64,000 nt of DNA. It comes from a virus. The DNA lies in the IMG/VR virus record IMGVR_UViG_3300027280_000002, positions 47,330 through 111,329 of that record; one strand, written 5' to 3'. The notes below the pieces were generated by a model. That model saw nothing but the letters and a program-made list of their open reading frames with translations, searched no databases and was not told the origin of the DNA. This document shows positions 1 to 64,000 of this stretch, piece by piece. The first letter of the stretch is position 1. Each line of letters begins with the position of its first letter. The translations under genes and the position numbers were made by a program.

Positions 1-1
1 A

Positions 2-559
2 AAGAAAGAAACATGGGATGAACAAGCTAGGTTGCTAATTAAGTATTTTAATGCAAGAGCCTTGTGTGAAAATGATGAAATATCTTTTATTGACTATATG
101 ATTAGTAAAGGAGATGCTCATTATTTAGAAAGACAACCGGAATGGTTAAAAGAAATAGTACCAAACACTACGGTTAGGCGTGATTATGGTATACATAGAT
201 CTTCAGAAAAAGTAAGGGACTTCCTGCACGGATGTCTTAAGAAATATACGGAAGATGTTATACATACTGAACTTGATGATGAAGGGGAAGTAATCTCATC
301 AGTAAAAGGTATGTCTAAAATATTAGATCCTGTATTACTAGAAGAGATGATACAATATAATGAGACTGGTAACTTTGATAGAATTATTGCAGCTGAGTTA
401 GCAATAGGATTAGCAATGAAACTAGATCCAATGATAGGTAGGGTTGGGGCAAAGGAAGATGAGAGAATAACCTCACTTTACAAAACAAATAAAAAAAATA
501 TTCTTTTTACCGAGTCACGAGGGCTTTTTGGAAGGAAAAAAAATAAACTTTTTTCATAA
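2..559 (+). CDS. Terminase large subunit, C-terminal part (5' end outside window)
   Basis: The reading frame is open from the window edge, so the gene is cut at its 5' end; the TTG at 32 is not a real start. About 186 codons remain. The visible part matches the end of a TerL RNase H-like nuclease domain: a Y-G-I-H stretch followed by a helix around KVRDFLHGCLKKY, then VLLEEMIQYNETGNFDRI and an Ala/Leu-rich helix, a layout usual in the C-terminus of large terminases. The ATPase motifs would lie upstream and cannot be seen. The stop codon overlaps the portal start by one base (TAATG), so the two genes are translationally coupled. In crAss-like phages TerL lies directly before the portal, which supports the call. 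The tail is Lys-rich (GRKKNKLFS). The assignment rests on this pattern and on gene order, not on a full-length match. Confidence 0.82.
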   Translation, partial: KKETWDEQARLLIKYFNARALCENDEISFIDYMISKGDAHYLERQPEWLKEIVPNTTVRRDYGIHRSSEKVRDFLHGCLKKYTEDVIHTELDDEGEVISSVKGMSKILDPVLLEEMIQYNETGNFDRIIAAELAIGLAMKLDPMIGRVGAKEDERITSLYKTNKKNILFTESRGLFGRKKNKLFS

Positions 560-3135
560 TGGCAATTATAAGATATACAAAAGATGCATCTATAAGGTAT
601 GCGTACCTTAACATCTTTCCTGATCAGTTTAAAACTGAAAAACAAAAAAAAGATGATAGTTGGGTTAAAAACACTATGGATTACTTTGCAAATCAATCAT
701 ATGCAATGTATGTTAGAAATAGAGACACCTTTGTAAAGAACTATGATTTAATGAAAGGTGTTCTCCGTAGAGAAGACTTTTATCAAGAACCAGAAGTAAG
801 AAGTTTCACTGATCAACTTACTACAGATATAGATTTACCAGCATACGTTAAAATGTATTCTATAGTAACTACACCTGTTAACGAATTAGTCGGAGAGATA
901 TCTAAACGTCCAGACTCATTTAGAGTTAAGGCTTTTGATGATGATAGTCAAGCAGAAGAGTTACAATTTAAAACAGACACATTACAGAAATATGTAATAA
1001 CTAAAGTAAAAGAACAAGTAGTGGCAAAAGCTGCTATGGCTGGTGAAGAAATATCAGAAGAAGATATTGAAAAGATAACCTTTGAACAAGTTAAGGATCA
1101 ATTAGATAGTTATACATCTGTTGCAGAAAAATGGGCTAATCATGTATTAACTGCTCAAAAAGCAGATTTTAACATTAAAGAAAAGTCAGAAGAAGCATTT
1201 AGAGATCTTCTTATATCTGCAAGACAGTTCTATCATATCTATGAAGACAATTCTAGATTAGGATATAACATTGAGGTTTGTAACCCTAAGAACACTTGGT
1301 TCTTAACTACTCCTGATAAGAAATATATATCTGACCCTACAGGAAGAAAACAGGGAGCTTATGCTGCTGGTACTGTACAAGTTATGGAACTTTCAGAAAT
1401 AATTGAAGCTATTCCAGAATTAACAAAAGAAGAAATAGATCACTTAAGAACTTCACTACAGGATTACGGATTAATAAATGCTAGAGAATCTAATTTAGAT
1501 AATCCTGGTGTAACTCCAGGTAATGATTCTATTACATACGACACGTATGATCCATTGGTTTTACAAACACGTATGATTATTGAATCAGAAATGAAAGAGA
1601 ACGATGATGGTTTAAGAGACTTTCTTGGATTAACGAACAATGTATCTTCTTTTGGATATAAGTATGTTGTAATAAGGTCTTATTGGGTTTCTAAAAAGAA
1701 GATAGGTAAGTTAATATATATAGATGAGTTAGGTAACGAACAGTCTGTGCTAGTAGATGAAGACTATAAGTCAGGAACAATGCCTACACAACAGTCATTA
1801 GAGTGGGGTTGGATTAATCAATGGTATCAAGGAATTAAAATTGGTCCAGACATCTATCATGTTAGACCTTATAAGCTTTTAGATTACTGCCCAATCATTG
1901 GTACAGTTTATGAGCAAAAGAACACAGAGGCAAAATCATTAGTAGATTTAATGAAACCTTTCCAAACTATATATAATGTTTGTATGAATCAATTATACAA
2001 ATTATTAGAGAAGGAAGTTGGTAAGGTACAATTAATGTCACTAAGACATATCCCAGTTCCTAAAGACGGAGATGCACAAGATGCTATTGACATCTGGGAA
2101 ATGGAAGCACGTAATAGAGGAGTGGTATTTGTAGATGATAGTCCAGAGAATTTAAAAGCTCCAAGTTCATTTAATCAATTTAGTTCATTAGATCTTACAC
2201 GTACACAAGAAATACAATCACGATATACCTTAGCTCAGCAAATGAAGATTGAATGTTGGGAACTTATAGGTATGTCTAAACAGCGTATGGGTACTGTAGC
2301 TGCATCAGAAACAGCCACAGGTACAAATACAGCAATGCAACAAAGCTACTCTCAAACAGAGCCTCTATTTGTTGCACATGAATATGTTCAAGGGCAGTTA
2401 TATCAAGCAATTGTAGATGCTGCTTTATATACTGAAAGCCATAAACCACAATCTACATTATCATACATAACTAATGAAGGAGAATCTGCATTTGTACAAG
2501 TAAATGGAAGTGACCTATCGTTACGTGACCTTCAGGTATTTTTAACTAATAGACCAGAAGACACTCAAATGTTTAATGAACTTAGACAATTGTCTCAAGC
2601 TATTATACAAAATGGTGGTACATTATATGATGTAATTGAATTATATAGTACTAAATCAATGAGAGAAATGAAAAAGACTTTCAAAGATCTTAGAGATAAA
2701 CAAGAACAGCAACAACAAAAACAGATTCAACTTCAAGAACAACAACAGCAAGCTCAGCAGCAACAAGCTCAAGCAGCCCTAGAACAAGCTGAAAGAATGA
2801 AGATGGAAGAACAAGTTAACGAAGATAGACAGAATGATCTGGACAGAGTTAATAAAAAAGAAGTTGCTCTTATTAATGCTATGGCTAAAGGAACAGAAGT
2901 TGGGGCAGATATGGATAATTCAGGTGCCCCTGATATTGTAGAACTTTCTAAATTAGAAGCTGAGACTAATAAAGCTAATAAAGAATATAAAGGAAAGATG
3001 GCAGAAATTGATAATAGAAATTCTTTAGCACAACAAAAGTTACAATTGGAAAGAGATAAAATAAAATTAGCTCGTGAAAATCAGGCTAATGATCTAGCTG
3101 TAGCAAAACAAAACGCAAAAGGTCGAAATAAATAA
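559..3135 (+). CDS. Portal protein, crAss-like
   Basis: At 858 residues this has the size of crAss-like portals. It would form the dodecameric ring at the capsid vertex through which DNA is packaged and ejected. It sits between TerL and the capsid protein, as in other crAss-like phages. The N-terminal 700 residues are a mixed alpha/beta portal body with helices rich in Glu/Lys. From about residue 700 the protein becomes a long Gln-rich coiled coil (repeated runs of Q with interspersed A, L and E, about residues 712-760), followed by a charged helical tail. Such Gln-rich helical C-termini match the barrel/crown region of podoviral portals. The start ATG overlaps the TerL stop, and no better start is present upstream. 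Function is inferred from family resemblance and position; confidence is high. Confidence 0.88.
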   Translation: MAIIRYTKDASIRYAYLNIFPDQFKTEKQKKDDSWVKNTMDYFANQSYAMYVRNRDTFVKNYDLMKGVLRREDFYQEPEVRSFTDQLTTDIDLPAYVKMYSIVTTPVNELVGEISKRPDSFRVKAFDDDSQAEELQFKTDTLQKYVITKVKEQVVAKAAMAGEEISEEDIEKITFEQVKDQLDSYTSVAEKWANHVLTAQKADFNIKEKSEEAFRDLLISARQFYHIYEDNSRLGYNIEVCNPKNTWFLTTPDKKYISDPTGRKQGAYAAGTVQVMELSEIIEAIPELTKEEIDHLRTSLQDYGLINARESNLDNPGVTPGNDSITYDTYDPLVLQTRMIIESEMKENDDGLRDFLGLTNNVSSFGYKYVVIRSYWVSKKKIGKLIYIDELGNEQSVLVDEDYKSGTMPTQQSLEWGWINQWYQGIKIGPDIYHVRPYKLLDYCPIIGTVYEQKNTEAKSLVDLMKPFQTIYNVCMNQLYKLLEKEVGKVQLMSLRHIPVPKDGDAQDAIDIWEMEARNRGVVFVDDSPENLKAPSSFNQFSSLDLTRTQEIQSRYTLAQQMKIECWELIGMSKQRMGTVAASETATGTNTAMQQSYSQTEPLFVAHEYVQGQLYQAIVDAALYTESHKPQSTLSYITNEGESAFVQVNGSDLSLRDLQVFLTNRPEDTQMFNELRQLSQAIIQNGGTLYDVIELYSTKSMREMKKTFKDLRDKQEQQQQKQIQLQEQQQQAQQQQAQAALEQAERMKMEEQVNEDRQNDLDRVNKKEVALINAMAKGTEVGADMDNSGAPDIVELSKLEAETNKANKEYKGKMAEIDNRNSLAQQKLQLERDKIKLARENQANDLAVAKQNAKGRNK

Positions 3136-3153
3136 GTAAATAATTACATTCAT

Positions 3154-3255
3154 TATAGCACGAAAATAGTTAATGCTATATTATCTCGAATATTTATAAA
3201 AATACATAAATAAAGTTTTGTAAATCAATATGACTGAATTAACTTTACAGTCATA
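3154..3255 (+). other. Two AT-rich hairpins in the portal-scaffold gap
   Basis: The 160-base gap holds two inverted repeats: TATAGCA (3154-3160) with TGCTATA (3174-3180), and TATGACTG (3229-3236) with CAGTCATA (3248-3255, 11-base loop). Neither is followed by a T tract, so they are poor intrinsic terminators. They may act in mRNA processing or stability between the low-copy portal and the genes for the scaffold-like and capsid proteins. I see no convincing promoter in the gap; TAAAGTTTTG at 3211-3220 does not fit the TAnnTTTG spacing. Confidence 0.4.
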
Positions 3256-3295
3256 CAAGTAAAAAACCAAGTTTTAATAAAAAAAATAACTACAT

Positions 3296-4570
3296 ATGTC
3301 TGATAATTTACAGCCACAAGGTAACTTTGGCATCCAAGATACCGTAAATATGGGATCTGGAGATGCACAATTGCTAAATGATTTAATGGCTCCAGAAACT
3401 GCAAGTGGCAGTCCTGAGACCGTTGAACCAATAATAAAAGAAACTGAAGATGTTATACCAGCTACACAGGCACCGAAAGGTAAGGATATTATTCCTCCTA
3501 AAAGTGTAGATGGAAAAACAGATGAAGAAAAGCAAACAGGGGAATCTCTTATTTCTGATTTTTTAAGTAATGATCCTGATGCAATTGAGGAAGAAGAAGT
3601 TGAAATTGATATACCTGAAGTCGAAGAACCTAAAGATGTTCTTGATGAAGTGGTAAACGATGAAGAAGCTGAAGTTGGTTCTGCAAACTTTGAAGCACTA
3701 TCAAAAGATCTATTTGATCTAGGGGTGTTTAATAAAGAAGAAGGAGAAGAAGTAAGCATTGAAACTCCTGAAGATTTTTTAGCTCGATTTGAATCTGAAA
3801 AGAAAAAAGGAGCACAAAGTTTAGTCCAAGACTTTATAGGTCAATTTGGAGAAGATTATCAAAATGCATTTGAGTCCATCTTTGTAAAAGGTGTAGATCC
3901 AAAAGAATACTTTGGAGCATATAACCAGATAGTAAATTTCTCTGAAATGGATCTATCCAAAGAAAACAATCAAAAGCAAGTAATGCGTGAAGCACTTCTT
4001 GCACAAGGATTTGAAAAAGAAGACATAGGTAAAGAAATAGAGAGATTAGAAAATTACGGTGATCTCGAAACAGTATCTACTAGACATCATAAGGTGCTAG
4101 TAAAAAAGGAAGCTGCAAAGCTTGCGAAACTAGAAGCAAAGTCACAACAAGAGTTACAAGCAAAATCTGATATTAAAAATCAGTATGTAACAAATGTACA
4201 GGCTATACTTTCTGATAAAGTGAAAAATAAAGAGTTTGATGGTATACCTATTAACTCTAATTTAGCTAACGAACTACAAGACTTCTTAATAACAGATAAG
4301 TGGAAAACACCTACTGGAGAAACACTGACTGACTTTGATCGTTCTATTTTAGATTTGAAAAGACCTGAGAACCATGAACAAAAAGTCAAAGTAGGTTTAC
4401 TCCTTAAGATGTTAGAAAAAGATCCAACCTTATCAAGTATACAAAAAGCAGGCGTGACTAAAAAGTCAAACAAGCTATTTGGAGAAGTTGCGAGACAAGT
4501 TACTAAATCAAAAACAGTTGCTTCAACTAAAACAACGAGTAAACAGAAACCAAATTCATGGTTCATATAA
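3296..4570 (+). CDS. Putative scaffolding protein
   Basis: This 424-residue protein lies between portal and major capsid genes, the usual place for a scaffold. The N-terminal 120 residues are low in hydrophobics, rich in Pro/Gly, then strongly acidic (runs such as EEEEVEIDIPEVEEPKD). The middle and C-terminus are mostly helical and rich in Lys/Glu, with a likely coiled coil around residues 215-300 (KKEAAKLAKLEAKSQQEL). It has no enzyme motif and no Ser-His-Asp or HExxH pattern that would make it a maturation protease. The role would be to guide procapsid assembly and then leave the head or be degraded. No separate prohead protease is seen in the head block. The call is from position and composition; a minor head protein is the alternative. 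Confidence 0.6.
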   Translation: MSDNLQPQGNFGIQDTVNMGSGDAQLLNDLMAPETASGSPETVEPIIKETEDVIPATQAPKGKDIIPPKSVDGKTDEEKQTGESLISDFLSNDPDAIEEEEVEIDIPEVEEPKDVLDEVVNDEEAEVGSANFEALSKDLFDLGVFNKEEGEEVSIETPEDFLARFESEKKKGAQSLVQDFIGQFGEDYQNAFESIFVKGVDPKEYFGAYNQIVNFSEMDLSKENNQKQVMREALLAQGFEKEDIGKEIERLENYGDLETVSTRHHKVLVKKEAAKLAKLEAKSQQELQAKSDIKNQYVTNVQAILSDKVKNKEFDGIPINSNLANELQDFLITDKWKTPTGETLTDFDRSILDLKRPENHEQKVKVGLLLKMLEKDPTLSSIQKAGVTKKSNKLFGEVARQVTKSKTVASTKTTSKQKPNSWFI

Positions 4571-4599
4571 TAATTATTAATTAATAAAAAACGAATAAA

Positions 4600-6165
4600 A
4601 TGGCAATTCAAACAATCCCAGGTTTAACTGGTTTTACTTATGCACGAGTAGCGTCTATGGATGCACGTGCTGTAGGTAAACTTACAGATTCAAACCACTT
4701 AGAGTCTTTTCACTCTACTGAGCCTGCAGATTATGATAAAAAGATTATCAGTCTGTATACTCAATCTTCATTGTATAGCAATGATTTCCTAGACATGATC
4801 AATAAGAGTACACCTTACTATATTGATACAAACAGTGATTCATGGAAATGGAACATTGCAGTACCTTACAAATTCCCAAAAATTATTGACATTCCTAAAT
4901 CTACGCAAGATACTATTGCTGCTACAGGTAAAGTAGGAATCGATGGACAAGAGTTCGAATTAATATTGAGTTCTAACGAATTCTCTAAGAATGCGATTAT
5001 TTCTGTTGGTACACGTCAGTACGGACCACGTTTTTACGTGATCAAAGATCCACAACCATGGAACATGGGATGGATATATAAATTTACACTTGTTAGTGAT
5101 AACCCAACAGTAGATTTCGTTAATACTACATTTTTAACACAAGGTGTTGAATTAGAATTAGTAGATGCTGCAATTGGAGAATTCGATCAAGATTTATTAG
5201 GTCTTCCAAGATTAGGTGAAGAGATCACTATGTTTGAATCATTAGGTTCTGCATATGGATATGAGCACAAAATTACGGAATGGGCTGATGATAAAATGTT
5301 AAGAGACTCTTCTGGGAAACCATTAGATATTTTAGTATATGCACCACAACGACGTAATCAACTTCCTTTAAGAAGAGAAGATGTTAAGTGGGAGCCGTTC
5401 ATTGAATTCTGGATGCGTAAATCTATGTTAGAATTAAAAGTTAAACGTATGATCTGGGCTTCTCCAGGTACAGTTAAGACTAATGGTTCTAAGCAAGAAG
5501 TAAAAAGAACTTCTGCTGGTGTATACCACAGAATGAGAAATAACGGAAACTTAGTACAATACAATAGAGGTGAATTCTCTGCAAACTTGATTCGTTCAGT
5601 ATTTGGAGATTTATTCTACAGAAGAGTGGATGTTAAAGACCGTAGAGTTAAGATGTATACTAATGAGGCTGGATTCGATGTATTCCAACAAGCTCTTAAG
5701 AATGATGCACTTAATTCTGGACTTACTTTCATGGCAGATTCTGGAAACAGATATATGCAAGGTGAAGGACAGAATATCACTTATAACTTTGCATTTGACG
5801 CAATGGTTACAAGAGAAACAGGTCGTGTTGAATTGATTCACTTAAAAGAACTTGATTTACCACAAACTAATTTAGAATTTGGACAAAACATGAAATCTAC
5901 TCCAGTATTTATGGTGTTTGATGTTTCTCCACTATCTGATGGTGCAATGGTAAACAATATCCGTGAAGTTCGTATGAAGGGTGCACCTTCTATGACATGG
6001 GGTTATATTGATGGTACTCGTTCCCACTTAGGCTTTGCAAAGTCTCAAGGAATGCAGTCTGCTAACAAATTCCCAGGTTATGAATTATGGATGAAAGATC
6101 GATGTGATGTATTCATTGAAGATTTATCAAGAACTGTACTTATAGAAGAAATTCCACAGTTCTAG
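4600..6165 (+). CDS. Major capsid protein, crAss-like (HK97 fold expected)
   Basis: At 521 residues the length fits crAss-like capsid proteins, and the gene follows the portal and scaffold-like genes. The protein has an even beta-rich composition, no Cys-rich or Thr-rich insertions, and ends with a conserved-looking region (DRCDVFIEDLSRTVLIEEI). Codons here are visibly more regular, and the leader AATAAAAAACGAATAAAATG is very A-rich, as in highly translated Bacteroidota genes. The HK97 fold is known for the family but not something I can see in the sequence. The stop codon is TAG, unlike most genes here, which use TAA. It is followed by a hairpin pair that may protect the mRNA. Several hundred copies per virion are expected. 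Confidence 0.87.
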   Translation: MAIQTIPGLTGFTYARVASMDARAVGKLTDSNHLESFHSTEPADYDKKIISLYTQSSLYSNDFLDMINKSTPYYIDTNSDSWKWNIAVPYKFPKIIDIPKSTQDTIAATGKVGIDGQEFELILSSNEFSKNAIISVGTRQYGPRFYVIKDPQPWNMGWIYKFTLVSDNPTVDFVNTTFLTQGVELELVDAAIGEFDQDLLGLPRLGEEITMFESLGSAYGYEHKITEWADDKMLRDSSGKPLDILVYAPQRRNQLPLRREDVKWEPFIEFWMRKSMLELKVKRMIWASPGTVKTNGSKQEVKRTSAGVYHRMRNNGNLVQYNRGEFSANLIRSVFGDLFYRRVDVKDRRVKMYTNEAGFDVFQQALKNDALNSGLTFMADSGNRYMQGEGQNITYNFAFDAMVTRETGRVELIHLKELDLPQTNLEFGQNMKSTPVFMVFDVSPLSDGAMVNNIREVRMKGAPSMTWGYIDGTRSHLGFAKSQGMQSANKFPGYELWMKDRCDVFIEDLSRTVLIEEIPQF

Positions 6166-6182
6166 TAACAATATCCGAGAAG

Positions 6183-6278
6183 TATCCCCTCACCCACACT
6201 GTCCCTCCTCAGAGGGGATAACTTTCTCAACAACCAGAGTGCTGAATTAACTTTCTACCTATTGAATTAGAGCACTCT
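6183..6278 (+). other. Tandem hairpins just after the capsid gene
   Basis: The 153-base gap has two perfect inverted repeats: TATCCCCTC (6183-6191) with GAGGGGATA (6212-6220), and AGAGTGCT (6236-6243) with AGCACTCT (6271-6278). The first stem is the most GC-rich stretch in the neighbourhood. No T run follows, so full Rho-independent termination is unlikely. A 3' stabiliser or partial attenuator that raises capsid output over the downstream genes fits better. C-rich loop sequence (CCCACACTGTCCCTCC) is unusual in this genome. Confidence 0.55.
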
Positions 6279-6318
6279 ACAAATAGTAATAAACCAAATA
6301 AATTAATTAAACTACATT

Positions 6319-7287
6319 ATGGGTAAATTAGGAAAAATCTCTACGATTAAAAGAGAGTATAATGGTAATCAATTACAAACACTTCAAAGTGGCTTATCAT
6401 CTCAAGGTATGACAAGAATTCCTGGAACAGGAGTTTTTAAATATCCTTATAAAGAATTAGATGGAAAATACAGAACAGGACTAGATCCTGATGCTGGTTA
6501 TATTAAACGCATAGCAGATCCAACTGAAAGAGAACTTGAAATCGAAAGAGTTACTGCTCTTAGAGACAGGTTACAATCATCATTGGGTGATATAGATTTA
6601 GGACCAAGAGCTAAGTTCTGGAATTACGGACTGTCTCAAGGAACTAATGATGATCTACATGTAAAATCTGTAAAACTTTTAGATGGTGATAATTTTTATG
6701 ACTTAAGTGTTCCTATTCAAGAAATTTGTTTTGCTTGGCTGAGAGTACATCCAACTATTGCATCTTCATACGGTGCATGGCAAAGAGGAGAATTTCCAGC
6801 TGATACACAGTTTTATGTTGTAAATGATGAAATTGAAAATCAACTTGTTTATAAAAAGAAACAGTCTATCAACAAAGCAATTGTTAAGTTTGATGGAATG
6901 AGTCCAGAGAAGAAAAGAAAAGTCGGAAGGCTATTAGGACTTCCTGTAACAAACGAATCTAAAGAAGAAGTGGTTTACAATTTAGTAGACAACATGTTAA
7001 AAGAAACCGAAATGAAAGGTGGAACATTCCAAGGATTAAATCCTATAGAAGTATTTAACAGATTTGCTGACATGAAAGAAAATTTACTCCATATAAAAGA
7101 TTTAATTAAACAAGCTATAACACACTCTATATATAGAATCAAACCAAGCGGTAAGGTTTATGAAGGAGAGTACGAAGTAGCAATGGACGAAGAAGAATTA
7201 GTAAAATATATGATTGACGAAGATAATCAAGATGACTTACTAGTACTTGAAAAGAAATTGAAATCTAAAAAACTAGCTTCTGTATAA
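6319..7287 (+). CDS. Conserved virion protein downstream of capsid, function unknown
   Basis: This 322-residue protein has no motif I recognise. The N-terminal 130 residues look like an extended, basic segment with Gly/Pro turns (GMTRIPGTGVFKYPYKELDG). The middle is mixed alpha/beta (DLSVPIQEICFAWLRVHP). The C-terminal third is helical and charged; a short helical unit at about residues 195-232 (SPEKKRKVGRLLGLPV and following) resembles small helix-turn-helix or SAP-like packing modules. In crAss-like phages the genes right after the capsid gene encode auxiliary head and connector proteins, so a head-associated role is the best inference. It is preceded by the hairpin pair and followed 29 bases later by the next gene. 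Confidence 0.5.
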   Translation: MGKLGKISTIKREYNGNQLQTLQSGLSSQGMTRIPGTGVFKYPYKELDGKYRTGLDPDAGYIKRIADPTERELEIERVTALRDRLQSSLGDIDLGPRAKFWNYGLSQGTNDDLHVKSVKLLDGDNFYDLSVPIQEICFAWLRVHPTIASSYGAWQRGEFPADTQFYVVNDEIENQLVYKKKQSINKAIVKFDGMSPEKKRKVGRLLGLPVTNESKEEVVYNLVDNMLKETEMKGGTFQGLNPIEVFNRFADMKENLLHIKDLIKQAITHSIYRIKPSGKVYEGEYEVAMDEEELVKYMIDEDNQDDLLVLEKKLKSKKLASV

Positions 7288-7316
7288 GAAGTTAGTTTTA
7301 ACAAACATAGTTAAAT

Positions 7317-8048
7317 ATGATACCAGTAGATAGTTTATTATATAAAATAGATCAAAAACTAAATAAACTATCAACTAACGAGCACCAACAGATTGCATTA
7401 GAAGACAAAATCTTAAGCTTGAATGAAGCTCAGATTAAGTTGATAAAACAAAAAGTTGATGGTTTTAGTGTCCCTAACCGATTAGGTTATGATGCTTTTA
7501 AAAAAAGGTATGAGGATTTACAGAATCTAGTTATAGATTTTACAAATCAACCACTTACGTTAGAGGAATCTAACAAAGAATTAAATCAATGGGATGCAGA
7601 TCTTACTCTCCTAACACCTAAATACATGTTTTATGTAGATAGCTATGTGTTAGCAGACAAAGGTAGATGCAAAAATCGAAAGATATGGATTAATAAAGAT
7701 CTAAGTAAACATGGAGATCTATCTATTTTACTTAACAATGATCATTATAAACCAAGTTTTGAATATCAGGAAACCTTAAATGGCATATCCTCTAATTCAA
7801 TAAGCATTTACACGGATGGAACTTTTACTCCCACAACTATACAAGTAATGTACATGAGATATCCTGTCTATATAAATAAGGCAGGATACATTATGTTAGA
7901 TGGAACACCATCGACAGATGTAAATTGCGAACTAGAACTATACTTAGAAGATGAAATTGTAGATTTAACAGTTCAGAATCTAGCTATGTATACAGAGAAT
8001 GCTGCTGCGGTTCAAAGTGCACAATTCAGAATTCAAACAAATGAATAA
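7317..8048 (+). CDS. Neck/ring-type structural protein, crAss-like
   Basis: At 243 residues, this begins with a helical segment whose pattern (DSLLYKIDQKLNKLSTNEHQ, then a helix ending LIKQKVDG) I recognise as a recurring crAss-like family in the connector region. Such proteins form rings between portal and tail. The rest is beta-rich, with a Lys-rich loop around KGRCKNRKIWINKDLSKHGD and a C-terminal helix with Ala/Gln. There is no catalytic motif. It sits inside the head block between two other virion genes, all separated by about 30 bases. The exact ring number in the crAss001 scheme cannot be assigned by eye. An alternative is a head-completion protein. Confidence 0.6.
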   Translation: MIPVDSLLYKIDQKLNKLSTNEHQQIALEDKILSLNEAQIKLIKQKVDGFSVPNRLGYDAFKKRYEDLQNLVIDFTNQPLTLEESNKELNQWDADLTLLTPKYMFYVDSYVLADKGRCKNRKIWINKDLSKHGDLSILLNNDHYKPSFEYQETLNGISSNSISIYTDGTFTPTTIQVMYMRYPVYINKAGYIMLDGTPSTDVNCELELYLEDEIVDLTVQNLAMYTENAAAVQSAQFRIQTNE

Positions 8049-8075
8049 TTATAACCCTAAAAAAAAGAATAAATT

Positions 8076-9212
8076 ATGAGTACATTCGCATTAACCACGT
8101 TATTCGTGGTGCCAGTAGGTCAGACAACTCTGCCTAGCACTGGTTCGACTCAAGACCTTACAAAAGGTCAAGTAGGATTTTTCAATAGCTCCTATGCTAC
8201 AGTAAACGCTGGAACAATAGCTGCTTCTCCGTATTTCTACGTAGCACAAGGTAGAGAAAACACCTATTTACAAGGATCAAAAAGATCTGACAAAATTAAA
8301 GGATGCCCAACAGCTGGTGCTTCTTGCAACTCTAACGTTACAGAATGGTACAAAGCTTCTGGTTGTGATACTGCTGCTAACCAAATTACTGACGTTACAG
8401 ACTTTAAAGTACAATGTGGTGAAATAGTAACATTAACACTACGTGCTTTTTCTAGTTATATTAATACTTTATACTTCAACGGATTTACACGTTCAGTAAC
8501 CGTACAAGCTCCATGTTGTGAATGTGGAGGTGATGTATGTACTGATGTTGACACTAACGCATTAATCAACTCTTTAATTGCTAAGTTAAACCAAAGCGCT
8601 CCTGGAGATAATCCAGATAACGTATCTTTTAAAAGTTTCTTTACTTTTGAAAATGTTGGTGGAACAATACTAAGAATCCACGGTAAACCATTAACTAAAT
8701 ATGGACAACCATGTGACGTTGCTGCATTCCCATTTGAATATGATAGAATGTACTTCAACACATTTATATATGATGGACCAGCTACTACTGCTGATTTTAT
8801 TGTTGCTGATTCTTGTAACATTGTTGCAACCTCTACCATAACTCAGACTTCTACATATCCTTCAGGACTTTCTGCTGAATGGAAACAAGCAGAAATTAAT
8901 TACTATAGCTACCAAGCTGGGTATTTAAAATCTCTATATAGAATGGGTGGATACAACGAGAACTTTGAGTCTTATGTGACTGAAGGAACTGTATATGATA
9001 GCTACTATATTCGTTTTAATGAATATGATAAAGGAGCATACCAATGGGGTGACTATATCCATCAAGATTCTATCGTGATGATTGCTGTCCCAAATGAAGC
9101 GTCAGTTGCTGGTATTGCTACTGCTGTAGAGGCTGTCTTAGTTGGAGCTTTAGGGCCTGTTGTTGATAACAATGAGTGTATCACAACTACAACTACTACA
9201 ACTGCTGCTTAA
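8076..9212 (+). CDS. Beta-rich virion protein with Thr-rich tail, function unknown
   Basis: This 378-residue protein is beta-rich and rich in Thr, Ser, Ala and Tyr. Cys occurs in clusters (CPTAGASC near residue 78, CCECGGDVC near 147), a trait shared with the fibre proteins that follow. It ends in a short run of seven Thr plus AA, a miniature of the Thr linkers downstream. It is the last gene before the intrinsic terminator at 9.25 kb, so it is probably made at the same high level as the capsid protein. An auxiliary capsid or decoration protein, head fibre base or tube protein are all possible. No signal peptide or membrane segment is convincing. Confidence 0.45.
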   Translation: MSTFALTTLFVVPVGQTTLPSTGSTQDLTKGQVGFFNSSYATVNAGTIAASPYFYVAQGRENTYLQGSKRSDKIKGCPTAGASCNSNVTEWYKASGCDTAANQITDVTDFKVQCGEIVTLTLRAFSSYINTLYFNGFTRSVTVQAPCCECGGDVCTDVDTNALINSLIAKLNQSAPGDNPDNVSFKSFFTFENVGGTILRIHGKPLTKYGQPCDVAAFPFEYDRMYFNTFIYDGPATTADFIVADSCNIVATSTITQTSTYPSGLSAEWKQAEINYYSYQAGYLKSLYRMGGYNENFESYVTEGTVYDSYYIRFNEYDKGAYQWGDYIHQDSIVMIAVPNEASVAGIATAVEAVLVGALGPVVDNNECITTTTTTTAA

Positions 9213-9245
9213 TAAAAAAGTATATATAATACAATACTAACCTAT

Positions 9246-9292
9246 AATACCAGAGGTGTGAGGATAATACTCAATCCTCTGGTATTTTTTTT
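9246..9292 (+). terminator. Rho-independent terminator after the head block
   Basis: An 11-bp perfect stem, AATACCAGAGG (9246-9256) with CCTCTGGTATT (9276-9286), encloses a small inner stem TGAG/CTCA, and is followed by a T run to 9292. This is a textbook intrinsic terminator. It separates the head genes from the adhesin cassette and would lower transcription of the latter. It also shows that a GTG at 9258 inside the stem is not the start of the next gene. Confidence 0.9.
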
Positions 9293-9302
9293 AAATAAAT
9301 TT

Positions 9303-9869
9303 ATGGCAGCTAATTTTCAGTTAGATCTTATTGTTCCTCCAAGTTATAGTGTAAATCTACTTGCTGTTACAGATGCATCTGTCTATCCAGACAGCCCTCC
9401 TGTAGTATCAGCACCTAGTATTGAGATTCAAATTCCTGGATTTGGAACAAAGATAATCCCTTTTATACCTTTAGATACAAACATTTTTGCGTCAGATACC
9501 TTAGGCATTACTGAAGCTGGATGTAAACAACCTATTCCAGATGGAATTTACCATTTGAAATATTCGGTTGCACCTTCATATTTAAACTATGTTGAGAAAA
9601 CAATTATGCGCATAGACAAACTTCAAGAGAAATTTGACAATGCATTTTTAAAACTTAACATGATGGAGTGTGCTAGTGAAATAAAAACACAGTCAAGTGT
9701 TACATTAAATACAATTAATTTCTTTATTCAAGGCTCTGTAGCAGCTGCTAACAATTGTGCTGAAAAGGAATCAACAACATTATATAATCAAGCTAGTAAC
9801 ATGCTTGATACATTTATAAAATCAAACTGTGGTTGTACAGGTAACAACTACACAATAAACTTTCATTAA
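9303..9869 (+). CDS. Small conserved virion protein preceding the adhesin genes
   Basis: I set the start at ATG 9303 (MAANFQLDLI, 188 residues), because the longer frame from GTG 9258 would run through the terminator stem. The N-terminal half is beta-rich and Pro-rich, with strands typical of small virion base proteins (PDGIYHLKYSVAPS). The C-terminal half is helical (KTIMRIDKLQEKFDNAFLKL), with several Cys (MECASE, NNCAEKE, SNCGCTG near the end). It has no catalytic motif. The gene lies 2 bases before the next tiny Cys-rich gene and close to the 1200-residue adhesin, so it probably anchors or assembles that fibre. The pairing with a following protein that starts SPRLTNCKECA is one I recall from other Bacteroidota phages. 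Confidence 0.55.
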   Translation: MAANFQLDLIVPPSYSVNLLAVTDASVYPDSPPVVSAPSIEIQIPGFGTKIIPFIPLDTNIFASDTLGITEAGCKQPIPDGIYHLKYSVAPSYLNYVEKTIMRIDKLQEKFDNAFLKLNMMECASEIKTQSSVTLNTINFFIQGSVAAANNCAEKESTTLYNQASNMLDTFIKSNCGCTGNNYTINFH

Positions 9870-9871
9870 TT

Positions 9872-9970
9872 ATGGCGCAATGTGCAGGATGTGGAGCTCA
9901 GGTGGGATGTGGTTGTAGACTAAGTAACGGTCTATGCAGCACCTGTCAGCCCAAAGTAAATAAAAAGTAA
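9872..9970 (+). CDS. 32-residue Cys-rich mini-protein
   Basis: A short frame, ATG 9872 to TAA 9970, encodes 32 residues with seven Cys: pattern C-x2-C-x5-GCGC followed by CSTC near the end. The spacing suggests a small zinc-ribbon or disulfide-bonded knuckle. It starts 2 bases after the previous stop and has an ATTATGG start context like its neighbours. The dense pattern of Cys and Gly is not expected by chance in AT-rich DNA, so I regard it as a real gene. Function unknown; a structural cap or assembly cofactor for the neighbouring fibre proteins is an inference. No promoter of its own is visible. Confidence 0.6.
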   Translation: MAQCAGCGAQVGCGCRLSNGLCSTCQPKVNKK

Positions 9971-9988
9971 AGTAAAAAAGTAAGACAT

Positions 9989-12900
9989 ATGTTATCACCA
10001 AGACTAACGAATTGTAAAGAATGTGCAAACATTCCTGATTTACTTAGAAAAATAGATTGTAAATTAGCAGAGCTAGGAAACAACTTATACAACAATGTTG
10101 TATTTATGTTGAACAGACCTATTGCTGTTAGTCAGATTTCAGAACTGTTAGTATACAAACGTGTACTAACTTTTCGTTATTGTGATACACATTATGCATC
10201 AGGATGTCCGGAGGTAAGTACAGAAGATATTGCAAGCAAGGTTATTCGTCTTACTGCTGGTTGTGTTTCATTATGTAATGAACCTACAGTGTGTGAGATT
10301 ACAACATGTGCTATAATTCCTTGTCCTAATCCAACAACAACAACTACAAGTACCTCTAGTACCAGCACTACTACAACCACTAGCACCACAGCAACACCAA
10401 CCACCACCACTACTACAACGATAACCCCAGATTGTAGAATAGAAGGATGCTTTGATATTATAGCTTTATCTACTACAACTACTTCAACATCTTCAACATC
10501 TTCGACTACTACTACTAGTACAACTGTTGTACCGTTTGATTGTGCAGAGCCATTTAACTTAAGTTCTCCTGAAGCCTTTCCTAATGCTATCACTGGAAAT
10601 GGAACTAAAGTATTGAGTAATGGAGTTTTGCTAACTACATCGTATACTCCAAATACGTTTAACCAACCTCCTATCTATGTAGCTGGCGTCCCAGGCACAA
10701 CAGAAGTATGTAATGGAGCATATGTAACTTCTCAGTCTGGTGGACAAGGAACATTGTCAATGCGTGGAGGTTCAACTGTTGTAATGGACTTTAATCCTCC
10801 AATAAATGCTATAGCGCTTGTCACTCAGGGTTATGGTTCTAGTAAAGATCCATCAGCGCAAGAGACTGTGGTTATAACATCTACTGATGTAATTGTTGCT
10901 ACTGAATTAACAGCATGTGGTGACTATGCAACAACACAAATAAGTCAAAATGAAATTAATTTAACTGGATCACAAGCTCTTTATCCAAACTATTCTGCAG
11001 GAGTTACAGCAATTTCACCAATTAGTGGAGGTATAAGTCAATTACAAATTACAATTAACCCACCTGCTGATGCATTAGCTGGTATTGGTTTTGATTTTTA
11101 TGTATGTCCTGGCAGTAGTCCAATAACTACGACAACAACTAGCACGTCTAGTACAACTACTACTACAACAAGTAGTTCAACTAGTACAACTACTAGTACG
11201 ACTACAATTGTACCAACAACAACTACAACTACAACAATTGCTGCATGTGTGGATTGTATTCCTAGTGATGTAACAATTGGAACACAAACCTGGAGTAAGT
11301 GTAATTTAAATGTTGATACATATTTAAATGGTGATCCAATTCCAGAAGTAACAGACCCAAGTGCTTGGGTAGGATTAACTACAGGAGCTTGGTGTTACCA
11401 TAGCAATGATTCTGCAAATGAACCAACTTATGGAAAATTATATAATTGGTTTGCTGTTAATGATCCAAGAGGGTTAGCTCCTGCAGGTTATCATATTCCA
11501 ACTAATGATGAACTAATTACATTAATTAATTATATTGACCCAGCTTCATCAGGAGGTGCAACTGTACCAAATAATGCAGGAGGTCCATTAAAAGAAGTAC
11601 AATTCTGTCATTGGGATGCACCTAATACTGCAGCAACAAATAGTTCAGGTTTCACAGGTCTTCCAGGAGGTTTTCGTGAGCCTCTCTCTGGGGTGTTTGG
11701 TGGTATTAATGAGGGTGGTACATGGTGGAGTAGTACAGACGAGATAGTAGGGCCTGATGCTTTTGCTTTTAGTTTATACAATAATCAGACTTGGGCGTAT
11801 AGAAATGACTGGAATCAAAATCACGGTTATTCAGTTCGTCTAATAAAAGATACAGGAACTACAACAACCACCACTTTAGCACCAACAACCACTACAACTA
11901 GTACATCTAGTACATCAACTACAACTAGTACAACAACTGTTGCTCCTACTACAACTAGTACAACAACTGTTGCTCCTACTACCACTACTACAACTACAGT
12001 GGTGGCACCAACAACAACTACAACCACAACGGTAACACCTACTACAACTACAACAACAACTATTACACCACTAGTTGGATGTCTAGAGTTTGACTATTTA
12101 AGTCTTATAGTTAGTAGCGATTGGATTCTAGATCCACCTACTGACTCTCTATTTGCTCGAGCAGATTATTTTACAGGACCAACTACAAACACAACAAGTT
12201 ATACCAACTGGTCTCAAGTTCCAAATACCAACTATGATGTAGTATTTAATATAGGAGGAGTAGACTATACAGCAGTGTATCAATTTATCAATGTTGGAAC
12301 TGGAGGAGTTACTGTTCCTTATGGTAAATTTAGTGTTAACAGTGTCAACTTCTCAGCTATGTCTACATTCCAATTTTCAAAGATAGATGCAAATGGTAAT
12401 GACTTATCATCAATACTTTCTACCTTTGATCATACAACTGGAGATGGTTATAAAGTTACTGCATATGGAGATTGTACAACACCAACAACAACAACTACAA
12501 CCACTGTAGCTCCAACAACAACAACTACAACCACCTTACCTGTTTTCCTTTGTACAGATCCACTACTAACAGTATCTTTACCTGATGGAATTGTAGGAGA
12601 TCCACTGAATGGAAGTGTTGTATATGATGGACTCAATCTAGCTATAACTGGTTACACTTATGGTGGGGGTAATACAACTGTATATATTGCTGGAACAGTT
12701 GCTTATACGCTTGCATTTATTGTTCCTTCAGGATATAGTAACTCAGGATCTGCTACTGGTTGCGCTGTTGCAGCAACTGGTACAACACCAACAACTACAA
12801 CTACAACAACTGTTGCTCCTACTACTACAACTACAACCACTAGTGCAAAAAGCTACGATATTAATTGGCAAGTTGATGGAGGAGGAAATGGATTTAAAGA

Positions 12901-13591
12901 AGCAGAATTACAATTATTTAAAAATGGAGCGAGTGTAGTAACTCAAGTTATTACTAATGGCACGCCTTCGGTACAAGGATTGTTTTCAAGTTCTAACGGT
13001 GATGTTATTAATGCTAAACTTACTACTAAGAACTTAACAAGTGAAGAGACTCAAGTGCAGAATAGTTTTTCATTGATAGGAGCAGGAGGTGGAGGTCTGC
13101 AAGAATTAGATACAGGTATACTACAACCACCTGCTGGTGGAGTCACAAATTCACTTGCGACTAGTTTTAGTACTGGATATACTCAACCTGGTGTTACTAA
13201 TGGTCCTTTATTATTATTTAAAGTAAATCAAGAACAAATAGCATCATCTGAAATTACTATGTCGCTTACTAATAACGGTGCTAATTTTAACTTTGAAATA
13301 GAAGATAATGATCAGCCAGGTGATCCTGTAGTATTGAGTATACCAACAACTGGTCCACTTTGGAATGGTAATTATTATTATGACTTCTTAGTTGGTAGAG
13401 AATATACAGTTACATTTCCATATTCAAACAACGAAGTTGGAGGTGTATCTACTGAACTAGTTATAAGCGGTGGTGGAATGACACCATTTAGCGATCAGGT
13501 GGATAATCCTTCTGGTTCAGTAAACACTATAACCCATACATTTACAGTATTAAATGCTACATCAATAGTAATTGAAGCATTTGAATATTAA
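9989..13591 (+). CDS. Multidomain adhesin with Thr-rich linkers and a FISUMP (C-type-lectin-like) domain
   Basis: The 1200 residues are arranged as beads on a string. Residues 1-110 form a Cys-containing base (SPRLTNCKECANIPDLLRK) likely to dock on the virion. Then come globular domains separated by linkers of mainly Thr with some Ser/Pro/Ala, at about residues 115-150, 160-180, 380-415, 622-695, 830-850 and 930-950. Residues about 420-620 form a clear FISUMP domain: start TIGTQTWSKCNLNVDTY, then GKLYNWFAV, PAGYHIPTNDEL, GLPGGFRE, WWSSTDE and YSVRLIKD. That family has a C-type-lectin-like fold and is used for ligand binding. The last 250 residues contain Ig-like strands. Threonine linkers are potential glycosylation sites and keep domains apart. 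Likely role: receptor-binding fibre; the receptor is unknown. Confidence 0.75.
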   Translation: MLSPRLTNCKECANIPDLLRKIDCKLAELGNNLYNNVVFMLNRPIAVSQISELLVYKRVLTFRYCDTHYASGCPEVSTEDIASKVIRLTAGCVSLCNEPTVCEITTCAIIPCPNPTTTTTSTSSTSTTTTTSTTATPTTTTTTTITPDCRIEGCFDIIALSTTTTSTSSTSSTTTTSTTVVPFDCAEPFNLSSPEAFPNAITGNGTKVLSNGVLLTTSYTPNTFNQPPIYVAGVPGTTEVCNGAYVTSQSGGQGTLSMRGGSTVVMDFNPPINAIALVTQGYGSSKDPSAQETVVITSTDVIVATELTACGDYATTQISQNEINLTGSQALYPNYSAGVTAISPISGGISQLQITINPPADALAGIGFDFYVCPGSSPITTTTTSTSSTTTTTTSSSTSTTTSTTTIVPTTTTTTTIAACVDCIPSDVTIGTQTWSKCNLNVDTYLNGDPIPEVTDPSAWVGLTTGAWCYHSNDSANEPTYGKLYNWFAVNDPRGLAPAGYHIPTNDELITLINYIDPASSGGATVPNNAGGPLKEVQFCHWDAPNTAATNSSGFTGLPGGFREPLSGVFGGINEGGTWWSSTDEIVGPDAFAFSLYNNQTWAYRNDWNQNHGYSVRLIKDTGTTTTTTLAPTTTTTSTSSTSTTTSTTTVAPTTTSTTTVAPTTTTTTTVVAPTTTTTTTVTPTTTTTTTITPLVGCLEFDYLSLIVSSDWILDPPTDSLFARADYFTGPTTNTTSYTNWSQVPNTNYDVVFNIGGVDYTAVYQFINVGTGGVTVPYGKFSVNSVNFSAMSTFQFSKIDANGNDLSSILSTFDHTTGDGYKVTAYGDCTTPTTTTTTTVAPTTTTTTTLPVFLCTDPLLTVSLPDGIVGDPLNGSVVYDGLNLAITGYTYGGGNTTVYIAGTVAYTLAFIVPSGYSNSGSATGCAVAATGTTPTTTTTTTVAPTTTTTTTSAKSYDINWQVDGGGNGFKEAELQLFKNGASVVTQVITNGTPSVQGLFSSSNGDVINAKLTTKNLTSEETQVQNSFSLIGAGGGGLQELDTGILQPPAGGVTNSLATSFSTGYTQPGVTNGPLLLFKVNQEQIASSEITMSLTNNGANFNFEIEDNDQPGDPVVLSIPTTGPLWNGNYYYDFLVGREYTVTFPYSNNEVGGVSTELVISGGGMTPFSDQVDNPSGSVNTITHTFTVLNATSIVIEAFEY
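10336..12840 (+). repeat. Threonine-codon repeats encoding linkers
   Basis: At least six blocks of ACN codons (with AGT/TCT Ser and CCA/CCT Pro) encode linkers inside the 1200-residue adhesin, notably 10336-10435, 10465-10530, 11125-11240, 11855-12070, 12475-12540 and 12780-12842. The codons are mixed (ACA, ACT, ACC, ACG), so protein sequence is kept while exact DNA repeats are broken up. Similar blocks occur at 15235-15265, 15530-15595, 17950-17980, 19625-19705, 20060-20135, 20185-20205, 30395-30450 and 31700-31750. They are natural sites for recombination between fibre genes. Antisense frames over them read as Val-rich and are artefacts. Confidence 0.85.
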
Positions 13592-13613
13592 TAACAAATA
13601 AAATAAAAAAATT

Positions 13614-14696
13614 ATGTCAACACAAAATTGCTCAAATTGTTATAACGGATGCACTGAAATTACTTCAGACAGATGTGTTAAATATACAGGAGTAGATGTT
13701 CCTATTTTAGGAATACAGACTGGGGACTCTCTATCTTTTGTAGAGCAGGCTATTATAACTTTCTTAAGTTCTACAATTGATGGAACAGGAGTATTTCCTA
13801 TAATACAACCAACTGATATATGTCCAATCGTAGAAGCTAACTTGCCAGTATGTGATCCGCTTTCTTTAAACAATTATCTTACAGGTATAGTTCAAACTAT
13901 CTGTAACTTAAATGAACAAATACAACTTATAGAAGAAAGTGAACCAACCAGTGCATATGAGGTAGGATGTGTGTCAGGAGTAACAGATAACACTTCTACT
14001 CAAGATGTTTTACAACAAACTATAGTAAAGTTATGTGAAGTTGAGCAATCACTAAATACTTTCATTACAGATGTTACTACTAACTATGTAAGAATCGTTG
14101 ATATAAATACATATATAGATAACTATTTTAACACTAACCCTACACAACAATTAATAAATAATAGAATGGTTCCATTCTCTGCTCAACCTTATTTTGGAGA
14201 CTTGTCTCCATTTAGTCAGTCAGGAGCTGGTATAGGCGTTTGGGATAGAATCTTTTTATGTAATGGGCAAAATGGAACACCTGATCTTAGAGGAAGAGTA
14301 CCAGTTGGTACTACTAGTGGAATGGGAGGAGCTTCGTTAGATTCTGCAGTTGACCCTAATGTAGCTGGAAACCCAACATATAATCTTAATACTCCTGTTG
14401 GAACTAACAGTGTTACATTAGGTATTACACAAATACCTTCACATACACATACAATTACCATTGGACCATCAACGCCTACAATAACCCCTACAGGAAAGGC
14501 AGCAGGACCTTACGTTGGTAATAATATTGGTGGAGGATTTAAAGGTGGGGATAATGACTTTAAAATGAGATCGTTTGTAGCAGATCCCCTTCCACCGCAT
14601 TCACATTCTGCTACAATAAATCCGACAGGTGGAGGATTATCACATGATAATTTTCAACCTGGCCTTGGATCATATTATATAATTTACATACCTTAA
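13614..14696 (+). CDS. Tail collar-domain fibre protein
   Basis: This 360-residue protein has three parts. Residues 1-55 form a Cys/YTG module (NCSNCYNGC, then RCVKYTGVDVPILGIQTGD) shared with other fibre genes here. Residues 60-185 are a helical, Asn-rich stalk. Residues about 190-360 contain a tail collar domain: WDRIFLCNGQNGTPDLRGRV, then QIPSHTHTITIG, and the C-terminal HSHSATINP and SYYIIYIP. The same signature occurs in short tail fibres such as T4 gp12, where the His pairs bind a metal at the trimer axis; that role is known for the family and inferred here. The protein likely forms a trimeric receptor-binding fibre tip. It follows the large adhesin by 22 bases. Confidence 0.8.
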   Translation: MSTQNCSNCYNGCTEITSDRCVKYTGVDVPILGIQTGDSLSFVEQAIITFLSSTIDGTGVFPIIQPTDICPIVEANLPVCDPLSLNNYLTGIVQTICNLNEQIQLIEESEPTSAYEVGCVSGVTDNTSTQDVLQQTIVKLCEVEQSLNTFITDVTTNYVRIVDINTYIDNYFNTNPTQQLINNRMVPFSAQPYFGDLSPFSQSGAGIGVWDRIFLCNGQNGTPDLRGRVPVGTTSGMGGASLDSAVDPNVAGNPTYNLNTPVGTNSVTLGITQIPSHTHTITIGPSTPTITPTGKAAGPYVGNNIGGGFKGGDNDFKMRSFVADPLPPHSHSATINPTGGGLSHDNFQPGLGSYYIIYIP

Positions 14697-14708
14697 AATA
14701 AAAACAAA

Positions 14709-15020
14709 ATGGCATACTTACCTGTAAATCCTTGTTGCACAGATGTAGTTTCAAACACTCCTTGTGGATGTTCAAGCACTACAAGCAATAATCCTTGTGC
14801 AACTGGGGTACATTATTCAAAGTCTATTACATACAATGGACCTGTATTACCTTGTTCAAATGTGCAACCTTGTGATGATTTAAACATTGCTTTGTCTAAA
14901 ATTGACGCAATTATTTGTACATTGGTAAACCAACAAGCAATCAATACATCTGAAATTGCTACTATAAAGCAGCAAGTAATAAGTATAAATCAAACATTAA
15001 CAACTTGTTGTGACTCATAA
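14709..15020 (+). CDS. Small Cys-rich fibre-base protein
   Basis: 103 residues. The first half is very Cys-rich (NPCCTDVV, TPCGCSS, NPCATG, LPCSNVQPCDD) and includes a YNGPVLPC stretch that matches the YxG module of the neighbouring collar fibre. The second half (DDLNIALSKIDAIICTLVNQ and following) is a heptad-like helix, probably a trimeric coiled coil, ending in CCDS. It has no enzymatic signature. It overlaps the next start by one base (TAATG). It looks like a free-standing docking and trimerisation unit, possibly a connector or a cap at an unoccupied fibre site; that role is inferred. Confidence 0.6.
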   Translation: MAYLPVNPCCTDVVSNTPCGCSSTTSNNPCATGVHYSKSITYNGPVLPCSNVQPCDDLNIALSKIDAIICTLVNQQAINTSEIATIKQQVISINQTLTTCCDS

Positions 15021-15268
15021 TGGAAGCAATCTTAACACTAAATACAGCAGGAAATAATACTGGATCTTTTAATCTGTTTTCAGACGTAGATGGATTTAGT
15101 GTTGCTTTTCAAACAAATGTAACTAAAACCCAGTTATTGAATGGGTATACAGCTGTGATGCCTGATTACACTACTATAGTAAAAGTAGCATCAGGTTCAG
15201 TTTGTAAAAATAGTATTGAGATAACACTAGAACAAACAACCACAACAACCACCACAATAACACCGTAG
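15020..15268 (+). CDS. Stand-alone copy of the GPF/LFS module with Thr tail
   Basis: 82 residues made of a single small beta module (key pattern G-S-F-N-L-F-S, then F-Q-T-N-V, L-L-N-G-Y, a Thr-Val strand and a Cys-Lys-Asn turn) followed by seven Thr and ITP. The same module begins three longer proteins at 15273, 19407 and 20772, and a diverged form is at 20515 and 31927. Here nothing follows the Thr linker, so the protein may be the remnant of a longer adhesin or a functional short form. The stop is TAG and the next ATG starts 4 bases later. It could have lost its C-terminal domain through recombination in the Thr repeat. Confidence 0.6.
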   Translation: MEAILTLNTAGNNTGSFNLFSDVDGFSVAFQTNVTKTQLLNGYTAVMPDYTTIVKVASGSVCKNSIEITLEQTTTTTTTITP

Positions 15269-15272
15269 GACA

Positions 15273-18038
15273 ATGACAATACTTATAACATTAACTTTAG
15301 CAGGCATAGATACAGGTCCATTTGATCTATATTCTGATGCAGATAATTATCAAAATGCATTTGAGACTAATGTTTCCAGACAAGATCTATTGAATGGTTA
15401 CACTTCTAATAATGCCCCTGTTGGAACTACTACTGTTAGGTTAGATAGTACAAATCAGACTTGCGGTTCAGTGGATATATATTCTTGTGTTAGACCAAAT
15501 TGTGATTTTACAGGAGAGATAATTTGTGATATTACAACAACTACAACCAGTACATCTTCATCTTCAACTACAACTACTACTACTACATCAAGTGGACCTG
15601 GACCAATTACTTCACTATGTCTTTGGTCAACTCTTAACGAAGGAACCTCCGGAGAACTAGGAGTATATAATATAGACACCAATGTAGTAACTACAGTATT
15701 AGTTCCTAATGACTTTTTAGTAACCCAAGGTGTAACTAGACCTATATGTAGTACACAAAATAAACTTTGGTTAGCTAGTGAAACAGACCTTACCCAGAAC
15801 AACTTTATAATTAGAGAATATGATGTAACTTTTACATCAGGTAATGTAGGTTTATCTTTTACAAGAGACATTACTGTTAGCACACAAGGTATCCTATCAT
15901 ACCCTGGTTATTCTAGAGTTGGTTCTGAATGTACGGCACTAACTGCTATTAATGATACAAGTATAATAATAGTTTTTGGTGGACCAACTGCTACTGTTAT
16001 TTCACCAGATGTATGGGGTTTTACTATTGATATAAGTCAAACAGGTAATATTGCTAAAAATCTAACATCTAGTATTGGAAGAACTGTTAAACCTGTAATA
16101 AATACCTATGGTAAGGTTGTTTCAAACCCTAGACTACTATATCTTAATAACGGTGATGTTATTACTAGTATGAGGATGGATGGCGAAGTTGATGGTCCTT
16201 ATAATGGGAATTATCTACAACAATACAACATTTCAAATAATGATCGTATAACTGGAACTATGAAGTTGCAGGATTTAGGCATTCCAGAATTTACCGTTAA
16301 TTACACTTCTGAGAAATATATAGATATATTCTCAATAAATAGTAAATTATATGCTCTTCAACCAGAATTAAATAGAGTATATGAAATATCACAAACTCCT
16401 GACTACCAACAACAATCATCAAATCTTGTAGGTACAAATGTAAAAAGTTTATCTACAACTAGTGGTTGTGCAGATATTACCCTTTATGCAGAACCAGAAT
16501 GTGAATCTACTACAATACCTAATATGTACGACCAAGCAGGAGATGTGTACATAGGTCCAGTACCGTTTACGTATGCAGGTGTGACTGTTATGGCTAGTAG
16601 TACACTTGCTGCTGGATCTAACGGAATTGTTGGTACTGGTGGAGGGGTGACACTATATAAGTTGTGCGCTTATACTGGACTAGTTATAGCCTATGACTTT
16701 GTTGTTCAAGGGTCCGTATTTGAAATTATACTAACGTTTGCTCAACCTGTAAATAATATTCCAATAACAGCTGCAGTACTAAATACCGTATTAACTGAAG
16801 AAGGTGAATTTAGTAATGGAGACATTTATCAAGTAGATACAAATACAGAAACTCCAACTCTTTCAATATCGACAGGTTATGGAGTTAAGGTTATTGGTAA
16901 CCAGTTTGGAGGAATAGATTATTATAATAATGACAATAATGGAGAGTTTATTGTAACTTGTGAAACTGACTATACTATATTAACTTTATCAGGACAAGCT
17001 CCTACTGGTGGACCAGTTGGATTAGGATGTACTGTACCACCTCTAAATTGTAATAGAATATTTAGTGAACCTAGTCAAGGAAGAGACTGTGTTCCTGGAG
17101 TGTGTGCTCCTCAAAACAACTGGCCATCTTCAGGTCCTGAATATAAAAAGCTCTACTCACACAATGTTGCAACAGGAGTTTTAGAAGAAATACCATACCC
17201 AGCAGCAAGCGCTTTCACGACTCCTAACAGTGATGTTAGTGAAACTTATTTAATAAATCAACTACTGTTAACAAATGCAGAAAGTCTTACAACAAGTTTT
17301 AGATTTGCAAGATATAGATATAATGAGTCATCAACTGGGGTACCTCAAAACCTTGATTGGGACGGCATAGTTTATGAAATAGATAAAAATGATTTACCTG
17401 GTGTATTTAGTAATTTTATATATGGACTAAGTGCAATTAATGATGATGTAATAAGTCTTAATTACCAACGCACTACTGCAGGTGGTGGTGGTCACATGGT
17501 GGTTGAAGCACAATTTGTACCAGGATCTACAACATTAGCAATAACTGAAAAATTTACAATACCTGAGCCATTTAATGGAGGTAGTGAGAGTGTAGTAACT
17601 CTTAACGAAGATGGAACACCAAATAAATTTATAGCTTTACGATCAAACGAACCTGTGATAATTTCACAATTTGATTATGCTACAGGTAATTTTGAAGGTG
17701 ATGTTGAATTATCTGCTCCAGGAAACCCTGAAAACTATAGAACTGGAGGAGACATGTGTGTAATTGGTGACTTCTTATATATTTCTATAAAAGATTTACC
17801 TAATAATAACACTGACTTATGGAAGGTTAGTTTCGATACACTAGAATGGAGCATTGCAGAGTCTGATGATAGTTATAATGGTGGAAGTTCAGGAAGTAAA
17901 CCAAGCTGTAGAATAAGTAATGGATTTACATCATTTGATCCACCGCCATCTACTACAACTACTAGTACAACAACAGGGCTGCCAGCAGGAGTAAAAACAA
18001 TATGGACTACATTTTCAGCCTACACATCCCCAATATAA
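15273..18038 (+). CDS. Large adhesin: GPF/LYS module, Thr linker, beta-propeller-like body
   Basis: 921 residues. Residues 1-80 are the recurrent module (GPFDLYSDADNY, FETNV, LLNGYTS, GTTTVRL, TCGSVDI). Residues about 88-108 are a Thr/Ser linker. The body to about residue 895 is beta-rich with repeated units of the type LYVYNI/KLWLASE/ITSMRMDGEVDG, an arrangement like the blades of a propeller or of secreted binding proteins. Two sub-bodies are visible, split near residue 410 by a Cys-containing stretch (ECESTTIPNMYDQAGDVYIG), the second restarting near residue 590. A short Thr linker (SDPPPSTTTTSTTT-like, about 892-905) precedes a short C-terminus. A receptor- or polysaccharide-binding tail protein is the likely role. 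No glycosidase residues stand out. Confidence 0.6.
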   Translation: MTILITLTLAGIDTGPFDLYSDADNYQNAFETNVSRQDLLNGYTSNNAPVGTTTVRLDSTNQTCGSVDIYSCVRPNCDFTGEIICDITTTTTSTSSSSTTTTTTTSSGPGPITSLCLWSTLNEGTSGELGVYNIDTNVVTTVLVPNDFLVTQGVTRPICSTQNKLWLASETDLTQNNFIIREYDVTFTSGNVGLSFTRDITVSTQGILSYPGYSRVGSECTALTAINDTSIIIVFGGPTATVISPDVWGFTIDISQTGNIAKNLTSSIGRTVKPVINTYGKVVSNPRLLYLNNGDVITSMRMDGEVDGPYNGNYLQQYNISNNDRITGTMKLQDLGIPEFTVNYTSEKYIDIFSINSKLYALQPELNRVYEISQTPDYQQQSSNLVGTNVKSLSTTSGCADITLYAEPECESTTIPNMYDQAGDVYIGPVPFTYAGVTVMASSTLAAGSNGIVGTGGGVTLYKLCAYTGLVIAYDFVVQGSVFEIILTFAQPVNNIPITAAVLNTVLTEEGEFSNGDIYQVDTNTETPTLSISTGYGVKVIGNQFGGIDYYNNDNNGEFIVTCETDYTILTLSGQAPTGGPVGLGCTVPPLNCNRIFSEPSQGRDCVPGVCAPQNNWPSSGPEYKKLYSHNVATGVLEEIPYPAASAFTTPNSDVSETYLINQLLLTNAESLTTSFRFARYRYNESSTGVPQNLDWDGIVYEIDKNDLPGVFSNFIYGLSAINDDVISLNYQRTTAGGGGHMVVEAQFVPGSTTLAITEKFTIPEPFNGGSESVVTLNEDGTPNKFIALRSNEPVIISQFDYATGNFEGDVELSAPGNPENYRTGGDMCVIGDFLYISIKDLPNNNTDLWKVSFDTLEWSIAESDDSYNGGSSGSKPSCRISNGFTSFDPPPSTTTTSTTTGLPAGVKTIWTTFSAYTSPI

Positions 18039-18045
18039 ATAAGCT

Positions 18046-19395
18046 ATGGAAGGAAAAATAACAAAAGAAGTATCAAAAAAGATTAAGGAATTAGCTATTC
18101 AATATCCTCAAGCAGTTTCTATTGGTTTGGGTAAAAAAATAACTAATGGAGTTGATACTGGAGAATTTGCTATAGTTATATCTATACCAAAAAAGAAGAA
18201 ACTTTCTGAACTTACATCTTCTGAAATAATAGTTGATAATGTAACTATAGAAAATGAAGGAGTGGTAAAAGTAGATATTATAGAAGAAACTATTATACAA
18301 CATTTAGGATGTGACGCATTTTGTGGTAACACAGCAGCAGGTTCAAATAATGCAGCTAATAGAGCAACCAATCAACTGATGCAAGGAGGTATTTCCTTCT
18401 CTAGCAGAAATAATACAAAAACTGTAGGAACATTAGGAGGAATGGTAAAACATGTAGAAACTGGTACAACCGTAGGTTTAACTAATAATCATGTATCAAT
18501 AAATGATGCTTTTTACACTTCAGATAGAGACATAAATAATCAATACTTAAATGATGCATTTCCAGTTAATCGTGTGTATCAAAATGGAGAAAATGGTCCT
18601 AACACTCCTGTTAGTAATAATATGGGAGTTAGTCTAAGGTATGTACCTATTCATAAAAAAAGTACAGGTATATGGAATCAAGTAGATGCAGCTATCTGTT
18701 CTATAGTTGAATCTAGATTTAATATAAATACTGCTTGGAATCAAATAGGGTTAGAATCTATATTAGGTAGTACTGCTCCACCTTTTGCTAGTACAGCTGA
18801 ATTAGATTTATTATTAACTATCAATCCTCGTGTATATAGTTCTGGAAGAACAACTGGACCAAAAGGATTAATGCCTGAATGTCCTATGACAATATCAGCA
18901 GTTGATGCACTTGTTACCAGTATAGGATACCAAATGCAGAATCCTACACAAGCAAACTTAGCAGATGCTCAGAATAGTCCTTATTATGTAGTCTGTCAAT
19001 TTGATAGAGCTATTAAGTTTGTAAAACCAAATAACGATACACCTGACAGTACAGTTCCAGGATGTATAAATCCTATATTTAGTGGAGATTCTGGATCTTT
19101 TCTTTTAGCAGAATTAAATGGGACTATTAAAATAATAGGACTTTGTTATGCAGGAAGTTCAAATAGTCAAGGTCAAGTAACCACAGGAATCGCCTGTAGG
19201 ATAGATGATGTAGTACAACAATTAGGAATAGCTGCATATGATCCAGATGATGTATTAGCTGGAAGATTAGCTGACCCTGACAGTATAATATATATTACAG
19301 AACCAGGAACAAGTGATGATAAAATAAGATCTTGTAATTCCAAAACATACTGGCAAGCAGGTTTTACAGATACATTAGAAAATCAATGCGTATAA
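18046..19395 (+). CDS. Trypsin-like serine protease within the adhesin cassette
   Basis: 449 residues with all three catalytic elements of a chymotrypsin-fold protease in the right order: His149 in GLTNNHVS, Asp214 in NQVDAAI, Ser349 in FSGDSGSF. The oxyanion-type GDSG motif is canonical. A SSGRTTGPKG element before the Ser motif and the N-terminal domain (AVSIGLGKKITNG, VISIPKKKKLSEL, residues 20-60) match a bacterial/phage group of NAL1-like trypsin-fold peptidases, in which an N-terminal domain of the type VGVGxK precedes the protease. There is no signal peptide, so it would be carried in or on the virion or act in the cell. It lies 7 bases after one adhesin and 11 before the next. Possible roles: maturation of fibre proteins or cleavage of host surface proteins. 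Confidence 0.8.
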   Translation: MEGKITKEVSKKIKELAIQYPQAVSIGLGKKITNGVDTGEFAIVISIPKKKKLSELTSSEIIVDNVTIENEGVVKVDIIEETIIQHLGCDAFCGNTAAGSNNAANRATNQLMQGGISFSSRNNTKTVGTLGGMVKHVETGTTVGLTNNHVSINDAFYTSDRDINNQYLNDAFPVNRVYQNGENGPNTPVSNNMGVSLRYVPIHKKSTGIWNQVDAAICSIVESRFNINTAWNQIGLESILGSTAPPFASTAELDLLLTINPRVYSSGRTTGPKGLMPECPMTISAVDALVTSIGYQMQNPTQANLADAQNSPYYVVCQFDRAIKFVKPNNDTPDSTVPGCINPIFSGDSGSFLLAELNGTIKIIGLCYAGSSNSQGQVTTGIACRIDDVVQQLGIAAYDPDDVLAGRLADPDSIIYITEPGTSDDKIRSCNSKTYWQAGFTDTLENQCV

Positions 19396-19406
19396 TAAAT
19401 TAAGAT

Positions 19407-20495
19407 ATGTTAATACAAATAAATATAACAATTCCTCCAACTGGCAGTGCTGGACCATTTGATTTATTTTCAGATGCAAATGCATACAGTTCTCCATTTC
19501 AAACACAAGTTCCAGCTACTGCTTTAGAAAATGGCTATGTGGTAACACTTCCTATAGGTGCAACTATTATTAGAGTGTGTTCTGTTGGTACGTGTGAAAA
19601 CTGTATTGACTTACCAACTAATTGTCCAACTACAACTACAACATCTACTAGTTCAACAACAACAACTACAAGTACAAGTAGTACAACTACAACAACTACC
19701 ACTGCACCTCCGCCATATGAATTTAACTTTGAGTTATATACACAAACTCCAGGTTATATAGGAACTGTAAATTTAGTAATAAATGTAGATGGTTCTCCTG
19801 TAACAAATACAACAATAACTAGTGGGGCTGATTTTGCATCTGGAACTATCAATGTACTAGAAGGTCAAGTTGTAACCGCAACTATTACTAACTCTAATGT
19901 AGGAACTTGGGATCTACGAAATATAGTTAGCAAAGACGGTAGCGCTTATCAACCTGAAGATGCTTGTGATGATTGTAATCAATTAATTACACCACTTTTT
20001 TCTTCATATACAATGGAGCCATTTAATACACTTTTTCAATTTGGAGGAAATATAATTGTTCCAACAACAACTACAACAACAAGTACAAGCACAAGTACAA
20101 GTACAAGTACAACAAGTACGACAAGTACAACTACTACTATAGCGTGTTGTTTAAACGGTCCAGTTGCAGTAATTGTTCCACTTACTACCACCACTACAAC
20201 TTCCTCAGGAGGCTTTCTTGAGCCAGCTCAGATTTCATCACAAGGTGCAAACAGTAGCGGTGCAGCATGTGGTTTAAATATAAATACTAATATATGGGCA
20301 AGAACTGAAATTACAGGAGTAATTTCGCCAGGTGATTCCTTGTGGAATAATCCAACTGGAACTAGTCCTTATGTTGGAAATGATAACTTTAGACGTTTAA
20401 AACTAACAGAAAGCATAAGTGCTCAATCCGAAAAAGGAGTATATCTACCTGAAGGAGATAATGTGATCCAATCACCTTTCTCAATATGTTCATAA
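19407..20495 (+). CDS. Adhesin: GPF/LFS module, Thr linkers, Ig-like domains
   Basis: 362 residues. Residues 1-73 are the recurrent module (GPFDLFSDANAYSSPF, then LENGYV, GATIIRVCS, TCENCIDL). Thr/Ser linkers lie at about 74-103, 219-246 and 259-266. Between them is an Ig-like domain (residues 105-215; FNFELYTQTPGYIGTVNLV) that resembles the C-terminal domain of the 1200-residue adhesin. The C-terminal 95 residues form another small beta domain (NTNIWARTEITGVISPGD). The gene starts 11 bases after the protease. It is likely a tail fibre or surface-binding subunit. Thr-Ser dipeptide repeats (STSTSTSTST) at about residues 224-235 are exact at the DNA level and may vary in length. Confidence 0.6.
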   Translation: MLIQINITIPPTGSAGPFDLFSDANAYSSPFQTQVPATALENGYVVTLPIGATIIRVCSVGTCENCIDLPTNCPTTTTTSTSSTTTTTSTSSTTTTTTTAPPPYEFNFELYTQTPGYIGTVNLVINVDGSPVTNTTITSGADFASGTINVLEGQVVTATITNSNVGTWDLRNIVSKDGSAYQPEDACDDCNQLITPLFSSYTMEPFNTLFQFGGNIIVPTTTTTTSTSTSTSTSTTSTTSTTTTIACCLNGPVAVIVPLTTTTTTSSGGFLEPAQISSQGANSSGAACGLNINTNIWARTEITGVISPGDSLWNNPTGTSPYVGNDNFRRLKLTESISAQSEKGVYLPEGDNVIQSPFSICS

Positions 20496-20514
20496 TCATT
20501 TAAAAAATAATAAA

Positions 20515-20766
20515 ATGGCACAACCACCACTAAAATTTCCTGTAAAAGTAACTCTCGTAAGCGCTTGTTCAAGCTCAGGACCTTGTGACATATATGGAAA
20601 CTCAGATAATTTTACAGTACCTCTTGTTCAAAATGTATTGATATCTACACTTACTAGTCCTATTGGATATGTTTTTGTAGGAGGCGTTCCTTCTGGAACT
20701 ACTATTTTAAGAATTCAAAATACAGGAACTTGTACAAACTATGTAGATGTGCCAATAACATTTTAA
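20515..20766 (+). CDS. Single-module small virion protein
   Basis: 83 residues, essentially just the recurrent module in a diverged form: GPCDIYGNSDNF, a middle strand, then GTTILRIQNTGTCTNYVDV. It has no Thr linker and no second domain. The residue pattern (Ser-Gly-Pro-Cys/Phe-Asp, Gly-Thr-Thr-x-x-Arg, Thr-Cys) links it to the proteins at 15020, 15273, 19407 and 20772. Its stop lies 5 bases before the next ATG. It may occupy a docking site without presenting a receptor-binding domain, or be an adaptor; both are inferences. Confidence 0.6.
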   Translation: MAQPPLKFPVKVTLVSACSSSGPCDIYGNSDNFTVPLVQNVLISTLTSPIGYVFVGGVPSGTTILRIQNTGTCTNYVDVPITF

Positions 20767-20771
20767 TAATT

Positions 20772-21440
20772 ATGACAGAATCAATACAAATACAATCAAA
20801 TAACATTGGTATAGATGCAGGTCCATTTAATATATTTTCCCAAGTAAATGGATTTACAGAAGCATTTGAAACTGATATAACACCTGTGCAATTACTTATC
20901 GGATTTATTTCTTATAATGCACCTGTTGGAACTACGACTATACGAGTGGTATCAACTAGTGAGGATTGTAATGATTATGTAGAGGAGACAGTAGACGATG
21001 TTCCACTCTGTCAAGATAAGGTAGTGGTATTTCAAGTTTGTAACTCAAACGCTTTAGTAGATGATAATTTTGATGTTTTTCTAAATGGAGTTTTAATTGG
21101 AAACTTAGACTTGCAACAACCTGCTCAAGTTGGTTCAGTTTTCATAGGCAGTACTTCTACTTTAACTATAGGAACTTCAGATTTCACATGTCCTTTAAAC
21201 TTAATGCAGGAGTTCTTTTTTGACCCTGCTCTTATATCTACTACTAATGTTATAGATATGGTAAATACCCAAAATAATGGAAACGGTAATGCAGGAACAT
21301 TTGAAATAAGAAACTATGAATTAACCGGCACTGTGTTATCAAATGCTTGTATTGTAAAAAATGCTAATTTTGAAGGAGTTAGTGGTGATAGTTTTCAATT
21401 CGATTGGAACTATACTCAATGTTGTCCAGACCCCACATAA
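20772..21440 (+). CDS. Adhesin-like protein: GPF/IFS module plus one beta domain
   Basis: I chose ATG 20772 (MTESIQIQSN, 222 residues); the longer frame from 20730 would overlap the preceding gene, and its extra residues do not fit the module. Residues 1-75 are the recurrent module (AGPFNIFSQVNGFTEAFETDI, with GTTTIRVVS and a Cys). The remainder is a compact beta domain (VVFQVCNSNALVDDNFDVFL) that ends in CCPDPT. There is no Thr linker. It is the last gene before the strong double hairpin, so it closes the adhesin transcript. Probable minor tail fibre or virion surface protein. Confidence 0.55.
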   Translation: MTESIQIQSNNIGIDAGPFNIFSQVNGFTEAFETDITPVQLLIGFISYNAPVGTTTIRVVSTSEDCNDYVEETVDDVPLCQDKVVVFQVCNSNALVDDNFDVFLNGVLIGNLDLQQPAQVGSVFIGSTSTLTIGTSDFTCPLNLMQEFFFDPALISTTNVIDMVNTQNNGNGNAGTFEIRNYELTGTVLSNACIVKNANFEGVSGDSFQFDWNYTQCCPDPT

Positions 21441-21442
21441 AA

Positions 21443-21504
21443 AAGTTCTCTTTTGTTGGTTTTAGAGAACTTCTCCTAGGGACTACATGTCCTTAGGAGT
21501 TTTT
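21443..21504 (+). terminator. Double-hairpin Rho-independent terminator closing the adhesin cassette
   Basis: First stem AAGTTCTCT (21443-21451) with AGAGAACTT (21464-21472); then an 11-bp stem CTCCTAGGGAC (21473-21483) with GTCCTTAGGAG (21489-21499, one G-U pair) and a 5-base loop, followed by TTTTTA. The second hairpin alone is a full intrinsic terminator. The 106 bases from 21505 to 21610 before the next gene would have to hold a promoter for the tail genes unless readthrough serves them. The best candidate, TTTATTTG (near 21550), has one mismatch to TAnnTTTG and no clear upstream TTTG, so I do not call it. Confidence 0.9.
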
Positions 21505-21610
21505 ATTTATAACGAGATTAGTTATAAAGAATAAGTGTCTCTAGTAAATTTATTTGTAATATCCAAAATAAATTCCATATCTTTACCATATTTAACTAAA
21601 ACCACATACT

Positions 21611-22852
21611 ATGTCGTACTCTGAAGATTTACTCGTCCAGTTAAAATCAATGTTAGCTTGGAAGAAGAGTAAAAAGTTTTATGCTGAGAAGTTGCAAATT
21701 ACAGAAGATGAAGTGAATGATTTGCTAAAAGATATTAAAAAGGAAAATAAAGATCCTTTAGAAGAATTTACAAAAGAGTCAAGTAAGTTTGAAGAATTAG
21801 AATTTGTAAGGAAGGTAAACAAAGAAAAGGGTACAGTAGAAAGTACTGTTACTTTAGACTTTGAACCAAAAAGTGAAATAGATTTAGCTGCATTGCACAA
21901 AATAGATCTATCTAAATATATAATTACTAATTACTGGTCTAAACTACTCCCTAGTGGAAAGTTTACATCTTCTGTGTTTTCTAAAAGAAAACAACCTAAA
22001 GATTATACACCAGAAGACTTTAAACAGTTTTTAGAAAACTATAAGTCAAACTACATTCCAACTCCTACACCAGAAAGAAACGATCACAAAGATCTTGTAG
22101 ATATTGAGTTATCTCTTTCAGATTTTCATTTAGCAAAACGATATGTAGATGGAGATAATGATCCTGGAACTAGAGCTGTTAGATTTATTAACGTAGCTCA
22201 AAAGCTAATAGACAAAGTTAAATCAGTATATGATATAAATAGAGTGGTCTTCCCTATATCAAATGATTTTTTCCATACCGATAATTATCAAAATCAAACA
22301 ACAAATGGAACACCTCAAGATGTCATATTAGATTATGCCACTGAGTATGAATTAGGATTTTCTATTCTTGTAGACACCATTAAGATGTTAAAGTCAAACT
22401 CTTTGGATGTTCAAGTGATATTGGTTCAAGGTAATCATGATAGAACTAAATCATTTTATTTAGCACATGCGCTAGATGTATACTTTCAAGATGAACCAAA
22501 TGTATTCTTTGATAGAGAAGAAGGTTTAGTAAAAGCAACCGTAATAGGTAATACATTCATTGGTTTTCATCACGGTAATTGTAAAATAGAGGCACTACCT
22601 TTATTATTTGCAACACACCCAAAGTATAGTAAATGGTTTGGAGATTCTACATATAGAGAAGTTCACACTGGTGATAAACATCACTATATGGCTAAAGAAA
22701 TCAAAGGAGTGAGAATACAGCAAATGCCTAGTTTATCTGGAACAGATAGGTGGCATAAAGATAATAATTTTGTACATAGTGTACGAGCTGCTCTAGCTTT
22801 AGTCTATGACTTTAAAGTAGGAAAGGTAGCTGAATTTGAAGAAAGAATATAA
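21611..22852 (+). CDS. Calcineurin-like metallophosphoesterase
   Basis: 413 residues. The metal-binding motifs appear in order: D171-F-H173 (LSLSDFHLAKR), N218-D219 with H222 (SNDFFHTDNY, a GDxxH variant), G274-N-H-D277 (VQGNHDRTK), H320-H321 (GFHHGN) and a late HTGDKHH near residue 352. This is the phosphoesterase fold of SbcD/Mre11 and protein phosphatases. Residues 1-60 form a small helical domain with helix-turn-helix character (KFYAEKLQITEDEVNDLL), which could bind DNA. The first G of the GD motif is replaced by N, a change that some active family members tolerate. A nuclease or phosphatase acting at genome ends or on host nucleic acid is possible; its place before tail genes is odd for a replication enzyme. 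Confidence 0.8.
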   Translation: MSYSEDLLVQLKSMLAWKKSKKFYAEKLQITEDEVNDLLKDIKKENKDPLEEFTKESSKFEELEFVRKVNKEKGTVESTVTLDFEPKSEIDLAALHKIDLSKYIITNYWSKLLPSGKFTSSVFSKRKQPKDYTPEDFKQFLENYKSNYIPTPTPERNDHKDLVDIELSLSDFHLAKRYVDGDNDPGTRAVRFINVAQKLIDKVKSVYDINRVVFPISNDFFHTDNYQNQTTNGTPQDVILDYATEYELGFSILVDTIKMLKSNSLDVQVILVQGNHDRTKSFYLAHALDVYFQDEPNVFFDREEGLVKATVIGNTFIGFHHGNCKIEALPLLFATHPKYSKWFGDSTYREVHTGDKHHYMAKEIKGVRIQQMPSLSGTDRWHKDNNFVHSVRAALALVYDFKVGKVAEFEERI

Positions 22853-22854
22853 AC

Positions 22855-22998
22855 ATGGCAACAAAATACGGAAAACCTACCCCAGGTAAAAATGTAAAAG
22901 CTCCTAAGGTTCGTCCTTATAATATGAAAAATAATTATATGAGAGAGGCTGATCAATTAGGAGGTATACTAGGTAACAGAACACGCAAAACACCATAA
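22855..22998 (+). CDS. 47-residue basic small protein
   Basis: A 47-residue frame with ATG 22855, two bases after the metallophosphoesterase stop, and its TAA one base before the next ATG at 23000. It is basic (many Lys/Arg), Pro/Gly-rich at the N-terminus (KYGKPTPGKNVKAPKVRPY) and ends GNRTRKTP. The tight packing between two genes in the same direction and the ACATGGC start context support it as real. Function unknown; a small DNA- or virion-binding peptide is possible. There is no alternative long gene in this interval. Confidence 0.6.
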   Translation: MATKYGKPTPGKNVKAPKVRPYNMKNNYMREADQLGGILGNRTRKTP

Positions 22999-22999
22999 G

Positions 23000-23728
23000 A
23001 TGGCAACACTAAGAAAATTAGTTTCAGATGTGCGATCTATGCACAAGATATTATCAACAGACGCACTTATCACAGATCGAGCAATTGCTTCTGAGGTTAA
23101 GAATAATGCCCAATTGTTAATTAAGAGAGAAACTAATTTAAGAAAACTATGGGCTAGTGATACATTATTTACTACCATCCCATGTTTAGAAATGAAAGAA
23201 GTACCTATTTCAGAGTGCTGCGAGTATGCAGATGAATGTAATGTTTCAAGAACAGTATTTAAATTACCCAGAATATCTGAAGGTAATTATCAATACATAA
23301 TTCAAGGAGTATATTCTGTAGATGCTATGGGAGGTAGAGGTACTAAGTTAAAAGAAATAACTATTAACAGATTTATAAATTTGTTAAAGTTACCCATAGT
23401 AAAGAATGATTATTATTTTTGGATATCTAATGGATATTTATATGTTAATAATCCTTTACTAAAAGCTATAAGATTAGCTGCATTTTTTGAAGAAGATGTA
23501 CCTAATGAAATCATGTACCCAGAATGTGGGTGTGGAACTCCTGAATATACAGATGAGGAATATTGTAAGAATCCTTTAGATAAAGAATATGCATTACCTG
23601 GTTATTTAGAACAGCAAGCATTGTCACTAACCTCTCAAAAACTTCTAGCTACATATTTTCAAATTAAAACAGACATGAGTAATGAGGGAATAGATGGTCA
23701 GTCACCAAACGCCCAACCTACTCAATAA
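23000..23728 (+). CDS. crAss-like neck/ring protein
   Basis: 242 residues of a family I recognise from crAss-like tail regions: an N-terminal helix with RAIASEVKNNAQLLIKRETN, then a strand block LFTTIPCLEMKEVPISECC with a conserved CC, and a KLPRISEG stretch. The middle is beta (FWISNGYLYVNN), the C-terminus contains a Cys-rich turn (YPECGCGTPEY, then EEYCKNP) and a final helix ending in a low-complexity Asn/Gln/Pro tail. It would be part of the ring stack between portal and nozzle. It lies next to two more conserved tail genes. The exact ring identity is not determined. Confidence 0.65.
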   Translation: MATLRKLVSDVRSMHKILSTDALITDRAIASEVKNNAQLLIKRETNLRKLWASDTLFTTIPCLEMKEVPISECCEYADECNVSRTVFKLPRISEGNYQYIIQGVYSVDAMGGRGTKLKEITINRFINLLKLPIVKNDYYFWISNGYLYVNNPLLKAIRLAAFFEEDVPNEIMYPECGCGTPEYTDEEYCKNPLDKEYALPGYLEQQALSLTSQKLLATYFQIKTDMSNEGIDGQSPNAQPTQ

Positions 23729-23738
23729 TAAATTATAT

Positions 23739-24218
23739 ATGTCAAGAGTAGCAGTTGATTGGAGAAGTGCTAGTAAGAAAAGTTATGAGGATTTTTGTAA
23801 AAAGAACCCTCTAATATCTCTGAATTTTGATGAGTGGAAAAATATTCTTTATTCATTTAATGAATCATTTAAACACTATATCTTAGAAACAGGAGAAAGG
23901 GAAAAACTCCCTACTGGTTTTGGAGAGTTTTCTATAAATAAAAAGAAAAGAAAAAGAAGTAAAGATATTGATGGTAAAGAGTTTGTAAACTTACCTATTG
24001 ATTGGGTAAAAACTAAAGAGAAAGGTAAACGTATCTATAACTTTAACTATCATACAGAGGGTTATTTCTTTGGATGGATGTGGTTTAAACAAACTGCAAG
24101 ATTTAGAAACTCAGACCTTTGGTACTTTAAACCTTCTAGAAGAACATCTAGAGACCTGTCTCATTACTTAAAGACAGATTCTAAATATCAACACACTTAC
24201 AATGAATGGAAAAAATAA
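23739..24218 (+). CDS. Conserved crAss-like tail-region protein
   Basis: Start chosen at ATG 23739 (MSRVAVDWRSASKK, 159 residues), 10 bases after the previous stop; an ATG at 23694 would overlap the previous gene. The protein is basic and aromatic-rich: EKLPTGFGEFSINKKKRKR, then NLPIDWVKTKEKGKRIYNFN, HTEGYFFGWMWFKQTARF and a C-terminal helix. The pattern of a leading helical part, a KLPxGxGxxxI strand, a K-rich loop and a C-terminal HTxGYxxxWxW segment is one I recall as conserved in crAss-like phages, always near the ring and nozzle genes. No enzymatic motif is seen. A structural role in the tail is inferred from this. Confidence 0.6.
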   Translation: MSRVAVDWRSASKKSYEDFCKKNPLISLNFDEWKNILYSFNESFKHYILETGEREKLPTGFGEFSINKKKRKRSKDIDGKEFVNLPIDWVKTKEKGKRIYNFNYHTEGYFFGWMWFKQTARFRNSDLWYFKPSRRTSRDLSHYLKTDSKYQHTYNEWKK

Positions 24219-24221
24219 GTT

Positions 24222-25226
24222 ATGTCATACTACTATAAATACGATTTTGTATCCCCTGAACCTCTATACGCAACAGTAAAAGAAGAACTTAAAAGTTACT
24301 TTGATACTGGAGCTGTAGATGATTTATTATTTCCTACTTACTTAGACAAATGTCTTAGAAAGATGGGTAGGACAACTTATCAAATTACCACTGAAGTTTT
24401 ACTTATAGATGACTATCAATCAAGACTTCCAGATAATTTTCATGCAGTTAGAGAAGCGTGGATGTGTGCAGTTATACCAGGAAACCCTTATCCTGCAGCA
24501 TCTTCATTTTATTCACAAGCTGCCAATGCTACCACCATTCAAGTTGCTCCATTAACTATTGGAGGTTCACCCTGTAATAGACCTGATTGTCAACATCCTA
24601 GTTGTGACGGAACTTGTATGCCAGAGGTTGTGCAAGCTGTTTATAAAACAAATGCTGAGATACCTAGATCTTATAGACGAACATACTTACTTCAACCAGG
24701 TAATATATCTGCAAGAAAAAACTGTAACTTATCATATACTAGTTCTTTTGATCAGTATAATCAATTAGCTGTAGCAGGTGCTAACTTTACTCCTGGTGCT
24801 TCTTCTTACGATTCTTTTGACATTAGAGATAATAAGTTTATAACAAATTTTAGAAATGGTGTAATACACTTAGTCTTTTATTCAACAGATTATGATAAAA
24901 TAGGAAATCAATTAATTCCTGACAATTATCGTGTTCGAGAATATATTGAATCTTTTATTAAGTTTAAAGTTTTTGAGACTTTAACTAATCAAACAGTAGA
25001 TGAAACATTTAATCAACTACAAACTAAGTTAGTTTACCATAAACAAGTAATGGATGAAGCTTGGATAATGGCTGAAACAGAACTTAAAAAACAAACAGTA
25101 TATCAGAAACAAAGAGCAATTGTTACTGACTTAAATCGTTTTAATCAATATGAACTTCCTGACTCAAGATCTCAAGTATCTGGTAGATACACTAACAGGT
25201 ACGGAAGACGTAATGGAAATAGTTAA
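24222..25226 (+). CDS. Tail ring/stabilisation protein, crAss-like
   Basis: 334 residues. The N-terminal helical region with LFPTYLDKCLRKMGRTTYQI, then VLLIDDYQSRLPDNFHAVRE, is the hallmark of a crAss-like connector family comparable to T7 gp11 or P22 gp4 in position. There is a Cys-rich insertion at about residues 120-135 (PCNRPDCQHPSCDGTC) that could bind a metal. The C-terminus is helical and basic, ending GRYTNRYGRRNGNS. It is followed 5 bases later by the nozzle gene, matching the order ring then nozzle in podoviral tails. The Cys cluster fits the general Cys-rich habit of surface proteins in this phage. Confidence 0.7.
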   Translation: MSYYYKYDFVSPEPLYATVKEELKSYFDTGAVDDLLFPTYLDKCLRKMGRTTYQITTEVLLIDDYQSRLPDNFHAVREAWMCAVIPGNPYPAASSFYSQAANATTIQVAPLTIGGSPCNRPDCQHPSCDGTCMPEVVQAVYKTNAEIPRSYRRTYLLQPGNISARKNCNLSYTSSFDQYNQLAVAGANFTPGASSYDSFDIRDNKFITNFRNGVIHLVFYSTDYDKIGNQLIPDNYRVREYIESFIKFKVFETLTNQTVDETFNQLQTKLVYHKQVMDEAWIMAETELKKQTVYQKQRAIVTDLNRFNQYELPDSRSQVSGRYTNRYGRRNGNS

Positions 25227-25231
25227 TACAC

Positions 25232-28200
25232 ATGGCTACTAAAAAAGAAATTGAAGACGATAAGAAGAAGAAGGCAGCTTCTAAGGCAAAAACTGATAAA
25301 GCTCAACAAGGTCAAGTAAGACTAGAGTTTAATCAGGCAATGTCTGGCTTAAATATGGATAGCACAATTAACCAAGTAGCGACAGGTAGTCTTACTTATG
25401 CGTTAAATGCAACTGTAGAAAACTTTGACTCTAGTTCTGTTAATTATCAAAATGAACCTGGTAACGAACCTTGTTTTAGTTTTCCTGATGGTTATGAACT
25501 TATTGGAAAACATACTATTCCTGAAAAAGACAAAGACATATTCTTTTTAACTAACCCCACTACTGGAGGTAGTGAAATTGGATTCATGTTTAATAATGAT
25601 TGTCAATATAAAACGCTAATCAATGCTCCATGTTTAAACTTTAATGTAGATCATCCTATACCAAAAGTCGTACATAGAATAACAAACTGTACTACAGAAA
25701 TATATTGGACCGATGGATTTAATGCTAGAAGATATTTGGATATAGAAAACATTCCTTATATACTTGCACCAGGAACAACTCCTACTTGTGATCCTGTAGA
25801 AACAGATCAACTAGACTGTAATCAACTTAAGATACAACCTGACTTTCCAATACCATTTTTAAATGTAGATGAGGTGACTAATGTAGGATCATTAGTTGCT
25901 GGAACCTACCAATTTGCTATACAGTATTCTGATGCAGTAGGTAATGATTTAACGTCATACTACTCAATAACCAACCCATGTCCAATAGCTGATGCACTTA
26001 TAACAACAGTAAATTTTAACTATCCAGTAGGAAAATCTATAGTTGTAAAAATATCTAACTTAGATATCTCAGGACAATTTAATTACTTTAATTTAGCAGT
26101 AATTAAAACTATAAATAATATTTCCTCTGTTGAATTAGTAGGGACATATAACATTACAGACGTTAGTGAAGAAATAACATATACAGGTGCAGATCAAACA
26201 GCCAAAAGATTATCTATGTCTGATATATTTGAGAAATATCCGTATTATGACATAGCACAAGATATAACATCTGTACAAGATATTCTAGTATGGGATAATT
26301 TAACTTCTATAGATAGGATAAATTATCAGCAGATAGCTAGTAACATAACTTTGAAGTGGGAATCTTATAGGATACCTCCTGGTGAAAATTATTCTGATGA
26401 GAATAATGCTACTAATTTACGTGGATACATGCGTGATGAAGTTTATGCATTTGAGATAGTGTTCCTTCTTAAGAATGGAAAACAAACTGATTCTTTTCAC
26501 ATTCCAGGACCTCCTAACCTTAATATAAATCCTGATGTACCTGACACAAATGATGACTTTATTGGTGATCCAGATTATGTTGAGAATGGTATAGGGTATA
26601 GCTCATATTGGAAGATATATAACAACGCTATTAATTTAGGAGCTTCTCCAACTGCTACAAGTGCTGACGATTACAAAGGACCATGGGAATATGGAGAATT
26701 TGCATATTGGGAATCAACAGAAAAATACCCTTGTAATACAGATGTATGGGGAGACTTAGCTGATCAACCAATCAGACATCATAAATTTCCAGATGTATTG
26801 GTTAGTCCTATTATAGAAAATAGCACAATCACTTATGATGGTAATAACATTGTTCCTACAATGCAGGATGATGCAGTTTTTCCTATTGGAGTAAAAATTA
26901 ACAATAGTCAAATCTCAGGTCTGATACTAACCTCTGATCTAACACAAGACCAAAAAGATGATATTGTAGGGTTTAAGATTGTTAGAGGAGATCGTAGTAC
27001 TAACAGGTCAGTAATAGCTAAGGGTATACTCAGAAACATGGGCAAGTATTCAAGAAATGATCAAGAGTACTATTACCCTAATTATCCCTATAATCAAGTT
27101 TCTGGAGAAGACTCTTTTCTTCAAGAAAACAATAATGCATGGAATTATAAATCTAAAGCATGGCTCGTATATATGCCAGATCAAGAAACAACAAGTTTAT
27201 TTGATTGGGGTTCTCTTAATTTTGGTAGTGTAGATATAGATGTTAATGTTGAAGAAGGTGTATTTACATATACAAGTATTGTTAATGGTAGAAATACACA
27301 AGCTAAGATTCTACCTAATTGTATTATAGAAGTATGTTCTCTTACACGACCTGTAGCACTTAGGGGTCTTATGACTGTAGGTCCTGCAGATTTTGATGCA
27401 TGGCGTGGATTTCATGGGCAAAAAGTGTTTGCTGCAGGATATGCAATTAAATCAGAAAATCCTTTTAATAACTTTAATTTTGATGGTACAGTAGCTTCTA
27501 GACGATGGTTGGATTATCAAGGTTCATTAACTTCAGGAGGTGGTGATACGTGTACTGTTCTTACCAATGTGGATTATGATTATGATTATGATAATTTATA
27601 TGGACAGGTTACTGAAAGTGGAGATGGTCATATATGGAAACCTCAAGTTTCAGGAGCTAATTCTGGCTTATCAATTCCAAGAATAAATTTAAATGGTATT
27701 ATTCCTGGTCCTTGTTTTGAAAGTGATGACATTTCTACTGAAGAAATAGAAGATGACGCATTAATAACATATCCTCCAGGTACATTTGATCCAGCTAACG
27801 AATGTCCAGAAGGACAAAGTGCAGCTTGTCAAGAATGTATAAAAACAGAAAATCCAGATAACATAACTCCTTGGCCACAAGCTGCTTTTGGGCAGCCTAC
27901 AAATCCCCTTCCTCAACTTAGTAACGGTGTCCCATCACAATCTTTTCCGCTTCCAACAAATCAAACAAATACATTTACTCCAGCAGTTGATGTAAATCAA
28001 ATGGACGGATCTATAAATGGGACAACTTCAAGATGGAGTAGAAGATCATGTTTAGCATGTGATAGAGATATACCTATTAAACCATTAGAGGGAGCAGAAT
28101 ATGATTCAGTAAAAGATATTTTAGAAAAACAAATATTTAATTCTCCTGACACGTCTTTTGGACAACCTTTCTTAGGTAGTGTATTAAAACTAGAGAGTGT

Positions 28201-31200
28201 AATGTTTGGGGCAGGTAAAGGTCATTTTGTAGAAGTTAAAGATAATGCCAAATACAAACTTTTATCTAAAGAAGCTCAAGAAGATGCACTTAGGAGTTCA
28301 GAAAGAATAGCTAGCATAGGTTCTGGTGGATTTAATGCTGGTATAATGTTTACAGTTTATCAGTCCTATCTTACTATATATATAAATGGAATAACAAGAA
28401 AGAACTATGGAATGTCTTTCAATTCACGAGCAAACTATGACTACTCTTACCCTATTGATAATAATGTTAAAGGTGGCATCAAACAGAGAGAAATAGAACT
28501 TACAAGATATTTAATACCAGGAGTACAATCATTTAATAATAATGATTTGCCTATAAATAACTGGAATAGAGAATCATCTGTATATATAAAAACAAAAATT
28601 AATGATGACATATTAGCTTTTCCTCTTCCACAAGATACGCCTAGTTTAACATCACCTGATGGTACATCTAGCATGGTTGAGTTCTCTAGATTTAACATAA
28701 GTGAAATTGGAGCATGTGATGCACCAGAGAAAGAAAAGGACATGAAGGTGGTTTCATATTATGCTTCTATGAAAAACATTTTACCTAATCAATGGGGACA
28801 AATAAATTCATTCAAAAGAATTGATACTGGATATCAAAAAGGCATAGCTTCCTCAGGAGAGGATATTATATTTGGTGGAGATGTTTATATATCTAGATTT
28901 ACATTTAAAACTAAACTACCATTTTTTATAGACAATAGAGTAAATGCGCCTGATGATTCCGATATATTCTTTGATGAAATAGGCAACATTGCATATCCTA
29001 AATATTGGCACTCTGCTAGATCTATATTAAACGCTTATAGAGTTGAGGCTAATGATTCAAACATGCTTAACCTTATATCTACTAAAGCACATAATTTAGA
29101 TTGTCCAAGTGATCCTTCATTAATTACTGCACCATCAACTACTGCTCAACCTGTATCTACTTTTGCAGGGACATACAGATCATTCTATGATGGATTTATG
29201 TATTTATTTGCATACGGTGTACCAAACTTTTATTGTGAAAGTGTATACAATACAGACTTAAGGCAAGCTTTTAATACTAAAGAAGGTGACTTTTGGCCCC
29301 ATGTAAGCAGTAGTATTCCAGATGATTGGGTACAAGAAACAAACGTGCCTATTGCTCAAGATAATACTTATTACTATAATGTAACATTCTCTAAACAAAA
29401 TAAAGAGAATGTATTTACTCAACTCCCTCCAGATTGGGAAAATGATTTATGTTTTACATACTTTCCGTTTAGAGCTATTTATTCAGATACACAAGGAGAC
29501 AGTCCTGACAATAGAGTAAATAACTGGTTAGTGTATAGAGCTATTTCTTATCACGACTTTCCACAAAACTATGGTAATCTTACATCATTAGATGGTGTAC
29601 AAGATAAGGCTATCTTGGCAAGATTTGAGAACAAGGCATTGCTGTATAATAATTTATTAACTATTGATACAAGTAATCCTCAAGCAGCTTATGTAGGTAA
29701 CTCTAGACTTTTTGATGGGTCACCCCCATTAGATTTTGCTGAAACAGACTTAGGTTACGTAGGGTCACAACATAAGTTTCTACTTAAGGTCCCTTATGGT
29801 CAAATTACTGCAGACGCTAAGAGGGGACAAATCTTTTTATTAAATGGAAATAAACCTGTTGACATGACAGCTTATGGGTCAGGGGTGAATAGATTTATGA
29901 CAAGTAGTTTACCTTTTGAAATTTTAGAATACTTTCCAGAAGTAAATGTAGACAATAATTTTACAGGATTTGGATTACACGGTGTGTACGATAGTAAGTT
30001 TGACAGAGTGATTATTACAAAAATTGATTATATTCCTACAGACAGTTCGGTATTCTACGATAAAGATGATAAAAACTTTTATATACCAATAGAGGGTTAT
30101 ACTGATACTTCTGGTAATCAAACTATCAAACAAGAAGTATTCTTAAACGATAGAAAGTATTTCTGTAATAAGTCATGGACTATGTCATTTGATTTTAATA
30201 CAAAAAGCTGGATATCGTTTCATAGTTATTTACCAAACTTTTATATAGGAGAAAATAACTTTTACTATTCAGGGATTAACGGATGCTGTACAAACTTTAC
30301 TGCTATTCTTGATAATCCAAGTAGAAGTAAAATAGATACAGAGTCTCCTAATTTAGAGATGATAGTTGGAGAACTTGATGGCGTTGTTAAAATTACTACA
30401 ACAACCACCACTACAGGTCTTCCTTTATTTACCACTACTACTACAACAGCATATGTTCCTGATTGTGAGTTTGATATAAATGTAGTAAGTAAGTTAGATT
30501 GTCAAATGGAAGGAGTGGGTTACATTACTGTACCAACCCCTACTACTACAACAATATGTGCTAGACCTGATAGTTTAGTTATTTCTAATTTTACAGAAGG
30601 TTATCAAATTACAGGACAAGCTTCTCCAGTTTTAGGTACACTCTCTGCACAGAAAGCTTGCGCAGTGGGTAGTTTTGTAAGAGTAGCAAATCCTCTAGAA
30701 ACAGTAGATATAAATTTCCAATATCAATATGAATTTCCAAAACCAGTTACAGTGGGTCAGATTTTATATTTTGGAGGTGGTAGTGATTGCACATTTGTAC
30801 CAGATGGCTGGTACACTAGTAGTGAAGATGGTTGGAATAAAGCCTACTATGTTGAAAATTCAAGATTAGAAGAAATAATACCATGTGATTGTAATACACT
30901 TACCACAACAACCACTCTTTATGATGGGGAATTAACAGAATGCTGTGGTATTATATACAATGATGTAAATGGTAATGTAAAACTTTCAAACATAGCATCG
31001 TCTCACTCTGTAGATTCAGATAATTTTCACACTATAGTTATCCCAGGATACACTACTGGTAAGTTAGCTGTTGGCCCAACTGCTCTATACGGAGTTTCAC
31101 CAGGTATCAGTACATCATTTAAGAAATGGACAATTACAACAAGCCCATGGACTGTAGTAGCAGATTCAGATTTAGTAATAGCTGATAATGCATTTGGTAC

Positions 31201-31924
31201 AACTGCTGGAGTGGTAGTTAAAGATGACAGTGCAATTATTGCAATAGATACAGCTCAAGGATTTATAGTAGAAATAGATACAACAAGTGGAATTCCATCA
31301 CAGAAAATTCTAGTGGGAGGTGGTTATACATACACTACAAATCTATTATATACTACTAAAGGTAAACTAATAACAATAGGAGAAGATGGTGGAGGAGTGT
31401 TCCATTACTTCCAATGGGATTATGATAACGAAACAGTAACCCCAGAAATTGATATAACAATCACTGCACCTGAATTTGGTAGTGAGGTTGTAGCAATATA
31501 TGAATGTGATTGTGACATTACGATAATTACAAAAGAAGCTAATCAATATAATGTATTTAGCGTATCACCAATATCTCCTTATGGTGTTATATTTTCAGGA
31601 AATATAACAGATGATAATCGAAGCATTTGGAACTCTTTTGATGCTACTAACGTAACTCAAATGCAATCATGCGTTAATCCAATTGGAGGACAAGAGTTTA
31701 CAACAACTACAAGTACCACAGAAAGCCCAAGTACTACTACTACTACATCAATATACCCTTGTTATAAATGGGAGATAACAGGCCCTGTAGGAATTATTAT
31801 TACTGACTGTAATGGGCTACCTGAAGTACTAAGTGTTCCTAGTGGAGTGACACAACAATTTTGTACAAACGTTAATACTGGAGGACCTGCTGGAGCAACC
31901 TTTATAGGAAACTGTGATATATAA
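25232..31924 (+). CDS. Nozzle (muzzle) protein with appended adhesin domains
   Basis: 2230 residues. After a Lys-rich start, the body begins with RLEFNQAMSGLNMDSTINQV and SLTYALNATVENFD, the opening of crAss-like nozzle proteins (counterparts of T7 gp12). The beta-rich body runs to about residue 1715, including PVALRGLMTVGP and FDFNTKSWISFHSYLPNFYI. From about 1720 onward, Thr linkers (about 1722-1740, 1772-1776, 1891-1896 and 2157-2175) separate extra domains: a small Cys-containing domain, a propeller-like domain (about 1900-2150, with GKLAVGPTALYGV and GKLITIGEDGGGV) and a short end domain. These extra parts look like the neighbouring adhesins, not like nozzle sequence. The usual nozzle C-terminus appears in the next gene. 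This would place receptor-binding parts at the tail tip. Confidence 0.72.
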   Translation: MATKKEIEDDKKKKAASKAKTDKAQQGQVRLEFNQAMSGLNMDSTINQVATGSLTYALNATVENFDSSSVNYQNEPGNEPCFSFPDGYELIGKHTIPEKDKDIFFLTNPTTGGSEIGFMFNNDCQYKTLINAPCLNFNVDHPIPKVVHRITNCTTEIYWTDGFNARRYLDIENIPYILAPGTTPTCDPVETDQLDCNQLKIQPDFPIPFLNVDEVTNVGSLVAGTYQFAIQYSDAVGNDLTSYYSITNPCPIADALITTVNFNYPVGKSIVVKISNLDISGQFNYFNLAVIKTINNISSVELVGTYNITDVSEEITYTGADQTAKRLSMSDIFEKYPYYDIAQDITSVQDILVWDNLTSIDRINYQQIASNITLKWESYRIPPGENYSDENNATNLRGYMRDEVYAFEIVFLLKNGKQTDSFHIPGPPNLNINPDVPDTNDDFIGDPDYVENGIGYSSYWKIYNNAINLGASPTATSADDYKGPWEYGEFAYWESTEKYPCNTDVWGDLADQPIRHHKFPDVLVSPIIENSTITYDGNNIVPTMQDDAVFPIGVKINNSQISGLILTSDLTQDQKDDIVGFKIVRGDRSTNRSVIAKGILRNMGKYSRNDQEYYYPNYPYNQVSGEDSFLQENNNAWNYKSKAWLVYMPDQETTSLFDWGSLNFGSVDIDVNVEEGVFTYTSIVNGRNTQAKILPNCIIEVCSLTRPVALRGLMTVGPADFDAWRGFHGQKVFAAGYAIKSENPFNNFNFDGTVASRRWLDYQGSLTSGGGDTCTVLTNVDYDYDYDNLYGQVTESGDGHIWKPQVSGANSGLSIPRINLNGIIPGPCFESDDISTEEIEDDALITYPPGTFDPANECPEGQSAACQECIKTENPDNITPWPQAAFGQPTNPLPQLSNGVPSQSFPLPTNQTNTFTPAVDVNQMDGSINGTTSRWSRRSCLACDRDIPIKPLEGAEYDSVKDILEKQIFNSPDTSFGQPFLGSVLKLESVMFGAGKGHFVEVKDNAKYKLLSKEAQEDALRSSERIASIGSGGFNAGIMFTVYQSYLTIYINGITRKNYGMSFNSRANYDYSYPIDNNVKGGIKQREIELTRYLIPGVQSFNNNDLPINNWNRESSVYIKTKINDDILAFPLPQDTPSLTSPDGTSSMVEFSRFNISEIGACDAPEKEKDMKVVSYYASMKNILPNQWGQINSFKRIDTGYQKGIASSGEDIIFGGDVYISRFTFKTKLPFFIDNRVNAPDDSDIFFDEIGNIAYPKYWHSARSILNAYRVEANDSNMLNLISTKAHNLDCPSDPSLITAPSTTAQPVSTFAGTYRSFYDGFMYLFAYGVPNFYCESVYNTDLRQAFNTKEGDFWPHVSSSIPDDWVQETNVPIAQDNTYYYNVTFSKQNKENVFTQLPPDWENDLCFTYFPFRAIYSDTQGDSPDNRVNNWLVYRAISYHDFPQNYGNLTSLDGVQDKAILARFENKALLYNNLLTIDTSNPQAAYVGNSRLFDGSPPLDFAETDLGYVGSQHKFLLKVPYGQITADAKRGQIFLLNGNKPVDMTAYGSGVNRFMTSSLPFEILEYFPEVNVDNNFTGFGLHGVYDSKFDRVIITKIDYIPTDSSVFYDKDDKNFYIPIEGYTDTSGNQTIKQEVFLNDRKYFCNKSWTMSFDFNTKSWISFHSYLPNFYIGENNFYYSGINGCCTNFTAILDNPSRSKIDTESPNLEMIVGELDGVVKITTTTTTTGLPLFTTTTTTAYVPDCEFDINVVSKLDCQMEGVGYITVPTPTTTTICARPDSLVISNFTEGYQITGQASPVLGTLSAQKACAVGSFVRVANPLETVDINFQYQYEFPKPVTVGQILYFGGGSDCTFVPDGWYTSSEDGWNKAYYVENSRLEEIIPCDCNTLTTTTTLYDGELTECCGIIYNDVNGNVKLSNIASSHSVDSDNFHTIVIPGYTTGKLAVGPTALYGVSPGISTSFKKWTITTSPWTVVADSDLVIADNAFGTTAGVVVKDDSAIIAIDTAQGFIVEIDTTSGIPSQKILVGGGYTYTTNLLYTTKGKLITIGEDGGGVFHYFQWDYDNETVTPEIDITITAPEFGSEVVAIYECDCDITIITKEANQYNVFSVSPISPYGVIFSGNITDDNRSIWNSFDATNVTQMQSCVNPIGGQEFTTTTSTTESPSTTTTTSIYPCYKWEITGPVGIIITDCNGLPEVLSVPSGVTQQFCTNVNTGGPAGATFIGNCDI

Positions 31925-31926
31925 CT

Positions 31927-32799
31927 ATGGCAACTAAAATAATAAACTTAAAAATAACAAGCTCTAGTCCTCAAGTAGGACCTTTTGAGATTACGGATGA
32001 CTTATCAAATGTCCTAGGAACCGATGTGTCTTTAAGTAGCCTTATTGTGGGCATAAGCTATAGGGTAGATGTTTCAGTTTCAGTGATTACTTTAACCTCT
32101 TCAGGTGATTGTAATTTTGTAAAAGAATTTTCAGTTAGAGATTCAGTACCTAGTATAGAATATATAACAGCTACATATACTCAAATTAAAACAGGATGTG
32201 TATGGACACACTTAAGAAACGATACTTTATATAATTATTACTATGGAGATATAGCTCCTTACATAATCGAGTATCCTTTTTCATATAAGTATCATGATCA
32301 AATATTACAGAATATAAAAGACTATAGTAAAGTGTATGTATATCTTCCATCTACATTAGGGTCATTTGATTCTAATAGCAAGGTGCAAGTAGATGATAAA
32401 TATTTTAATAAAGCTATTCTATATAACGATCAACAATCTACAGGAGTAATAGAACTTGTTCCTAAACCAATGAATGATTTAAGTTCATATTTAAATTATC
32501 CTATACTTAATTCTAATAGTAAAACTATTACTTTTGCAAAGACAGATAGTTTCTATCAATATAACACTTTCTGGGCACTACAAAAAAATGATAAGATTCC
32601 TTTATTTAAAACATCTTGTGAATCTGGCTCAATAGATAAAGTAGTTAATCAAGATAATATGAACTATGGTGACTTATCATTTAAGAAGTCACAACTAAGA
32701 GCTAAAGATTTAAAGGTGAGACACATACTAGACAACTCTTCTATAACACATATAGTAAGTCAATTTATTGTAGCACCAGCACAAATATCATATAAGTAA
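31927..32799 (+). CDS. Nozzle C-terminal part on a separate chain, with GPF-type module
   Basis: 290 residues. Residues 1-77 are a diverged copy of the recurrent small module (VGPFEITDDLSNVLGTDVSL, with a late SGDCNFV). Residues about 78-290 (GCVWTHLRNDTLYNYYYGD, then IIEYPFSYKYHDQILQNIKD, and the end TSCESGS... RAKDLKVRHIL) look like the C-terminal portion of crAss-like nozzle proteins, where an EYPF-type strand and a QNIKDYSKVY helix follow a YYG turn. The gene begins 2 bases after the nozzle stop and its stop overlaps the next start. I infer that the nozzle was split by insertion of adhesin domains, and that this chain still assembles with it. No other function is suggested by the sequence. 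Confidence 0.6.
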   Translation: MATKIINLKITSSSPQVGPFEITDDLSNVLGTDVSLSSLIVGISYRVDVSVSVITLTSSGDCNFVKEFSVRDSVPSIEYITATYTQIKTGCVWTHLRNDTLYNYYYGDIAPYIIEYPFSYKYHDQILQNIKDYSKVYVYLPSTLGSFDSNSKVQVDDKYFNKAILYNDQQSTGVIELVPKPMNDLSSYLNYPILNSNSKTITFAKTDSFYQYNTFWALQKNDKIPLFKTSCESGSIDKVVNQDNMNYGDLSFKKSQLRAKDLKVRHILDNSSITHIVSQFIVAPAQISYK

Positions 32800-35318
32800 T
32801 GGCAAAAGGTTTATCAGCAGCAAAAGCTAAAAAGATACTACAAGATGGTTACGTAAAAGGTAAGCCTCTCACAGCAAAGCAAAAGAAATACTTTGGAGCT
32901 ATTGCTAGTGGTGGTACGCCCTTGAAAGCAATGAATGGTAATTGGCTAGATAAGTTTGCTATGGGAGGAAGTCTTCCAGGTGCATCAGGTATGATGTATT
33001 CACGTAACTCTGGTTCTTCTACAATGTCTCCTCCTAACCTTACTAAAGCTCAAGATGGAACAGTAGAATATGGTACACCTGAATATAAAAAAGCATATGA
33101 GGAAGGTAGATTTGCTGATGTACCTAATCAACTAGATGAAGTAGTTATAGATAGTGGTGTAGATTATGAGAAATATCCTCTGTATGATAAACTCTCTGTA
33201 CAAGAGAAAGAGTATTTTAATGACCCAGGAACAATTGGTAGAGGTGTAAGAAGAGCTGCTCAAACAGATAGAGGGTTATCTGAGGATACAAGAGATATGG
33301 TGACAGGAATGTTGGTGAAACAACCTTTAGCTGCATTACAAGTTCCTCAATCTTTAATGGTGGAAGGTATAGAAACTTTAAGGGGTAAAGATGCTAACTT
33401 TTTAAATGCACTTACATTTGACACACAAAGGTTACCGTCTCAAACAATGGGTTTTGAAACTACAAGTGATATGTCTTGGTATAACCCTAAAGTTATATCA
33501 AACTTTGCAATGGATGTTGTATCCGACCCATTGAATCTTGTTGGTGCAGGTATAGTAGATGATGCTTTAAAACTTGGTTTAAGACAAGGATTAACAAATA
33601 CAGTAGCAAGAAGTCTGGACAGACCAATTATAAATACGCTAGGAAATAAGTATTTACCTAATGCAAATAAAATAAATCCTTGGGCATATCAATACAATCT
33701 TCCAAAAAATACCATGTGGAGAGGGTTGGGTCAAGAAGGTATGGAAGATGCTGTTAGTTCTGGTTTATTTAGATCAAAACAAAATGTTCCTGATCAGTTT
33801 TTTCCTGGATCAAGTTTAAAACTAAGTAAAAGTTTTGGAACTAATCCATACTTTACACCGAAGTTTAAAACTGCTGCAACTTATGGAGATAATTATTTAG
33901 CTGAAGTTCCAAGAGATGTTGCTAATTGGACACAAAGATACAAACGTAGTAACTGGAGTCAGTTTGCAGATAGACCGATACCAACTTTAGAAGGTAGAAT
34001 ACTACAAAAAGATTGGTTAAGAGGATATAAACCAATTGAAATTCCTCAAGCTCCTTCTAGTTTTGTTGAAGCTGCAGCAAACCCTAGTGTTAGACAAAGT
34101 CTTAAAGATTTAAATGATAAATTAGGAATAAGTAATACAACTTCAGCACAAATTAGATCTAGTGAGAAGTTCAACAAAAATTGGTTTAACAACCCTGAGA
34201 CTATTAGAAGAACAGAAGAGATGATAAATCAACCCTCCTCTTTAAGATCTAATATGAGTGAGATTGAGATTCTGCAAGACCTTAATCTTTATGAGACAAT
34301 GCTTGATAAATCTCGTAATCTAACTCCAGCTCAAAAAGCTGGTATAGAAAGACAAAAGAAAGATTTATATGCTGGATTAGCAAAAAGAAATCTTCAAACA
34401 GTACAACAGAAAGGAAGATTTACGGAAGTGTTTGATCCAGATAACATAAGACATCAAGATGTAGGTTTAACTTATGAAAAGAATCCCAACTATTTAGGAC
34501 TTTACACAGGTAGAACAAACCAAGGAACAGTTAATGTACCACGTACAAAAAAAGCAGGCAAGGATACTGGTTCAACCTTTACACATGAAGACTTGCATGC
34601 AGTTACAGCAGGAAGAAAAGGATATACAGATGAAGCTACAGACATATTAAAAGATGCAGTGGGTAAAGATCAAGACTGGTGGCTTAATAAAATAAACACA
34701 ACAAAAGATCAAAAAACAAGAGAAAAGTTAATTGATAGATTGGAATACCTATCAAGACCTCAAGAGATGCATGCTAGAGTACATGAGCTTAGAAAAGCTT
34801 TTAATTTAAAACCTGGTCAAGAGGTTAGTGCTGCAAAGATTGACCAGATAATGATGAAAGGGTTAAAAGGAGACACCCCTGTTGATGAAGACTTTTTTAG
34901 ACTATTAGGTGACAAAGAGAAGTTTAGAAAGATATTTAACAAGCTTCCAGCATATGTACCAGTAGCTGTAGGACTTGGTGCTGCTTCACAAAACAAAAAT
35001 GGTGGATGGTTATCTAAGTATGAGAACGGTGGTGTGATAGAAGATAACAGAGGGCAATGGGCACACCCAGGAAAAATAACTAAAATAAACTCCAACAAAA
35101 TAACAATGAAGGGTGTTAACTACCCTGTACTTGGAGTATCTGATAAAGGAGATACTCAAATGATGTATCCTAATGGAGAATATCAATATGATGGAAACAG
35201 CGTTACAGAGTATCCTATGGCTAAAGATGGAAAGTCTTTGGTAGAACTAGATCAATTGACTAACTTTACAAACTACAACACCTCACAACCAGGAGGCTGG
35301 TTAAACAAATATAATTAA
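32799..35318 (+). CDS. Virion cargo protein with HExxH metallopeptidase-like domain
   Basis: 839 residues. N-terminal segment AAKAKKILQDGYVKGKPLTA, then KYFGAIASGG, is a conserved start of internal proteins in Bacteroidota phages. Residues about 300-400 (MWRGLGQEGMEDAVSSGLF, NPYFTPKFKTAATYG, AEVPRD) have the outline of a small ADP-ribosyltransferase-like domain with Arg308, Thr353 and Glu369, but this is uncertain. Residues 585-665 carry a zincin signature: H596-E-D-L-H600 in FTHEDLHAVTAG, and Glu656 in YLSRPQEMHARVHEL as a candidate third ligand. The C-terminus has Gly/Asn-rich repeats (NGGWLSKYENGG, GGWLNKYN) like those of neighbouring cargo proteins. It probably enters the cell with DNA. 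One base overlaps with the previous gene. Confidence 0.65.
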   Translation: MAKGLSAAKAKKILQDGYVKGKPLTAKQKKYFGAIASGGTPLKAMNGNWLDKFAMGGSLPGASGMMYSRNSGSSTMSPPNLTKAQDGTVEYGTPEYKKAYEEGRFADVPNQLDEVVIDSGVDYEKYPLYDKLSVQEKEYFNDPGTIGRGVRRAAQTDRGLSEDTRDMVTGMLVKQPLAALQVPQSLMVEGIETLRGKDANFLNALTFDTQRLPSQTMGFETTSDMSWYNPKVISNFAMDVVSDPLNLVGAGIVDDALKLGLRQGLTNTVARSLDRPIINTLGNKYLPNANKINPWAYQYNLPKNTMWRGLGQEGMEDAVSSGLFRSKQNVPDQFFPGSSLKLSKSFGTNPYFTPKFKTAATYGDNYLAEVPRDVANWTQRYKRSNWSQFADRPIPTLEGRILQKDWLRGYKPIEIPQAPSSFVEAAANPSVRQSLKDLNDKLGISNTTSAQIRSSEKFNKNWFNNPETIRRTEEMINQPSSLRSNMSEIEILQDLNLYETMLDKSRNLTPAQKAGIERQKKDLYAGLAKRNLQTVQQKGRFTEVFDPDNIRHQDVGLTYEKNPNYLGLYTGRTNQGTVNVPRTKKAGKDTGSTFTHEDLHAVTAGRKGYTDEATDILKDAVGKDQDWWLNKINTTKDQKTREKLIDRLEYLSRPQEMHARVHELRKAFNLKPGQEVSAAKIDQIMMKGLKGDTPVDEDFFRLLGDKEKFRKIFNKLPAYVPVAVGLGAASQNKNGGWLSKYENGGVIEDNRGQWAHPGKITKINSNKITMKGVNYPVLGVSDKGDTQMMYPNGEYQYDGNSVTEYPMAKDGKSLVELDQLTNFTNYNTSQPGGWLNKYN

Positions 35319-35319
35319 T

Positions 35320-38300
35320 ATGAAAGCTCAAATTTTAAAAATAGCAGGCGTTAAGTCTGAAAAAGAATTCTATAAGAAGTTTCCTACGGAGGAGGCTTTC
35401 ATGAAGAAATATGCAAAACAATTATCTAAACTTAAGAAAGCTGCAACAGGTGATGTTCTAAATAACAACATTCAGCCAATGAATGGTACTGATCTTTTAG
35501 AAAGAAATAAGAAAAATGTTTTGTCTGGTTTGGGAGAATTTAAAGATAGAGCATTTGAACTTGGAGTAGATTCTATGCTTACTCAAGATGAGTTAGAAGA
35601 ATATGAGTACAAAGCAAAGATAGATGCATTATATAGTCAACAACAAGAAAAGAAAGGCGGTGGATTAATGTCTATGCTTACACCAGAAAATATGGAAAAA
35701 GCTAAAGGGCTTTTGGGTGGTTTATCTAAAGGAGGTGGTAATGGTGGTGGAACTGTTGAGGTTGGAGAATTAGAGATGTTGAAAAAAGGTGGTAAAGTAA
35801 AGGGGTCAGAAAAAGATATGTTTGAGCCACATATGATGTATGATCCAAAAACTAAAAAAGGTAAGAAAGCTATGACTTACAAAGAGCACTTAGCTCTTAA
35901 GAAAAAAGGATGGGGACATGAAGCACCTAAAGCTATGGGAGGTTTTAGTGGTGGAGGCGGTTCAACTGCTACACCTTCTTGGGGACAAGATATAGATATA
36001 CCAGAAGGGGCTACTAGACAAGGTAGGTATAACTCTGATGGTTCAGCTGCACCTTCAGTTGGAAGTCAGGTTCTTACACAAATTGAGGGTACTCCTATAA
36101 TTGGTGACATTGCTATGGGTATAGGTAAGATACAGGGACAGAAAGATGCTTTAAAAGATCTTAAACAAATGAAGGAAGTCACTGGTATACAGTACCAAGC
36201 TGCCATGACTAAGCCAGAAGAAGTAGAAAGAGAGTACGTCCGTCCTGAAGATGTTCAGAATACAGGAGAAGAATTCTTTCCAATATATGGAGTAGGTACA
36301 AATGTACTTGCAAAAAATGGTGCAACCTTATTTAATAATCCAGACTATACTCCTTTAATTAATGTAAATAAAGCAAAGTCATTTATGAATGGCGGCTATT
36401 TACCTAAGGCTATGGGAGGCTTTAGTGGTGGTTCTGGAGGTTCTGGTGGCGGAGGAATGACTTCTGGTGGATATGATCAAATTGGTAATATAGCTGGAAA
36501 CATGGCCTACGGAGACAAAGCTGAAAGAGATGCAGGAAGTAACATAGGTGGAGGAGTTGGAAGAGGTATAGGTATGTTGGTTGGAGGACCAGCAGGAGGA
36601 GCTATTGGTGAATTTATTGGTAGTGGTATTGGAGATCTAGTTGATAGAAATGATAGAAGACAACAACTGGAAAGGGATCAAATAGATCGAAATATATCAA
36701 TGATGACTAACATGAAAATAGGACCTCAAATCCATTCAGGGTATGCATCACACATGAAAGAAGGTGGAAGAGTGCCTGGACCTCAAGTAGTAAAATATAT
36801 GGGAGGTAACTCTGTAAGTAAATTATTTAAACCGGATCCTAAAATGAACACTCTTAAAGAAGGTGGTTCTGTAGCTGCTAATGGAGATATTAAAACTCTA
36901 TGGGGAGGTGAGGCTAATGCAGTTTCATATAATCCGTATGCTGGAGGTCAGAGTATATCATTTACTGGTAACTCTCACGATACTAAAGATGCTAAAACTG
37001 GTAAAACAGGAATAGGTGTTGCTTACGGACCACAATCTGTTGCTAATAATGAAGCAGTAGTAGAGGTAGAAAATGAACCAGCTCAAATTATGAAGGATGG
37101 TGGAAACCAAGAAAGCTTAGTAGTCTTCGGAGATTTAAAAATACCAAAAGGGTATGCACAAGAAATAGGTGATAAAAATGCTGGAGGTCAAAAGTTTAAA
37201 AAATATGTTGATAATCTTAATTCTGAAGAATCAAAAATAAATAAACAAATGGGGACTGCTGTAGACGCTGCTGCTGACATTGATAATACTAAGTGGGGAG
37301 AATTATTAAGATCCACATCTGATGTTATTGTAAATGGAGGTGACATGAAGCTAAAAGATATCGCAAATAAAAAAAGAGTATTAGCTGATATTCAAAGTGC
37401 ATTAAATGATACCTTTGAAGAAAATAATATAGACGGTAATCAGTTTATAAGCAAAGGAGTACTTAAAGATGTTAAAGACACAGAGAACTATGCTAAGAAT
37501 GGTAAGAAAGAAACCTACACTGAATATGCAGAAGATGGTAGAAAGATACCTAAAGCTCAAAAAGGTCTTACTTTAAATGAGTTACCTTTTAAATCAGCTG
37601 AAGAAGCAATCGCTGCTGGTTATACTTTAGACGAAGATAAAAACTCAGAAAACTTTGGTAAATATTATATAGAGGAGGAGTCATCAGATACGGAGACAAA
37701 CACTGAAGTTGATTTTATAAAAGATATTCCTGAAGATCAAAAGTTTGGAGGTTCCGATATAGGAAAAATGGTTAATAAAAAAATAACTGCTGAACAATAT
37801 AATGATTGGAAAAAAGATAACAAATGGTTTTTTGATAAGAACCCTGATTGGAAAGCTGACACAAAAGAAGATGTAATGTTATTCCAAAGAGAATTTAATA
37901 AGATAAATCCTAATAGTATAAAGGTTGATGGATTATTTGGTGATCAAACAATATCAGCTAGATTTAAAAGTGAAGATAGTGAGACACCTAAAACAGAAAG
38001 AAGGTACAGAGATGTTGCTGTGGCGGAAGAAGAAGAAGAAGTTGTAACAACAGAAGAAACTACTACTGTTAAATCTAAAATACCGTTTGATGTAAATATG
38101 CTTAGACCTTTGTTTTCTGAAGAATTAGAAAATAATCTAGACTACAATCAGATTATACCTGAGTTAAATGCAGCTGCAAACAATCAACTTGAACCTGTAT
38201 ATGCACAGACATTTGATCCTAGGCTAAGAGTACCTTATGACATAAGCTTACAAGATCAAATGAATGAAGTTACTGCAGCTTATAGAGCAGCAAGTCAAAA

Positions 38301-38895
38301 TCCTGCAGCAATGAATAATCCAGCACTGCAAGCTTCTATGGCTGCACCTATGTATTCTGCAATTAATCAAACTAAAGGAGAAGAGTTTAGACAGAACCAA
38401 GCTATGAAAGATACTGTATACAGTGGAAACATTGAAGCGATCAATCAGGCCAAAAAAATGAATCTGGGCATTTATGACCAACAGCAACAAAGACAAGCTC
38501 AAGCCCTATCTAATACTAAAGCAACACAGCAAGAAATTGTTAAATCTATATCTGATAAGTATCAAGCAAACAAACAACTTAATCAGAGACAAAAGGTTCT
38601 AAGTGAATTATACAACCAATTTGGATATACTAAAAACTTAGACATTGTAAACGATGGACCTCCTGCTGTATTTAATATACCAGGCATGGGACCTACAGGA
38701 CAAGTTGGTACTGGTAATAAATATATGGATATGTTTAATATATTAACTGGTGGAGGATTTAATCCTAATGCTAATCAACAAACCACCACTGACACTACTA
38801 CCGTAGCTGAATACGGTGCTAAATTAAAACCAATAAAAACAGTAAAAAGAAATCAGAAAAATAGCAATGTTGTACGAGCGTACAAAAAACTATAA
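35320..38895 (+). CDS. Virion cargo protein with Gly-rich membrane-like stretch and peptidoglycan-binding-like domain
   Basis: 1191 residues. The first 60 residues are helical and basic (KSEKEFYKKFPTEEAFMKKY). Repeated elements such as PKAMGGFSGGGGS (about residues 205 and 360) and KEGGRVPG/KEGGSVA recur. At about 405-440 a Gly/Ala/Ile-rich stretch (GRGIGMLVGGPAGGAIGEFI) could insert in a membrane. Residues about 830-885 resemble a peptidoglycan_binding_1 unit: MLFQREFNKINPNSIKVDGL, then FGDQTISARF. The final 250 residues are Gln-rich helices. The protein lacks a recognisable lytic catalytic centre. It likely helps the ejected DNA cross the envelope. It starts one base after the previous stop and lies upstream of a candidate promoter. 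Confidence 0.6.
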   Translation: MKAQILKIAGVKSEKEFYKKFPTEEAFMKKYAKQLSKLKKAATGDVLNNNIQPMNGTDLLERNKKNVLSGLGEFKDRAFELGVDSMLTQDELEEYEYKAKIDALYSQQQEKKGGGLMSMLTPENMEKAKGLLGGLSKGGGNGGGTVEVGELEMLKKGGKVKGSEKDMFEPHMMYDPKTKKGKKAMTYKEHLALKKKGWGHEAPKAMGGFSGGGGSTATPSWGQDIDIPEGATRQGRYNSDGSAAPSVGSQVLTQIEGTPIIGDIAMGIGKIQGQKDALKDLKQMKEVTGIQYQAAMTKPEEVEREYVRPEDVQNTGEEFFPIYGVGTNVLAKNGATLFNNPDYTPLINVNKAKSFMNGGYLPKAMGGFSGGSGGSGGGGMTSGGYDQIGNIAGNMAYGDKAERDAGSNIGGGVGRGIGMLVGGPAGGAIGEFIGSGIGDLVDRNDRRQQLERDQIDRNISMMTNMKIGPQIHSGYASHMKEGGRVPGPQVVKYMGGNSVSKLFKPDPKMNTLKEGGSVAANGDIKTLWGGEANAVSYNPYAGGQSISFTGNSHDTKDAKTGKTGIGVAYGPQSVANNEAVVEVENEPAQIMKDGGNQESLVVFGDLKIPKGYAQEIGDKNAGGQKFKKYVDNLNSEESKINKQMGTAVDAAADIDNTKWGELLRSTSDVIVNGGDMKLKDIANKKRVLADIQSALNDTFEENNIDGNQFISKGVLKDVKDTENYAKNGKKETYTEYAEDGRKIPKAQKGLTLNELPFKSAEEAIAAGYTLDEDKNSENFGKYYIEEESSDTETNTEVDFIKDIPEDQKFGGSDIGKMVNKKITAEQYNDWKKDNKWFFDKNPDWKADTKEDVMLFQREFNKINPNSIKVDGLFGDQTISARFKSEDSETPKTERRYRDVAVAEEEEEVVTTEETTTVKSKIPFDVNMLRPLFSEELENNLDYNQIIPELNAAANNQLEPVYAQTFDPRLRVPYDISLQDQMNEVTAAYRAASQNPAAMNNPALQASMAAPMYSAINQTKGEEFRQNQAMKDTVYSGNIEAINQAKKMNLGIYDQQQQRQAQALSNTKATQQEIVKSISDKYQANKQLNQRQKVLSELYNQFGYTKNLDIVNDGPPAVFNIPGMGPTGQVGTGNKYMDMFNILTGGGFNPNANQQTTTDTTTVAEYGAKLKPIKTVKRNQKNSNVVRAYKKL

Positions 38896-38936
38896 CGAAC
38901 CTGGTGATAAAGAATTACTAGAATAGGTTATCCTAT

Positions 38937-38968
38937 TTTGGAAAGTTCTATAAATAATAATACATTTG
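38937..38968 (+). promoter_or_regulatory. Candidate Bacteroidota-type promoter before the cargo genes
   Basis: TTTG at 38937-38940 and TACATTTG at 38961-38968 are separated by 20 bases, which fits the Bacteroidota primary sigma consensus (TTTG near -33 and TAnnTTTG near -7). A short hairpin, AATAGG (38922-38927) with CCTATT (38932-38937), sits just upstream. The start codon at 38976 would be at or next to the transcription start, so the transcript would be nearly leaderless; this weakens the call. It would be read by the host polymerase, not by the phage enzyme. Confidence 0.45.
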
Positions 38969-38975
38969 TTAAATT

Positions 38976-41672
38976 ATGGCATCATACTTAGATAACATAC
39001 CTACCTTCAATGAATATAGAGAGCAACTTCCTGTGGAGGATATGCTTAAGGTTGGTCTGTTCAAACAACAACGTTATGAAGAGGGCGTACAGAAAATTCA
39101 AAAAAGCATAGATAATATTGCTGGACTGGATGTAGTAAGAGACGTAGATAAAAAGTATCTACAATCCAAACTAAACTCTCTTGGAGGACAATTACAAAGT
39201 GTAGCAGCTTCGGATTTTTCAAACTTTCAACTTGTTAATACTGTAGACGGTATGACAAACCAATTAGTTAAAGATCCTAACATACTAAATGCTGTAGGGT
39301 CCGCAGCTAAATATAGAAAGCAACTAGAGAATCAAGAAAAGATTAACCTAGATGGCAAAGGTTCAGAATCAAATGACTGGAACTTTAATAAGAGTGTACA
39401 ACAATGGTATGAGGGAGGCATAGATGCTTCTTTTAATACACAGTTTAAACCTTATGTTAATTTCAATGAACAAGCTATGAAAATAGTTAAAGCTCTTGCT
39501 TCTGATAGCATTGAGGGAGATGTTTACATGGAGAAAGATAAGAATGGAAGAACAGTAATATACAATGTACTTACAAGAGAAAAAGTAGAAGGCATATCTG
39601 CTGATAAAATACAAACTGCATTAATGGCTGGACTTACTCCAGATGCATTTAATCAAATGAACATTGATGGACAATACCAATATTCAAATGTTTCTGATGA
39701 TCAATTTGTAAATGATATTAATGAAAGTTATTCTAATACTTTTAATGCACTTTTAAAAGAAAGAAATTCTTTAGAAAGCATAATGAACGATGCATCTACT
39801 GCTTCAGAAAAGATTAGAATTCAAAATCAGATAGACCAATTAGATTCTCAAACAAATCTTTTAAAGAATGAGTATGAAAATGTATCAGGTTCATTTACTG
39901 AAGGAGATGTAGAGAGTTCAAAAGCTAGGCTATATTCTACTAACTGGATGAGAGATTTTTCTAATTCTATGTCAAGTAAAAATGTTTCGCAAACTGTTCA
40001 TAGTAATCCAGCAAGAGCAGATCAGTTAAAGGTACTACAAATGCAACAGGATGCTGCTCAGTTTAATGCTAAATATTTACAGACTGAAAAAAATAATAAA
40101 ATCAGAAATGCAATAGAAGAACGAAAAGCAGAAGTATTAGAAAAAGCAAATCAAGAAGGTTACGGTGGTGTTCCAATGCCAGGTGGAGAAGAAGAAGATG
40201 ATGTGGATGTTGTGGCTTACGCAGAACTTGATAAAGATAACAGTGAAGCTTTACGTGATCAGTACAAAGAAAAATACATGAAGACTCATGGAAAAAGTAA
40301 AGAGGAACTTGAAGACCTGTTGGCTAATTTCAAAAAAAGTCAAGGATCTGCTGTAGCCTCTGATCTTCATTCAGCACTTTCTGAAATAGTTAAGTTAGAG
40401 GAAGATTATACTCGTAAGGATGAAGTTATTACTAAGCTTCGTAAAGAGTCTTTATTACTATTTCCTACTCCTGTAGAGCTTGAAAGATTAAATAAAACAA
40501 TTACAGTAAATTTTGATGATACATCAAATGGTCAAGTAATACCTAGTACTCTTTCTATAGATTATAACTCAATGGATGTCATGTTTGAGAAGTTTCAAAA
40601 ATATGTATATTCTGACACAGATGGTGATGACATGCCTTTACCAGATAGTATAAATCAAAGAAGTATTGATAGAGCTCAAAGTGAATTAAGTGGTGAGGAA
40701 TTAGCAGTGTTCAATCAAATTTTTGTTCCTGGATACGACAGAGGAGCTCTTTATGGAGTTAGCAGCAGTAGTGGTTCAGACGTATATGATGACTGGGCTA
40801 ATTCACGTAAACCAAGAGCAGCTATGAAAGATAATCTTGATGAAGATAGAAACAAATATCTGGCTGATGAACTTAGACTTACTAGCATAGTTCCTCAATC
40901 AGTATCTTATAACATTCCACTAGAAGATAGTAAACAACAAAGAATTTTTGCAGGTACACTAGAAGGTTTAGCAAATGAGATTCAGAGTTTAGATGAAGAC
41001 AAGGCTGAAAACATAAGAAGGATTAGCAGTAAGCTTGTAAGTTCAAATATTATAACTAAAGGAATTGGAGATAACTATAGAGTAACTATAACTGGTTCTA
41101 CTGGATCTGGGAATTCTGTTGAAACTGAAACTATAGATATGACACCTGAGTTGTATTCAACTGTGTTTGGTGAGACATATGAACCCAGTCCTTCTATTGA
41201 ATATTTTAATAATAACTATCTTCCTTCTATGTTAGATACAAGACCAGACCTAGAAGAAGTTACAATTATTAATAGTGCAGGTAATAATGAAACTATTTAT
41301 ACAAGACCAGAACAAGACTTTTGGTCTACTTCTACAAACATGTCATACAATACTACACCGGCTACTGCTGGATTAAAAGGTAGAAGAGATTTTCCTAATA
41401 CAATATACTTTGGAGTTACTGGAGATTTGGTAACTAAGAGAAATCCTAAAGACCCTAATAGTGTTTATTATTTAAAATTAAATATAACCAATCCTATAAC
41501 TGGGGAGGTGACTTCAAACATTACACTTGATGTACCTTTTGTAAAAGAGAAAGTAGCAACAACATTACAAAAAATAAGCGATTCAGATATATATGAAATA
41601 CTAAATGGTAGAGGTGCTACTATGACAGACGAATATATTGCTAATCTCAAAAAGGCTGCTGAAAGCAACTAA
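38976..41672 (+). CDS. Virion cargo protein, conserved N-terminal helical region
   Basis: 898 residues, predominantly helical. The start, YLDNIPTFNEYREQLPVEDM, then KVGLFKQQRYEEGVQKIQKS and IDNIAGLDVVRDVDKKYL, is a region I recognise from many Bacteroidota phage internal proteins. Gln/Asn/Lys-rich helices continue to about residue 420, followed by an acidic loop (GGEEEDDVDVV), another helical segment, and a beta-rich C-terminal 250 residues. No catalytic motif is seen. It lies just ahead of the RNA polymerase gene in the cargo block and is probably co-packaged and ejected. A structural or chaperone role for the giant proteins is possible. Confidence 0.6.
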   Translation: MASYLDNIPTFNEYREQLPVEDMLKVGLFKQQRYEEGVQKIQKSIDNIAGLDVVRDVDKKYLQSKLNSLGGQLQSVAASDFSNFQLVNTVDGMTNQLVKDPNILNAVGSAAKYRKQLENQEKINLDGKGSESNDWNFNKSVQQWYEGGIDASFNTQFKPYVNFNEQAMKIVKALASDSIEGDVYMEKDKNGRTVIYNVLTREKVEGISADKIQTALMAGLTPDAFNQMNIDGQYQYSNVSDDQFVNDINESYSNTFNALLKERNSLESIMNDASTASEKIRIQNQIDQLDSQTNLLKNEYENVSGSFTEGDVESSKARLYSTNWMRDFSNSMSSKNVSQTVHSNPARADQLKVLQMQQDAAQFNAKYLQTEKNNKIRNAIEERKAEVLEKANQEGYGGVPMPGGEEEDDVDVVAYAELDKDNSEALRDQYKEKYMKTHGKSKEELEDLLANFKKSQGSAVASDLHSALSEIVKLEEDYTRKDEVITKLRKESLLLFPTPVELERLNKTITVNFDDTSNGQVIPSTLSIDYNSMDVMFEKFQKYVYSDTDGDDMPLPDSINQRSIDRAQSELSGEELAVFNQIFVPGYDRGALYGVSSSSGSDVYDDWANSRKPRAAMKDNLDEDRNKYLADELRLTSIVPQSVSYNIPLEDSKQQRIFAGTLEGLANEIQSLDEDKAENIRRISSKLVSSNIITKGIGDNYRVTITGSTGSGNSVETETIDMTPELYSTVFGETYEPSPSIEYFNNNYLPSMLDTRPDLEEVTIINSAGNNETIYTRPEQDFWSTSTNMSYNTTPATAGLKGRRDFPNTIYFGVTGDLVTKRNPKDPNSVYYLKLNITNPITGEVTSNITLDVPFVKEKVATTLQKISDSDIYEILNGRGATMTDEYIANLKKAAESN

Positions 41673-41682
41673 CAAAAACAAC

Positions 41683-44600
41683 ATGGCAAAAGATATAAAA
41701 AAAGCACAGACAGGTATAAACATACCTCCTATGGCAAATGTTCCTAGTCCTACTAGTTCAAACCAATCTTTTATGCAAGAAAGATTTGGTGGATATAGAG
41801 AACCAGGAAATCCAAGACCCATGCCTAATATATCTACACGTCCCAACTTAGGGGTTGTTAAACCTAATAACGGTAATCAACCAAGTGGACTAGACTTGCT
41901 TTTAAGAGATGCTAGCACAAGAGGTGACCGAGGTAAGGGAGATAGGATAACTACTGCAGATGAATATGAAGGAGCCGATAGATACGATTATTTTCAACCT
42001 TCGTCAATGGGAGTTGACAATGAAGACATGGCTGGACAATATCAATCTTTGGGCAGTAAAGCTGTAAACGGTGTAACTAAAGGACTTATTCTTGCAGGTA
42101 CAACATTTATACAAGGTACAGCAGGACTTGTTAATGGCGTGTATCAAGCAATAAATGATGGTAAGTTTTCGTCTTTCTATGATAATGAATTTAATAGAGG
42201 GTTAGATGGAATTAACAAGTGGTCTGAAGATGCTATGCCAAACTACTATACAGCAGCAGAAAGAGATGCTAATTTTTATTCTCCTAAATATTGGGCTACA
42301 GGAAATTTTGTATTTGATGGTGTAATTAAGAATCTTGGATTTGCAGCTGGTGCTTATTTAACAGGTGGTGCATACACTAATGTATTAAAAGCACTTCCAG
42401 GAACCTCTAGATTATTTTCTATGGGTAAGGCAGCAGAAACTTTAGCTGCTACAGAAAAAGGATTAAGTGCAGCAAATAAAGGAGCTGGTGTATATGGTGA
42501 AATAAAAGCTTTATCAGATAGTTTCTTAGCACAATATAATTTACTTAACCCAGCAGGAAGAGCTGTGGTAGCAGGATTATCAACAACTGGTGAAGCAGGT
42601 ATTGAGGCGCTACATAACAGTAATGAGTTTAGACAAGAACTTATAGATGAATTTAAAAAAGAGTATGGTGTAGTTCCTGGTGCTGAACAAATGGATAATA
42701 TTAATGCAGCTGTAGAAGGAGCAGGTAACGCTTCTTTTTATGCTAATGTAGGAATACTAACTGCAAGTAATTATGTTATCTTTCCACGTATTGCACGTTC
42801 TAGTTTTAAAGCAGATAAACGAGCAATCAATGGTCTTGTAAGAGAGATAGATGATATTGCATATGAGGGAGGAAAGTATGCAGCAAAGACATCTAAGTTA
42901 CATCCTATACTACGTACTCTAAACAATATTAGACCTTACACATTTACTGTCTCAGAAGGACTAGAGGAAGTTTCACAGTATGGAAGTAGTGTAGGAACAC
43001 AAGATTATTACAATAAGCAATATAATAACGAAGCAACTAGTTGGTTAACATCTATAGGTGTAGGTTTAACTAAAGGTGTCTTTAGTGATGAGGGTGCAAA
43101 GAATGCATTGATTGGTGGATTGTCTGGTGGTATAATGACTGGACGAGGTAGGTATAGAAGAAATCAACAAAGAGCAGCAGATACAGCAGAGGCTATAGAG
43201 CTACTAAATGATTTTCAACTCTCTGACTTTACAAAAGAAAGTATATATTCTAACAATAGAGCTGGTGTTTTAGGAGAAGAGCTTGAACAAGCTGCTGAAC
43301 GTGGAGACATGTTGTCTTATAAAAACCTAGAAAGTCAATACATAATCAACTACCTTACTCCTAGAATAAAATATGGTAGATTAGACTTAGTTATGCAAGA
43401 CATAGCAGATATGAAAAAGCTGTCTTCTACTGAACAAGGATTTGCTCAACTGGTTGCAGAAGGAAAAGTTCAAGAAGGAGAAACAAAAGAAACTTTTATT
43501 GCACGTCTAGAAAACTTTAAACAAACAGCTAATGACGTAAATAGTCTATACCAATCTTTAGAGCTTAGGTATGGAGGAATTACTGAAGAAGGTGTTGATG
43601 GAAAAAGATATCGTACGTACGGACCAGCTGTAATAAATAAAATGATATACGCAGCTTCTACAGTTGCAGATACAGACAGTCGCATACCTCAACTATCAGC
43701 AGAGTTACAAGCTGCAATTCCCACTTTAAATATACAAGAGATATTACAAGATCTAATAAGTGGAGAGGTTGAAAGCTTTAATAATGCTGTTAATCAAATA
43801 CAAAACTTAGATATACTTTCTGATAAAAAAGATGTATTAGGAGAAAAGTTAAACGACGTAGCTGCTCTAGCTAAGATTAGAGAACTAATGCTACAAGAGT
43901 ATGAGCTTATAAAAACTAATCCTAAAAACTTTCAAGAGAAGCCATTACGTCAACAAGATAGTGTTAAAACATACGAGGAAATATTAGAAGATGATGCCAA
44001 TACTTTTGTAATTAAAGCTAAGAATGGAGAACAGTCATTACAAATAGGACAAGAGTATTTTGTAGGACAAGGTGTAAACTTTGAAGGGGAAACACCTCTT
44101 GATGAACCAGTAGTAATAAGTAGTTTTGTTCCAGTAGGACAGAATGAAGATGGAACTATTCAGATCAAAGATCAGTCTGGCCAGGTAAGGGATATATCAC
44201 CAGATGTTTTATTAGATTATAATGTAGGTAGAAAATCTACATTAGTTAATAACAAGACAGCTAACTTCTATTACAGGCATAGGGATAAAGTATTTGAATT
44301 TAACTTTGGTAAAAACTTTGGAGGTAAAAGAAAAGGAAGACTTATGTATGATAATGGGAAACTGTTTTTTGTATATAAAGATTCTAATGGTACTATTCTT
44401 AAAAAAGAATTAGCTAATAAGTTTTTTGCACCACAACCTGGATTTGATCAAGCAAGAATTACTCCAGTAGGAAAAGTTACTGCTGAACAACAAGATGCTG
44501 CAAATCAGTTTCTTAGTCCAGAGGAGTTAGCAAAGAATGAACAAACTCTTCAGTCAAATAGAGAGAATAGGCTTAAGATAATGAATGACTTAGGCGTAGA

Positions 44601-47600
44601 GTCTAAGAGAAGATTAGAGGAGATAAATAAACAGTTAGAGAAGGATAGAAAGAAACTAGCTATCATTAAGAAAGATCTTGAGTCTATCTATACAATGAAA
44701 GAGGGAGGTTCTAGAATAAAACTAACATATTCTAAGGCACAAAAGAATTTTACTAGAGCTATAAATAACTATACTGCTATGCAACAGGATACGCAAGATC
44801 GTATCACAGAGTTAGAAAGAGAGCAAGAAGAGCTTGATTTAAACACTTCATACTTTGAAGCATTTGAAGTAGATCTATTAGACCTACCAGGAAACACTAA
44901 AGAGTTTTTAAAAGAATTAAAAGATCAACTATCTTTACTAGAACAAAATGGTAAAGCTGTAAACAACGAAATAAAAGCTAATAACAAATTACTAGACTCT
45001 ATAAAGAAAGCTACTAAGAAGGCAGCTAAGTTACTTAAGAGTGCTTTAGAAACTACATATGTATATGATGAAGATTATGGTGATTATTTAAAAGATCTTT
45101 TAGAAAAGTCTGTGACTGGAGAAGACTTATTAAATACATGGCCTTTATTAAAACAAGAACTAGCTAACTTTAATCTTACTAACGACATACAAAAAGAAAC
45201 TAATGTTTCTGAGAGAGATGTGTTTGATGCATTAGAAAGTCGTAAAGAATTAGAAGCTACATTAGAGAGTCTAAGAAAAGAGTATGTAGCTAAGAAAGTT
45301 ATTGTAGATAGATTCCAAAGAGTAATGGATGAGTATGTTGTAGAAAAACAAAATCAAGATAAGATTGCTAATAATACTAAGTTGCTAGCAGACTTACAAC
45401 AAACTGCAAATACTGGTCCTGTAACAGATGCAGAACCAAAATCATTTGATCCTATTTCTAAAAAGTCTAATGACGTAATACCAAGAGCTAGTGTAGGTGA
45501 ACCTACAGGCCCAATACAGGATCATCAAGTTAGAGCTAATACATTTGGAGTAAACTTAAATAAGTTTGCGAATAGAAAGAATATTCGTGCTATATATTTA
45601 ACACTTAAGACCCAAGACCAAAAATTAGATGGGGTTGTACAAAGAATACTTGATAATGGTAGTCCAGAACTTATGGAAAAGTTTGGAGATTCTATTATTG
45701 TTATGGTGATGATAGATACAGCTGGTAACTTAGTAGGAGTTGATGGTCAACCTATACCTAACACTAAGAATCAACTAGACAATGCTATCTATCAAACTAT
45801 ACCTGAATCATCTCTTACAAACACTAAAGGTAGTTTGTTTAGAGTAGAGGATAGCGAAACAGCTGCAATTAAAAAACAGTTTGGTGTCTTTAGAAAAGGT
45901 ATTCTAGACAGGAATATGGTAGGTGTACCATTTAATATAGAAGCATCTTTTGGTATACCTCAATATGAACAAGACTCTAATGGAAATAATGTCTTAGGAA
46001 CTACATCTGTAGTAGAAGCAGACTTAATTAGTGAAACGGATTTATCTAAAACTAATGTAATATTTATTCCTACGACTAACAAGAATATATTTAAAGGTAC
46101 AGTTACGTACTCTCAACCTTTTGGTAGTGTATTTTTAGATCTACCTAATGGATATGTTAAGTTAAGAAATAGAAAACATACTACACAAGAAGCAGAAGCT
46201 ATATATGATTCTTTACATGCACTCTCTAAAGAGATAGTAGATTTAGATAAAGGAGCAACTAGTGATACATCAGTTCGATTATTTAACTTTTTAAAAGGTG
46301 TAACTTATTGGGGAATTCCTGTAGACACTAATGGTAATAGAAAAGCAACAGGACAAAATAGTGTGTTCTTTGAAAGAGAAATTGGTGAATCAATATCAGG
46401 AATAAATTTTACTAAGTTATCATTAAAAATGGGAGCATTTCCATCAGTGGATTTTAACCCTGTTTCTATATCAAAGAATAAAGAATTTATTATTGAGACG
46501 TTGGGCCAGATGTATAATAACATCGATAACTCTAATCTAAAAAACATAGACCAGTCCTTTGAGCAAATAACAAAAATAAATGAGAACGGTACAATAGAAT
46601 CAATAACGTGGCCTAATTACCAAACCTATCTATTATCTAAAAACATACCAGGAGGAGGTACAAGACAAGATTTTCAACTTCCTTTACATACTACAATGAA
46701 ACCTGTGGTAGAAGGTAGTGATGAGGTTAACAGAAGGGGTGTATATTTTGTAAATGAAGATAGTGCTGAAGATTTTATATCCGAAGTGGTGCCACCAAAG
46801 TCAACAAGAATTCAAGTAATAAGTCCAAAAGGACCAGCTGCGCCAACACAACAAACTAGTGAGGTTAGTTTAAATAAACAATCATCTTTAAGTACTATAG
46901 TTTCTTCATGGTTACAAACAGAGGAAGGTTCTTTAGACAACCAAACTGCAGAAGAATCAGCATCTAAGTTTGCTTTAATCTACAACAGAAAAAACCCTGT
47001 AACAGGTGAAGACAATAGATCAGTAGCTGAGATTATAGAAGGCAACAAAAGCTTAACACCTGGTCAAAGAAAAGATAACGCAGGTCAAGTAGGTACAGAT
47101 CTATTTAACACAATTGCTCAAGGCATGAGTGTTAGAGAAACTATATTGAATGAAATTAAAAATCAAACTTTATCTTTAAAACCAACACCACAAACTAGTG
47201 AGGTTGAAGTTGTATTAGATAACAAACAAACTAATACCTTTACCAGTCCTAAAGGCAAAAAGATTTTGTTTAAAGCTTCTCCAAGTACTACTGCTCAAAA
47301 CTATAAGGAAAAGGGACAGATTTCAGTTATGATGAATGATGACTTGAAACAATTACTTGCAGAAAATCCTGATGCTGCAACACAAGAAAAAATAAAGAAA
47401 AGTATAAAGTATGAGATCTATAATTATATAGCACCTGAGTTAGCTAAATTAAAAGAACAGGATGCAGAGGATGAAATGCAAATGACTCCTGAGATGTTTG
47501 ATCAGATCATGGCTGCAAGAAAACAAAAAGGTAAATCATCTCCAAGTAGTGATGTGCTAAACGCTTTAAAGAATGGACGTAATAATCAGAACAATGAAGT

Positions 47601-50600
47601 TCTACGTGAGGTTGTTACTGAGTCTATAGAGGGAATGAGTGAGGAGAACTGGAAAGATGCAAGAGCATGGATGTCTAAGAATTTACCTGGTGTTAGTTTC
47701 AATAGAGTTAAGAATATAATAAAAACTAAAGATGGAAAAAAAGCATGGGGATTCTTTGAAAACAATAGTATATATGTATATGAAAATGCAGAAGTAGGTA
47801 CAGTTTACCATGAAGCATTTGAAGCTGTCTTTGCACAATTCTTATCTCCACAAGAAAAGGAAAAACTATTTAATGAATTTACATCTCGCAAAGGAACTTT
47901 TGTAGACAGACCTACAGGAAGAACAGTAAAATATTCTCAAGCTACGAGAGATGAAATGAGAGAACAGTTAGCAGAAGACTTTAGAGATTATATACAAGAC
48001 AAGAAAAAACCAGAAGGTGGTTTCTTTTCTAGAGTATTTAAACAATTAAAGGATCTTATTGAAAAATGGTTTCTTAGTCCACAGTCACAAACTTATAGTA
48101 ATGAATTGTTTGACAAGATTGATGGAGGTGGCTTTGTGTCTTTGGATTACCTTCCTCTTTTACCTTTTGGGTTATTTAATTCTTATGATACTGTTGACTT
48201 TGCAACACCAGGAACTAGTGCTGTATTTAGAGTAGAAACAGGTCTTAGTGATGTGCAAGTACATGATACGATTGAGCACATGACATATCTTACACTGAGA
48301 AATATAATTGCAAATAACGAAAGTTTATTCTCAGTACCAGAACTTAATCAAACAGAGTTATATAGTAGATTAAAAGGTGAGGTTCTTGCTTCTGTAGGAC
48401 AGGTGGCCCAACAGTATAAAGACATTCGTCCTCAGTTTGAAAAGTCAACTGGAGGTCAATTACAAGAAATAGATAATAAAATAGATGAGACTGTAGATCT
48501 AATGCAAAGAATAGATGACTCATGGACTTATCTTACTAAAAAGCATAAAGAATATATACTATCTTTTGGGATTACTTTTGATGAAGCTGATCAGTTACAA
48601 CTAGAAGAAGATAGATCTAATAAAGGGTATAATTCTGATGCTACAAAAATAGATAACTTTAAAAAGACTGGAGCAGCAGTAAAATTATTACTAGCTACTG
48701 TTCCAGTAGTTACAGTTAATGAAAATGCAGATGTAAGATTTAGTCCTAGCACTATAAACGGTGTTAAGCTTCTTCCTGTTACACAAACATTTATTACTGT
48801 TTTAGAAAATGTTTCTAATGCTACTAGCATGGAGAACATGTTAGAGAAGTTAAGGGATGTTGCTCTTAATGATCCTAATTACTTATCTTTATATAAACGT
48901 CTTAGTGGAAGAGGTGCTAATGAAGGTGCAGTTAGTCTTGACAATATTACTGAAAGACATCAGTTAACCTTACTAGCAGCATTGTTTAAAACATTTAAAA
49001 AACAAAATCCTATTGTTAAAATAGTAAATGTATTAGAGAATGGAGAAACTGTAGTTTCTGAAGCTAATTTATCTACAGCATCTCGTCAGATGTCTCAACA
49101 GTATCTAAACTCTATTGTTACTACATCTAAGAGAGGTAATGGAATATTTAAGCAAGTGGGTGGAGTATTTAATCCAGACACTAAAAAGTTATCTAAATAT
49201 CCTTTAAATACTTTGCAGAACATGTTTAATTTCTTAGGAGGATTAGGCATACCTTTTAATGCAAAAGAGTACAATAATTTTGATGTAGGTCAAAAGAAAA
49301 GATTTGCATCAGCTGTTAATGGAATAAAGAAAAGTATTGAACAATCAAAAGATATTAAATTCTTTTCTACTAAATCATTAAACTTTGCTGGACAGATATT
49401 AAATTTAGCTACATTAAAAGTTATAGCTACTAACCCAGAGGTATCTAGTACATACTTTAATATAGATGGTGAGAGAGTTCAAACTTATATTGGAACTAAT
49501 GCTGCATCTGAAGTACATAACTTTATGACATCTGTAGGAAATAAGCAAGAACTAGGAGATACTCCTTATTCTTATTTATTAACTGATGTATTCGCACAAA
49601 ACTCTACTATAATAGAAAGAATATATGATGCAGAAGGTAACCTAAGAACAGATAAAGTAAATTTATTTAAGCCAGGATATGCTGGAGGAATACTCAATGG
49701 ACAAAAAGGTACTGCAAAGGGATCATCTCAGTTACAATTTCCTGATAGACTACGACAAGAATTAAATCAAAACATAAATGGTCAATATCTAAACCTTGTT
49801 CCTGGAGATTCTTCTTTAGAGCATACGTTAGAAATGGGCAATCCTATTACTGAAAGAGACATAGTAAGTGGAGGTGCAGTATTAAACACTGTAATGAAAG
49901 GTTATTTTCTTTCTGAAGTAGAATTAGCTAGAGAAAAACGTGATATAGTTGAGATAGATAATAGACAAACTTCTGACTTAAGATTCTTTAAAGAGATATT
50001 AGGAGAAGAATTGCATGAAGAGATAAGACAAAATGTTTTAGATCCTGCTTTAACAGCAGAACAAGTTTATGAACTCAGTGTAGATAAAATTATAGATGCT
50101 ACTTCTTCTTATATACAAAGAAATAAAAATCAATATGCTACTTTTTTATTAAAGTACGGAGTTATACAACAAGCTGAAAATGAGCAATCAGGAGAACTTA
50201 CAGATAGGTATACTGCATCAGGTGTAGAAGGTATGACAAATATGACTATACAAGAAATGGACAGAAAACTTCTTGTGCAGGAGATTAATTATATCATTTC
50301 TAACATAGAGATGCATAAAATACTATATGGAGATCCTTATGGATATAAAGATGAACTTAAACGTATTAAAAGTTTCTTATCTCCTAGACAAGCTATAGTT
50401 AACAACTCTCCACAATGGAACAATAGAGCAAATGAAATATGGAATAGAGGATTAGAAATAGATACTGTAGGTTATACTAAGTTTACTAGAGATTACTTTC
50501 GAACTGTAACAGGAGGAGATGTAAAAGGAGTAATAGATATACCTAATTATAAAGCATATACAGAGACTGATGGTGGAGGAATAATTTCTATAAAAGCTTA

Positions 50601-53600
50601 TCGTAACTTTAGAATTAGAACTGCAGACTGGAATGATGCACAAGAGAGTCAATATAGATATGATATAGCTTGGTACAAAAGACACAAGAGTTTACCACTT
50701 TCAAAATCAGAAAAAGATCTTTTAAAAGAAGGTAACCCTCAAGTACAGAGTACATACGTAACTCTTAAACCTATTGTTTCTGGTGCTAAACTAGATAAAG
50801 ACGGTAGTGTATCTGCTAATAATAATGTAGTGCTAGATAAATATGCATTATATCCTCTTTCATACAGAGTGATGCATGAAATAAATCCTACATCTAATAC
50901 TCTTAAGTTATATGATAAGATGCAAAAAGAAGATATAGATTATCTGGTCTTTGAGTCTGGTAGAAAAGTAGGAGCAGAAGGTATACATGATACATATAAT
51001 GATGATGGTGAGTTTAATAATGCAGAATATGAAAGTGTTATAAATATACCGTTTAATATTATAAGTCTGCAATCAGAAGTACCTTCTAAGGAAGATGGAA
51101 GAGTAACACGTGCAAGTCAAATTACTAAACTTATAACTCTAGATTACTTAGATAATGGTATGCCTATAGATTATAAAGGTGCACTTGATCAGTGGTTAAC
51201 TTTAACTGAAGAACAAAAACAAAAAGCATCAGTTATATATGCAGAGATTCAGAATAACACAAAGCTCTTAGATGAGATGACCAAGGAAGGTCTTAATGTT
51301 ATGATGAAAAAACTTGGTATTACCAGAGTAGGTAACGCATATAAAGTTACTGATTTGGCTCCAGCTGCTAAAACATTACGTGAGGAATTATTTAAAAGAG
51401 AGACTAATGATAATATAAGTGATGCTCTAGATGGATTTTTAATGGGAGATGCAGTTCTAGAAGCTACCCAATCATATAATCAGATTAGAAATATATTATA
51501 TTCTATAGTACAGAAAAGTATTGTACGTCCTAAGATAAACGGTGGACAGAAAGTGCAGATACCTTCAGCATTATTTGAGTCTACTCGTACAAAAAAAACC
51601 ACTATTAATGGTAAGATAGGTTATACTTCTGAGGTACTTAAGTTTTACAATAACTCAAAGGGAGAAAACGTAATGGAAGTTATGGTGGGTCGTTGGTTTG
51701 GTAGTAGCTTATCTGATGAGGCACTTCTAGAATACCTAAACAATACTGAGGAAGGTCAAAAGATATTACGTGGTGTAGCTTTCCGTATACCTACACAGAA
51801 ACAAAACTCTATTGATGCTATAAAGATAAAGCAATTCTTACCAAAAGAATTTGGGGATAATGTTGTTGTACCTGCTGCTCTAGTAGAGAAGGTGGGATCG
51901 GATTTTGATATTGATAAACTTTTCATGTATCTTAAAAATGTAACATACATTAATAATGAGTTACAGTTAATTCCATTTTATGGATATGGTGAACAATCCA
52001 AGAAAAGATTTGGAGAGTTATTTGATGCAGGTTCACTTCTTAATAAAGCTCAGCAAAAAGAATTACAAGCTCAAATAGATTTGTTTGAATCTGGAGAACT
52101 TGAAGGTGATTTAATTGAAGCTATATTTGGAGAAACCTTTGACAATCAGGATGTTATTGATGATTACATATTAGAACTTAAAGACAAAGGTATACGTCAG
52201 ACTGTAATAGATAGAATGTATATGAGATCTTTAGAGAATGAATTTATTCAGTCTACAGAGAATCTTATAACCTTTCCAGAAAACTATGAAAGATTAACTG
52301 TTCCAAATGACGCTAGTCAATTAGAAGAATTATCTAAAGAGATTGTAGACAAGACAAAAGAATCAGCATTTAACTATCGTAACGTTGGTAACTTACTAAA
52401 TAGAAGATTTATGGCTAGGTTACGTAATGCTTTTGTACAAGGTAAAAGAGGTATTGGTATTGCTGCAGTGAATCAAACTAACTTAGCACTTAACCAACAT
52501 TCTCCAGTATTTGTAGAACTAAATAGTATAAAGTTTAGAAGAAAAAATACTGTAAACATACCTGATAACGGTGAGATGATAAGTCTTTCTGGTGTCAAAA
52601 ATAAAGCTGAAGATTATATATCAGACATAAATGGACAAGTGATAGATGGCATGGTAGATATATCAGCAGGTCCATGGATTATAGAGTTAGGAATTACACC
52701 TGCTACAGCTTCTACATGGTTGTACTTAATTAAGGCTGGTGTACCAATAGATTCTGTAGCATACTTTATGAACCAACCTATCATTATTGACTATTTAAAC
52801 AAGATAGAAGAGAGTGGTTATACATGGTTATTTATAGAGGACTTTGCTAATGAGCTTAAAGAAAATAAATATGACAGCCCAAGTAACTTAACATCTGCTG
52901 AAAAACAACTTCTTCCTGATTCAAATGCATTACGTTCACAACTTGGTAAGACTACCTTTAGTAATAAAGATGCTGCATATCAAAGACTTATATTAGATGA
53001 GTTTTTAAACTACGCAAAGCAAGCTCAAGATCTATTTGAAGTAACACAAGGTACGAATTGGGATACCTCTACATTTAATGACCCTCTACTCATCTTTAAA
53101 AAAGAAGAACAATATTTAAATGCATTACAGAAACCCATATTTAGTTATGTAGATGGAAAAGTAATTCCAGCTGCTGAAGCTTTAGTACAAACCACTTTCT
53201 TAAAAGAAACTATATTGTCTCTTACACAAGCAAGAAATGGCATAGCTAACTTTCTTACATCAGATCAAGACAGGAGTAGAACAATCTTGCAAAAGGTTTT
53301 ACGTCCATACATTAATAGATCAGATAGAGATTTTATTAAAATTAGTAGAGCTGCAACAAATAGTTTCTTTGATTATGCAGTTCAGACAGATCAAAATTTA
53401 AACATGTTTCTAAAGTCTTTACTGATAGACAAAGATGGAATAGCTTTTCAAGTAGACAAGTTTGTCGAAGATGTATTAGGAAACCCTAACCATCCTTTAT
53501 ATGAAAACCAAGTAGTGCGACTATTGGAAAGTGATCCTAATAAACGTGTTGGGGATGTTGCTAATAATATAAAGTTAAGAAACAATGATAGAAAAGTTTA

Positions 53601-54546
53601 TGAACAGAACTCTATTATATATGCTTTCCGCCAACTTAAAGAAGAATTAGGTGATGGAAGTAATCTATATAGTAATATTTTAATAAGTTCTATACTACAG
53701 TCAGGTTTAAATAATTCTCCTATATCATTTACATCTTTGTTACCTTATGAAGACTTCCAAAAAATATACAATCAAACATTGTCTACCTTAGAAAAAAACC
53801 CTAACTTGAACGACTTCTATGAACTAGGTATGTTCGAGAGAAATAATTGGTCTGCTGGAAGTGGAATTGTTCCATCAAAGAAGGCTCCTTGGATACAAAC
53901 AGATCAAGGTAAAAGATACAATCCAGCAATGTTATACCTTCCTAAAAACATTAAAGCAAGTACAGCTACAAAAGCTATACCTCAATTAGTAACAATTGGT
54001 ACAGGGACTAGGGAAGGACAATCAGACTATATAACATATAGTTGGAACAGTGGAAGTTATGATGCTAAACAAAGAAAAGAAATGGCTTCTAAAGGAGACT
54101 TCTCATTTATTAATAAAGCTTTATTTAAGAAGATAAAGAGTGGAGATGAAGGTTTTATTCATTCTTACAAACAGAAAAAAACTGGTAAACTTATGGAATA
54201 TTTTGTATACAAACATATAAATGCACTAGGAGATTCTTATAGAGCTCAAGAATATTACATAAATGCTAAGCCTTCTGTATTTGATAATGGTTTATTAAAA
54301 GCAGAAGAGAAACAAGATGTTACTATAATAGAAGCATGGAAAGGAAAAGCTGCTGTAAGGCCAGTTGCTCAAAAGAATGACACATCAGACAGTAACCAAT
54401 TAGTTACTAAAACAGGTGCAGTCTATAAATTAAGTTTGTCAAATGCTACGTACAGTGAAGCTGCTATTAATACAGTGCTATTAACAGAGCTAGGGTATAC
54501 AGAAGAACAAGCAGGTGAGATATTTGAAGAAATTTGTAAAATATAA
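41683..54546 (+). CDS. Giant virion RNA polymerase fusion protein
   Basis: Start chosen at ATG 41683 (MAKDIKKAQTGIN); earlier TTG at 41638 overlaps the previous gene. 4287 residues. The catalytic loop is D3407-F-D3409-I-D3411 in KVGSDFDIDKLFMY, preceded by FRIPTQKQN (3367-3375) and LPKEFGDNVVVPAAL: the same layout as the beta-prime double-psi barrel (RxPTLHR ... NADFDGD). This is the signature of crAss-like virion RNA polymerases, which are injected to transcribe early genes. The N-terminal ~2000 residues are unrelated to the polymerase core: membrane-like segments at about 127-158 and 203-245, coiled coils around 960-1200. A degenerate zincin-like HEAFE motif is at 2043-2047. From memory, phi14:2 gp66 is about half this length, so extra domains are fused. 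Confidence 0.88.
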   Translation: MAKDIKKAQTGINIPPMANVPSPTSSNQSFMQERFGGYREPGNPRPMPNISTRPNLGVVKPNNGNQPSGLDLLLRDASTRGDRGKGDRITTADEYEGADRYDYFQPSSMGVDNEDMAGQYQSLGSKAVNGVTKGLILAGTTFIQGTAGLVNGVYQAINDGKFSSFYDNEFNRGLDGINKWSEDAMPNYYTAAERDANFYSPKYWATGNFVFDGVIKNLGFAAGAYLTGGAYTNVLKALPGTSRLFSMGKAAETLAATEKGLSAANKGAGVYGEIKALSDSFLAQYNLLNPAGRAVVAGLSTTGEAGIEALHNSNEFRQELIDEFKKEYGVVPGAEQMDNINAAVEGAGNASFYANVGILTASNYVIFPRIARSSFKADKRAINGLVREIDDIAYEGGKYAAKTSKLHPILRTLNNIRPYTFTVSEGLEEVSQYGSSVGTQDYYNKQYNNEATSWLTSIGVGLTKGVFSDEGAKNALIGGLSGGIMTGRGRYRRNQQRAADTAEAIELLNDFQLSDFTKESIYSNNRAGVLGEELEQAAERGDMLSYKNLESQYIINYLTPRIKYGRLDLVMQDIADMKKLSSTEQGFAQLVAEGKVQEGETKETFIARLENFKQTANDVNSLYQSLELRYGGITEEGVDGKRYRTYGPAVINKMIYAASTVADTDSRIPQLSAELQAAIPTLNIQEILQDLISGEVESFNNAVNQIQNLDILSDKKDVLGEKLNDVAALAKIRELMLQEYELIKTNPKNFQEKPLRQQDSVKTYEEILEDDANTFVIKAKNGEQSLQIGQEYFVGQGVNFEGETPLDEPVVISSFVPVGQNEDGTIQIKDQSGQVRDISPDVLLDYNVGRKSTLVNNKTANFYYRHRDKVFEFNFGKNFGGKRKGRLMYDNGKLFFVYKDSNGTILKKELANKFFAPQPGFDQARITPVGKVTAEQQDAANQFLSPEELAKNEQTLQSNRENRLKIMNDLGVESKRRLEEINKQLEKDRKKLAIIKKDLESIYTMKEGGSRIKLTYSKAQKNFTRAINNYTAMQQDTQDRITELEREQEELDLNTSYFEAFEVDLLDLPGNTKEFLKELKDQLSLLEQNGKAVNNEIKANNKLLDSIKKATKKAAKLLKSALETTYVYDEDYGDYLKDLLEKSVTGEDLLNTWPLLKQELANFNLTNDIQKETNVSERDVFDALESRKELEATLESLRKEYVAKKVIVDRFQRVMDEYVVEKQNQDKIANNTKLLADLQQTANTGPVTDAEPKSFDPISKKSNDVIPRASVGEPTGPIQDHQVRANTFGVNLNKFANRKNIRAIYLTLKTQDQKLDGVVQRILDNGSPELMEKFGDSIIVMVMIDTAGNLVGVDGQPIPNTKNQLDNAIYQTIPESSLTNTKGSLFRVEDSETAAIKKQFGVFRKGILDRNMVGVPFNIEASFGIPQYEQDSNGNNVLGTTSVVEADLISETDLSKTNVIFIPTTNKNIFKGTVTYSQPFGSVFLDLPNGYVKLRNRKHTTQEAEAIYDSLHALSKEIVDLDKGATSDTSVRLFNFLKGVTYWGIPVDTNGNRKATGQNSVFFEREIGESISGINFTKLSLKMGAFPSVDFNPVSISKNKEFIIETLGQMYNNIDNSNLKNIDQSFEQITKINENGTIESITWPNYQTYLLSKNIPGGGTRQDFQLPLHTTMKPVVEGSDEVNRRGVYFVNEDSAEDFISEVVPPKSTRIQVISPKGPAAPTQQTSEVSLNKQSSLSTIVSSWLQTEEGSLDNQTAEESASKFALIYNRKNPVTGEDNRSVAEIIEGNKSLTPGQRKDNAGQVGTDLFNTIAQGMSVRETILNEIKNQTLSLKPTPQTSEVEVVLDNKQTNTFTSPKGKKILFKASPSTTAQNYKEKGQISVMMNDDLKQLLAENPDAATQEKIKKSIKYEIYNYIAPELAKLKEQDAEDEMQMTPEMFDQIMAARKQKGKSSPSSDVLNALKNGRNNQNNEVLREVVTESIEGMSEENWKDARAWMSKNLPGVSFNRVKNIIKTKDGKKAWGFFENNSIYVYENAEVGTVYHEAFEAVFAQFLSPQEKEKLFNEFTSRKGTFVDRPTGRTVKYSQATRDEMREQLAEDFRDYIQDKKKPEGGFFSRVFKQLKDLIEKWFLSPQSQTYSNELFDKIDGGGFVSLDYLPLLPFGLFNSYDTVDFATPGTSAVFRVETGLSDVQVHDTIEHMTYLTLRNIIANNESLFSVPELNQTELYSRLKGEVLASVGQVAQQYKDIRPQFEKSTGGQLQEIDNKIDETVDLMQRIDDSWTYLTKKHKEYILSFGITFDEADQLQLEEDRSNKGYNSDATKIDNFKKTGAAVKLLLATVPVVTVNENADVRFSPSTINGVKLLPVTQTFITVLENVSNATSMENMLEKLRDVALNDPNYLSLYKRLSGRGANEGAVSLDNITERHQLTLLAALFKTFKKQNPIVKIVNVLENGETVVSEANLSTASRQMSQQYLNSIVTTSKRGNGIFKQVGGVFNPDTKKLSKYPLNTLQNMFNFLGGLGIPFNAKEYNNFDVGQKKRFASAVNGIKKSIEQSKDIKFFSTKSLNFAGQILNLATLKVIATNPEVSSTYFNIDGERVQTYIGTNAASEVHNFMTSVGNKQELGDTPYSYLLTDVFAQNSTIIERIYDAEGNLRTDKVNLFKPGYAGGILNGQKGTAKGSSQLQFPDRLRQELNQNINGQYLNLVPGDSSLEHTLEMGNPITERDIVSGGAVLNTVMKGYFLSEVELAREKRDIVEIDNRQTSDLRFFKEILGEELHEEIRQNVLDPALTAEQVYELSVDKIIDATSSYIQRNKNQYATFLLKYGVIQQAENEQSGELTDRYTASGVEGMTNMTIQEMDRKLLVQEINYIISNIEMHKILYGDPYGYKDELKRIKSFLSPRQAIVNNSPQWNNRANEIWNRGLEIDTVGYTKFTRDYFRTVTGGDVKGVIDIPNYKAYTETDGGGIISIKAYRNFRIRTADWNDAQESQYRYDIAWYKRHKSLPLSKSEKDLLKEGNPQVQSTYVTLKPIVSGAKLDKDGSVSANNNVVLDKYALYPLSYRVMHEINPTSNTLKLYDKMQKEDIDYLVFESGRKVGAEGIHDTYNDDGEFNNAEYESVINIPFNIISLQSEVPSKEDGRVTRASQITKLITLDYLDNGMPIDYKGALDQWLTLTEEQKQKASVIYAEIQNNTKLLDEMTKEGLNVMMKKLGITRVGNAYKVTDLAPAAKTLREELFKRETNDNISDALDGFLMGDAVLEATQSYNQIRNILYSIVQKSIVRPKINGGQKVQIPSALFESTRTKKTTINGKIGYTSEVLKFYNNSKGENVMEVMVGRWFGSSLSDEALLEYLNNTEEGQKILRGVAFRIPTQKQNSIDAIKIKQFLPKEFGDNVVVPAALVEKVGSDFDIDKLFMYLKNVTYINNELQLIPFYGYGEQSKKRFGELFDAGSLLNKAQQKELQAQIDLFESGELEGDLIEAIFGETFDNQDVIDDYILELKDKGIRQTVIDRMYMRSLENEFIQSTENLITFPENYERLTVPNDASQLEELSKEIVDKTKESAFNYRNVGNLLNRRFMARLRNAFVQGKRGIGIAAVNQTNLALNQHSPVFVELNSIKFRRKNTVNIPDNGEMISLSGVKNKAEDYISDINGQVIDGMVDISAGPWIIELGITPATASTWLYLIKAGVPIDSVAYFMNQPIIIDYLNKIEESGYTWLFIEDFANELKENKYDSPSNLTSAEKQLLPDSNALRSQLGKTTFSNKDAAYQRLILDEFLNYAKQAQDLFEVTQGTNWDTSTFNDPLLIFKKEEQYLNALQKPIFSYVDGKVIPAAEALVQTTFLKETILSLTQARNGIANFLTSDQDRSRTILQKVLRPYINRSDRDFIKISRAATNSFFDYAVQTDQNLNMFLKSLLIDKDGIAFQVDKFVEDVLGNPNHPLYENQVVRLLESDPNKRVGDVANNIKLRNNDRKVYEQNSIIYAFRQLKEELGDGSNLYSNILISSILQSGLNNSPISFTSLLPYEDFQKIYNQTLSTLEKNPNLNDFYELGMFERNNWSAGSGIVPSKKAPWIQTDQGKRYNPAMLYLPKNIKASTATKAIPQLVTIGTGTREGQSDYITYSWNSGSYDAKQRKEMASKGDFSFINKALFKKIKSGDEGFIHSYKQKKTGKLMEYFVYKHINALGDSYRAQEYYINAKPSVFDNGLLKAEEKQDVTIIEAWKGKAAVRPVAQKNDTSDSNQLVTKTGAVYKLSLSNATYSEAAINTVLLTELGYTEEQAGEIFEEICKI

Positions 54547-54549
54547 GAA

Positions 54550-57500
54550 ATGGCGACATGTCCTAATATAAATTTACCAGAGTGGAAAGAGCTGGTTGCT
54601 GCCCAAGGTAAAGCAAGAGCATACTTTCTATGGAATGAGTATAGTGGTGATGTTCCTGGACAGGAATACACTGGTGTAGCAGGTGTTGAATCTATTTCCC
54701 CTAAAGTAAAACAACTTATAGCTAAAATGGGTGTAGACATTCTAGACCTACAAACTTATGCAGAGCAAAATCCTGATATAGATATTAGTGGTGCTTATGC
54801 TATTGCAGATGCTGTTGGAAAGATGATTGCTATAAGTGAAGGGTCTACAGATGTAGAGGTGACAGAAGAGATAGTGCACATTGCCACTCAAATAATAGAA
54901 GAAAAGAATCCTGGTTTAGTTACAGAAATGATATCTAAAATAGGTAGATTTAAAATATATAAGGACACATTAAAACAGTATAGGAACATTCCAGCTTATC
55001 AATTAGAAGATGGAAGACCTAATATTAGAAAGATAAAAAAAGAAGCTGCAGATAAACTAATTACTCAATTAGTCTCTAGTAGTCTAACTGAAACCGAAAT
55101 CTCTGAAGAGTTGTTAGAAGAAGAGAATGCTTCTATATTTAGAAGAATTTGGAATGATATAACTGACTGGTTCAAAGGACAGTATGCAAAATCTAATTTA
55201 AATATATTTCAAACAGCAGCTGATCAAGTTGTTGAAGGGGTAGAGGGAAGTTTAATTGATGGTACACCTAGAGAGATATACTTTTCTGTAACAGATGCTC
55301 AAAAGAATATACAGAGAGAACTATTAGAAACTCAGAAAATTCTTAGAAGTGTTCCTGTGGTAAAAGAGAACTCTAATCCTTTACTAGGTGATGAGATAAG
55401 TAATGAATATGAATTGTATGTAGACGGTGAATGGAAAAAGAATCCAAAAAGAGTAACAGACCAAGTAAAAAAATACTATTTAGAAAAGTTTAAAAATAAA
55501 CCACCGTTTACCAAAGAAGAGGATAGAGATAATGAGTTTAAAAAACAACTTGGTATAGAGTTTCATGATTACTTTCAAGAGATTCATTCTAGATACTTTA
55601 ATGAAGATGGCACAAGAAGAGAAGTTTCTAAACCTCGTCCTGTAATAGAAGATTCTAAAAAGGCTGTAGTCTATGCAAAGTTAGAAACATACTATACAAA
55701 TCTTGTTGCAGAATATTCTAAAGATGGAAAGACTCCTCTCGTATTTTCTGAGATAAAAGTATATAATAAAAAAGAAAAGGAAGCTGGTACGATTGATCTT
55801 CTTATCATAGATGAAAATGGTAAGGCTAATATATATGATTGGAAGTTTATGAGTATGTCTAAAACAGCTGAAGATGTATCTAATTACAAACAAGGTGCAT
55901 TTGGTATACAGCTTAGGTCATACAAAAATATATTACAGCAAGACTACGGAGTTAAAGAGATAGGAAAAAATAGAGCTGTTCCTATTTCTCTTGAATTGAA
56001 AAGAGAAAACTTTCAAGACAGTAAGTCTCCTTTAACTTTTACTGGTATAGGTATAGGTAGTGTAAACCCTACTGAAATAGAACCACTCTACTATACCCCT
56101 GTATCAGAAAAATCAGAGAAAACAGGATTTGAAGAATTAGACGACCTTATATCTAAACTAAATGCTGTATACGGTCAGATAAGTAAAACAATACCCAATG
56201 ACGAACTGTCAAAAAACAGTAAGAAAAATAGACTTGGGATTCTTAAACAGGCAATACGTCAAGCTCAGGCTAATGAAAACATCACTCCTACTATAGATGC
56301 TTTAAGAGTAATACAAACTGAAGGAGAAAATATTATAGCTGAGTATAAAACTATATATGAAGGAAGACCTGCACAATCAACAGACTTCGAAAATTCACAA
56401 CTTTCAGACTTCTCTAATAGAATAGATAACTATAAAGAACAAGCAAGTGCATTCAGTAAAATAAATGAAGAACTGTCTCCAATACTTCAAGCTGCTCAAA
56501 GTATTTCTAAAGAAGATAAGGCACGCATTCAAATTGACATAGATGCAAAAGCTCGTATGTTAAATATAAATGTTTCTGAGATAGAAAAAATAAGTGGTGA
56601 ATTTATAGACAAGTTTGTAGGACTAAGAAATAATGAAACAGGACTATTAGAACCCCAAGCTTTATTGAGAGGGCTTAAGGCAAGGTTCCGAAGTTTATCA
56701 GAGTTACCTCTGCCTTCACTAAGGATACTATCTAGACTAGCTAGAATAGCACAGTCAAAAGGACAAACTAAGTCATTAGAAGATGTTAATAAACTTTTAG
56801 AAATTAGAGATAAGATTAAGGAAAAAGGTGGTAATTTATTAAATACTGTAAATCCCTTATATCAAAAAGATAAAAAAGGAAGATTAGTAAATAAACTTGT
56901 ATACAAATATTCTAAAGACTTCTATGACGCTGTTAAGGATAACGCTCAAGAAGGAAATAGAAGTAAAGCGTGGTTACAGGACAATGTAGACTTATCAGCA
57001 TATAAGTTAGAAGCTGATAAAATGATTCAGAAACAGTTAGCTAGTAATAAAGAAGGATATGAAGATGAAGAATTAAGAAAGGAACTTGATCTGAAAGCTA
57101 AACGCATGTATGATGTGACTAGAAATGACTTTACTGGATGGGATAACTACATAATAAAAAGACACCCTTTGTCTAAATGGGAGTCAGTTGAATATCTTAA
57201 TATTAAAAAAGATAAGGATCTACTTGAGTTATATAATTTTACTCAAAAAATGAATGACGAAGCTGAAAAGATGGGTTATCTTCAAGGAAAAATTGCTAGC
57301 ACATTCTTACCTTTTGTTCGTAAAGGAACAGCAGAATCTCTTTCCTGGGAAAATGGTTTAAGTGTTTTACAAAACTTTGGAAAATCATTAACCAGAAGAG
57401 CAGATGATATAGGATATGGATCTATAAATGAGATTACAGGTGAAACAGAAAATGGTATACCTAAATACTATACTAGTGATTTTAGTAGAACTGAAGACCC

Positions 57501-59415
57501 TGAAGTAAATGACATGACTGATGTATCATTAGAATTCTTTAAAAATCAAATACTTTATATTCAACAGATGAATAAGTATAAGTACATGAAGGAAATTGAA
57601 GGACAGATAAATCTAGTTAGAACTATAGTACAAGCAAAAGATCATTACAAAACTAGTCCTAATTCCAAAGTGATAAGTGAAGGGGGAGAACCTGTAGTTG
57701 AAAAAGGTAATAAAAACAATGCAAAGATTTTTGACTTGTTTATGGAAACAATTATGTATGATAACGCATTTCCAGATGATAGTGAAGATTTTGGTATACC
57801 TACTGGGAAAATAAGAAAAGGTATAAATAGTGTTTGGACGCAAATGACAGGTAAACCTTTGTTTAAAGAAGGTGAGAAAGGAACTAACTATTCTATTGTT
57901 AAGAGTATGCAAGTTTTAAATAATGCTTTTCAAATGAAAACATTAGGATTAGAACCTATCTCTGGTGCGGTAAGTCTTTTTGGTGCAAACATTCAAGTAG
58001 CAGCACAGTCAGGTAACTACTTTAATTTTAGAGAGTACGTTAAGAATGAATTAAAAGTTTTAGGAAACTGGAGTAGAAAAAAAAGTGGTGTAGAAACAAA
58101 ACAAATGAAAGTTTTTGAGCAACTAACTGACTTGTTTATGCCGCTTAAAGATAGTCCTATATATGAAAAGTTAAAGACGTCTGGTGTAAACCTATCTACA
58201 AGACTTGACATGGAAGCAGGTGATACATTGTTTGCATTTTTCAGACAACCAGAAATAGTCTTAGAAAAAGGATTGTTCATGACTCTTTTAGATAACACAA
58301 TGGTTATTGATGGAAAGCTAATAAACATACCTGAGTTTGTAAGAAATAAATATAAAAATAGATACAACAACGCTGAAACATTTAGTAACATTAAAGGTGA
58401 TATAGAATCTGAAATACAAGATCTTAAAAAGAATAAATCCATAACTAGCACTTCTAAACTAGGAGAGAATGGTAAAGTAGAAGTTCCAGGTTTAAATTTA
58501 AATGACAGGAAAGAATTACAACGTATTACAGACCTCACAAGAACTTTAGCTAGAAATGCTACAGGTGGCTTTACAGACTTTGATAGTATTAAAATGAACA
58601 TGAACATCTGGACTAAGTCTATGATGGTATTTAAAGGGTGGATACCTAAACTTGTAGACACAAGGTTTAGTGAGTTTAGAAAAGTGGGAGATGACTTTAA
58701 TGTAAGAGTTGATGAAAATGGAATTCTTACTGGAGAGAAATATGATATTGGTAGAATAAGACTGTTCGTTGGTAATTTTCTGTCAGTTAATATATTAAAA
58801 AGTATAAGAGAGCTTCGATCAATAGGAGCAGTGGGAGGTACTTTAAACGATGAAGGTTTAGAAAAGTTAGATAAGATGTTTGAATACTACTCTACTTTCT
58901 ATAAAGAAACTACTGGTAAACCTTTCAACATGTCTAGAGAAGATTTTATAGACATGGTTAGAACTAATACTAGAAAACAATTACAAGAACTTCTTTTGTT
59001 AGTAGGATTAAATCTAATGCTATTTGCAGTAGGGTTTATGGAACCAGACGAAGATGATAGAGCTTCAAAAAACTGGTTCTATTTTCAAGAGAAAACTCTT
59101 AGAAGATTTCAACAAGAGCTTATGTTCTTTTATAACCCCTCAGAGTGGAGTGCTACTCTTGAAGGTGGTCTTTTCCCTTCTCTTTCATTACTAAGTGAGA
59201 TGGAAAAATTCATTACCCAATCTACTAAAGAAATTACAGGATATGATTACAGTGATCCAAATAAATCTGAACAGGACGTAAGAAGAGATGCTGTTCCTGT
59301 AAAGTATTTTATGAAACTATTACCTGTAACTAAATCTTTAGTACAGTGGTTATCAATATTTGATATCGGCTTTGCTGAAGAAATGGATGTAACAATAAAT
59401 GCACGTCCAAGATAA
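54550..59415 (+). CDS. Giant cargo protein with PD-(D/E)XK nuclease-like domain
   Basis: 1621 residues, 3 bases after the polymerase gene. Residues about 100-190 contain a helical segment (EVTEEIVHIATQIIEEKNP) followed by KEAADKLITQLV, as in other large phage internal proteins. Residues about 340-470 show a RecB/Cas4-like nuclease core: FHDYFQEIHSRYF, D416 in AGTIDLLIID, D430-W-K432 in IYDWKF, and Q454-x3-Y458 in GIQLRSYKN. The QxxxY element is typical of that group. The long middle is helical. A hydrophobic helix LLLLVGLNLMLFAVGFM lies at about 1480-1498, near the C-terminus. Likely packed with DNA and ejected; the nuclease could process DNA ends or host DNA. Activity is unproven. Confidence 0.7.
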   Translation: MATCPNINLPEWKELVAAQGKARAYFLWNEYSGDVPGQEYTGVAGVESISPKVKQLIAKMGVDILDLQTYAEQNPDIDISGAYAIADAVGKMIAISEGSTDVEVTEEIVHIATQIIEEKNPGLVTEMISKIGRFKIYKDTLKQYRNIPAYQLEDGRPNIRKIKKEAADKLITQLVSSSLTETEISEELLEEENASIFRRIWNDITDWFKGQYAKSNLNIFQTAADQVVEGVEGSLIDGTPREIYFSVTDAQKNIQRELLETQKILRSVPVVKENSNPLLGDEISNEYELYVDGEWKKNPKRVTDQVKKYYLEKFKNKPPFTKEEDRDNEFKKQLGIEFHDYFQEIHSRYFNEDGTRREVSKPRPVIEDSKKAVVYAKLETYYTNLVAEYSKDGKTPLVFSEIKVYNKKEKEAGTIDLLIIDENGKANIYDWKFMSMSKTAEDVSNYKQGAFGIQLRSYKNILQQDYGVKEIGKNRAVPISLELKRENFQDSKSPLTFTGIGIGSVNPTEIEPLYYTPVSEKSEKTGFEELDDLISKLNAVYGQISKTIPNDELSKNSKKNRLGILKQAIRQAQANENITPTIDALRVIQTEGENIIAEYKTIYEGRPAQSTDFENSQLSDFSNRIDNYKEQASAFSKINEELSPILQAAQSISKEDKARIQIDIDAKARMLNINVSEIEKISGEFIDKFVGLRNNETGLLEPQALLRGLKARFRSLSELPLPSLRILSRLARIAQSKGQTKSLEDVNKLLEIRDKIKEKGGNLLNTVNPLYQKDKKGRLVNKLVYKYSKDFYDAVKDNAQEGNRSKAWLQDNVDLSAYKLEADKMIQKQLASNKEGYEDEELRKELDLKAKRMYDVTRNDFTGWDNYIIKRHPLSKWESVEYLNIKKDKDLLELYNFTQKMNDEAEKMGYLQGKIASTFLPFVRKGTAESLSWENGLSVLQNFGKSLTRRADDIGYGSINEITGETENGIPKYYTSDFSRTEDPEVNDMTDVSLEFFKNQILYIQQMNKYKYMKEIEGQINLVRTIVQAKDHYKTSPNSKVISEGGEPVVEKGNKNNAKIFDLFMETIMYDNAFPDDSEDFGIPTGKIRKGINSVWTQMTGKPLFKEGEKGTNYSIVKSMQVLNNAFQMKTLGLEPISGAVSLFGANIQVAAQSGNYFNFREYVKNELKVLGNWSRKKSGVETKQMKVFEQLTDLFMPLKDSPIYEKLKTSGVNLSTRLDMEAGDTLFAFFRQPEIVLEKGLFMTLLDNTMVIDGKLINIPEFVRNKYKNRYNNAETFSNIKGDIESEIQDLKKNKSITSTSKLGENGKVEVPGLNLNDRKELQRITDLTRTLARNATGGFTDFDSIKMNMNIWTKSMMVFKGWIPKLVDTRFSEFRKVGDDFNVRVDENGILTGEKYDIGRIRLFVGNFLSVNILKSIRELRSIGAVGGTLNDEGLEKLDKMFEYYSTFYKETTGKPFNMSREDFIDMVRTNTRKQLQELLLLVGLNLMLFAVGFMEPDEDDRASKNWFYFQEKTLRRFQQELMFFYNPSEWSATLEGGLFPSLSLLSEMEKFITQSTKEITGYDYSDPNKSEQDVRRDAVPVKYFMKLLPVTKSLVQWLSIFDIGFAEEMDVTINARPR

Positions 59416-59428
59416 AATAAAAAACACG

Positions 59429-59463
59429 ATTGCTATATTACACTAAGTAATTTTAATAGCAAT
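59429..59463 (+). other. AT-rich hairpin in the gap before the second fibre locus
   Basis: ATTGCTAT (59429-59436) pairs with ATAGCAAT (59456-59463), loop 19 bases. No T tract follows; an A-rich stretch does. It lies in the 86-base gap after the cargo block and may mark a processing site or weak attenuator. No TAnnTTTG promoter is visible in the gap. Confidence 0.35.
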
Positions 59464-59501
59464 AATTAAAAATTAAAAATAATAGCTTAAATTCGTAAAT
59501 T

Positions 59502-59927
59502 ATGAGAACCGCTGAAACTTGCCCAACTTGCTCCACTTTTCAAGATGCTACATGTATCTTGTATACTGGGGTATATCTACCTAATATTGATGCTAATCCA
59601 GGAACTGATCTGAATATTATATTAGAAGGTATAAATACAAATCTAGTACCTTTAACAGGAACAGGAGCTCCTGACGCACCTTCTTCTAATCCTCCTACAA
59701 ATATAAATTCTCCTGCACCTTATGTGGGGCAGATTTATATTGATAATGCTTCAAGTTTGGTATACTATGCAGCCACTTCAGGAACTGCAGATGATTATGA
59801 CATACTTATAACAGCACCTAAAACAGGAGCACCTGAATACTCTAACAATGCTGCAGCTGTGTTTGCAGGATTATCTATAGGTCAGATATATAGAACAGGA
59901 GACTTTCTTAAAATAGTACATTTATAA
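59502..59927 (+). CDS. Small fibre-base protein with Cys/YTG module
   Basis: 141 residues. The start, ETCPTCSTFQDATCILYTGV, then YLPNIDANPGTDLNIILEGI, is the same module as in the collar-domain fibre at 13614 and the collagen-like fibre that follows. It consists of two or three Cys, a Y-T-G turn, a Gly-Thr/Asp-x-Leu helix start and an Ile-rich helix. The rest has a Pro/Asn/Ser-rich stretch (PDAPSSNPPTNINSPAPYVG), then a small beta domain (GQIYIDNASSLVYYAATSG) ending with LSIGQIYRTGDFLKIVHL, as in short phage fibre tips. Probably a short trimeric fibre. It lies 15 bases ahead of the giant fibre gene. Confidence 0.6.
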   Translation: MRTAETCPTCSTFQDATCILYTGVYLPNIDANPGTDLNIILEGINTNLVPLTGTGAPDAPSSNPPTNINSPAPYVGQIYIDNASSLVYYAATSGTADDYDILITAPKTGAPEYSNNAAAVFAGLSIGQIYRTGDFLKIVHL

Positions 59928-59942
59928 ATAACAACATTCCAG

Positions 59943-62900
59943 ATGAGTAAATTAATTTGTGTAGCGGATCCATGTCCAATCAGATTAAGTAGTGCCTGCG
60001 TATTTTACGAAGGACCTATCTTAGTTTGCGCTGGTGTCAATACAAACATGACTGTAGAGGAAGCTCTTCAGCATATAAACGATGCCTTGTGTTCAGGAGC
60101 TGGAGTAGATGGCACAAGTGGTTCTTCTGGTACTTCTGGTACTTCAGGTACAACTGGTACATCTGGAACGTCTGCTACATCTGGAACTTCAGGTACCACA
60201 GGAACTAGTGGAACATCTGGTTCAAGTGGAACATCTGCTACATCTGGTACATCTGGAACAACAGGTACAAGTGGTACAACTGGTACAAGTGGTACAACTG
60301 GTACTTCTGGTACAACTGGGACAAGTGGAACAACTGGGACAAGTGGAACCTCTGGTACCTCTGGTACCTCTGGTTCTAGTGGGTCAAGTGGAAGTAGTGG
60401 GTCTTCTGGTACAACAGGAACCAGTGGAACAACAGGTTCGTCAGGCAGTAGCGGTACAAGTGGAACAAGTGGAACCTCTGGTACCTCTGGTACTAGTGGA
60501 GATCAAGGAGATAAATATAAGACATGTATTACGGAAACATCATTTACATTAGGTAATACTGTAGATGAGTGTTTAACTGTAGATACTGGTCTTGCTTATA
60601 CTGCAGGTCAGTCTATTGTTATTGCTCATGATGTAAATAATTATCAAGAATGTGATGTTGTGTCGTATGATTCAACAACAGGAGTTTTATGTTTTACAGT
60701 ACCATTTAATGTTGTAGGTAGTGGAACATACACTACTTGGTGTTGTAATTTAGACGGTGCTACAGGTGGTGATGGATCACATGGTACAAGTGGAACTAGC
60801 GGCACAACTGGTAGTTCTGGAAGCTCAGGCACAACTGGGACTAGTGGTACAAGTGGTACAACAGGTACGAGTGGTACAACAGGTACAAGCGGTAGCTCTG
60901 GTACTAGTGGAACCTCTGGCTCAGCTGGTACGTCAGGTTCAGCTGGTACTAGTGGAACTACAGGAACATCAGGTACAACAGGGACTAGTGGAAGTTCTGG
61001 TACAACAGGAACTAGTGGAACCAGTGGTTCAGCTGGCACAAGTGGTACATCTGGAAGCAGTGGAACTACAGGAACTAGTGGTAGTGCAGGGTCGTCTGGT
61101 ACATCTGGCACATCTGGTACAAGTGGAACAACAGGAACCAGTGGAAGTACTGGTACTTCTGGAACAGCAGGAACTAGTGGTATTAATGGATCTTCTGGTG
61201 CATCAATAGCAAACTGGTATGCAATGTTTAGTGACAACACAACTCAAACCCTTGCAGCAGCAAATGTTCCAACAGCAGTTTTATTTAATACAATAGAATT
61301 ATCTAACGGTATAGCTTTAGATTTTGGTCAACAAATTAGATATCCATATGCAGGAGTATATGAAGTTGGATATTCTTTACAGTTTGAAAAAACAGCAGGA
61401 GTAGGTCATACAGAAATTGATGTGTGGTTACAGAAAAATGGTACAGACCTTGTAAGAAAAGATAGGATTCAATCCTTACATCACAATGATGCAATACATA
61501 CACCATATACACAATTTATAATAGAATTAGAAGCAGGTGACTATTTAGAAGTATATTTTGCTTCAAATAATGCTAACACTAGACTTGATGCATTTCCTAA
61601 TTCAATCACTCCTTTTCAAAAACCTGCAGCACCTTCAGCAATCTTTAATACTGTACAAGTAGGTATATCAGTAGGTATGACATCAGGCACTAGTGGTACT
61701 TCTGGTACCTCAGGGACAAGTGGTTCTTCTGGAACTAAAGGAACTTCTGGTACCTCTGGTAGCAGTGGTATAGATGGTACGTTTGGTACAAGTGGCACAA
61801 CTGGGACATCAGGTACTACTGGAACCTCTGGTACTTCAGGGACCTCTGGAACTTCTGGTAGTAGTGGTATAGATGGGACCTCTGGAACTAGTGGGTCAGC
61901 TGGTACAAGTGGTTCTTCTGCAACGTCAGGAACAAGAGGAACTAGTGGTACAAGTGGTACATCTGGAAATTCTGGTAGTTCAGGTACATCTGGATCAAGT
62001 GGTAACGCAGGTACTAGTGGTACAGCTGGAACCAGTGGGTCTAGTGGAGATGATGGAACAAGTGGTTCTAGTGGCACTGCAGGGTCTAGTGGGTCTAGTG
62101 GTGAAACAGGTAGCTCTGGAACAGCTGGTTCAAGTGGTACCAGTGGCACAACCGGTATAGACGGTACAAGTGGATCTAGTGGATCTAGTGGAGACACTGG
62201 AAGCTCAGGTACAAGTGGTACCTCAGGAAGTAGTGGATCTTCAGGAAACTCTGGTAGTTCAGGAACCAGTGGTACATCTGGCACGAGTGGATCTAGTGGT
62301 AATACTGGTTCTAGTGGAACTAGTGGTACTTCAGGAAGTTCTGGTACAGCAGGTACATCTGGAGCTGACGGTAGTTTTGGTGGTGCATGTTTCGATTATA
62401 CATTCTCAACTACTGTTCCTAATCCTGCAGCAAATCCTGGTACAGGAAAAGTTCAGTTAAATAATGCTACACAAACTTCAGCTACTAGATTATATATAAG
62501 TGAGTTTGATGATGATGGTAACAATATACAATCTTTCCTAGAAAGTATTGATGCATCTACATCTGCAATAAAAGGACACGTAAGATTAGCAGACAAAGAC
62601 GATTCACGTGACTTTATATTATTTGCAATAGATGAATTAACTGACAATGGATCTTGGTGGACATTAGTAGTAATAAATGAATCTCAAGGTGGTCTTCCTC
62701 TTACTAACTTTGAAGATATTACAGCATGTTTTGTATTAACAGGAGATAAAGGAGACCCAGGTGTGGATGGAACATCTGGATCCTCAGGGACTTCAGGTAC
62801 ATCTGGAAGTTCAGGTGATAGTGGAAGTAGTGGTACAAGTGGAACAGCTGGTACAAGTGGCACAAGTGCACAAAATGGAACATCTGGCACCTCTGGAACT

Positions 62901-64000
62901 AGTGGTAGCTCAGGAACAACTGGCACATCAGGGACTAGTGGTACAACTGGAGAGGATGGAACCTCTGGTACAAGTGGTAGCAGTGGGACATCTGGTACTA
63001 GTGGAGAAACAGGGACATCTGGTACTAGTGGAACAAGTGGGAGCTCTGGTGAAGATGGTACAAGTGGATCTTCTGGTACAGCTGGAACTAGTGGATCGAG
63101 TGGAACAACAGGTACTTCTGGAACTAGTGGTACATCTGGATCTTCAGGAGATGACGGTAGTTCAGGGACTACTGGAACTAGTGGAACTTCTGGTACATCA
63201 GGAACATCAGGAAGTTCAGGAAATAATGGAAGTAATGGAACTAGTGGTACAAGTGGGTCTTCAGGAACTAGTGGAACTTCAGGCAGCAGTGGTACAAGTG
63301 GTACCAGTGGCAGCAGTGGTACAAGTGGTACTTCTGGTACAAGTGGTACTTCAGGTTCAAGTGGTAGTTCTGGATCAACCCCTGCAGATCAAGTGTGTGG
63401 AACTGGTGTAGCCACAAGAGTTGCATGGTGGGAAAACACTACGTGCATAAGTCATGATGCAGATCTTTATTGGGACAATACTAATAAAAGATTAGGAATT
63501 GGCACTGCTGTACCAACAACTCCTTTACATATTGATATAGGCACCAACGACACAGGTATTCTAGTTGAAAGCTCAGATACATATGCACGCATACGGTTAA
63601 AAGACCAGTATGGGGAGGGTTCAATAGCTGCTTTATCTTCAAATTTATTATTTAGCACAGCCGCTAACTTTTCTGAAATGATGCGCCTTAATGATAATGG
63701 CAACCTTGGAATCGGTCAAACCGGTCCCCAAGAAAGACTCACCGTTAGCCAAGGAACAGGGAACGTTGCTATACAAATACACGCATTCAATGGTTCAGTT
63801 GGGACAGAGGCTACTTTAAAATTTAGCACCGCTGCTTCAACAGCCTCACAAGTAAAAGCGGCTATTATAGCCAGAAATACAGCAGGTAGTTTTGGAAGAA
63901 GTGACATGCACTTCGCTTTAGATTCTGCAGCAGACGGTAATAACGTCGAGCTTTCAGATACAAAAATGATCATATTAAATGGTGGCAACGTTGGTATTGG
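59943..64000 (+). CDS. Giant collagen-like tail fibre (3' end outside window)
   Basis: ATG 59943 opens a frame with no stop to the window end (over 1350 residues). Residues 1-55 are the Cys/YxG module (LICVADPCPIRLSSACVFYE, then VEEALQHINDALC). Four collagen-like Gly-x-y blocks, mostly GTS, GSS, GTT and GTA triplets, are at about 60109-60510, 60769-61200, 61681-62370 and 62746-63380. Between them are a small Cys domain, a trimeric C1q/TNF-like domain (61200-61680; YAGVYEVGYSLQFEKTAG) and a beta domain (62371-62745; GGACFDYTFSTTVPNP). After 63380 come fibre repeats RLGIGTAVPTTPLHI and NLGIGQTGPQERLTV, known before S74 chaperone domains in tail fibres. The chaperone itself would be downstream. 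The role is receptor binding on long, flexible triple helices. Confidence 0.82.
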   Translation, partial: MSKLICVADPCPIRLSSACVFYEGPILVCAGVNTNMTVEEALQHINDALCSGAGVDGTSGSSGTSGTSGTTGTSGTSATSGTSGTTGTSGTSGSSGTSATSGTSGTTGTSGTTGTSGTTGTSGTTGTSGTTGTSGTSGTSGTSGSSGSSGSSGSSGTTGTSGTTGSSGSSGTSGTSGTSGTSGTSGDQGDKYKTCITETSFTLGNTVDECLTVDTGLAYTAGQSIVIAHDVNNYQECDVVSYDSTTGVLCFTVPFNVVGSGTYTTWCCNLDGATGGDGSHGTSGTSGTTGSSGSSGTTGTSGTSGTTGTSGTTGTSGSSGTSGTSGSAGTSGSAGTSGTTGTSGTTGTSGSSGTTGTSGTSGSAGTSGTSGSSGTTGTSGSAGSSGTSGTSGTSGTTGTSGSTGTSGTAGTSGINGSSGASIANWYAMFSDNTTQTLAAANVPTAVLFNTIELSNGIALDFGQQIRYPYAGVYEVGYSLQFEKTAGVGHTEIDVWLQKNGTDLVRKDRIQSLHHNDAIHTPYTQFIIELEAGDYLEVYFASNNANTRLDAFPNSITPFQKPAAPSAIFNTVQVGISVGMTSGTSGTSGTSGTSGSSGTKGTSGTSGSSGIDGTFGTSGTTGTSGTTGTSGTSGTSGTSGSSGIDGTSGTSGSAGTSGSSATSGTRGTSGTSGTSGNSGSSGTSGSSGNAGTSGTAGTSGSSGDDGTSGSSGTAGSSGSSGETGSSGTAGSSGTSGTTGIDGTSGSSGSSGDTGSSGTSGTSGSSGSSGNSGSSGTSGTSGTSGSSGNTGSSGTSGTSGSSGTAGTSGADGSFGGACFDYTFSTTVPNPAANPGTGKVQLNNATQTSATRLYISEFDDDGNNIQSFLESIDASTSAIKGHVRLADKDDSRDFILFAIDELTDNGSWWTLVVINESQGGLPLTNFEDITACFVLTGDKGDPGVDGTSGSSGTSGTSGSSGDSGSSGTSGTAGTSGTSAQNGTSGTSGTSGSSGTTGTSGTSGTTGEDGTSGTSGSSGTSGTSGETGTSGTSGTSGSSGEDGTSGSSGTAGTSGSSGTTGTSGTSGTSGSSGDDGSSGTTGTSGTSGTSGTSGSSGNNGSNGTSGTSGSSGTSGTSGSSGTSGTSGSSGTSGTSGTSGTSGSSGSSGSTPADQVCGTGVATRVAWWENTTCISHDADLYWDNTNKRLGIGTAVPTTPLHIDIGTNDTGILVESSDTYARIRLKDQYGEGSIAALSSNLLFSTAANFSEMMRLNDNGNLGIGQTGPQERLTVSQGTGNVAIQIHAFNGSVGTEATLKFSTAASTASQVKAAIIARNTAGSFGRSDMHFALDSAADGNNVELSDTKMIILNGGNVGI
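60109..63380 (+). repeat. Collagen-like Gly-x-y coding repeats (four blocks)
   Basis: Each block is made of nine-base-type units, GGT-ACA-AGT with synonymous variation (GGA/GGT, ACA/ACT/ACC, AGT/TCT/TCA). Occasional charged triplets such as GDQ, GEDG and GDDG interrupt the pattern, and GDKGDPGVDG marks the start of the fourth block. Proline is almost absent, unlike animal collagen; bacterial and phage collagens often replace it with Thr. The repeats raise the local GC content. Antisense frames read as Pro/Val-rich and are not genes. Block length may vary between phages. Confidence 0.85.

Follow-up and report, generated by a model that had tools for sequence, protein, structure and literature searches.

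Phage-tail enzymes are mostly known as cutters of glycan or peptidoglycan. In tailspike depolymerases, a glycan-cutting site is carried on the receptor-binding apparatus. In T-even phages gp38 is mounted on gp37, the genes of gp38 and Tfa-like proteins lie directly downstream of the fibre gene, and gp38 of phage PP01 is reported to be the fibre tip (PMC12892980). The phage protein family PHROG 20754 is named 'protease' only, with no context or further function, and searches of the open literature turned up no account of a protease of this kind in a tail fibre, which is not in itself proof of novelty.

The protease described here would share with tailspike depolymerases the placement of an enzyme on the receptor-binding apparatus, although its active site is that of a protease. 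It also resembles the gp38/Tfa-like proteins in that its gene lies directly downstream of a fibre gene and in its predicted non-covalent attachment at the fibre C-terminus. However, it has a NAL1/chymotrypsin fold and no homology to these proteins, the likeness being one of working and not of membership. It is predicted to be an enzyme and not an adhesin or chaperone, to be attached by a short linear tag, and it may bear further modules.

The protease gene and its fibre locus

The stretch of DNA analysed (the window, 64,000 nucleotides, spanning bases 47330-111329 of a viral record 111 kb long) belongs to a crAss-like phage, with the capsid, portal and terminase families of Crassvirales all present. 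Its major capsid protein matches Crass_capsid (PF23898, E 1e-32) and its portal phrog_6547 (3e-94), and the portal is distant from those of named Crassvirales, at 24-29% identity. The protease gene (Table 1) matches phrog_20754 over residues 9-230 (E 7e-13), and Pfam, NCBIfam and single-sequence PDB searches with the window protease gave no match. An earlier note on this DNA had read a full His149-Asp214-Ser349 triad with a GDSG motif from the sequence; the three residues are indeed unchanged throughout an 18-sequence alignment and in all 58 distinct homologues. Six Cys (89, 93, 279, 340, 430 and 448) are also invariant in the 58 homologues.

The AlphaFold2 model of the window protease (pLDDT 77, pTM 0.86) was compared with known structures by Foldseek. 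Rice NAL1 accounts for the best 34 PDB matches, over ~414 columns or nearly the full length, with E down to 6e-17 and TM-scores of 0.56-0.58 when the query sets the normalisation and of 0.6-0.7 when NAL1 does, and chymotrypsin-fold bacterial proteases come next. The model has the overall NAL1 fold of an N-terminal domain and a double beta-barrel. Similarity in sequence is much lower, with ~15% identity in the structural alignment and a weak profile alignment (E 0.2) in which the LTN-x-HV and GDSGS motifs of NAL1, with the catalytic His and Ser, fall on the phage motifs. Pfam NAL1_N is marginal (E 0.022 in 4 of 18 homologues) and Nal1_C reaches a best E of 0.027 in some homologues, with neither found in the window protein; the NAL1-like N-terminal domain proposed earlier is thus upheld by fold and remains marginal by sequence. 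Taken together, the PHROG match, the invariant triad, the NAL1-matching model and the aligned motifs therefore indicate a distant NAL1-like enzyme, and the gene product is predicted to be a catalytically competent serine protease. It differs from NAL1 in the six invariant Cys, in a conserved C-terminal YWQxG motif and in its fusion to phage adhesins. The N-terminus MEGKITKEVSKKIKELAIQYPQ is without signal-peptide character, in agreement with the earlier reading, and the Cys content (2.2%) is the same as that of the neighbouring fibre proteins. In one homologous contig (L166, 1160-2457) the protease reading frame is broken, through error or decay.

Table 1. Features of the fibre locus, in window coordinates
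Feature	Position	Strand	Basis
Anchor-plus-modules fibre protein of 1200 aa, with modules that also follow the protease in fused forms	9989..13591	+	
Collar-type tail-fibre protein; in most relatives directly follows the protease	13614..14696	+	
Adhesin of 921 aa with a C-terminal tag; N-terminal anchor of the FDLFSD type, body beta-rich and propeller-like, Thr/Ser linkers present; predicted protease partner	15273..18038	+	
Thr/Ser linker TTTTSTTT ahead of the tag	17952..17975	+	
C-terminal tag GVKTIWTTFSAYTSPI-end, core TIWTTF	17988..18035	+	
NAL1-like serine protease (predicted), stand-alone form, 449 aa	18046..19395	+	PHROG match, AlphaFold2 model, Foldseek
Catalytic His149 codon (TNNHV)	18490..18492	+	Invariant, 58 homologues
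Catalytic Asp214 codon (QVDAA)	18685..18687	+	Invariant, 58 homologues
Catalytic Ser349 codon (SGDSGS)	19090..19092	+	Invariant, 58 homologues
FDLFSD-anchored, linker-rich adhesin, downstream of the protease	19407..20495	+	

The gene lies 7 nt behind one adhesin ORF and 11 nt ahead of another, in a hypervariable fibre locus (window 9258-21440) bounded by a 203-aa gene and an exonuclease gene. Three types of anchor are conserved in the locus (two distinct types of 103 aa and the FDLFSD type) and bear exchangeable distal parts via Thr/Ser linkers, the protease being one such exchangeable part. Among 50 related records, defined by a closely related capsid protein (89-98% identical), the protease is present in 17, and a profile search of the remaining 33 found none; in 14 of these the absence is real because they span the whole capsid-to-exonuclease interval. 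The protease gene is an optional part of the hypervariable fibre locus, and the suggestion that fibre loci rarely hold such an enzyme was mistaken for this group of phages.

Across 74 loci the upstream gene ends 2-24 nt from the protease gene, in all three relative frames. A programmed frameshift linking adhesin and protease was rejected, since all three frames occur. The upstream gene usually has the body domain of the window's tagged adhesin, set on varying anchors. This domain (window 15573-17102) is beta-rich (model pLDDT 80), and a fold search returned beta-propeller-type matches only, with low TM-scores; its second half resembles a repeat of the first. Residues 428-620 of the window's anchor-plus-modules protein match the Fibrobacter succinogenes major domain (PF09603, E 8e-35), here as a phage-fibre module, and relatives have the same module on further fibre proteins.

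A fused form, in which a single polypeptide of 780-1300 aa has the protease as its N-terminal domain, makes up 14 of 57 tree rows. The protease domain stops immediately behind its conserved last Cys, and Thr/Ser linkers and adhesin modules come next. Several of these modules also occur in the window's anchor-plus-modules protein (up to 70-93% identical), and the fused proteins begin with the protease and not with any anchor known elsewhere in the locus. The stand-alone protease of the window falls inside a mostly fused clade, and the tree needs four state changes. The possibility that the fused state is an assembly artefact was rejected, as it is found on many contigs from different samples. 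Since sister phages have the protease covalently joined to an adhesin, it is very likely a component of the virion fibres. The proposal that the enzyme rides on the virion thereby gains strong indirect support, both from these fusions and from a tag that tracks the protease; its presence in virions is what we infer from fusion and locus together.

A C-terminal tag on the upstream protein

The proteins encoded upstream almost always end in a linker and the motif T-[IVL]-[WFY]-x-x-F, with up to ~14 further residues before the stop; in the window adhesin this linker and tag read TTTTSTTTGLPAGVKTIWTTFSAYTSPI. The tag is found on 47 of 49 distinct upstream C-termini, including those of adhesins without detectable homology to the body domain, a result which weakened an initial view of the propeller-like body as the partner of the protease. 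Comparison of distance matrices gave no body-protease co-evolution beyond chance (partial rho -0.11). In a sample of old and new loci, the strict motif ends 44 of 57 distinct upstream proteins and none of 548 other distinct ORFs. A relaxed form (M or A also allowed in place of I/V/L, and Y in place of F), set after the data had been seen, unlike the strict one, raises the first count to 50 of 57 and leaves the second at 0 of 548 (Fisher p 5e-66, a value that overstates independence because the sequences are homologous).

Wider scans added distant homologues on contigs of up to 308 kb. Of 23 distinct lineages found after the motif had been defined, 13 carry the strict motif, 6 more the relaxed one and 3 related forms, and one (L418) has none; an adjacent tag was not found in L170, L172 and L418, where the protease is present. 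When all loci were scanned, ORFs with linker plus tag were found only ahead of proteases, barring spurious small ORFs, loci ending before the protease, proteases missed by the pattern and one unlinked adhesin group. The short contigs L252-L256 and L286 hold tagged adhesins with no adjacent protease, and an unlinked protease is predicted in those genomes. The tag is also present in a 174-kb phage which has contractile-sheath genes and no Crass-capsid match (in a search without a positive control), so the tag-protease pair appears to cross virion types.

The number of tags equals the number of proteases in 11 of 11 complete or near-complete records (86-119 kb), with two of each in G051, one of each in G060, G061, G027, G062, G016 and the window's own genome, and none of either in G055, G033, G018 and G056. 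Linker ORFs number 6-13 per genome across these records, and Thr/Ser-linked fibre ORFs number 7-13 without the protease against 6-13 with it. Trimming of the fibres inside Thr linkers, which the earlier note had considered, is unlikely because linker fibres are equally common without the protease; moreover, the fused proteases retain up to 16 Thr/Ser linkers within their own chain.

In most genomes no more than a few dozen bases separate tag and protease, and linkage by itself could therefore hold their types together. G051 differs in this respect. Its two tags are GVNTIFTYFQGVTP and SGIRTIYTHFDAL, and the adhesin ending in SGIRTIYTHFDAL is encoded in the main fibre locus, where no protease follows it; two proteases stand in tandem at a distance of more than 50 kb. 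Before the tree was built, the second of these was predicted to join the clade that has GFNTIYTHFEAL on its neighbours, and this is where it falls, with 95-98% branch support. This unlinked match of types, seen in a single species (G051 and a pair of near-identical contigs), is the best evidence for mutual recognition of tag and protease as opposed to mere adjacency.

Further arrangements involve more than one tag. In L394-396 a tagged adhesin is followed by a protease that has a linker and another tag, VGPFTSFVTFESYNC, at its own end, and then by a second protease. In L445, this second tag type stands directly at the end of an adhesin with a 98% identical anchor, and the protease behind that adhesin is 74% identical to the second protease of L394-396; L394 and L445 thus have the same anchor, a different tag and the matching protease type. 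These regions (L394 4547-9581, L445 4002-7710) show protease types with their own tags and two consecutive proteases, a possible daisy chain. Two tandem tags at the adhesin C-terminus with one protease behind were observed in L439 (3694-5754) and L442 (5246-5794). The chained and tandem tags of L394-396, L439 and L442 look like docking sites.

Proposed docking and its alternatives

The best reading of the tag is that it docks the protease on the adhesin, by analogy with gp38 on gp37 in T-even phages. The protease would then be a removable tail-fibre component, probably held on the virion by non-covalent docking to the motif T-[IVL]-[WFY]-x-x-F. This strand-like peptide would be presented, at the tip of a flexible Thr/Ser linker, by the C-terminal end of the adhesin whose gene lies just upstream, and every type of protease would recognise a tag type of its own. 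The docked protease of sister phages would bear further linker-joined adhesin modules that lengthen the fibre, and would therefore serve as a joint within it; in the lineage where the first protease ends in the tag type preceding the second, a daisy chain may be formed. On contact between fibre and cell, the enzyme would most likely cleave host surface or secreted proteins, comparable to the action of glycan depolymerase tailspikes on capsules. We consider a fibre-mounted protease docked in this way, active and directed at a host substrate, to be the probable arrangement, with appreciable room for doubt. Counting against it are the proteases of L170, L172 and L418 without an adjacent tag, the lack of distance co-variation between body and protease, and the usual closeness of tag and protease genes, with the unlinked match confined to one species.

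The main rival to docking is that the tag is a substrate, which a maturation protease would cleave at the C-terminal end of the upstream adhesin or fused fibre during assembly, in the way of processing proteases or clipped C-terminal chaperones. The coupling of tag and protease is equally expected here, a short conserved motif on a flexible linker also fits a cleavage site, and the G051 type match is compatible with either kind of recognition. However, cleavage would leave the fused proteases and their modules without a visible anchor, the likely P1 site has no fixed residue type (K, R, H, W, T or Y precedes the last aromatic of the tag), and the tags on both the adhesin and the first protease in L394, like the tandem tags in L439 and L442, suit docking better. 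Such processing is regarded as unlikely. The tag might alternatively be an inhibitor lying in the active site and keeping the fibre-bound protease latent until cell contact; this idea, which would account for one tag per protease and for type specificity and in which the strand-like peptide could occupy the protease cleft, is given little credence.

That the usual position of the tag, no more than 60 nt from the start of the protease, and the apparent location of recombination breakpoints in the linker just ahead of it, reflect DNA signals is a further alternative, in which the tag is kept only by overlap with the start region of the protease gene or a recombination site and travels by linkage. 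However, the amino-acid pattern of the tag survives synonymous codons and W/F/Y swaps, its distance from the protease gene varies with all three frames in use, and intact tags occur on adhesins with no protease gene behind, making this account very improbable. Least credible of all is a protease working inside the infected cell, in takeover or counter-defence, and merely housed in the fibre locus, as the missing signal peptide would allow; the covalent fusion to adhesin modules, the fibre-like Cys content and the strict pairing with tagged adhesins all speak against it.

Distribution and significance

The comparison rests on metagenomic and redundant contigs. No match was obtained in phi14:2, crAss001 and Lbo-JY46, and tblastn of cultured phages with four homologues (P0001, L130, L124 and L176) up to E 10 gave one chance-level match and nothing else. 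Plasmids searched by tblastn with P0001 up to E 10 held no relative beyond chance level, tblastn with the L377 homologue up to E 1 returned nothing, and a search of 84,980 genomes of bacteria and archaea with two alignments confirmed no relative. The peptide-protease pair is found again in many unrelated large phages, and it seems to have gone undescribed so far. A broader and more tentative proposal, which we rate as somewhat doubtful, is that orthogonal tags and cognate NAL1-like proteases are plug-and-socket joints for exchangeable or daisy-chained enzyme fibres in large phages; in this view docking might activate the protease, which might even be joined to the tag by a covalent acyl link.

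If a trypsin-fold protease is indeed widespread on fibres, phages would also cut cell-surface proteins. The pairing of tag and protease would provide a simple rule for which fibre bears which enzyme, give context to a family so far called only 'protease' and may supply a new natural peptide-docking pair. The comparison also shows how crAss-like fibre loci are rebuilt from anchors, bodies, tags and modules. Elsewhere in the window, a 4302-codon ORF (41638-54546) adjoins further very large ORFs of 2230, 1191 and 1621 aa.
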